Shown here: positions 1-24,105 of the stretch, one piece after another | How the letters are laid out: every line of letters starts with the position of its first letter | Numbering within the stretch: position 1 is the first letter of the stretch | Program-made: the position numbers and the translations under genes | The notes under the pieces: model-generated | The model's database searches: none | Told to the model about the DNA's origin: nothing | The model's input: the letters and a program-made list of their open reading frames with translations, nothing else | From: a virus | Reading direction: 5' to 3' (one strand) | DNA: 24,105 bases | Virus record (IMG/VR): IMGVR_UViG_3300005617_000520 | Location: 1-24,105 of that record

Positions 1-33
1 ATTACCGGCCATAATGAAATAGGATTTTTATGA
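1..33 (+). CDS. 3' end of an upstream gene (partial)
   Basis: Frame 1 is open from the window edge and ends ITGHNEIGFL-stop at 31-33. The stop overlaps the next start as ATGA, the same stop-start overlap seen between most genes of this cluster, so it is probably the tail of another small gene. Too little is visible to say more. Confidence 0.4.
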   Translation: MTGHNEIGFL

Positions 34-185
34 AAAGTTGCTGCGAAGAAACTTTTAAAGATGCATTAAGAGAAGTTTTAATATTAATCGATAATAAAAA
101 AATAACAGATATTAATAATCTTATCAATACTCTTTTAAATGCTATAGAAATGTTAGAAAAAAAAAAGGAAAAAGAAAATGAGTGA
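30..185 (+). CDS. 51-aa hypothetical protein
   Basis: Short reading frame beginning MKSCCEETFKDAL and ending in a Lys/Glu-rich tail (EKKKEKENE). An AGGA motif lies just upstream of the ATG. The body is predicted helical and soluble, with a Cys-Cys pair near the N terminus. The ATG overlaps the upstream stop and the stop overlaps the next gene, so translation is probably coupled. No family is recognised. Confidence 0.55.
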   Translation: MKSCCEETFKDALREVLILIDNKKITDINNLINTLLNAIEMLEKKKEKENE

Positions 186-276
186 GCTCACAAATTGGCC
201 ACAAGCCTTTACTATTGTTGGAGTAGTATTTTGCATTGCTATGATTTTCATAGTTTTGGCATGGAGATCTAATTAA
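178..276 (+). CDS. 32-aa single-pass membrane microprotein
   Basis: Starts MSELTNWPQAF and continues into one hydrophobic segment (about residues 11-28, TIVGVVFCIAMIFIVLAW), ending RSN. The positive tail predicts an N-out/C-in inner-membrane helix. It overlaps the preceding gene by 8 bp, and a purine-rich AAGGAAAAAGAAA stretch provides a ribosome site. Role unknown. Such tiny membrane proteins are common among phage accessory genes. Confidence 0.55.
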   Translation: MSELTNWPQAFTIVGVVFCIAMIFIVLAWRSN

Positions 277-287
277 GGAAACCTAAA

Positions 288-431
288 ATGAAAACTGAAA
301 TTCAAATCGATATAATTAGCGCCTTAAAAATTGCTCATGAAGTATTGCAGCATTTAAGTGAATTTGCATTAAAAGAATTACTAAAAAATGTGAAAAAAGA
401 ATTAGAGACGCGAGATTTTAATCATGAATAA
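288..431 (+). CDS. 47-aa hypothetical protein
   Basis: Predicted all-helical, charged small protein (MKTEIQIDIISALKIAHEVL...). It is preceded by AAGGAAACCTAAA, a good ribosome site, and overlaps the next gene by 8 bp (ATGAATAA), continuing the coupled-gene pattern. No recognised family. Confidence 0.55.
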   Translation: MKTEIQIDIISALKIAHEVLQHLSEFALKELLKNVKKELETRDFNHE

Positions 432-642
432 ATGGATAGATGTAAATAAAAAATTGCCTGAAAATTATACAGAAGTTTTATATTTTTCTGTTAATGATTC
501 TGGTACAACAGAAATTATGACTGGTCATAGAGAGCATGCATATTGGACACATTGTTGTTCTTTTTACTCCACGAGAATTTTAAATGAAAATGTCAGGGTA
601 ACCCACTGGATGCCATTGCCATCAGCGCCGGAGAATAAATAA
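424..642 (+). CDS. DUF551 family protein
   Basis: 72 aa. The N-terminal NKWIDVNKKLPENYTEVLYF and the C-terminal VTHWMPLPSAPENK match the DUF551 pattern: W-(I/V)-x-V-x-x-x-L-P, then V-T-H-W-M-P-L-P-x-x-P. DUF551 proteins are small, of unknown function, and frequent in phage and prophage accessory regions. The full family length appears present. It sits in a chain of overlapping small genes, sharing 8 bp with the gene before and 1 bp (TAATG) with the one after. Confidence 0.8.
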   Translation: MNKWIDVNKKLPENYTEVLYFSVNDSGTTEIMTGHREHAYWTHCCSFYSTRILNENVRVTHWMPLPSAPENK

Positions 643-818
643 TGAAAGAAATGACTAATTCACCTATTAATTGGACTCAATGGGCAGAAGATATGTGTAA
701 ATTAACAGATGATCTTGCAAAAGAGAATTTTAAAATAGGAACGCCAGAATATGAACTTCAGCAATCATTAATTATAAATGCCAAAAGATATAGAGCGTCG
801 AAAGAGGGTAATAAATAA
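642..818 (+). CDS. 58-aa hypothetical protein
   Basis: The ATG shares one base with the upstream stop (TAATG) and the stop is followed directly by the next ATG. The sequence (MKEMTNSPINWTQWAEDMCKL...) is amphipathic and probably helical, with Trp 11 and Trp 14, and ends with a basic RYRASKEGNK tail. No family is recognised. Confidence 0.55.
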   Translation: MKEMTNSPINWTQWAEDMCKLTDDLAKENFKIGTPEYELQQSLIINAKRYRASKEGNK

Positions 819-1271
819 ATGACTTGCACACAAAACACAGATCGAGAATGTCGAGAGGAAGATTGTTGTTTGACAAAGAAAACAAAGCTTATTCCGTTTG
901 ATTGGAATTTATATGTAGATGAGGCTTTAATTGTTTGCAGAAATCCAAATTATAAAGTAAAAAATATTATAAGATTGAATAGAGAAAAATTGGGAATTCA
1001 ATTATTGATTACTTATTCCTATGACGGTTTTGATGATTATCATATAGTTCAAGAAAATGGGATATTTTCTGATGAAGTTAAAAATCATTATGATATTTTT
1101 ATAAAAAAAGAATTAGAAGAGAAAACGTTTTATGTGAATATTTATTCTGGCGGTATAGAACCACATAGATATGAATCATTAGAAGATGCTCAGGAAACAG
1201 TGAGAAAAGATAATGATTTTTACCAAGGAACTCTCAAAGTCACCTACACAGAAGAGGATTTGATTAAATGA
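819..1271 (+). CDS. 150-aa hypothetical protein
   Basis: The N terminus has a Cys cluster (C3, C11, C16, C17). The middle, with many aromatic and charged residues, looks like a mixed alpha/beta fold. The last 50 residues (FYVNIYSGGIEPHRYESLEDAQETVRKD...) resemble the short 'strand, then alanine-helix' modules of many small phage proteins, but no named family is claimed. The stop overlaps the next start as ATGA. The last codons (DLIK-stop) are repeated at the end of the next gene. Confidence 0.65.
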   Translation: MTCTQNTDRECREEDCCLTKKTKLIPFDWNLYVDEALIVCRNPNYKVKNIIRLNREKLGIQLLITYSYDGFDDYHIVQENGIFSDEVKNHYDIFIKKELEEKTFYVNIYSGGIEPHRYESLEDAQETVRKDNDFYQGTLKVTYTEEDLIK

Positions 1272-1469
1272 CCTTTTCAAGAGTATGTGGAAAATGTGGC
1301 TGCGTTTTAAATAAAGAAAACACTGGCGGATTAAAATGGCTTCAACCGGCTTGTAACCGTTGTACGCATTCAAATCCTACTTGCACTCATAACTTTAAAC
1401 TAAGATCTCAAATGAGTGTTTGCGTGTTGTGCGGATTTGATAAAAATTATAAACAGGATTTGATTAAAT
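1255..1469 (+). repeat. 15-bp direct repeat at two adjacent gene ends
   Basis: AGGATTTGATTAAAT occurs at 1255-1269 and again at 1455-1469, exactly 200 bp apart, each time forming the last codons and stop region of a gene. The interval between copies is essentially the zinc-ribbon gene. This could be a recombination footprint or chance in AT-rich DNA. Confidence 0.6.
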
Positions 1470-1471
1470 AA
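1268..1471 (+). CDS. 67-aa zinc-ribbon-like protein
   Basis: Begins MTFSRVCGKCGCVLN, followed by a CNRC knuckle and a C-terminal CVLCG knuckle. CxxC pairs at about residues 7-10, 29-32 and 52-55 are typical of small zinc-binding domains. Its DNA- or protein-binding partner is unknown. The gene is translationally coupled to the preceding one (ATGA overlap) and is the last of the first + strand cluster. Confidence 0.65.
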   Translation: MTFSRVCGKCGCVLNKENTGGLKWLQPACNRCTHSNPTCTHNFKLRSQMSVCVLCGFDKNYKQDLIK

Positions 1472-1570
1472 TGCGTTAATTTTTGATCAATTTTGAAAGC
1501 TTACAAAAAATATTATTCTATTGCATGTTCCACGCCTACCAGTCATCAATTTATCAAAATATACACAGCT

Positions 1571-1593
1571 TTATCCACAGAAAATGTGGATAA
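1571..1593. promoter_or_regulatory. Inverted pair of consensus DnaA boxes
   Basis: TTATCCACA (1571-1579), a 5-nt spacer GAAAA, then TGTGGATAA (1585-1593). Each arm is a perfect match to the strong DnaA box consensus TTATCCACA, in opposite orientation. This suggests host DnaA binding at a replication origin or a DnaA-regulated promoter. A chance origin is unlikely because both 9-mers are perfect. Confidence 0.75.
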
Positions 1594-1610
1594 ATTTATT
1601 TAAAAAGTTA

Positions 1611-1639
1611 TTGAATTTATTCATACATACATTTATATT
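1611..1639 (+). promoter_or_regulatory. Sigma70-type promoter for the partition operon
   Basis: TTGAAT (-35, 4 of 6 to consensus), a 17-bp spacer, then TATATT (-10, 5 of 6). Transcription would start about 25 bp before the ATG at 1671. The DnaA boxes end 17 bp upstream of the -35, so DnaA could influence it. Confidence 0.5.
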
Positions 1640-1670
1640 ACTCCTGTATTTATTAATTCGAGGATTGTTT

Positions 1671-1967
1671 ATGACTGCTTTAAAAAAAGATTTAGATTAT
1701 ACAGATAAAACTAAAATTGCTTTGCTAGAGAAATCAATAGAACACATCAATGAAAGTTTAATTAAACTCGATAGAACCTTAGATCTTAAATTTTCTCTCA
1801 TTGATAAAAGATTCGATTCTATAGATAAAAGATTTGAAGCGATGGATTCTAAAATGGAAAAAGGATTTTCAGAATGTCGCCAATTAAGTTGGGGTCATTT
1901 TCGTTGGATAATGGGCACCGTAATAATTTGTATTTTAGTACCATTAGTGAAAGGATTTACAGGTTAA
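1671..1967 (+). CDS. Coiled-coil, single-TM protein coupled to parA
   Basis: 98 aa from ATG 1671, chosen because GAGGATTGTTT immediately precedes it. Residues about 10-65 form a heptad-like helix with repeated SxIDKRFxxxDxK units (DKRFDSIDKRFEAMDSKMEKGF). They are followed by HFRWIMGTVI and a hydrophobic membrane segment of about 20 residues at the C-terminal end. The stop overlaps the parA start (TAATG), so the two are translationally coupled. A shorter protein on the - strand (7782-7961) has the same layout and shares the IDKRFD and HFxWxxGTVI motifs. The layout recalls XhlA- or DUF1640-like phage membrane proteins. A role in partition is only suggested by the operon. Confidence 0.7.
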   Translation: MTALKKDLDYTDKTKIALLEKSIEHINESLIKLDRTLDLKFSLIDKRFDSIDKRFEAMDSKMEKGFSECRQLSWGHFRWIMGTVIICILVPLVKGFTG

Positions 1968-2605
1968 TGATCATTTCTATACTCAATCAAAAAGGCGGAT
2001 CTGGAAAAACAACGCTTGCCGTCAATCTAGCTCGATATTTCACTCTTCTGAAAGAAAAAACTATTCTAATCGATTCTGACCCCCAAGGATCTGCTCGCGA
2101 TTGGCATACTAATAGTGATGGTGAATTACTCGAAGTTATTGGGCTTGATCGGCCTACAATAGATAAAGATATTAACAAGTTCAAAATGCTTTACGATTGG
2201 ATTATTGTTGATGGTGCTCCTCAGTTATCTAATATGGCCGTTAAAACAGTCATGTGCAGCGATGTAGTCCTTATCCCAGTACAACCCTCCCCTTATGACA
2301 TATGGGCCTCCAACGACATTGTAGAGCTTGTTAAAGCGAGACAAGATATTACAGATGGAAAACTAAAAGCTGCATTTGTGATTAGTAGACAGATTACTAA
2401 TACGAATATTGGTAAAGAAATAAGATCTATTTTAGAACAATATCAATTGCCTATTTTTAAGTCTGGAACTTTTCAGCGTGTTGCTTATGCAACGACAGCT
2501 AATGGAAGTACTATTTTTGATGGCACAGAATTTTCAGGCGACGCATTAGCCGTTAAAGAAATTTATAACATTTCTAAAGAATTAGAGGCGTTCATCCATG
2601 AATAA
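1967..2605 (+). CDS. parA: ParA-family partition ATPase
   Basis: 212 aa, starting MIISILNQKGGSGKTT at the ATG overlapping the preceding stop. It has the deviant Walker A KGGSGKTT (residues 9-16), Walker A' DSDPQGSA (36-43) and Walker B WIIVDGAP (78-85, Asp 82). There is no N-terminal HTH domain, so it is the short ParF/type Ib class, which works with a small DNA-binding partner instead of a large ParB. The next gene encodes such a partner. ParA proteins use ATP-dependent nucleoid binding to distribute low-copy plasmids, and here would stabilise an extrachromosomal form of the element. The longer frame opening at 1874 overlaps the upstream gene and is not used. Confidence 0.93.
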   Translation: MIISILNQKGGSGKTTLAVNLARYFTLLKEKTILIDSDPQGSARDWHTNSDGELLEVIGLDRPTIDKDINKFKMLYDWIIVDGAPQLSNMAVKTVMCSDVVLIPVQPSPYDIWASNDIVELVKARQDITDGKLKAAFVISRQITNTNIGKEIRSILEQYQLPIFKSGTFQRVAYATTANGSTIFDGTEFSGDALAVKEIYNISKELEAFIHE

Positions 2606-2810
2606 AATTAAAGTAAAAAATTCAACAAATACGAAGAAAAAAACCGAATTATTAGATAAAATAAAGAACAATGAATTGACTGTTAAATTCACGATGAACA
2701 TGCCTGTTAATCTTCATCAAGAATTAAAAATATTGGCGGCTAAACAACGAATTAACATGGTAGATATTCTTTTACCGATATTAAATGCATATATACAGAA
2801 AAATGCATAA
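2598..2810 (+). CDS. Ribbon-helix-helix partition partner (ParG-like)
   Basis: 70 aa. A basic, flexible, Lys/Asn/Thr-rich N terminus (residues 1-28) precedes a compact RHH-like domain: strand TVKFTMNMPV, then helix NLHQELKILAAKQR, then helix MVDILLPILNAYI. This matches ParG/CopG-type partition proteins, in which the tail stimulates the ParF ATPase and the RHH dimer binds the centromere and the operon promoter. The start overlaps the parA stop by 8 bp (ATGAATAA), as expected for a parFG-type pair. Confidence 0.8.
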   Translation: MNKIKVKNSTNTKKKTELLDKIKNNELTVKFTMNMPVNLHQELKILAAKQRINMVDILLPILNAYIQKNA

Positions 2811-2832
2811 CTGTGCAACGGGAGATATTCTT

Positions 2833-3024
2833 ATGAATAAAATTAATGATTTCACAGACTTACAAAAATATGATCCAAGAGAAGATATTGGATATACCAA
2901 GACTCCGCGCATTCCTTGGTCTCATGAAGTCATGAGAAACTTTAGCAAACCTTCTCCACCGGAGTCGCCATTAAAGCTTGCTTGGTTAGCGCAGAAAGAA
3001 AGAGAGAGAAATCAAAAACCTTAA
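2833..3024 (+). CDS. 63-aa hypothetical protein
   Basis: ATG 2833 was chosen because a GGAGAT ribosome site (2821-2826) lies just before it. The upstream in-frame ATG (2785) lies within the RHH gene. The protein is hydrophilic and proline-rich (TPRIPW, SKPSPPESPLKLAW) with a basic ERERNQKP tail, so it may be largely unstructured. It lies in the partition operon downstream of the RHH gene. No family is recognised. Confidence 0.6.
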   Translation: MNKINDFTDLQKYDPREDIGYTKTPRIPWSHEVMRNFSKPSPPESPLKLAWLAQKERERNQKP

Positions 3025-3073
3025 GGAAATATTAAGATATAGATTGTTATTATTATATAAATTAGGTATTAAA

Positions 3074-3304
3074 ATGAAAACAAAGGTTGAATGGGAAAAT
3101 TTGCAAGAAGTCAATTTAGGAAAAGCTTTTTCAGGAACTTCAAGATTACAAGTAATTGGTGGATGGATTGTAAAGCATGTATCCGGATTGTCACAAAGTA
3201 ATGGGTTATCCATAGGAGAGTCAATGGTATTTGTTTCAGATCCAGAACATAAATGGGAAGTGGAAAAACAAAATGAAAATGAGCATGGTTCATACGACTT
3301 TTGA
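3074..3304 (+). CDS. 76-aa hypothetical protein
   Basis: Begins MKTKVEWENLQEVNLGKAFSG. The pattern of short strands (LQVIGGWIVKHV, ESMVFVSDPEHKWEV) suggests a small beta-rich protein. The start was taken at 3074, since the earlier frame opening at 3044 has no ribosome site. The 3' end overlaps the next gene by about 30 bp. Function unknown. Confidence 0.6.
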   Translation: MKTKVEWENLQEVNLGKAFSGTSRLQVIGGWIVKHVSGLSQSNGLSIGESMVFVSDPEHKWEVEKQNENEHGSYDF

Positions 3305-3533
3305 TACACTTGCATTTGCTAATAGACTAAAGAACGCGGGGGCTGATGCAAAGCTAGCTGAAGAACATTCAGAGGCTATGGCTGAGATTCTAGGAGGATT
3401 AATGGAAAATCAACTAGCTACAAAGAGGGATCTTATCAACCTAGAAATAAAACTAAGCTCTCTCTATCTAAGGATAACAGCTGGAAGCGTTACTTTATTG
3501 ATAGCTTTGCAAACGTTGTTACATTTTGTATGA
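3273..3533 (+). CDS. DUF1640-like coiled-coil membrane protein
   Basis: 86 aa from ATG 3273; in-frame ATGs at 3279 and 3285 are also possible. The N-terminal FDTLAFANRLKNAG and the following AEALAEI-type helix plus NQLATKRDL and a C-terminal membrane segment (ITAGSVTLLIALQTLLHFV) match the layout of DUF1640/CCDC90-like small proteins. These are common in phages and bacteria and of unknown function. It is the second protein in this strand segment made of a coiled coil followed by a C-terminal transmembrane helix. Confidence 0.7.
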   Translation: MKMSMVHTTFDTLAFANRLKNAGADAKLAEEHSEAMAEILGGLMENQLATKRDLINLEIKLSSLYLRITAGSVTLLIALQTLLHFV

Positions 3534-3539
3534 GGTAAA

Positions 3540-3689
3540 ATGGATATTTTCGTGAAGGTCTTAACGTGTATTATGGTATGGTCTTTGATATTAATTTCTA
3601 TAGATGAATTACAGAAAATGGATGATTTAATAACCGTAGCTGATCAAATAAATGACCGTATATCACAAATTCAAGGCCAACCCGACTAA
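3540..3689 (+). CDS. 49-aa membrane microprotein
   Basis: The ATG is preceded by GAGGT. Residues 3-21 (IFVKVLTCIMVWSLILISI) form a signal-anchor-like helix, followed by a polar tail rich in Asp and Gln (DELQKMDDLITVADQINDR). The last 38 bp overlap the next gene in another frame. Topology would be N-terminal anchor with exposed tail. No family is recognised. Confidence 0.5.
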   Translation: MDIFVKVLTCIMVWSLILISIDELQKMDDLITVADQINDRISQIQGQPD

Positions 3690-3966
3690 GGTCGATAATA
3701 TTAAGTTTTCAAGCAAACTTGAGGCTAAATATTATGAACAGCTCAAATTGCGCCAAAAATCTGGTGAGGTGCTGTTTTTCTTAAGACAGGTACCCATGGC
3801 TATACCAGGAAATAAAAAGTACGTGGTAGACTTCCTAGAGTTTCACAGTAATGGTGAAGTGGTGTTCACGGAAGTGAAAGGAATGAGAATTCCCCTAGGT
3901 GAGTTAAAAATATCGTTAGTCGAAGATTTATACCCAATTAAAATTAATGTTGTGAGTAAGGTTTAA
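3652..3966 (+). CDS. DUF1064-type PD-(D/E)XK nuclease-like protein
   Basis: 104 aa. HKFKANPTKVDNIKF followed by SKLEAKYYEQL matches the N-terminal signature of DUF1064 phage proteins. The nuclease core is visible as Glu in SKLEAKYY, Asp in YVVDFLEF (about residue 60) and the E-x-K of FTEVKG. This family is related to Holliday-junction resolvases and other PD-(D/E)XK nucleases and is usually found beside phage replication genes. The C terminus is slightly short for the family. The 3' end overlaps the convergent gene by 4 bp. Confidence 0.8.
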   Translation: MTVYHKFKANPTKVDNIKFSSKLEAKYYEQLKLRQKSGEVLFFLRQVPMAIPGNKKYVVDFLEFHSNGEVVFTEVKGMRIPLGELKISLVEDLYPIKINVVSKV

Positions 3967-4727
3967 TTCCAAATAATCCCTTTACCTTCGCACACACTAC
4001 AAATTGATTTCCAATAAATAGTATTACCAGCTTCACACTCAATACCGTCAATAGTTATTTTTGCATCAACATTTTTTAGCTCTGGTTTATTAAACTTACT
4101 TCCCTCACAAACAGGGCATCGATGTGGCGTTTTTTTTTCTTTGTAGTAAAAACTAGCAATTTCAGCGATTTTATCGACTAGTTCTAATGCAGTCTTTTCT
4201 ATATCTTTAACTCTAGATTCAAACTTTAATATCGTTGCATGAAGATTAGCACCGTCTAATACGATAAGTTTCATTTTTTCTATATCAAGCAATGATTCTA
4301 ATTCATCTACCCTTCGAGATGTCTTGCGGTTTTCGTCGATTTGATAGGTTTTATGTTCTTCTAATTTTATAATTCTTCTTTCTAAATCTAAATTAGCGTC
4401 ATTATAAGCAGTATCAATACATGCTATCGTATCTTGGCGCATTTTGTTTTCGGATTCTAATTTCTCTATTCTCTGTAGCAGCTCCCTCAAAACTTCGTAT
4501 CTAACCAAATTTACTTTTGCTGTTTCTGATTCCTTGATTCTTTCTTCCAAATCCTGAATCTTCTTTACCATGGGTGATACTGGAGTTTCAGTAGCAGGAG
4601 AGAAAAAAGGTATCTGAGATTTACAGTTACAACAATTTTCTATCCTATATCCGCCAATTTTATGACAGGAACAAAGACAAGGATCAGTATTTATTGGATG
4701 GCATCCGCTCATTTTACAATACTCCAT
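3963..4727 (-). CDS. Coiled-coil protein with Cys-rich ends
   Basis: 254 aa. The N-terminal 35 residues hold eight cysteines (C4, C9, C17, C19, C21, C32, C33, C35) plus His, suggesting a zinc-binding module. Residues about 55-195 are a long charged coiled coil (KIQDLEERIKESE, ESLLDIEKMKL). The C terminus carries two CxxCxG knuckles, CPVCEG (204-209) and CSVCEGKG (243-250), like the DnaJ-type zinc finger. No catalytic domain is seen. The start overlaps the end of the upstream gene by 19 bp. Possibly a scaffold or anti-host protein, but the function is unknown. Confidence 0.65.
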   Translation of the reverse strand: MEYCKMSGCHPINTDPCLCSCHKIGGYRIENCCNCKSQIPFFSPATETPVSPMVKKIQDLEERIKESETAKVNLVRYEVLRELLQRIEKLESENKMRQDTIACIDTAYNDANLDLERRIIKLEEHKTYQIDENRKTSRRVDELESLLDIEKMKLIVLDGANLHATILKFESRVKDIEKTALELVDKIAEIASFYYKEKKTPHRCPVCEGSKFNKPELKNVDAKITIDGIECEAGNTIYWKSICSVCEGKGIIWN

Positions 4728-4954
4728 TGCTCACAATCTTTTTTCTCTAAAATTTGATCTGCCATTAGATTATTAAACTCTTCTCTAGATAAAGTATATT
4801 TTGGTTTTTCCCAATAAATAGAATAACCATGATTAAACGTAGTAAATTCACCGCCATATTTAATCATTAGATAATCTCTATCTTTTTGCATGGGTGTCGG
4901 CTCAATATAGTGATTAACATTGTATGAAAGTATGTAATTTGCATCTAAGCTCAT
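4709..4954 (-). CDS. 81-aa hypothetical protein
   Basis: Aromatic-rich small protein (MSLDANYILSYNVNHYIEPTPMQKDRDYLMIKYGG...) ending EKKDCEQWSIVK. It is transcribed downstream of the initiator-like gene with a 13-bp gap. No recognised domain. The phrase YSLSREEFNNLMADQIL-like helix near the C terminus looks structured. Confidence 0.55.
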   Translation of the reverse strand: MSLDANYILSYNVNHYIEPTPMQKDRDYLMIKYGGEFTTFNHGYSIYWEKPKYTLSREEFNNLMADQILEKKDCEQWSIVK

Positions 4955-4967
4955 TTAGTAACCTTAA

Positions 4968-5495
4968 TTAATTTTTGTGAACTCTATCATAATCCGGATT
5001 TCCTGGCTCCCAAAACTTTGCGGTTTGCTTTGGCTCTTGAATTTTGTTCGAAGAACGGTTTTTCTCATTAGTATAATTATTAGAATCTTTAGTTAGATGT
5101 AGGACACTATGTCCTAGGTTTTGAGATTTTAAATGCATATTTGTCCTAGGGGGTAGGACATTTTGTCCTAGGTTGTTTAATATATTTCCAGTTAAGTATT
5201 TATACATTTGGCCGTTGTCTATTTTGTTTACTTCAATAATTTTTATATTAATTAATCTGGGAATTCTTCTCCGAATTGTTCGAGATGTGGAACCGATATA
5301 ATTTGCAATTTGATTATGTGATATTTTAATTTCAAATTTTCCAGATTTAGAAAAATTCATATCTATGCAATCGCATAAATAACGAATAATTTCTCTATCA
5401 ACGGAATTTAATTTGTATTTTAGAGATTCTTTTGAATTCAAAAAAATGGATGCTAGAAAAGAAGCTTTATGTTTGATATTATTTGTTTGTTGCAT
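4968..5495 (-). CDS. Winged-HTH replication-initiator-like protein with in-gene repeats
   Basis: 175 aa. Residues about 30-90 form a winged helix-turn-helix: a helix around VDREIIRYLCDCID, then recognition region KISHNQIANYIGSTSRTIRRRIPRL, then the wing KIIEVNKIDNG. Past residue 105 the protein becomes low complexity, with two copies of a NLG(Q/H)(N/S)VL peptide encoded by two 17-bp DNA palindromes. A Ser/Asn-rich stretch follows, then a FWEPGNPDYDRVHKN tail. A DNA-binding N terminus plus repeats inside the gene plus an adjacent AT-rich tract is the arrangement of lambda O, whose origin lies in the O gene. It could instead be a plain regulator that binds its own gene. The ribosome site AGAGG lies within an ACTAC/GTAGT inverted repeat. 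Confidence 0.7.
   Translation of the reverse strand: MQQTNNIKHKASFLASIFLNSKESLKYKLNSVDREIIRYLCDCIDMNFSKSGKFEIKISHNQIANYIGSTSRTIRRRIPRLINIKIIEVNKIDNGQMYKYLTGNILNNLGQNVLPPRTNMHLKSQNLGHSVLHLTKDSNNYTNEKNRSSNKIQEPKQTAKFWEPGNPDYDRVHKN
5100..5170. repeat. In-gene palindromic iterons, TAGGACA-N3-TGTCCTA
   Basis: Two 17-bp palindromes with identical arms: TAGGACACTATGTCCTA (5100-5116) and TAGGACATTTTGTCCTA (5154-5170). A further half site TGTCCTA lies at 5142-5148. All lie inside the initiator-like gene. On the coding-strand downstream side (5059-5098) the DNA is AT-rich. The arms are conserved at synonymous positions and the central 3 nt vary, as expected for protein-binding sites. Likely initiator binding sites / replication origin. 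Confidence 0.7.
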
Positions 5496-5533
5496 TTACT
5501 ACCTCTAATGTAGTTTTACTGCGACATGGATTT

Positions 5534-5563
5534 TGCCCATCGAAGTACCACCTTCTATGGGCA
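5534..5563. other. Strong stem-loop, 12-bp arms
   Basis: TGCCCATCGAAG (5534-5545) pairs with CTTCTATGGGCA (5552-5563) around a 6-nt loop, with a single C/T mismatch. It is not followed by a T-run on either strand, so it is not a standard terminator. Protein-binding palindrome or RNA element. Confidence 0.6.
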
Positions 5564-5659
5564 CACGGATTTTAGCATCACAGTTTTTTTATCTCTATAA
5601 TTATGTAGTTTTGTTTTTTAAATTAATATATTATCCAACCGACATCCTTGTACCGGAAT

Positions 5660-5713
5660 TTAAGCTCCCGCTTTGTACTCATAGTACATCTGCTTCCCAA
5701 AGTGGGGGCTTAA
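5660..5713. other. Long stem-loop, 16-bp stem
   Basis: TTAAGCTCCCGCTTTG (5660-5675) can pair with CAAAGTGGGGGCTTAA (5698-5713) along its entire length, allowing two G-U wobbles in + strand RNA. The 22-nt loop contains GTAC-N5-GTAC, which could form a second small hairpin. There is no T-run after it. It precedes the endolysin gene and could be a structured leader, small RNA or replication structure. Confidence 0.6.
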
Positions 5714-5792
5714 TGACGGAAAAATCCTTTCTTTTCAAATATAAAAACTACGTGTAGTATTATTTGCAATTTATGCTAAAAGGATTTAACGC

Positions 5793-6314
5793 ATGTCTGC
5801 ATTTTCGTTTGCTGTAGATTATATGTTACGTAATGAAGGTGGATTAATAGACAACGAGCACGATACGGGTGGCATAACAAATTTTGGTATATCCTTACGT
5901 TTTTACAAAACTATCTATCCTGATGCAATCCCTGACGATATCCGAAACTTATCATTAGATCAGGCAAAAGAATTTTACCGAAAAATATTCTGGGATGATT
6001 CTCGTTGGAAAGAGATTAATTGCCAGGTAACCGCTAATCTCGTTTTTGACATGCACGTTAACATGGGTATGGCAGCCGCCACGAAGATATTACAGAGAGC
6101 CCTATGCTCGGTAGTGGGTAATATTCATTATTGCCTTGATGACGGTATTTTTGCGGATAATACCCTAGCTATAGTTAATCATATACAAGAAATTGATTTT
6201 CTTGTTATAGCACTTAGAAGTGAAAGAGCGGGGTATTACCGAGAGATCGTTGTTAAAGATCCCTCTCAGAAGATTTTTTTAGACGGATGGCTTAACAGGG
6301 CTTATGGGATGTAA
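5793..6314 (+). CDS. GH108-type endolysin (peptidoglycan hydrolase)
   Basis: 173 aa, matching the family's usual length. The N-terminal FAVDYMLRNEGGLIDNEHDTGG-ITNFGIS stretch (about residues 6-33) is the signature of glycoside hydrolase family 108, with catalytic Glu in NEGG. The C-terminal half (AKEFYRKIFWDD ... LVFDMHVNMG) matches the associated peptidoglycan-binding-3 type region and the FD-x-x-V-N-x-G helix. No signal peptide is seen, so export would need a holin. The AAAGGATT ribosome site precedes the ATG. It stands alone on + between two - strand groups, so it probably has its own promoter. Confidence 0.88.
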   Translation: MSAFSFAVDYMLRNEGGLIDNEHDTGGITNFGISLRFYKTIYPDAIPDDIRNLSLDQAKEFYRKIFWDDSRWKEINCQVTANLVFDMHVNMGMAAATKILQRALCSVVGNIHYCLDDGIFADNTLAIVNHIQEIDFLVIALRSERAGYYREIVVKDPSQKIFLDGWLNRAYGM

Positions 6315-6315
6315 T

Positions 6316-6495
6316 TTAGCCATCTTTTTTATACAAGTCAGCTGCATCAATCATTTCATCAATAAAGAAATTTGCAATGTCTTCACTTTCAAAAAAACCT
6401 TCTTCACGAGCATGTGCAATGACCATTTCTAAGCATGATTCAAAGCCTTCCCAAAACTTAAAGTCGCAAGAACTGCATTCTTTTTCATTATTCAT
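6316..6495 (-). CDS. 59-aa acidic protein with CxxC
   Basis: MNNEKECSSCDFKFWEGFESC... continuing to FIDEMIDAADLYKKDG. C7 and C10 form a CxxC and there is a further C21. The rest is acidic and helical. It overlaps the upstream Lar-like gene by 8 bp and ends 1 bp from the convergent endolysin stop. Last gene of the nine-gene - strand group. Unknown function. Confidence 0.6.
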   Translation of the reverse strand: MNNEKECSSCDFKFWEGFESCLEMVIAHAREEGFFESEDIANFFIDEMIDAADLYKKDG

Positions 6496-6679
6496 CTAAT
6501 TTTCTAAGCCTCAAATTCCATTTTTCAATCGCAATTTCAGGGTGATCATATAAATCAGTTCGACAAAAACAACTTGAGCATTCCACTTTGTACTTTAAAT
6601 ATTCATTAGTTTCTATGCTTGTCGTGCATTCGGCAATATCACCACAAAAAGGGCAGCTTTTTATTACTTTTTTAATCAC
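6488..6679 (-). CDS. Lar-like zinc protein (restriction alleviation family), GTG start
   Basis: 63 aa. KSCPFCGDIAEC, then VECSSCFC, then IAIEKWNLR matches the Lar / zf-Lar pattern: CPFCG near the N terminus, a second CxxC, then A-x-x-x-W-N-x-R. Lar of the Rac prophage alleviates type I restriction, but most family members are untested. The start is GTG at 6679, directly after the upstream stop and preceded by AAGGAA. A second member of the family lies at 7496-7687. Confidence 0.78.
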   Translation of the reverse strand: MIKKVIKSCPFCGDIAECTTSIETNEYLKYKVECSSCFCRTDLYDHPEIAIEKWNLRLRKLDE

Positions 6680-7186
6680 TTATTTTATTTCCTTAATAAT
6701 CCAACAATATTTCAATGAAATTTTTCCTGTTGAATTAATAAGATAAAAATAATTATTTTTTTTATCATTGATCAATTTGCCAATCATAGAATAATAATTT
6801 TTTTTATTTTCTAATAATTCAATACGCTCACTGTCTAAAATTAGAGCAGGTAAAATTACAAATTCAAATTCTTTTTTAACTAATTGTTTTTTTATAGTTG
6901 CAATAATTGCTGGTATACCAGACAAATCTTTTAAATGTTGGCTTATTGATGAATATAAAGCTATATTGATCCAATTTAACGGATGAGTTTCGCGTTCCTT
7001 TTCATCAACAAAATTTTTACACCATCCATAAAAATCATCGATACTCTTATCGTTACCTATCTCAAATTTTAAGCTTCCTTTTCTCATTTCTTTTAAGATT
7101 TGATCTTTAGTATGGCTTCTTCCATTTTGATTTAATAAAGTAAAAACTTCTGAAAAATTCAATAGTTTATTTTCTTTAGTTGTCAT
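6680..7186 (-). CDS. 168-aa hypothetical protein
   Basis: Begins MTTKENKLLNFSEVFTLLNQNGRSHTKDQILKEMRKG, which looks like a small helical DNA-binding-type start (NFSEVFTLL resembles the beginning of excisionase or MerR-like helices, though not clearly). The remainder is mixed, with LKDLSGIPAIIATIKKQLV and a lysine/asparagine-rich C-terminal half. No family is claimed. It shares one base with the upstream gene's end. Confidence 0.6.
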   Translation of the reverse strand: MTTKENKLLNFSEVFTLLNQNGRSHTKDQILKEMRKGSLKFEIGNDKSIDDFYGWCKNFVDEKERETHPLNWINIALYSSISQHLKDLSGIPAIIATIKKQLVKKEFEFVILPALILDSERIELLENKKNYYSMIGKLINDKKNNYFYLINSTGKISLKYCWIIKEIK

Positions 7187-7509
7187 TAGTTCATTTTACC
7201 AGTATTTGATTTTTTATTGTCTTCATATATTTTTTCATGGGATGTTATAAATTCGTTAATTTCTTTTTTAAATTTTTCATTTGTTTCTAGAAACACTTCA
7301 TGTCCTAAATACGACATTAAAATAATTCTTTTAATTTGACACATTAAATGATCAATTCTTGCTATCAATCCAATGTAACTTTCATTGCTTGTATTCATAG
7401 CTAAATGATAATCTGCATCTAAATTGCAAAATTGTACAGCTCCTAATGTTTCTATATTTACTAGTGCTTTCGTTTCTATTTCTTTTTTTATCATGTTAAT
7501 ATGTTCCAT
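7186..7509 (-). CDS. 107-aa hypothetical protein
   Basis: Mostly helical (MEHINMIKKEIETKALVNIETLGAVQ..., LIARIDHLMCQIKRIILMSYLGHEVF), with a lysine-rich tail. An alternative ATG lies five codons in, at 7494. The start at 7509 overlaps the upstream Lar-like gene by 14 bp. Function unknown. Confidence 0.6.
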   Translation of the reverse strand: MEHINMIKKEIETKALVNIETLGAVQFCNLDADYHLAMNTSNESYIGLIARIDHLMCQIKRIILMSYLGHEVFLETNEKFKKEINEFITSHEKIYEDNKKSNTGKMN

Positions 7510-7687
7510 TAATACGTGTATTCCATAATGAAATCGTTTTTTCTTTAGTTAGTTCCATATGAGAAGAGCTTCCACATTTTTCGCATTCAACATAGTAACC
7601 ATGTCTATTGTCACCCCATTCTCCGACACCGATAGTACATTTATCTGATCCACAAAATGGACATAATTTTAGTTCTTTTTCTAACAT
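7496..7687 (-). CDS. Lar-like zinc protein (restriction alleviation family)
   Basis: 63 aa. LKLCPFCGSDKC, then VECEKCGSSS, then TISLWNTRING: the same CPFCG / CxxCG / W-N-x-R layout as the gene at 6488-6679, and closer to the family consensus, including the aromatic HGYYVECEKCG block. Predicted to bind one zinc ion. It may counter host restriction, by analogy with Lar of the Rac prophage, but this is family knowledge and not shown here. Confidence 0.82.
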   Translation of the reverse strand: MLEKELKLCPFCGSDKCTIGVGEWGDNRHGYYVECEKCGSSSHMELTKEKTISLWNTRINGTY

Positions 7688-7785
7688 GATTCTTCTTCCT
7701 TAGGTTCATAATAATCAGATCGTCTTTCATAACATTTATCGCAGATGTCATCAAGTTCAAAGCATTCTCGACAGCATAGGTTCAT
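7681..7785 (-). CDS. 34-aa Cys-rich microprotein
   Basis: MNLCCRECFELDDICDKCYERRSDYYEPKEEESC: C4-C5-x2-C8 and C15-x2-C18 form a potential zinc site, followed by an acidic tail. It overlaps both neighbours (ATGA with the upstream gene, 7 bp with the Lar-like gene), which supports real translation. No family is recognised. Confidence 0.5.
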   Translation of the reverse strand: MNLCCRECFELDDICDKCYERRSDYYEPKEEESC

Positions 7786-7961
7786 ATTAATTTAGCCAAA
7801 TGTAATATAATTCCGCCAAATAGCGTTATGACGGTTCCTAATACCCAATAGAAATGCGCGTCTATTTTCGACTCAATTTTATCGAATCTTTTATCTATAT
7901 TTTCTGCTATTTTTTCTAGCAGTCTTATGCGTACTTCGTGGTCTACTATTGTTTCGTTCAT
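7782..7961 (-). CDS. Short coiled-coil, single-TM protein
   Basis: 59 aa. N-terminal helix NETIVDHEVRIRLLEKIAENIDKRFDKIESKIDAHF, then YWVLGTVITLFGGIILHLAKLI as the membrane segment. It shares the IDKRFD motif and the HFxWxxGTVI junction with the protein encoded just upstream of parA (1671-1967), so they are probably paralogues. The layout resembles XhlA-like phage membrane proteins, which can take part in lysis. The stop overlaps the next start (ATGA). Confidence 0.7.
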   Translation of the reverse strand: MNETIVDHEVRIRLLEKIAENIDKRFDKIESKIDAHFYWVLGTVITLFGGIILHLAKLI

Positions 7962-7973
7962 TATTTTTTCCCT

Positions 7974-8069
7974 TTATACATAAATTAGTACACCTATTAA
8001 TAAGCCTGCTATAAATAATAAGCTCCAAACTATAGTGAATGTGACAAAAATTTCTATAAGATTTTGCAT
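7974..8069 (-). CDS. 31-aa single-pass membrane microprotein
   Basis: MQNLIEIFVTFTIVWSLLFIAGLLIGVLIYV is almost wholly one transmembrane helix. A clear AAGGAC ribosome site precedes the ATG, within the end of the upstream gene. Like the 32-aa gene at 178-276, it is a minimal membrane protein of unknown role. Confidence 0.55.
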   Translation of the reverse strand: MQNLIEIFVTFTIVWSLLFIAGLLIGVLIYV

Positions 8070-8143
8070 ATTTTTTTGTCCTTGCAAGTTAAACACTTCC
8101 TCGCATGCGATAAAGCACTACATTTAGGACATCTATAATACAT
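8054..8143 (-). CDS. 29-aa zinc-ribbon microprotein
   Basis: MYYRCPKCSALSHARKCLTCKDKKICKIL: CPKC (5-8) and CLTC (17-20) make a complete four-Cys zinc knuckle. A strong AGGAG site stands 8 bp before the ATG, and a promoter lies upstream. It is the first gene of the - strand group. Very short, so function is unknown, but the ribosome site and motif support it. Confidence 0.55.
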   Translation of the reverse strand: MYYRCPKCSALSHARKCLTCKDKKICKIL

Positions 8144-8206
8144 TTTTGTTTTCTCCTAGTTTAATTTCATGTATAATCAAAATTGTTTTTGTATTTAGTG
8201 TTTACA

Positions 8207-8235
8207 AAGATACAACTAATTAGAAAAAGTGTCAA
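8207..8235 (-). promoter_or_regulatory. Sigma70-type promoter for the nine-gene - strand group
   Basis: Read on the - strand: TTGACA (8235-8230, perfect -35), a 17-bp spacer, then TATCTT (8212-8207, 4 of 6 to the -10). It would drive all genes from 8143 down to 6316. A perfect -35 at ideal spacing makes this one of the best promoters in the window. Confidence 0.6.
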
Positions 8236-8337
8236 CAAATTTATATCTTATTTTCCCAATGTGCATTAAAACTTCGAAAATCGTTAAAATATGGTATGGT
8301 ATAGTGTATAAAATGAACTAAGGGTTCGGAAATTGGT

Positions 8338-8343
8338 TATAAT
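8338..8343 (+). promoter_or_regulatory. Possible -10 box for the late (packaging) genes
   Basis: A perfect TATAAT lies 19 bp before the small terminase ATG. No good -35 stands at 16-18 bp, so it might depend on an activator or late regulator. Just upstream is a short tandem ATGGT repeat around 8291-8301. The remainder of the 8144-8362 gap is AT-rich, with no gene. Confidence 0.35.
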
Positions 8344-8362
8344 TTACTCATAAAAGGCGAAT

Positions 8363-8728
8363 ATGGCTAAATATAAATGCACTGATGGAGGCTATCAGCC
8401 GAATGAACACCGCCCTACTATTAAAACAAAATCAAAGGTTGAGGGCTTTGTATGTGCTGGATTTAATCAACAACAGATAGCAACTTACTTAGATATCAGC
8501 GTTGATACTCTATATAAACACTATAAAAAAGAACTCACCGAAACTCATATGAATAAAACTATGACATTATCCAATGCTGTTTTTAAAGATGCCCTTAGTG
8601 GAGATAAACAACAAAGAGAATTTTGGCTTAGAACACAGGGAAAATGGGCAAACGCTAAGCCACGCGAAGAAAAAGAACGTGACGAAAAGATATTAACATT
8701 ACTTGAACAATTGGCACAAAAGCTATGA
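8363..8728 (+). CDS. Small terminase subunit (TerS-like)
   Basis: 121 aa. Residues about 20-55 (KTKSKVEGFVCAGFNQQQIATYLDISVDTLYKHYKKEL) form a helix-turn-helix with the Q-Q-I-A-x-Y-L-x-I-S-x-x-T-L signature of phage small terminases. Residues 60-121 are helical (NAVFKDALSGDKQQREFWLRTQ), like the oligomerisation region of TerS, and end in a helical tail rich in Glu, Lys and Leu. TerS recognises the packaging site and delivers DNA to the large subunit encoded 22 bp past the next small gene. First gene of the late operon. Confidence 0.8.
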   Translation: MAKYKCTDGGYQPNEHRPTIKTKSKVEGFVCAGFNQQQIATYLDISVDTLYKHYKKELTETHMNKTMTLSNAVFKDALSGDKQQREFWLRTQGKWANAKPREEKERDEKILTLLEQLAQKL

Positions 8729-8874
8729 CAGAACAAGAAAAAGAAGCCTATCTTGCCAAAAAAGGTTGGCAGAAAGTCAACATGATTCACTATACTCATA
8801 AAGATTGTGGATTTAGATGCACACTTGATATGGCAGTGTTAGTTCAGAAAAAAAATGATAATGAAGATAAATAA
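8725..8874 (+). CDS. 49-aa hypothetical protein between terS and terL
   Basis: Starts at the ATGA overlapping the terS stop: MTEQEKEAYLAKKGWQKVNMIHYTHKDCGFRC-TLDMAVLVQKK... It has C28 and C32 and a KKGW-like start common among small phage proteins between terminase genes. No function known. Translationally coupled to terS. Confidence 0.6.
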   Translation: MTEQEKEAYLAKKGWQKVNMIHYTHKDCGFRCTLDMAVLVQKKNDNEDK

Positions 8875-8896
8875 CGTTCTACATGGAACATAACGA

Positions 8897-10414
8897 ATGG
8901 ATTCTAGTCTAAAAGAAAAACTATTAGACCTCACCAAATTCGCTCCAGCTTTTTTTACGATTAGGACAAAAGCCGGAACTCCGACTAAGTTCACGCTCAA
9001 TAAAGCACAGCTATTTGTCCATGATAGACTCCAAACACAACTGAGAGAAACCGGAAAAGTTAGAGCTATTTTATTGAAAGGCCGACAACAGGGCATGTCT
9101 ACACTGATACAGGCACGATATTTACATAGGGTTATAACAACACGAGGAAAGAAAGCGTTTATTCTTACGCATGAAGCGGAAGCTACCAAAAATCTATTTG
9201 AGATGACAAAGAGGTATTATGACAACTTGCCAGAAGGATTGTGCCCCAAAGCGGATAAATCAAGCGCTAAAGAATTGCGTTTTAGTCATTTTGATTCTGG
9301 TTATAGTGTGGGAACTGCTGGCAATAAAGGCACTGGAAGAAGTCAAACAATACAACTCTTTCATGGCAGCGAGTGCGCATTCTGGGAACATACAGACGAT
9401 CATGCTACCGGCGTCTTGCAAGCTATATCGAGTGAAGCTGAAACCGAAATAATTCTTGAATCTACAGCTAATGGTATTGGAAATTTCTTTCATAAGATGT
9501 GGTGTAGTGCATCAAGTGGATCAAGTGATTATCAAGCGATATTTGTGCCTTGGTACTGGCAAGATGAGTATAAAGCGAGAACACATAACTTTAAACTCAC
9601 AGATGAAGAAGAGGAAATTTACGCTTTATACTATCAAGACGGTTTAACAATCGATCATATGGAATGGCGCAGAGTTAAGATATCAAGTCTTTCAGGAGAC
9701 GAAGAAGCTGGGCTTGAGCTATTCAAACAAGAATACCCAATGACGGCTGAAGAAGCCTTCAGAAACCCGATAGACAATGTTTTTATTAATGCTAAGCATG
9801 TAATGAAAGCAAGAAAGACTATAGTTGAAAGCGAAACTAATTTAATCATTGGTGTTGACCCAGCTATAGGAAATAATGATAGAACTTGTATTATTCGGAG
9901 AAAAGGCCGTCTTGCGTACAAAATGGAAAGTTTCCGAAATCATAATACTATGGAAATATGTGGTCGATTGGTTCAGATCATTAAGACCGAACAACCTGCT
10001 AAAATTTATGTTGATTGTATTGGTATTGGAGCTGGCATTGTTGATCGTATGCGTGAACTTGGATATGAACAGGTTGAAGGCGTTAACGTTGCGAGAATGC
10101 CAAATCTAAAAGATAAGTTTAGAAATCTTCGTGCGGAGCTTTATTGGGAGTTGAGGGAATGGCTTTGCCAGGAAATGCCTGTGCAAATCCCAGACAGTGA
10201 CGAGCTTCACGGTGATTTATGTGGGATGGGTTTTAAATATACGTCAAATGGATTGTTACAGATAGAGGGTAAGGATCAAATGAAGGCTCGTGGTATGCCT
10301 TCACCTGATACCGCAGACGCACTGATGCTAACATTTTATGCAGGAACATACGAATCGTCATTAAATTTAACACCTCCAAGAATGCCTTTAGCACGTCCAG
10401 GATTCTTTGTATAG
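8897..10414 (+). CDS. terL: Large terminase subunit
   Basis: 505 aa, about the usual length. ATPase domain: variant Walker A LKGRQQGMST (residues 60-69), Walker B region TIQLFHGSECAFWE (151-164) and coupling motif ILESTANG (186-193). Nuclease domain: GVDPAIGNNDRT (Asp 321), YVDCIGIGAG (Asp 373) and PDTADALMLTF (Asp 471, Asp 474), the RNase H-like metal-binding acidic set. The enzyme cuts concatemeric DNA and pumps it into the procapsid through the portal. The ribosome site is weak (GGAACATAACG). Confidence 0.95.
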   Translation: MDSSLKEKLLDLTKFAPAFFTIRTKAGTPTKFTLNKAQLFVHDRLQTQLRETGKVRAILLKGRQQGMSTLIQARYLHRVITTRGKKAFILTHEAEATKNLFEMTKRYYDNLPEGLCPKADKSSAKELRFSHFDSGYSVGTAGNKGTGRSQTIQLFHGSECAFWEHTDDHATGVLQAISSEAETEIILESTANGIGNFFHKMWCSASSGSSDYQAIFVPWYWQDEYKARTHNFKLTDEEEEIYALYYQDGLTIDHMEWRRVKISSLSGDEEAGLELFKQEYPMTAEEAFRNPIDNVFINAKHVMKARKTIVESETNLIIGVDPAIGNNDRTCIIRRKGRLAYKMESFRNHNTMEICGRLVQIIKTEQPAKIYVDCIGIGAGIVDRMRELGYEQVEGVNVARMPNLKDKFRNLRAELYWELREWLCQEMPVQIPDSDELHGDLCGMGFKYTSNGLLQIEGKDQMKARGMPSPDTADALMLTFYAGTYESSLNLTPPRMPLARPGFFV

Positions 10415-10477
10415 TAAATTGTTATTTTTTTATGCATAATGGCACGATGCTATTATAACGAAAAGGATTTTTCCGAT

Positions 10478-12619
10478 ATGGCTGAAAAAGATTCGGTTAA
10501 AGCTCAAAAAATGCGTGAAGATGTTCGACGATGGGATGATGCAAATAAGAGGAATAATGCGCATTACCATGAAATGACTAATTTCATTATGGGTCAGCAA
10601 TGGGAAGATCAAGAAGCAAAGCTATTTGAAGATTATAAGAAAATGCCATTGACGGCTAATAAGCTTGCTCCGATGATGAACCATATGCTTGGTGAACAAA
10701 GGCAAAATACGCCAAATTTACAGATAGAACCCGCAGAAGATGTCGAAGAACAAGCAGCGGAAGTCAGAGAAGCATTAATCAAAGAAATCACATTCAGTTC
10801 TGATGCAACGGCCATATATCAAACAGCCTTCGAGCAAGCAGTCATAGGTGGATTTGGAGCTTATTGTATTGTACCAGAGTATGATGGTAACGACTCTTTT
10901 GATCAATTACCTCGTCTTATGGCATTTAAAGATCCAACAAAGTGTTTCTGGGATTTAGGAGCTGAACACTATTGTAAAGTCGATGGGATGTATTCTGGAT
11001 TTCGTACCACAATGTCACGTAGAAAATTTAGATCTATATGGGGAAAAGAAGTTGAACGCGATATAGGGGATAGTTCAACAGACGTAACGGATACAGACAA
11101 CATCACTACTACATTCAGTGATGAACAGAGTATAACTGTTATAAATATGTTTGAGAGACAATCTAAAAAATCAGTTCTTTATCAATTATCGAATGGCGAA
11201 AGTATTTCTAAAGCAGATCTTAAAAAACTAGAAAAAGTAAAAATGGGAAATACCAAGTTTTATATTTTTGATGGCGAACCTGTTACCGTGGTCAAAGAAA
11301 GAGATATTACAGATGATACAATTATTTGGTCAAAATGGGGTGGAGATTATAGATTAGAAGAAACGACCTTCCCTACGAAAATTATGCTCCCTATGATTTA
11401 TGTAGATCAAAAGTCATATTGGGACAAAAATGGAAAACAAGTCAATCGATCATTTTTCAAAGATGCTAAAGACACACAACGATTCATCAACTATTTGCGT
11501 ACACAAATTGCATATCTCATTAAAGTTAGTAGATACGATCAATTCCTAGTTTCCAAGAAAAACGTAGCGGGTGCTGATACGCAAGCCATGTGGAGAGATC
11601 CTTCCACGCAGCAAGGCGGTTTATGGTATGACGAATCACCCAATGGTAATGTACCAATTCAATTAAGACCGCCTGAATTATCAGCATCACTCGGAATGCA
11701 ATACGAATCAGCAACACAAGATCTACAAATGACAACTGGTATGTACGATACAATGATGGGGAATCAAGGAAATGAAATTTCAGGAGATGCCGTTGATTCG
11801 CGTATTAAAGCGGGTAGCCTTAATACTTTTTTACCTCGCTCTAGTCTCGATCGCGCTATCACCTGTGGTGGCGCTATTATTAATGAAATGATTCCAAATC
11901 TATTTGATACGCAACGAAAGATGAAACTTAACCTTAAGAGTCGAGGAAATGCTAGCGTTGAACTAAATAAGCCAATGGATGACTATGGAATGCAAGTTCA
12001 AAACGATATGACAAAGGGTAAGTTCAAGATACGACTTATTGCGGGTCAAAGTTATGAAGGACAGAAAACAGAGGATCGTGAGAGCATGGATTTAGTCTTG
12101 AGCAAAAATCCTGGAATGTTTAGTTTGATTGCAGATCTATATGTTGAATCACTGCCGATGAGTAATAACATTGAAATGCGTAATAGATTACGTACTGTTG
12201 TACCGCCAGAGATTATTCAAGCTGGAAAAACAGGCGAGCCTATACCGCCTAAAACACCTCAGCAAGATCCTATGGTAGTGCTCAAACAGCAAGAATTACA
12301 AATGAAAATGCAAAATAGCATGATGGAACATCAAGCGAAAGCCCATGAATTACAATTACAAGAACAAAAAATGATGATGGAATCTCATCAAGCTGGCGTT
12401 GATTTCACAAAAGAAATACAAAAAATTCAAATACAACAGAAGGAAATTGAAGCACAAATAGTTGATCAGAAAATGAGATTTGAAGCTGAAATGGCAAACA
12501 TAATGCATCAAGCACATATGAATCATACGCAAAATGTTGTGAAGATTTTAACTCATCAACCTAATCATTTTAAAGTAAAGGAAGGAAAATCGAATGGAAG
12601 TGAAAGTGCAGAGCAATAA
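10478..12619 (+). CDS. Portal protein (P22-like)
   Basis: 713 aa from ATG 10478, chosen because AAAAGGATTT lies before it; an in-frame ATG at 10439 has no ribosome site. P22-like features: a helical N terminus ending in MGQQWED-QEAKLFEDYKKMPLTANKLAPMMNHMLGEQRQN (about residues 35-75 of this start), a central wing/stem region, and a long Gln/Met-rich C-terminal helix (about 610-690, QQDPMVVLKQQELQMKMQN), like the P22 barrel. Twelve copies form the DNA channel at one capsid vertex. P22 portal is 725 aa, so the size fits. The end overlaps the next gene by 26 bp. Confidence 0.88.
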   Translation: MAEKDSVKAQKMREDVRRWDDANKRNNAHYHEMTNFIMGQQWEDQEAKLFEDYKKMPLTANKLAPMMNHMLGEQRQNTPNLQIEPAEDVEEQAAEVREALIKEITFSSDATAIYQTAFEQAVIGGFGAYCIVPEYDGNDSFDQLPRLMAFKDPTKCFWDLGAEHYCKVDGMYSGFRTTMSRRKFRSIWGKEVERDIGDSSTDVTDTDNITTTFSDEQSITVINMFERQSKKSVLYQLSNGESISKADLKKLEKVKMGNTKFYIFDGEPVTVVKERDITDDTIIWSKWGGDYRLEETTFPTKIMLPMIYVDQKSYWDKNGKQVNRSFFKDAKDTQRFINYLRTQIAYLIKVSRYDQFLVSKKNVAGADTQAMWRDPSTQQGGLWYDESPNGNVPIQLRPPELSASLGMQYESATQDLQMTTGMYDTMMGNQGNEISGDAVDSRIKAGSLNTFLPRSSLDRAITCGGAIINEMIPNLFDTQRKMKLNLKSRGNASVELNKPMDDYGMQVQNDMTKGKFKIRLIAGQSYEGQKTEDRESMDLVLSKNPGMFSLIADLYVESLPMSNNIEMRNRLRTVVPPEIIQAGKTGEPIPPKTPQQDPMVVLKQQELQMKMQNSMMEHQAKAHELQLQEQKMMMESHQAGVDFTKEIQKIQIQQKEIEAQIVDQKMRFEAEMANIMHQAHMNHTQNVVKILTHQPNHFKVKEGKSNGSESAEQ

Positions 12620-13466
12620 AGTTCATGTCAATAAAATAGATGATATTTTAGTTGGTGTTACACCAAAGACGCCAGAGTTTGCAGAAGAACAAAAGGCAAT
12701 CGATTCAGAGGAACCCGAACAAGAATCTCAAGAATTAGAAGCGACAGAACCTGAACAAGAAGAGGTGAAAGAACCAGAAAAAGAAAAAGAATCTAAAAAA
12801 GAAATTGAGGAAAAGGAATCTAAAGAAGAAGATCATCTAGATGAATATGGTAACGAAATAGAAAAACCACGTCTTTATACAGATGAAGATGTTCAAAGAA
12901 TGATTAAAGAGAGATTACAACGTGGTCAATCTCAAATACAGCCTGAAATTCAGCAAGCTGCTGATAACTTCCAAGCTGACCCTAACAATCCAGAAGATTG
13001 GGAAGTACAGCTAGAAAAGTTCATAGAAAAAACAACTCATAAACTAGAGAAAAAAAAACAAACTAAAGCATGGCAAGAGCAAGAGCTTCAGAAGCAGCAA
13101 GATTTTGAAGTTAAGTTTACGCATGGCATGAATAAGTATCGAGACTTTAAGGAAACAGTCGGACAAATGCCCATTACTGATTCAATCATGATGGCAACGA
13201 GAGATATGAATGATCCAGCTGCTTTTTTATATGCCGCATCAAAATTGCATCCAGAAGAAGTTAAAAGAATTGCAAGTCTGACAGATGCTTTCGCTCAAGC
13301 TAGAGAAATTGGAAAGCTTGATGAAAGAATGAGAAAGACGCGTGCAATTTCAAAAGCACCGGCGCCTTTAGCTCAAAACAAAGGCGATATGTCACCTAAA
13401 TATGTACCGAAACAGAGTATAGATCAAAAGATTGCAAGTCATGCTAAGGCTAAGAATAGACGATGA
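12594..13466 (+). CDS. Scaffolding protein
   Basis: 290 aa. Residues about 25-85 are extremely acidic (Glu/Lys/Ser-rich), the middle carries HLDEYGNEIEKPRLYTDEDVQRMI followed by a long coiled coil (KFIEKTTHKLEKKKQT...), and the C terminus is basic and helical (SIDQKIASHAKAKNRR). This is the usual layout of phage scaffolds, whose basic C-terminal hairpin binds coat protein. The gene lies between portal and coat, as in P22 (gene 8, 303 aa). Ribosome site AAGGAAGG. Confidence 0.78.
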   Translation: MEVKVQSNKVHVNKIDDILVGVTPKTPEFAEEQKAIDSEEPEQESQELEATEPEQEEVKEPEKEKESKKEIEEKESKEEDHLDEYGNEIEKPRLYTDEDVQRMIKERLQRGQSQIQPEIQQAADNFQADPNNPEDWEVQLEKFIEKTTHKLEKKKQTKAWQEQELQKQQDFEVKFTHGMNKYRDFKETVGQMPITDSIMMATRDMNDPAAFLYAASKLHPEEVKRIASLTDAFAQAREIGKLDERMRKTRAISKAPAPLAQNKGDMSPKYVPKQSIDQKIASHAKAKNRR

Positions 13467-13714
13467 AAATTTTAATAGAATATAATACCCACGATGATAT
13501 ATATATTATTAAATTCATATATGCAGGAATAGTATTTTACGCACCGTTAGAACAGCAAGGTGATATGAGTTTATCTGCTGAGTTGCTAGAAAAACCAATT
13601 GCTGATTTAATGAATTTATGTATTCAAGAACTTAAAGATATTAAGCAACAGAAATTGGCAAAACATCAAGCTGAAGAAGGTAGCATAAAATTTTATGGAG
13701 TTGATTATTCATGA
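13463..13714 (+). CDS. 83-aa hypothetical protein
   Basis: Starts in an ATGA overlap with the scaffold stop. It is beta-then-helix (MKILIEYNTHDDIYIIKFIYAGIVFYAPL..., LMNLCIQELKDIKQQKLAKHQAEEGS). The C-terminal helix is amphipathic. Position among head-assembly genes suggests a virion or assembly role, unproven. Confidence 0.65.
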   Translation: MKILIEYNTHDDIYIIKFIYAGIVFYAPLEQQGDMSLSAELLEKPIADLMNLCIQELKDIKQQKLAKHQAEEGSIKFYGVDYS

Positions 13715-13908
13715 AAAAACACAATCGTTACTCTGAAGCTCGCGGCCCCGAAAATCTTGGAGACAAGATGGATAAGGATATGATAAAGAAATATGGAAAG
13801 GATAAAGAAATTCCACCTTTCATCAACGCCAAGGAGGGCAGAGATGAATATGGTAAGGAACAATCTATTTCTTACGGAAACTCTGGAGAAGGCTATGACC
13901 AGGAATAA
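13711..13908 (+). CDS. 65-aa hydrophilic hypothetical protein
   Basis: ATGA overlap with the previous gene. Highly charged and low in hydrophobic residues (MKKHNRYSEARGPENLGDKMDKDMIKKYGKDKEIPPF...), so probably disordered or nucleic-acid associated. The SEARGPENLGDKM start and GKEQ-x-S-x-G tail have no family I recognise. Confidence 0.6.
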   Translation: MKKHNRYSEARGPENLGDKMDKDMIKKYGKDKEIPPFINAKEGRDEYGKEQSISYGNSGEGYDQE

Positions 13909-14089
13909 AAATGATTTAGCCTATACTGAGTTACGATCTCGTCCTGCTAGCTCTGTAATGCAGTCTAAGGCGGGAGTTTCATCGAGTGATAGTAAAGCAG
14001 TACAAGATCATTTGGACGAACAAGGTCGGATCGCTGACAGCGACCATGGACGATTTTATTTAGAGAATGCAACGGCTACACAGTTTTAA
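13895..14089 (+). CDS. 64-aa hydrophilic hypothetical protein
   Basis: ATG 13895 is preceded by GGAGAAGG, which decides this start over the earlier in-frame ATG at 13793. The protein (MTRNKNDLAYTELRSRPASSVMQS..., DHGRFYLENATATQF) is polar and short, and overlaps the previous gene by 14 bp. Part of a run of four tiny genes between scaffold and the initiator cassette. Confidence 0.6.
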   Translation: MTRNKNDLAYTELRSRPASSVMQSKAGVSSSDSKAVQDHLDEQGRIADSDHGRFYLENATATQF

Positions 14090-14098
14090 GGAGCTAAT

Positions 14099-14260
14099 AT
14101 GCCAATACCAGGCGATAATGGAAACCCCAGAGCAGAGCGAGATGCTCAAAATAAGCGTATTACAATTGAAGCAGAGCGCGGCGCTTTGGTTCAAAAAGAA
14201 GTCAACTTTAATCCTCCAGCCCCTCCCGAAAAGAATGTATTTGGAGTAATGCATAAATGA
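14099..14260 (+). CDS. 53-aa hypothetical protein
   Basis: A strong AAGGAGCTAAT ribosome site precedes the ATG. MPIPGDNGNPRAERDAQNKR... ending NFNPPAPPEKNVFGVMHK; proline-rich C terminus, no transmembrane segment. The next gene starts in the ATGA at its end and contains a similar WNPPAQNEF motif, so the two may be diverged duplicates. Confidence 0.6.
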   Translation: MPIPGDNGNPRAERDAQNKRITIEAERGALVQKEVNFNPPAPPEKNVFGVMHK

Positions 14261-14424
14261 CCCCAAAAAACAGCAATACAGACGCGTCATACGAAGATAT
14301 GGTTAAGGGTAAGCCTGAGATATGGGAACAGAGCGAAGTCGCCACCTGGAACCCTCCAGCTCAAAATGAATTTGAGAAGGCGAAATGGAATTCTAATGGC
14401 TATGATCAGATAGGTGCGAAATAG
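14257..14424 (+). CDS. 55-aa hypothetical protein
   Basis: ATGA-coupled to the gene before. MTPKNSNTDASYEDMVKGKPEIWEQ, then WNPPAQNEFEKAKWNSNGYDQIGAK. The NPPAxxE element is shared with the preceding 53-aa protein (NPPAPPE). It is the last gene before the inserted initiator cassette. Function unknown. Confidence 0.6.
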   Translation: MTPKNSNTDASYEDMVKGKPEIWEQSEVATWNPPAQNEFEKAKWNSNGYDQIGAK

Positions 14425-14570
14425 TCAGGATGAAATAATCGTAATCAGGTGATTTCCCAGATCTGGTAAATCTGGGAGGTCTCGTTTTGTACAGAAAATT
14501 TAATGTCAGGCAAATTATATCGTGTTGTACCGATAAATCAACAGATTGATTTGCCTGCAAGGAAAATATC
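14425..14570. promoter_or_regulatory. Intergenic control region with two inverted repeats
   Basis: TCCCAGAT (14455-14462) and ATCTGGGA (14470-14477) form an 8-bp stem with a 7-nt loop, followed by CGTTTTG, which is too short a T-run to call a terminator with confidence. CAGGCAAAT (14507-14515) and ATTTGCCTG (14549-14557) are perfect 9-bp inverted arms 33 nt apart, the second ending 1 bp before the AAGGAAA ribosome site of the next gene. Possible attenuator plus operator pair. Confidence 0.45.
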
Positions 14571-15188
14571 ATGTCATTTGAGCTCAATTTAGCCATCATC
14601 CCCAATCGTATTTATTATCTGGAAGGCGTTCAATTATCTTACATTAAAATTTATGTCCATATTTTTAATCTTTGGCATAGCAATAAGCCTTGTTTTATTG
14701 GGATTAAAGAATTTATGCAAAGAACTGGTTTAAAGAAAACAGCAGTTTATGACGCTCTTAACTTTTTTGAAAAAATGGGAGAAATAAAAAGGGTCACAAA
14801 AGGAAATAAAAGATACATTTTGCAACCTGTTAAAGCAATTGAAACTGAAATTGAGGATGTAGATGAGCTACCGGAATCGAGATCAAATAATAATCATGTT
14901 TCCGTTGTAGCGGAAAAGGTTTCCGCGATAGCGGAAAATCTTTCCGCCAACGCGGAACATAATAATAAATATAATAATAAATATAATAAAAGCTTTTGCG
15001 CTTCGCCTGAAAAGACAAAAAACGAACAGCAAAAGCGGGAGAATGAGAGAAAGCACAGTTTTGCAGAAAAGAAGCCTCCACTGGCAAGTGTTGAAAATCA
15101 AACTACATCCTATGATCCCAATAGAGCAGGGTCTGCTCTAAAAGCAAGCATTCACCTAGAGGATTATATTAAACGGCAGCATCATTGA
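14571..15188 (+). CDS. HTH replication-initiator-like protein with in-gene iterons
   Basis: 205 aa. Residues about 20-85 form a winged helix: a helix IKIYVHIFNLWHSN, then IGIKEFMQRTGLKKTAVYDALNFFEKMG as the helix-turn-helix, then a wing KRVTKGNKRYIL. Residues 110-130 are three 7-residue repeats (VSVVAEK, VSAIAEN, LSANAEH), encoded by three 21-bp palindromic DNA repeats. NNKYNNKYNK, encoded by an AT-only tract, follows. The C terminus is charged and probably disordered up to a short amphipathic end. A DNA-binding head, in-gene iterons and adjacent AT-rich DNA resemble lambda O and its origin. It is not closely similar to the initiator-like protein at 4968-5495. Ribosome site AAGGAAAA. Confidence 0.72.
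   Translation: MSFELNLAIIPNRIYYLEGVQLSYIKIYVHIFNLWHSNKPCFIGIKEFMQRTGLKKTAVYDALNFFEKMGEIKRVTKGNKRYILQPVKAIETEIEDVDELPESRSNNNHVSVVAEKVSAIAENLSANAEHNNKYNNKYNKSFCASPEKTKNEQQKRENERKHSFAEKKPPLASVENQTTSYDPNRAGSALKASIHLEDYIKRQHH
14898..14960. repeat. Three 21-bp in-gene palindromic iterons
   Basis: Units at 14898-14918, 14919-14939 and 14940-14960, each of the form TTTCCG-N5-GCGGAA with variable centres (TTGTA, CGATA, CCAAC). The arms are palindromic and fully conserved; the centre varies. The period is seven codons, so the reading frame is kept. Confidence 0.85.
14961..14990. repeat. AT-only tandem repeat next to the iterons (possible unwinding element)
   Basis: AATAATAAATAT is repeated twice (14961-14972, 14973-14984) and followed by AATAAA. 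It contains no G or C over 30 bp, in the position where replication origins such as lambda ori have their AT-rich melting region. Confidence 0.7.
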
Positions 15189-15886
15189 TGGGATTTGAGA
15201 TAGTCGATTGCGGATTGCAAAAGTTCTATCGATTCATAGAAACCGCCTATTCCAGTATTACACCTATGGCATAGTAAACCTCTAATCTTTTTGGTGACGT
15301 GACAATGATCTATAGCAAGATTCTTTGTTCCTTGTTTTGAATGTGGCGAGACCATTGATTCGGGTTTATTGCATATTTTACATAAATAATTTTGACTTAT
15401 TAGCATATTTTTATAATCTTTTATTGAGACTTTTATATAATTTCCTGGTTTTCCAAGATGGATATAGTTTCTAACTTGTTTATATCCTATAGGTCTGTTA
15501 TCTCGTGCCTTTTCATATCTAATTGAATTACAATATCTGCATTGTGACCAGTTTCTATTTTTTACTTTGTAAACTTCATGTTTTTTTAATTCGCCGTGAA
15601 TATTACAAATTTTAACAATTCCTTCAGACATTTTTTTCTTTTCTGGTAATTCTGTGGATTTATGACGAGACATTCTTACACGATGCATTATACAGAGACT
15701 TGATCTTTGTTTTTCATCTCTGGGATTATTACAACTTTCGACTCTACATGTTCCACCATATCTTTTTCTATTCGGTTTATCATAACTACCATAAACTTTC
15801 ATACGCCAATTATGTGCTTGGCAGATATTTCCTGACCGAACTAAATTAATACAGTCATTTATTGTACATTTATCGCCTTTTGCCAT
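15182..15886 (-). CDS. Endonuclease VII-like HNH nuclease
   Basis: 234 aa. The C-terminal domain (about 160-230) has zinc ligands CKIC (169-172) and CHRC (206-209) and the catalytic block LAIDHCHVTKKIRGLLC (190-206), ending in AIDYL: the recombination endonuclease VII family pattern. The N terminus has two zinc modules of the C-x4-C...C-x2-H form, CTINDC/CQAH (7-25) and CRVESC/CIMH (47-68). Endonuclease VII resolves branched DNA before packaging, but free-standing HNH genes of this type are also mobile. It runs opposite to all neighbours, converges on the initiator gene with a 7-bp overlap, and has its own AGGAG site. Confidence 0.85.
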   Translation of the reverse strand: MAKGDKCTINDCINLVRSGNICQAHNWRMKVYGSYDKPNRKRYGGTCRVESCNNPRDEKQRSSLCIMHRVRMSRHKSTELPEKKKMSEGIVKICNIHGELKKHEVYKVKNRNWSQCRYCNSIRYEKARDNRPIGYKQVRNYIHLGKPGNYIKVSIKDYKNMLISQNYLCKICNKPESMVSPHSKQGTKNLAIDHCHVTKKIRGLLCHRCNTGIGGFYESIELLQSAIDYLKSHQ

Positions 15887-15898
15887 TAGTATCTCCTC

Positions 15899-16057
15899 TT
15901 GTTTTTTGTAAAAATTAAAAGCATAATTTATTCAAGCGTGTAGATAAGACAGTTCCGCTTCTGTCAAAAGAGCGCGAAAGCGTCCTCCGCTCGGACAATG
16001 TAAAAAGAACGCCATAACTGGCATTAATTTATATCATTGTACGATGAGGGTATCTAC
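15899..16057 (+). promoter_or_regulatory. Coat-gene promoter and structured leader
   Basis: TTGTTT (15899-15904), a 17-bp spacer, CATAAT (15922-15927, 5 of 6 to the -10). The resulting leader of about 120 nt holds several small hairpins: GACAG/CTGTC (15948-15965), GTCC/GGAC (15982-15996) and GCCA/TGGC (16011-16022). It would give the coat gene its own transcript despite the reversed endonuclease gene upstream. Confidence 0.45.
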
Positions 16058-17314
16058 ATGTCAACAAATATATTTGAGGTTACGAGTTATGTGCTCGACG
16101 AAACCTTTATTCGATTCATCAATTACCTCAATTTCGCAAAAGTTGCAAATCGCAACCTCGAAGGCGATTTTAAATCACTTAAATACGCAACAGGCCAAAC
16201 AATTAACTATCGTTTAGAAGAAAGATATCTAGGCGGAGAAGGTGCGACAGCAACTTCAGAAGCGCGAGTGCAGGTCATTCGTCCTTTAACGATTAGTAAA
16301 CAATTCCATACAATGGTTGAGTTTACAGGCTTTGAATTAACATTCGATCGTGCACGTGACCAACCCTATTTAGACATGATGCTTAATCCACGAGCTAAAA
16401 CATTGGCTAATAAGGTTGAGAAATTCATCGCAAGTGACACATTTCAAAAGCAAGTTTATCAATACGTTGGAACTCCTGGTGTTGCTATTAGTTTTGCTAC
16501 AGTAACCGAAGCAGACGCTTATATGACGGCTTTAGGCATACCTGAAGACGGTAACCGATATTTTGCTAACGATCCTTTCGTATCAGCGGGATTGTCAGTA
16601 GCTCTGCAAAACGTATTTAACATGACTGTTAACCGTGGCGCATTGCTGGATGGTTTTATCGGCCACTTATCAGGCTTTGATTTCTTCAAAACTAACTTCT
16701 TAAATCGACAAATTGCTGGCACCCCTGGTGCGACTGGTGGAACACCTCCAACAGGCTTTGTTGCTGCTGGTATCATCACGAACGGCCCGGTTACAGGCGG
16801 AAATAGTTTTGTTTTATCTGGGTTGTCTACCTCAACAGGCCAAGTATTATTTAATGTTGGCGATCTAGTAACTCTCGATGTAGCCGCTGAAGTATATATG
16901 ATTAATCCATTAACATATGAACCCATGTATAACAAAACAGCTCAATTTGTTGTTGCTGCACAGTTAATTTCAGATGGTTCTGGTACGCAAACATTAACTG
17001 TTAATCCAACAATTGTAGTTAGTGGTGCACGTCAAAATATTTCAGCTGCTATCCCTGATAATACACAATTGTATTTAGCCACTAGCCATAACGTATCAAT
17101 TGCTTATCACAATCAAGCGGTTGTGTTTGCAGCTCCTCCAATCAAGGAATTGAAGGGTGGTGTTGAAGTTATTACCACATACAGTGATTTGTACAAAATG
17201 GCAATGACTTACACATTGGGCGCTGATATCCGAAATTACATTCAATTAGATCGTTTGGATGTTATTTGCGGTGACGCAATCAATCCGGAATTTGCCGTAA
17301 TCGTAATGTCCTAA
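16058..17314 (+). CDS. Major coat protein (P22 gp5-like)
   Basis: 418 aa, close to P22 coat (430 aa). The ATG at 16058 was chosen for the GAGGG ribosome site; an ATG seven codons upstream has none. Features: N-terminal helix ETFIRFINYLNFAKVANRN; GATATSEARVQVI-x-PLTISKQFHTMVEFTG, where the P22-like coats have their conserved early strand region; RAKTLANKVEKFIASD spine-type helix; a Gly/Thr-rich insertion (about 225-290); and a C-terminal IQLDRLDVICGDAINPEFAVIV strand. Forms the icosahedral shell with the HK97-type fold around the scaffold. Confidence 0.88.
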   Translation: MSTNIFEVTSYVLDETFIRFINYLNFAKVANRNLEGDFKSLKYATGQTINYRLEERYLGGEGATATSEARVQVIRPLTISKQFHTMVEFTGFELTFDRARDQPYLDMMLNPRAKTLANKVEKFIASDTFQKQVYQYVGTPGVAISFATVTEADAYMTALGIPEDGNRYFANDPFVSAGLSVALQNVFNMTVNRGALLDGFIGHLSGFDFFKTNFLNRQIAGTPGATGGTPPTGFVAAGIITNGPVTGGNSFVLSGLSTSTGQVLFNVGDLVTLDVAAEVYMINPLTYEPMYNKTAQFVVAAQLISDGSGTQTLTVNPTIVVSGARQNISAAIPDNTQLYLATSHNVSIAYHNQAVVFAAPPIKELKGGVEVITTYSDLYKMAMTYTLGADIRNYIQLDRLDVICGDAINPEFAVIVMS

Positions 17315-17358
17315 TAAGACATTACGATGTACCCACTAATTAAAAAGGAGTTTTAATC

Positions 17359-18717
17359 ATGGCTATAACTAGTATTTTACGCGATTGGGCAGATGGGGTA
17401 AGCATCGTTCGAATCGTATCAACGAACACATTAGCGGAAGTCGGAACAACAGGATACCTAACAGCGCAACTGGCAAACATCGAAGCATTAAACAACGGGC
17501 CATTTGAATGGGTTGTTAGTGATATGGTTTTAGTTTATGCAAGTAATGGTTGGGGATTTTTCCAAATTGATCCAGGATTTGCATCTTTAATTCCGTTCGT
17601 ATTTGGTGGTTCAGTTGTTGGTGCGCCAGTCACAGTCGGTGATTTTGCAGTATTCCAGTCAACAAGCGGTAATCTTGAAGATCTTGGATATCTTCCTTCT
17701 GATGCTGCTAAAACCCGTGTTGTTATGGCGGGCAGTGCGGTTGTTGCGAATCATATTGCATTGTTTCAAGATACAACCGGAACAATTGATGATACTGCGG
17801 CGACTGCTATCAATAATGGCAGTATTCAAGCTGGATTATCGGGAACTGCTGGTACATTAATTTCATATCCCGCTGTTGCAGCTAACGGTCATATGATTAT
17901 GGCAGCGGTTGGCAATGCTGGAAATTTTAACGCTACAATTAGTTCAATTTCTTCTCTTGGGCAGTCATCTGTTTATACTATTCCAGATCCAGGTGTTGCA
18001 ACAACTTCATTCTTGCTTGCAGATAGCGCAGGAACACAAAGCATTGCAACAGGAAGTTTATCTTTGGCACTCGGTAGTTTGTCAGCGTTACAAGGTAATC
18101 TCCAAGCGGGTTCAAGTGGTCATGCAGGAACAGTGTCTTCTTTTCCAGGCACAGCCGCAAATGGCAGTATTAAATTAGCTGCAATCAATAATTCATCTAA
18201 TAAGATTCTATCTATTAGCAATGCGGGCACATTAGGTCAAGATACGGTTCTCAATGTCTCTGACGCAGGTTTGGCAAATACTTATGTTGATCAATCACAA
18301 AGCGGCGCGACATCCCTTACTAATAAAGTATTTGTTAAAACAATTACAGCAACGGCGGCTGCATTAGCAACATCAGGTCATGTGGAAGTTATGGCAGCCC
18401 CTTCTGGTACTTCTCAGTTTAAAATCATGAATATCCGAGTTATGTATGCAGCAGCTGGTCTGAGTGGTGGTGGTGGCGATAGGTTACTGACTTTAACTGA
18501 CGGAACAATTGTATTTAACCAAGCGGGTATTACTGCGGCTTTACTTGGTACACCAATCTGGACGTTATGGGGTGGAACTGGTAATCCAATACCAGCAACT
18601 GTTTCTACTATTTCAACAGCTGGTGCGGCCATCTACTTGGTCTATTCGGGTGGTGCTGCTGATTACACGACCGGTCAGATTGTAATCGAAGTAGAATTGG
18701 CTCAAGTAACTGCATAA
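17359..18717 (+). CDS. Repeat-bearing head/decoration or fibre protein
   Basis: 452 aa, rich in Ala, Gly, Ser and Thr, and almost free of Cys. Two repeats with the same layout lie at about residues 156-220 and 248-310: (I/L)QAG-x-SG-x-AGT, then YP or FP, then AANG, then LAA or MAA, then SxS, GQ, and a closing D-x-G. Such SGTAGT-type beta repeats recur in virion surface proteins of many phages. Residues 1-110 carry an N-terminal part that could bind the capsid, and 340-452 form a beta-rich end. Ribosome site AAAAAGGAG. Exact role (decoration, head fibre) is inferred from position and composition. Confidence 0.65.
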   Translation: MAITSILRDWADGVSIVRIVSTNTLAEVGTTGYLTAQLANIEALNNGPFEWVVSDMVLVYASNGWGFFQIDPGFASLIPFVFGGSVVGAPVTVGDFAVFQSTSGNLEDLGYLPSDAAKTRVVMAGSAVVANHIALFQDTTGTIDDTAATAINNGSIQAGLSGTAGTLISYPAVAANGHMIMAAVGNAGNFNATISSISSLGQSSVYTIPDPGVATTSFLLADSAGTQSIATGSLSLALGSLSALQGNLQAGSSGHAGTVSSFPGTAANGSIKLAAINNSSNKILSISNAGTLGQDTVLNVSDAGLANTYVDQSQSGATSLTNKVFVKTITATAAALATSGHVEVMAAPSGTSQFKIMNIRVMYAAAGLSGGGGDRLLTLTDGTIVFNQAGITAALLGTPIWTLWGGTGNPIPATVSTISTAGAAIYLVYSGGAADYTTGQIVIEVELAQVTA

Positions 18718-18743
18718 TCAATGAATTTTAAGGAGATATGAAA

Positions 18744-18986
18744 ATGGCTGAATATGATGATGTAGACGGCGTTAAAGGCCAAGTAGAAAACGATCCCTAC
18801 TGTATGGATAGATCTTGGCAGTCCCGCAATGTGAAAGAAATGAACATGGCGAGTGGCTATCATAATATGGCTGATTTGGCTAATGCTTCTACCCCTCCAA
18901 CACAAATGAAGGGTGAGAAGAAGAATCCACAGTTGGCGCCCAATATGCCAGGTGAAAATATGTACGATTACGATAAAAACCGTTAA
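18744..18986 (+). CDS. 80-aa hypothetical protein
   Basis: The ATG at 18744 is preferred over 18738, which is only 2 nt from the AAGGAG site. Hydrophilic, Met- and Asn-rich (MAEYDDVDGVKGQVENDPYCMDRSW..., NMASGYHNMADLANASTPPT) and acidic at the start. A terminator follows. Possibly a minor virion protein. No family is recognised. Confidence 0.6.
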   Translation: MAEYDDVDGVKGQVENDPYCMDRSWQSRNVKEMNMASGYHNMADLANASTPPTQMKGEKKNPQLAPNMPGENMYDYDKNR

Positions 18987-19009
18987 GAATTCCTTATAGG
19001 TGATACCAC

Positions 19010-19032
19010 CCGCCCGAAAGGGCGGTTTTTTT
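19010..19032 (+). terminator. Intrinsic terminator
   Basis: CCGCCC, GAAA loop, GGGCGG, then seven T's (stem 19010-19025, T-run 19026-19032). A textbook rho-independent terminator and the clearest in the window. It lies inside the late gene series, not at its end, so it may separate the abundant coat transcript from downstream tail genes. Confidence 0.9.
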
Positions 19033-19043
19033 GAGGAGTTGTT

Positions 19044-19250
19044 ATGGGAAAAAAACACTTCATCCAAGATGCTATAAAACATCCTGGTGCTTTGAGAGTG
19101 AGTTTGCATATAAAAGAAGGCGAAAAAATTCCAGCTAAAAAGTTGGAAAAGGCTTCGCATTCTGAAAATCCGACTATGCGAAAACGTGCTGTTTTAGCTG
19201 AAACATTATCTCATATGAACAATAGACACAACGATAAAAGCCGAGGTTAA
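19044..19250 (+). CDS. 68-aa basic small phage protein
   Basis: MGKKHFIQDAIKHPGALRVSLHIKEGEKIPAKKL... with RKRAVLAETL near the C terminus. The 'AIKHPGAL ... KRA-x-LA-x-TL' pattern recurs among short, basic proteins encoded near capsid genes of many phages. High Lys/Arg/His content suggests DNA binding, possibly packaged with the genome. Ribosome site GAGGAG directly after the terminator. Confidence 0.65.
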   Translation: MGKKHFIQDAIKHPGALRVSLHIKEGEKIPAKKLEKASHSENPTMRKRAVLAETLSHMNNRHNDKSRG

Positions 19251-19251
19251 A

Positions 19252-19434
19252 ATGCCACTTTTAGCTGGTAAAAAGAACATTGGTCATAATATTTCAGAAA
19301 TGGAAAATGCGGGCCATCCTAGGGCGCTAGCGATTGCTGCAAGCCTCAATGAAGCCAGAAAAACGAGTACAAAATTGCCAAAAAATAATAATTCAAATAA
19401 TAAAGTGCATGGTAGGCACAATGAGTATAGATAG
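19252..19434 (+). CDS. 60-aa basic small phage protein (DUF6496-like)
   Basis: MPLLAGKKNIGHNISEMENAGHPRALAIAASLNEARK matches a common small phage pattern: P-L-x-x-G-K, then N-I, then a G-(H/Y)-P followed by A-(I/V)-A-I/A-A-x-x-x-A. The last 20 residues are basic and polar. Function unknown. It starts 1 bp after the previous stop and forms a pair with it. Confidence 0.65.
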   Translation: MPLLAGKKNIGHNISEMENAGHPRALAIAASLNEARKTSTKLPKNNNSNNKVHGRHNEYR

Positions 19435-19446
19435 ACAAGGATTTTT

Positions 19447-19764
19447 ATGGCTATGAATCAGGAAAAACCAAATAAAGAAGGCCAGTTTGAATATTTAGGG
19501 CGATGGGTAGATAAAAAACATTTTCGTGCATTTGTTTATAATGATATTGAACAAAAATTAGCAAACTCATATGAAGAATATAATAAATTAGTGTCTTCTG
19601 GTTTATGGTTTGCATCCAAAAAAATTGCTATTTCTACAAAAATAAATCTTGAAATAGTCGAAAAAATGCAAAAATGTGACGAAAAACATGAAAATGTAGA
19701 AGATAAGGATCAGGTTCAATTAAAAAACGACAAAAAGTCACTTAAGTTTAACAGATCGAGGTAA
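19447..19764 (+). CDS. 105-aa basic hypothetical protein
   Basis: The ATG at 19447 follows AAGGATTTTT. The N-terminal EGQFEYLGRWVDKKHFRAFVYN looks like a small folded beta module, then helices and a Lys/Asn-rich tail (KSLKFNRSR). No family is recognised. The position between small basic proteins and the adaptor gene suggests a virion-associated role. Confidence 0.6.
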   Translation: MAMNQEKPNKEGQFEYLGRWVDKKHFRAFVYNDIEQKLANSYEEYNKLVSSGLWFASKKIAISTKINLEIVEKMQKCDEKHENVEDKDQVQLKNDKKSLKFNRSR

Positions 19765-19769
19765 TTGCT

Positions 19770-20495
19770 ATGGCATTTGCTCAATCAGTCAGAGGATTTC
19801 TTAAAAATGCATATATGCTGATTGATCCAGCTAATCCAACACAGCCATTGGTGGGAGATACGCAATTATTGGGGTTACAGTTTCTAAATGAATTAATTTC
19901 CTCATTTAGTGGTACTGGATTGATGTTAACTGTGGCAAAGCAAGTCGACTTTACAATGTCTATAGGACAGCAATTTGTGACATTTGCTGATGCGAATTAT
20001 GTACCCGCTGCTGATGTACAGCAAGGGAGATTAGCAAATCTACAAAATGCATGGTTAACACTCGATGGTGTTACCTATCCTTTAGTAGATGAATCAAGAA
20101 ATGTTTTTTATGATAGTTATAAATATGATCCTCAAGAAGGATTGCCAAGATTTGTCATTATACAAAATCAAACAAACGTGACAAGTATGCGGGTATACCC
20201 TTCTCCTTCTCAGGTATATCAACTATCAGTGTACGGAAAATTTGAATTACCAAATTTAGATATCAACGGTGATATGGGTGAATTGCCACTCTATTACGTA
20301 AGATTTCTTAGATTAGCAGTTGCTAAAGATTTTTCATACTACTTAGGTCGTACTGAAGCATGGACGGACAAACTTGAAAGAGAGCTTGTCAAATCTGAAG
20401 CAGATATGCAGGCAACTAGCGCTGTAAATTTATGCATATCAGCAGAACATGATTCATATTTAAACGGTTCGTGGCGGGTCAGAGCAGGAATTTGA
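19770..20495 (+). CDS. Head-to-tail adaptor (P22 gp4-like)
   Basis: 241 aa, longer than P22 gp4 (166 aa). Start FAQSVRGFLKNAYMLI resembles gp4-type N-terminal helices, and FLNELISSFSG is the second helix; MGELPLYYVRFLRLAVAKDFSYYLG matches the C-terminal helix pattern of adaptor proteins that bind portal. The middle is beta-rich. It lies between coat and the tail hub, where P22 has gene 4. The call rests on position and helix layout; ribosome site GAGGT. Confidence 0.65.
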   Translation: MAFAQSVRGFLKNAYMLIDPANPTQPLVGDTQLLGLQFLNELISSFSGTGLMLTVAKQVDFTMSIGQQFVTFADANYVPAADVQQGRLANLQNAWLTLDGVTYPLVDESRNVFYDSYKYDPQEGLPRFVIIQNQTNVTSMRVYPSPSQVYQLSVYGKFELPNLDINGDMGELPLYYVRFLRLAVAKDFSYYLGRTEAWTDKLERELVKSEADMQATSAVNLCISAEHDSYLNGSWRVRAGI

Positions 20496-20524
20496 TCAAA
20501 AAATGAACAAAAATGGACTTTTAA

Positions 20525-22360
20525 ATGCCAATTGTAGATTGTCCGATCATAGGTTATTACGACCAACAGCGGTTTAAGCAATTTAATCCGAGTGATTGTG
20601 CTAACTGGTATTTGAATCCTAGTGACTTAGGCAAAAAAAAAGTAGCAGCTTATCCTGTTATGGGTAGGCAACATATTCGATATTTGAATGAAAATAGACT
20701 GATATTTGATCAAGAACCCCGAGCTATCTACAAATCAATTGATTTTTGGTATGCAATCGTAGGTAACCGAATATTTCAAATTGATGAATTTTACAATCAA
20801 ATTGAAATTACATCTTCCGTTAAATTACAAACATTAACTGGAAATATTTTTTTCACTTATTTAGTTGCGAGTAATAATACAACGACACCAAGTGGACATG
20901 GTCTGACGTTTGCGTGCTTTGCTGATGGTCAAAAATTATATATTTTCAGAGAAGACAATGACGCTTTTGGCTCTGTTACAGATCCTAATCTTCCAGTGAA
21001 TCCTCTTTATTTAGCTACATTTGGTAATCGTATAAATGTTTCTTCAGCAAATACAGCCACATTTGGATTATCTGAAGTTAATCTAGGAGGATCGTCTTTC
21101 GATTTGAATACCTGCTTTACTATTAACGGTGCTGCTATTTTCGCTCAAGAAGCCGGCATCATTAATCAAATGGGTGTTTTGCAAAATACTCTGTATATAT
21201 TTTGTGATTATACGACAGGTGTTTGGTCTAATATTCCATCATCATTTATATCTAGCGGTGGAACAGTTACACAATTTCCATTCAAAAAAAATACTACTTA
21301 TGATTGGGACTTTGGGATAGCTGATCCAAATACATTAGATATTGATTTTGGAATGATTTGTTTTCTATCTCGTAATCGTAGCGGATTAGTTCAACCGATG
21401 GTGTCAACAGGTGGTAAACCTGAAAAAATGTCCACTAAAGCAGTTGATGTAAAAATCCAATCAATTGTTAATTTTGAAGCAATGAATCCGTTCCTTGCAT
21501 TGAACGCAGACGGATTTTTATATGAATATGAAGATACCATTTTTTATCGATTTGGCGGTGGAATGTATGTCGGTAATCAATTTGTAGATCAAGTGTATGA
21601 AACATTTAGTTTTGAATTTAATTTTGACACAAAAACTTGGCATCGGTGTATTGAATTAAATGGTGAACGATGTAGAAACCAGGATCATGTATTTTTTGCA
21701 AATAAACATTTAGTGACAGTAGAAGGCGATTCGACAGTCTACGAAATGTCAGGTCGTTTTTATACAAATGACATATCTAATACAACTCAATCAAATAGAC
21801 AGGCTGTTGATGCATATAATATTGAACCATTTAGATATGAAAGAGTTACCCCTATTATTTGTTCAGGATTAATTGATACATTACAGAAATTGGGAGCGGC
21901 TTTTTATGACGATTTTATTACAGATTGGCTTGAGATTGATTTTGTCTGGGGTGATTCTACTTTTATTAATACTGATGCTCCTTTTGAAAATGCACAGTTC
22001 ATTATTGACGAAGAAGTTTCGCCTATTGATGGCACACCTCAGTTTATGGTGTCAGAGACTAATCCCAATCAATATATTATTGCTGAACAAGGCAATTTTC
22101 CAGTAGCAGGATCTCAAACATACAATAGTTGGTTTAAGCCTCATATCGAATTATTAATATCCGATGATGGTGGTGTCACATTCCTTTCGGCTGATGTATT
22201 AGAATTTAGTCAATTAGGTGTATATCAATGGCGTATGCGCTGGTATCGTTTAGGAACGTCTCGTAATAGAGTATATAAATTAATTTGCGTTAGTCCTGCT
22301 CCTATCATTGTTTTAGGATCACAGATGTGCGTAAGGAGGGCTAGTGGTAGCGCTGCCTAG
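20525..22360 (+). CDS. Tail hub / packaged DNA stabilisation protein (P22 gp10-like)
   Basis: 611 aa, beta-rich throughout. The start PIVDCPIIGYYDQQRFKQFNPSDCANWYLNP, then KKVAAYPVMG and RAIYKSIDFWYAIVGNRIFQI, fit the gp10 'phage stabilisation' layout: small N-terminal loop, then repeated beta-blades. Longer than P22 gp10 (472 aa), with the extra part near the C terminus (FITDWLEIDFVWGD..., HIELLISDDGG). It follows the adaptor gene, as gene 10 follows gene 4 in P22. Ribosome site poor. Confidence 0.75.
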   Translation: MPIVDCPIIGYYDQQRFKQFNPSDCANWYLNPSDLGKKKVAAYPVMGRQHIRYLNENRLIFDQEPRAIYKSIDFWYAIVGNRIFQIDEFYNQIEITSSVKLQTLTGNIFFTYLVASNNTTTPSGHGLTFACFADGQKLYIFREDNDAFGSVTDPNLPVNPLYLATFGNRINVSSANTATFGLSEVNLGGSSFDLNTCFTINGAAIFAQEAGIINQMGVLQNTLYIFCDYTTGVWSNIPSSFISSGGTVTQFPFKKNTTYDWDFGIADPNTLDIDFGMICFLSRNRSGLVQPMVSTGGKPEKMSTKAVDVKIQSIVNFEAMNPFLALNADGFLYEYEDTIFYRFGGGMYVGNQFVDQVYETFSFEFNFDTKTWHRCIELNGERCRNQDHVFFANKHLVTVEGDSTVYEMSGRFYTNDISNTTQSNRQAVDAYNIEPFRYERVTPIICSGLIDTLQKLGAAFYDDFITDWLEIDFVWGDSTFINTDAPFENAQFIIDEEVSPIDGTPQFMVSETNPNQYIIAEQGNFPVAGSQTYNSWFKPHIELLISDDGGVTFLSADVLEFSQLGVYQWRMRWYRLGTSRNRVYKLICVSPAPIIVLGSQMCVRRASGSAA

Positions 22361-22511
22361 AAATGATCCTTATTACGAGGATAAAGAAAACTATGCGAAT
22401 GTTAACCCGTTATGGTTGGCTAATTTAGTTGATACTTATAATCAGGCGATGACTGATATTGAGGGCGCATTAGTATCAATAGATGCAAGATTGACAGCAG
22501 GAGGCTTATAG
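22344..22511 (+). CDS. 55-aa protein in tail-needle position, GTG start
   Basis: GTG at 22344, 3-4 nt after a strong AAGGAGGG site that lies inside the gp10-like gene; 17-bp overlap with it. The protein (VVALPRNDPYYEDKENYANVNPLWLANLVDTYNQ-type start, then GALVSIDARLTAGGL) has an N-terminal polar segment and a C-terminal amphipathic helix. In P22 this slot holds the tail needle gp26 (233 aa, trimeric coiled coil). It could be a shortened plug, but size makes that speculative. Confidence 0.6.
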   Translation: MVALPRNDPYYEDKENYANVNPLWLANLVDTYNQAMTDIEGALVSIDARLTAGGL

Positions 22512-23174
22512 ATGAGCATCGGAGGAATGTTTGATAGTTTTTTAAATCCAGAAAAAGGCTATAAAGCTGCTGAAAAATCAGCTCAACAATATTACAGAGA
22601 TGCGCAAGGTAATTTGCAACCTTATAATGCGAATGGAATGTCTCAATTCCAACGATTAATGGATCAGGCAAATGCCTTAAATGATCCGGCAGCGTTAGAA
22701 AGTAAATGGGCATCTGGTTATACAGAATCACCCTATGCAAAAATGTTAAGTGAACAAGCAAAAAATTCTGGATTAGACGCCGCGAGTAGTATGGGTTTGA
22801 TGGGTAGCAGTGCTGCACTTGGCAATATCCAAAACTCTGCTGGTCAGATTATGCAAAGCGATCGCCAAAATTATATGAACGATCTAATGAATAAATACAT
22901 GGCCTCAATTGGAATTGGGCAGAACCTTTATGGTATAGGTGCGAATGCTGCTGGCGCTATGAGTGATAATGCCATGAATATGGGTAACAACATGGCTGGG
23001 CTTGAATATGGACGCGTTAATTCGCCAGGCGATACGTTTGGTAAATTATTAGGTACAGCTGTAAATGCAGGCGTTAATTATGCGACTGGCGGTATTAACC
23101 CAGCAGCGACAGCAGCACGTGGAGGCGGTGGTGGTGGAAATCCATTTGCTGGATCAAATGCATATGCAGGATAA
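22512..23174 (+). CDS. DNA ejection protein (P22 gp7-like)
   Basis: 220 aa, Ala, Gly, Asn and Met-rich. The pattern LDAASSMGLMGSSAALGNIQNSAG followed by QIMQSDRQNYMNDLMNKY is characteristic of phage internal ejection proteins, and the glycine-rich C terminus (GGGGGG, then NPFAGSNAYAG) is flexible. In P22, gp7, gp16 and gp20 are ejected with DNA to form a conduit across the cell envelope. Direct GTTAT-free junction: it starts immediately after the preceding stop with an AGGAGG site. Confidence 0.75.
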   Translation: MSIGGMFDSFLNPEKGYKAAEKSAQQYYRDAQGNLQPYNANGMSQFQRLMDQANALNDPAALESKWASGYTESPYAKMLSEQAKNSGLDAASSMGLMGSSAALGNIQNSAGQIMQSDRQNYMNDLMNKYMASIGIGQNLYGIGANAAGAMSDNAMNMGNNMAGLEYGRVNSPGDTFGKLLGTAVNAGVNYATGGINPAATAARGGGGGGNPFAGSNAYAG

Positions 23175-23189
23175 GAGGAGAATAAAATA

Positions 23190-24105
23190 ATGACAATTGG
23201 TCGAATTCCAATGCCTCAAAATGGAATGGATGCATTTTTAACTGGGATGACTACATCGCAGTCTATATTTGATTCGCTTATGAAAAATAAATTGAGTGCA
23301 GCTCAGGCAAGCGCTATTCCTTCAGAGATTAATTTGAGGAATCAGCAAGCTTCGGAATATCCTTCTAAAATTCAATTAAATCAGGCACAAGCTTCTGAAA
23401 TTCCATCAGAAATTAATTTGAGAAATTCTCAAGTTGGATTAAATTCACAAGATGCATTGAAACAAAAGATATTGAATGAAACTTTGCATCAAAGAGAACA
23501 AGCAGAAATTGGCGAAATAGGCGCACGTTCAAATTATTATAATCAAGGTGGTGGACGAGGAGGAGTTCCGCAGCAAAATGAAAGAGCCTTTGAAAATTCA
23601 GTGTTGGCGGACAATCCTCAAATAATTGATCCTGAAAAACAAAGAGAGGCTATCAATGTGATTATGACTGGTGGAGATAAATTATCAGACGGCACTCCTC
23701 TAAATCCAATGTCGAAAATTACGAAACATAATTATGATGTGGCATTTAAAAATACAACTACAGCTCAAGGTGTTAACCAAGGTTTACAAGCTAATCAGGC
23801 TGCGGCTGAAATGCCTGTTGTTAATAAATATATTAATGAAGGTGTTCAACCATATGGAACTACAGTATTTGGAACTTCACCTCAACAAATTAAAGATGCA
23901 CTTGATACTAATAACCCAATAGCTCAAACCAGATTGGGAAATTTTATAGCTGCTCAAGCATTAAATACTGATTATGCTGCTCTTAATTTAAGAATTAATG
24001 GGTTACCTCCAGGACAAAAATTGGCATCTAAAGTAATGGCATTATCTGGACAATACATTGATGGTAAATATCCTACTATGCCAGCTCAAGCACGGGCTAT
24101 TGCTT
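23190..24105 (+). CDS. Second DNA ejection protein (partial, runs off window)
   Basis: At least 305 aa, open to the window end. Starts MTIGRIPMPQNGMDAFLTGMTTSQ with an AAGAGGAG ribosome site. Residues about 39-80 are three 14-residue repeats of the form QAS(A/E)-x-PS-x-I-x-LN-type sequence. The rest is Gln/Asn/Ala-rich (EINLRNQ, LQANQAAAEMPVVNK) like P22 gp16/gp20-type ejection proteins, which lie here in P22 order. The stop is outside the window, so full length is unknown. Confidence 0.7.
   Translation, partial: MTIGRIPMPQNGMDAFLTGMTTSQSIFDSLMKNKLSAAQASAIPSEINLRNQQASEYPSKIQLNQAQASEIPSEINLRNSQVGLNSQDALKQKILNETLHQREQAEIGEIGARSNYYNQGGGRGGVPQQNERAFENSVLADNPQIIDPEKQREAINVIMTGGDKLSDGTPLNPMSKITKHNYDVAFKNTTTAQGVNQGLQANQAAAEMPVVNKYINEGVQPYGTTVFGTSPQQIKDALDTNNPIAQTRLGNFIAAQALNTDYAALNLRINGLPPGQKLASKVMALSGQYIDGKYPTMPAQARAIA
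23304..23429 (+). repeat. Three 42-bp in-frame repeats in the ejection protein
   Basis: Units at 23304-23345, 23346-23387 and 23388-23429, each beginning CA(G/A)GC(A/T) and encoding 14 residues. Units 1 and 3 encode nearly the same peptide (ASxIPSEINLRN), unit 2 is more diverged. A fourth partial start (CAAGTT) follows. Confidence 0.75.

Follow-up and report, generated by a model that had tools for sequence, protein, structure and literature searches.

Two open reading frames about 9 kb apart in a P22-like virus record each carry palindromes inside their coding sequence, which raises the question of whether a single short-tailed phage holds two initiator genes, each with a replication origin of its own. 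The stretch analysed here in full (the window) comprises 24,105 bases without end repeats and is probably a fragment, because 14 related records with end overlaps measure 35.1–39.9 kb. An earlier note had called the element P22-like, and the coat, portal, scaffold, and head-closure profiles all fit in a profile search of the window; among named proteins, the best match of the coat carries the annotation “P22 coat protein”, at 28% identity. The coat found no match in plasmids; its one match in GTDB, a contig of a MAG with the label Alphaproteobacteria, is too weak for naming a host. An Rfam search of the window gave no match, and a DnaB-type helicase (DnaB_C) was not found within the window of this probable fragment.

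The two genes, which we call A and B, lie in the window with the following features:

3963–4727, minus strand: coiled-coil protein, weakly similar to Q-like antiterminators (phrog_127, 1e-5); same strand as gene A and downstream of it
4968–5495, minus strand: gene A, winged-helix initiator-like protein of 175 aa with the C-terminal tail KFWEPGNPDYDRV, in the initiator zone of relatives
5060–5095: AT-rich stretch directly after iterons A, 17% GC over 36 nt, weak
5100–5170: iterons A, within gene A, the palindrome TAGGACA-N3-TGTCCTA twice in full, plus a half-site
14571–15188, plus strand: gene B, predicted winged-helix O-like initiator of 205 aa, without a GPGHP-type tail motif
14899–14958: iterons B, within gene B, the palindrome TTTCCGC-N4-GCGGAAA three times, with a pitch of 21 nt
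14956–14991: AT-rich stretch closing iterons B, 3% GC over 36 nt and the minimum of the gene, encoding NNKYNNKYNK; candidate unwinding element

That there are two helix-turn-helix genes at these places, each with private palindromes, was borne out: the in-gene family scores (71.7 for A, 85.7 for B) were matched by none of 1000 dinucleotide and none of 1000 synonymous-codon shuffles of either gene. Full copies of palindrome A occupy 5100–5116 and 5154–5170, with the extra half-site at 5142–5148, giving 2.5 copies at an uneven pitch; the palindrome is absent elsewhere in the window even at up to three mismatches. Iterons B are tandem copies with 0–1 mismatch each, and poorer matches lie at 10470 (two mismatches) and, within gene B, at 14995 (three mismatches). 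When 1022 ORFs of 100–420 aa from 31 contigs were scanned for in-gene palindromes, 24 exceeded the threshold and were shuffled 150 times each; 18 of these, A and B included, were equalled by none of their shuffles. An information-weighted score had by then replaced the first in-gene repeat scores, which were dropped as swamped by AT-rich genes and one run of which omitted gene A. As the weighted score is blind to direct-repeat iterons, a second score was run; many ORFs on its list are amino-acid repeats in one frame, and gene B is absent from it.

AlphaFold predicts for both proteins a winged helix followed by a low-confidence stretch that the iterons encode. The models of the two window proteins are weak (pLDDT 52 and 59), and structure searches with both returned no E-value below 0.001, leaving the fold at “winged helix” and nothing more specific. 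Gene B matches phrog_186, 270, 678, and 345 at 4e-8 to 2e-7 (4.2e-8 for phrog_186, 1.4e-7 for phrog_678). Matches of gene A to initiator profiles are weak (1.3e-3 to phrog_428, 8.5e-3 to phrog_678); in Pfam it comes closest to a Crp-type HTH, slightly below cut-off, and its match to the Rep3 WH1 domain (15.1 bits with a gathering score of 22.4; E 0.03) is not significant. Gene B is not listed among the Pfam matches to that domain. Two scans recovered a single relative of gene A, in L002, whose counterpart matches phrog_270 at 1.6e-9 and also resembles phrog_678; annotated phages and plasmids yielded none. For gene B, neither tblastn against annotated phages and plasmids nor a scan of viral contigs with the single protein found anything, so that an alignment-based scan of contigs was required to find its relatives; one of these, L171, likewise has no match in annotated phages. 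The C-terminal tail of gene B resembles nothing else in the contig pool, and the KFWEPGNPDYDRV-type tail peptide gave nothing relevant among solved structures and one chance-level match in phages.

The idea that initiator gene and origin coincide gains support from the relatives, through their iterons, O-like profiles, DnaA boxes, and covariation. Genes of the group have a lambda O-like build: a winged helix and iterons within the gene, in many cases with an AT-rich stretch, and a C-terminus that varies. Where any such gene was found there is usually one per phage. Their iterons begin at about nt 300–485, and in 10 of 15 palindrome genes the 36-nt GC minimum after the iterons falls within the lowest 2.2% of the gene. 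In gene A, 11% of the gene's windows are equally low in GC, and the stretch is also weak in L002, G013, G021, and G027. Of 33 initiator-type genes, 12 contain perfect DnaA boxes, compared with 1 of 434 other ORFs (by density, 9 in 15.9 kb of initiator genes versus 11 in 611 kb), which makes such genes very probably initiator and origin together. Three O-like profiles found no match in 12 of 34 records, so the group need not all use an O-type initiator; G020, which lacks such a match, has an iteron gene. Sixteen placed initiators of relatives, a list that leaves out the second genes of G027 and G028, lie 3.0–8.7 kb upstream of TerL. Gene A, at −3.9 kb, occupies this usual slot, and gene B lies at +5.7 kb.

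Whether each protein is cognate to its own palindromes, as the earlier note had it, was approached through covariation, and the claim stood better for B than for A. Across the 9 of 15 gene B family members retained after omission of those without clear palindromes, iterons track the recognition region (orientation-free Mantel, r = 0.61, p = 0.003); this set includes L229, whose sites were set by a pattern picked after viewing them. An earlier orientation-free run with eight members gave r = 0.63 (p = 0.009), and the first run, in which arm orientation was fixed with the between-site inversion of gene B as seed, gave r = 0.53 (p = 0.0097) when the recognition region was compared and r = 0.68 (p = 0.0008) when the domain was taken as a whole. 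In the eight-member run iterons also correlate with the part that precedes the recognition region (r = 0.28, p = 0.014); shared ancestry therefore plays a part. For gene A the evidence is one comparison: between L002, a close relative, and the window, winged helix and iterons have been exchanged together while flanks and tail were retained.

On these sequence data we consider it probable that A and B are both lambda-O-type initiators with the origin inside their own gene, A being the resident and B an independently acquired second. The N-terminal winged helix would bind its own iterons (for B from the family covariation, for A from the L002 swap), the adjacent AT-rich stretch would unwind, and the C-terminal tail or a partner would recruit the helicase. 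The resident initiator would be gene A, which lies next to the endolysin in the canonical zone, and gene B would be a second initiator-origin of other specificity. Lambda O itself is described in PMC7466680 and PMC6022878 as N-terminal DNA binding, mid-gene iterons plus an AT-rich region, a linker, and a C-terminal interaction part. The order of DNA-binding domain and mid-gene iterons is the same here; the AT-rich region is clear in gene B, whereas the 17% GC of gene A is unexceptional within that gene. Unlike lambda, the window represents a short-tailed phage with two genes of this kind that would differ in specificity, and DnaA boxes occur in 12 of the 33 homologous or similar genes. PHROG O-like/DnaD-like initiators (phrog_270, 678, 186, and 345) resemble gene B, and the first two also the L002 counterpart of gene A, but the window proteins are shorter and cover the profiles partially. 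Rep3 iteron plasmid initiators share the winged helix and iterons, as well as DnaA boxes with similar genes of the relatives; unlike theirs, the window iterons lie inside the gene.

The position of gene B suggests how a second module could have arrived. Two further features bear on this:

14409–15178: insertion holding gene B minus its last 10 nt (between aligned flanks, 28 bp in L028 versus 770 bp in the window)
15182–15886, minus strand: gene of the endonuclease VII type, facing gene B tail to tail; L028 has it without gene B

The slot lies between the scaffold and coat genes, and a terminator-like hairpin precedes gene B. Sequence to the left of gene B is shared with L003 and L028, sequence to its right with L028, and the order is conserved. 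L028 shows this junction with gene B missing—an empty site—and L003 has the start of a different initiator-like ORF there. Gene B thus has the look of an additional gene placed among the head genes, and the empty site supports, in its case, the suggestion in the earlier note that one module could be an inserted cassette. Less likely, gene B was ancestral and then lost in L028, L162, and L009, all of which are missing it. That note had proposed a search for elements with only one of the modules; relatives in which a gene of this type was found mostly show one. The neighbouring gene matches PF02945 at 2e-18 and, sited among head genes, resembles free-standing endonucleases of the endonuclease VII type, for which a scan of contigs gave nine loci. 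The insertion site would be a cargo hotspot adjoining this gene, and gene B may have been mobilised by its product. A more specific proposal, which we hold to be unlikely, makes gene B the smallest form of a mobile replicon: initiator plus origin in about 0.75 kb, passing between phages, always into one slot next to a homing-type endonuclease, and active as a second, orthogonal origin of its carrier. If this is true, the different initiator-like gene start in L003 would be another such insertion.

A division of labour is another way to read the pair, with gene A, together with ParA and the DnaA-box site, serving a plasmid prophage and gene B lytic replication, or the reverse. The features concerned lie at the left of the window:

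1571–1593: two perfect inverted DnaA boxes TTATCCACA, at 1571 and 1585, upstream of the ParA gene
1967–2605, plus strand: ParA-like partition ATPase, start taken as the ATG before the profile match
2598–2810, plus strand: small Arc-like protein adjoining ParA (phrog_582, 4e-5), possible ParB partner

Phage P1 carries the partition ATPase ParA, and like P1 the window has two replicon modules (here by sequence alone) and a partition ATPase. In P1 the oriR prophage replicon is separate from the RepL–oriL lytic replicon, and one origin is postulated to lie in its initiator gene (PMC9948254). Unlike P1, both candidate origins of the window are in-gene and both genes winged-helix O-like. ParA, the Arc-like gene, and the place of gene B among head genes make such a split plausible, but among 34 records the ParA profile matches just two, those of the window and G015 (tblastn adds L003), iteron initiators occur without ParA, and the terminator-like hairpin stands ahead of gene B. 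The origin-like site claimed at 1571 is real as to its boxes, the only perfect ones in the window and none within A or B (two seen, 0.35 expected), but with at least two perfect boxes in 4 of 100 shuffles the pair is suggestive, not decisive; a relaxed pattern is not enriched (4 seen versus 3.9 expected). All told, a P1-style split appears unlikely.

Somewhat more credible, though still disfavoured, is that gene B is a non-initiating passenger—an autoregulator, decoy, or decaying relic—that binds its iterons and loads no helicase. It lacks the GPGHP-type tail of its family members L171, G024, and L243, no promoter-like site was seen on its strand from the terminator-like hairpin to the gene start, and its presence varies among close relatives. 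Yet its 205-aa frame is intact, its three iterons are well phased with the GC minimum of the gene at their end, and initiators elsewhere in the group, for example in G001 and G005, have no such tail either. It is improbable that both genes are solely transcription regulators with operators inside them: winged helices resemble many regulators, as gene A does the Crp-type HTH, but mid-gene repeats after the domain, AT-rich stretches, DnaA boxes of homologues, and O-like profiles argue against it. The contig comes from a virus collection and might be a chimaera of two phages, with an artefactual gene pair; the conserved flanks of gene B and the initiator-like ORF start of L003 at the same spot make this very improbable.

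Taking A and B as two initiator-origin modules, the earlier assertion that such an arrangement is not described goes too far, because the dual replicon of P1 is published (PMC9948254) and G027 probably has two modules; among the open-access literature matches listed, no title or abstract opening describes two O-type modules in one phage. Should both origins be active, a single small phage would possess two that differ in specificity, a matter relevant to phage escape from iteron incompatibility and to a possible plasmid/lytic replication split outside P1. The relatives, whose iterons covary with the recognition region, are a natural set for a winged-helix recognition code, and their portable C-terminal peptide is a candidate helicase-recruiting tag.

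The window is best read as carrying two O-type initiator-origin modules (initiators resembling lambda O, with the origin inside their own gene), one resident and one inserted, each with a putative origin; judged from sequence comparison we consider this probable, with confidence tempered by the weak AT-rich stretch and weak profile support of gene A. The window is one complete virus record of 24105 bases without end repeats and is probably a fragment, since related records with end overlaps (n = 14) span 35.1–39.9 kb. It holds two HTH genes, as the earlier note described, here called genes A and B, and its features are:

3963–4727, coiled-coil protein, C-terminal part cysteine-rich, with a weak likeness to Q antiterminators (phrog_127, 1e-5)
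4968–5495 (−), gene A, winged-helix initiator-like
beside gene A, endolysin
8363, TerS, P22-like head gene
8897, TerL, P22-like head gene
10439, portal, P22-like head gene
12594, scaffold, P22-like head gene
14571–15188 (+), gene B, winged-helix O-like initiator
~16061, coat, P22-like head gene
elsewhere in the window, a head-closure gene
elsewhere in the window, ParA and a small Arc-like gene

Each of the two genes possesses a private palindrome family, as had been proposed, with no match of comparable quality elsewhere in the window. None of 1000 dinucleotide and 1000 synonymous shuffles equalled the score of gene A or gene B, so the repeats are no by-product of base composition or of a repeated peptide. 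A repeat scan of 1022 ORFs (100–420 aa) from 31 contigs, in which passing ORFs were shuffled 150 times, left 24 above the score threshold, 18 of them matched by none of the 150 shuffles. Winged-helix initiator genes account for eleven of these 18, namely gene A, gene B and one gene apiece in nine other contigs; the others are two ORFs antisense over initiator arrays, one array in the related contig G003 and four apparently unrelated ORFs. The G003 (L106) array at 12094–12435 is a strong inverted-repeat array of the GGGTACT type, outside any initiator gene and adjoining a helicase-like gene (judged by eye).

Relatives came from scans of viral contigs, partly overlapping, for portal (3 loci), coat (80 kept of 275) and TerL (71). 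The initiator lies 3.0–8.7 kb upstream of TerL in the 16 relatives placed, and the common order runs from a winged helix through iterons, starting at nt ~300–485, to a variable C-terminus. An AT-rich stretch 3′ of the iterons is among the gene's lowest 2.2% in 10 of 15 palindrome-bearing genes; it is not outstanding in gene A or in the initiators of L002, G013, G021 and G027. Among 34 chosen records, the O-like profiles phrog_678, phrog_270 and phrog_186 matched (E ≤ 0.05) in 16, 21 and 14, respectively, with none of the three matching in 12, and two places per record were matched solely in the window and G028. The same profiles also match in 13 or 14 of 14 control genomes, and a match by itself is therefore weak.

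The strongest sign that the initiator genes of the relatives contain origins is their enrichment in DnaA boxes. Perfect boxes occur in 12 of 33 initiator-type genes versus 1 of 434 other ORFs, where shuffling predicts a mean of 0.26 such initiator genes and a maximum of 2, and they lie mostly directly 5′ of, or inside, the iterons. Contigs with a mapped initiator have 9 boxes in 15.9 kb of initiator gene versus 11 in the remaining 611 kb. Neither gene A nor gene B contains a perfect box, so the enrichment is not extended to either. The boxes reported at 1571 were confirmed as the window's two perfect ones (1571 and 1585); comparable close pairs are found in the related records G005 (28204/28216), G016 (6650/6698), G022 (20524/20572) and G031 (6973/7067).

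Gene A lies at −3.9 kb from TerL with the endolysin alongside, much as the initiators of G009 and G013 lie directly upstream of an endolysin match, but unlike these it is on the strand opposite to TerL. It matches initiator profiles weakly (1e-3). In L002, a relative with a TerL 94–95% identical to that of the window, a different initiator occupies the place of gene A between homologous flanking DNA on either side. The tails of the two proteins (...KQTAKFWEPGNPDYDRVHKN) are nearly identical, but L002 differs in its winged helix and, together with it, in its iterons (GTACATA type), the exchange that a modular initiator-origin predicts. A hairpin-rich intergenic stretch (window 5500–5745, L002 4485–4738) lies between gene A and the endolysin; it has no match in Rfam, and its stems differ on both sides between the window and L002, e.g. 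GCCCAT/ATGGGC to GCCTAT/ATAGGC (by eye). On the plus strand, 5630–5745 is predicted to fold more stably than its shuffled versions (z −3.4 in the window, −4.2 in L002).

The suggestion that one module belongs to an inserted cassette is supported for gene B. Window 14355–14408 and 15179–16098 match the related contig L028 at 3091–3144 (80%) and 3173–4091 (67.5%), and between these flanks lie 28 bp in L028 versus 770 bp in the window, which include nearly all of gene B. L003 matches the window as far as 14409 and then diverges; at this junction (8917–9314) it has an 83-aa ORF, HTH-like by eye, and then the first 44 codons of an O-like initiator, 45% identical to that of G017 and cut by the contig end. 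No initiator-like ORF was seen in the DUF1064–TerL interval of L003, a contig that begins inside ParA. The same junction holds small ORFs of unknown kind in L162 and L019 and longer cargo in L016. In many relatives the scaffold–coat interval carries cargo. EndoVII-like genes matched 12 of 84 loci, 11 of the 12 in this interval, and homologues of the 3963–4727 protein likewise match 12 of 84 loci, many within it.

Fourteen further distinct members make up the gene B family, with a GPGHP-type tail in three other members and a long C-terminal part in others; in the 10 of 14 with TerL, TerS or portal in view or mapped, the gene is upstream of that marker. The test was limited to members whose palindromes are clear, 9 of 15, and in these iteron similarity tracks that of the recognition region (r = 0.61, p = 0.003), a correlation to which ancestry contributes. 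Gene B is closest to L229 by recognition region and to L239, then L230 and L229, by iteron; the elements TCCG and GCGGA are common to the iterons of L229 and gene B.

The lambda origin is described as lying mid-O and as containing iterons as well as an AT-rich region (PMC7466680), and O as comprising an N-terminal DNA-binding part, a linker and a C-terminal P-binding part (PMC6022878). The earlier view that two modules in one short-tailed phage are an undescribed arrangement goes too far, since phage P1 also has a pair of replicons, and its oriL is postulated to lie inside repL close to DnaA sites; mutation of these sites is reported to have had little effect, whereas an AT-rich region mattered (PMC9948254). 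The related record G027 also shows two candidates. Its usual-place initiator has weaker palindromes (matched by 2 dinucleotide and 2 synonymous shuffles out of 1000 each), while a second winged-helix gene at about +13 kb from TerL, the one matched by the O-like profiles, contains three direct repeats, CAACCGTGCA, in two frames, an array that no shuffle matched in 300 of each kind. A homologue of this second gene (30% over 74 aa) occurs in G028, where it lacks clear repeats, and the first initiator of G028 has three direct repeats inside the gene.

A tail pattern, [FYW]x(0-2)[PD]x[HN]Px[WYF][ED], devised post hoc from several such tails, is absent from gene B and present in 9 of 7156 distinct pool ORFs. 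All nine are winged-helix initiators with the motif within the last 70 residues; compared over the first 110 residues, they form four groups without cross-matches at E ≤ 1e-3. The motif is taken as a candidate partner-binding peptide. Among other relatives, L009 (2175–4496) has a TerL frame of 773 aa with an apparent intein-like insertion of ~270 aa after GRQQGC (by eye), and L171 carries an int-alpA sRNA (RF02996) at 18152–18221, above the gathering score.

Follow-up and report, generated by a model that had tools for sequence, protein, structure and literature searches.

A probable lambda-O-like replication cassette with its origin inside the initiator gene, likely acquired by a P22-like phage

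Replication origins that lie within an initiator gene are textbook knowledge for lambda and, to our knowledge, are seldom annotated in metagenomic phages. The origins of lambda and the Stx phages lie midway through gene O and consist of iterons with an AT-rich tract (PMC7466680); in lambda, these are 18-bp iterons and a 38-bp AT tract (PMC3349717). In SPP1, with its protein gp38, oriL lies inside gene 38 and oriR in the late region (PMC6316719). The N-terminal domain of pSK41-type RepA_N initiators binds boxes located centrally in rep, the linker being encoded by the origin (PMC5703833), and repC of the repABC plasmids contains the origin within the initiator gene by an A+T-rich stretch (PMC3155836). 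For RepA phages, an in-gene origin has been suggested as one possibility in a mycobacteriophage study (PMC7157519).

Here we analysed a gene with a similar layout (gene 1) in an IMG/VR virus record; the window, that is, the whole stretch of DNA analysed, comprises 24,105 bases and belongs to a soil-type bacterial virus, a P22-like phage. Gene 1 and the structural genes of the window are as follows.

8897-10414: terminase large subunit
10439-12619: portal
12594-13466: scaffold-like gene, named from position and composition
14451-14481, plus strand: terminator-like hairpin upstream of gene 1, from a consensus scan only
14571-15188, plus strand: gene 1, initiator-like protein of 205 amino acids (ORF with AAGGA ahead of the ATG; replication initiation or O-like PHROG matches)
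14601-14828, plus strand: winged-helix DNA-binding domain, residues 11-86 (AlphaFold)
14736-14774, plus strand: recognition helix, residues 56-68, KTAVYDALNFFEK, at the covariation peak
14899-14916, plus strand: iteron 1, TTTCCGTTGTAGCGGAAA
14920-14937, plus strand: iteron 2, TTTCCGCGATAGCGGAAA
14941-14958, plus strand: iteron 3, TTTCCGCCAACGCGGAAC
about 14960-14989, plus strand: A/T-only tract of 30 bp, presumed unwinding element
14990-15185, plus strand: C-terminal tail of gene 1 (low model confidence, no recognised domain)
16037-17314: coat

Gene 1 is made up of a winged helix, a probably disordered linker and a short tail. AlphaFold, given the N-domain aligned with 14 homologues, modelled a winged helix with confidence (mean pLDDT 86.6), in agreement with the helix-turn-helix noticed in the first-pass annotation of this DNA; in the full-length model, for which only four sequences were used, nearly all of residues 87-205 including the repeats fell below pLDDT 50. 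Profile searches matched gene 1 to PHROG 186, 270, 678 and 345 (4e-8 to 2e-7; replication initiation or O-like), and a Pfam domain search gave no RepA_N match. Fold searches with the winged helix returned mostly generic winged helices; matches to 4pql, 4pt7 and 5kbj (labelled DNA binding protein, initiator or Rep-DNA complex), presumably RepA_N proteins, were weak and not significant (E 0.025-0.06). The tail contains no detectable replisome-contact domain and no FWxPGxPD(Y/W)(D/E)R motif. Whole gene 1 as a direct query found no matches in viral_contigs, genome_contigs or phages and one non-significant match in plasmids, and no sequence similarity to isolated phages was found.

Directly 3' of the winged-helix domain lie three dyads, TTTCCG-N6-CGGAA(A/C), spaced by 21 bp. 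The first-pass description of in-frame 21-bp units with TTTCCG/GCGGAA arms and N5 centres is exact (unit starts at 14898, 14919 and 14940; TTTCCG-N5-GCGGAA at 14899, 14920 and 14941), as is that of a 30-bp tract without G or C right behind them. A better description of the repeat is a dyad of 16 bp, TTCCG-N6-CGGAA, which in copies 1 and 2 extends to 18 bp (TTTCCG-N6-CGGAAA); the repeated peptide reported as VSxxAEx is likewise present and is better worded (V/L)SxxAE(K/N/H). The A/T-only tract is itself a 12-bp repeat, two copies of TAATAATAAATA followed by TAATAA. With up to two mismatches, the dyad pattern matched nine times in the window, a count reached in none of 100 dinucleotide shuffles. 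When the peptide and the codon usage of the window were held fixed, all 15 five-bp arm pairs arose in 2.4e-4 of random back-translations, and the codons used in the arms are uncommon in the window (TCC, 6% of Ser; GCG, 14% of Ala).

Homologues were reached through TerL relatives and then by alignment of the gene 1 protein, with no DNA pattern of the repeats in the search; this gave 13 distinct N-domain homologues (L180 and L181 being one protein). All 13 carry two to four repeats directly after the N-domain, and in all 13 the copies stand in more than one reading frame, mostly via 22- and 23-bp spacings; the DNA, not the peptide, is therefore what is conserved. Gene 1 is the only member with 21/21 spacing in one frame. 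Nearly the same DNA encodes GIATAI and YRQSDR in L109, identical repeats encode LDLAR and SRLSE in L173, the repeats of L133 encode CHPRH and VSPMT, and three of the four copies in L178 have the TTCCG-N6-CGGAA arms of the window, one of them read in another frame. The 45 bp after the last repeat are AT-rich in every homologue (69-91% AT). These comparisons bear out the suggestion that the repeated peptide is a by-product of DNA constraint: the refuting case named in the first-pass annotation was homologues that keep the peptide and lose the palindromes, and the opposite was seen, palindromes being kept and the peptide lost. The expectation that the arms would stay conserved at synonymous sites failed; they are near-identical within a gene and mostly differ between genes, where they are replaced along with the protein. 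The comparison shows DNA-level constraint on the repeats.

Several members of the family point to replication. L177 and L179 match PHROG_270 'replication initiation protein' (1e-21 and 1e-25, respectively), and the proteins matched by the L179 C-domain carry the annotations primosomal protein, replication initiation or replisome organizer. Perfect DnaA boxes adjoin the array in L109 and L176, and in L118 they lie within it (2 of the 10 arrays tested, Poisson p=0.002, with L176 outside that test). Together with the PHROG matches of gene 1, these observations argue for a replication role.

In 11 of 14 genes, no other geometry surpassed the palindrome score of 5-N6-5, and L121, L174 and L180 scored slightly higher with another centre. 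Arms were diverse (TTCCG, GTCCG, TACCG, TATCG, TCTCG, GGCCG, CGCCG, GTGTC and others). Similarity between half-sites followed similarity between recognition helices (Mantel r=0.60, permutation p=5e-5) in this set of 14 genes, which are not phylogenetically independent and whose half-sites were partly assigned by hand; the corresponding values for the rest of the domain were r=0.24 and p=0.12, and the helix correlation persisted once the rest-of-domain effect was removed (partial r=0.57, p=1e-4). A scan with a sliding block peaked at TAVYDALNFF (r about 0.70-0.72), which is the recognition helix in the AlphaFold model. The helix correlation falls to r=0.43 (p=0.007) without the three most divergent sites. 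In L010, which only the DNA pattern retrieved, four TTCCG-N6-CGGAA dyads are set apart by multiples of 21 bp, and the recognition helix reads GKTSVYSAL where that of the window reads KKTAVYDAL; this is a single and partly search-selected case. By comparison, the sites are linked to the recognition helix encoded by their own gene, and recognition by the gene 1 winged helix of its own in-gene dyads is strongly indicated.

An unbiased scan covered 83 related phage loci, amounting to 1.04 Mb of TerL-related phage DNA, and looked for dyads repeated with identical arms. It placed all six arrays of at least three copies, and all but one of those of at least two copies, just behind winged-helix domains (judged from translations); shuffled DNA gave no dyad arrays. 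Among 20 long phage records, four of them picked for gene-1 homology, nine of 11 arrays lie behind winged-helix domains, at most one per record; 11 of the 20 records had no such array, so that the layout is not universal in relatives or the search misses it. At L003:2055-2115, iterons (GGGACGAAAAGGGCCT) overlap and run past the stop codon of a winged-helix gene, near two perfect DnaA boxes. A scan of viral_contigs for tandem TTCCG/CGGAA gave six matches, four of which are winged-helix genes, and a control search with different arms returned none. As a diagnostic by itself in genome_contigs, the tandem pattern was rejected, as it retrieved mostly unrelated repeats (Saprospiraceae, Fictibacillus and Bacteroidales). 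Tandem TTCCG-N6-CGGAA dyads spaced by 21 bp in one frame were also observed in winged-helix genes of unrelated phages or genomes (L010, L007, L009, L008 and L055), and are possibly convergent.

The window also encodes a second initiator-like protein, listed here with the other genes that bear on the setting of gene 1.

1874-2605: ParA gene
2598-2810: small candidate ParA partner, downstream
4968-5495, minus strand: gene 2, second initiator-like protein of 175 amino acids, of another winged-helix family, with tail FWEPGNPDYDRVHKN
5099-5175, minus strand: gene 2 in-gene dyads, CCTAGGACA-NNN-TGTCCTA (copies at 5153-5174 and 5099-5120, half copy between, AT-rich DNA after)
15182-15886, minus strand (opposite to gene 1): Endonuclease VII/HNH-type gene between scaffold and coat; its relatives occupy that interval in other phages, as expected of a homing endonuclease

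The arms of the gene 2 dyads (AGGACA/TGTCCT) differ from those of gene 1. A tail motif, FWxPGxPD(Y/W)(D/E)R, is found in gene 2, L090, L109 and L176, and as a variant in L108, attached to different winged helices; the gene 2 tail FWEPGNPDYDRVHKN is perhaps a short replisome-contact motif. In L090, whose TerL is 95% identical, the gene 2 tail is nearly unchanged, but the winged helix is another one and the in-gene dyads are of the GTACATATATGTAC type; helix and sites were exchanged together.

Relatives with an initiator-like gene have one each, usually upstream of terminase, and in four long relatives gene-1-type proteins are encoded upstream of terminase or portal, which is the place of gene 2 in the window. 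Gene 1 sits in the scaffold-coat interval, among late structural genes and beside the homing-type endonuclease. This interval is variable, with HNH/EndoVII relatives in G013, G019 and G028, and gene 1 is absent from it in L091 (TerL 78% identical). The location of gene 1 in a variable interval and of gene 2 at the usual initiator place makes it likely that gene 1 is an acquired extra; it is probably an acquired second initiator/origin, accessory to its phage and not its standard initiator. More speculatively, and in our view less probably than not, the phage might possess a pair of complete initiator-plus-origin cassettes that differ in specificity, the first located in the early region and the second inserted among the structural genes as a mobile 'replicon moron', with the family giving a helix/half-site code. 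If true, two cassettes would allow the phage to change from one origin to the other, to use a late origin or to exclude relatives with which it has one of them in common, and origin specificity would be predictable from the natural recognition-helix/half-site code of the family. Separately, at L002:8917-9314 (portal 70% identical), the place of gene 1 is taken by different genes that look like winged helices and are truncated where the contig ends. A scan of the window for DnaA boxes found none close to gene 1; upstream of the ParA gene, within AT-rich DNA, two perfect boxes stand face to face at 1571-1593 (TTATCCACA gaaaa TGTGGATAA), and the box pair, the ParA gene and its small partner may form a plasmid-like maintenance locus.

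Gene 1 combines the features of a lambda-O-like gene as read from sequence (N-terminal winged helix, in-gene iterons, adjoining AT tract and an O-like or replication-initiation profile), and the lambda-O-like layout put forward in the first-pass annotation fits its architecture, its replication-initiation family homology, the frame-independent repeats and the helix/half-site covariation. We consider it likely that gene 1 forms a self-contained, lambda-O-like replication cassette with an in-gene origin, and that it was acquired. The winged helix would bind the three dyads within its own linker-coding DNA, as the covariation indicates, probably as a dimer given the dyads; several bound dimers could form an O-some-like complex that helps to melt the adjacent A/T-only tract, after which the host replicative helicase would be recruited, the gene 1 tail having no recognised domain. 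The linker peptide would be a by-product of the DNA sites. Points that count against this explanation are the tail devoid of a replisome-contact domain and of the FWxPGxPD(Y/W)(D/E)R motif, the setting among late structural genes together with the absence of gene 1 in L091, the lack of a DnaA box close to gene 1, and the 21/21 spacing in place of the 22/23 usual in the family.

The same covariation would fit a regulator that acts at the in-gene dyads (as a roadblock, in autoregulation or copy control, or in late-operon silencing) with no replication start there, and the position in the structural gene region, the terminator-like hairpin upstream and the tail lacking a replisome domain suit such a protein. 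We nevertheless regard a regulator as unlikely: beyond the gene 1 array, no exact dyad copy was found at any promoter in the 24-kb window, the profile matches go to replication initiation families, and an AT-rich tract behind the array, kept in all homologues, is not needed by an operator alone.

Two further readings concern what the repeats are for. That the dyads serve as a partition centromere or host-factor site, not as a site of the encoded protein, is very improbable in our judgement; the ParA gene and the winged-helix centromere-binding proteins (AspA and TubR) among the weak fold matches speak for it, but ParA already has a candidate partner just downstream, the array remains inside the same gene in relatives, and a host factor would not explain arms that change with the recognition helix of the containing gene. 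Selection at the protein level for a VSxxAE repeat has scarcely any likelihood. It would account for the shared frame and similar peptides of the three copies in the window, yet TCC and GCG are used every time, the repeat region has very low pLDDT and frames and peptides differ among copies in all 13 homologues (for example, L109 and L133); we rejected this reading on account of the frame changes.

A lambda-O-like cassette of this description joins a known kind of in-gene origin; what is unusual is the pair of cassettes, tentative as it is, and the covariation data set. A winged helix followed by a frame-changing dyad array and an AT tract is a computable pattern that, in uncultured phages, narrows a probable origin down to about 100 bp, and the 14 helix/half-site pairs can serve directly as data for a specificity code. 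The window also raises the question of what role a second, differently addressed initiator has among late genes.

Like O of lambda and the Stx phages, gene 1 has an N-terminal DNA-binding domain, repeated sites about 18 bp long midway through the gene and an AT-rich tract directly after them. It differs from lambda O in having three sites where lambda has four, in its 5-N6-5 dyads and in a short tail without a recognised helicase-loader contact; unlike lambda, its phage has a second initiator-like gene, and no lambda-P-like partner was identified in the 24,105-base window. The origin inside the initiator gene and next to an A+T-rich stretch recalls repC, which, unlike gene 1, is without iterons. 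With the pSK41-type RepA_N initiators, gene 1 shares an N-terminal domain, central in-gene boxes and an origin-encoded linker, although there is no sequence-level link, those initiators belong to Gram-positive plasmids, and their primase-interaction domain was not recognised in gene 1. SPP1 gp38 likewise has an in-gene origin with repeats and an AT tract and a second origin segment that interrupts late genes. SPP1 also encodes a helicase and a loader, and it uses one protein for both origins, whereas in the window sites and winged helix are separate for each of the two genes.
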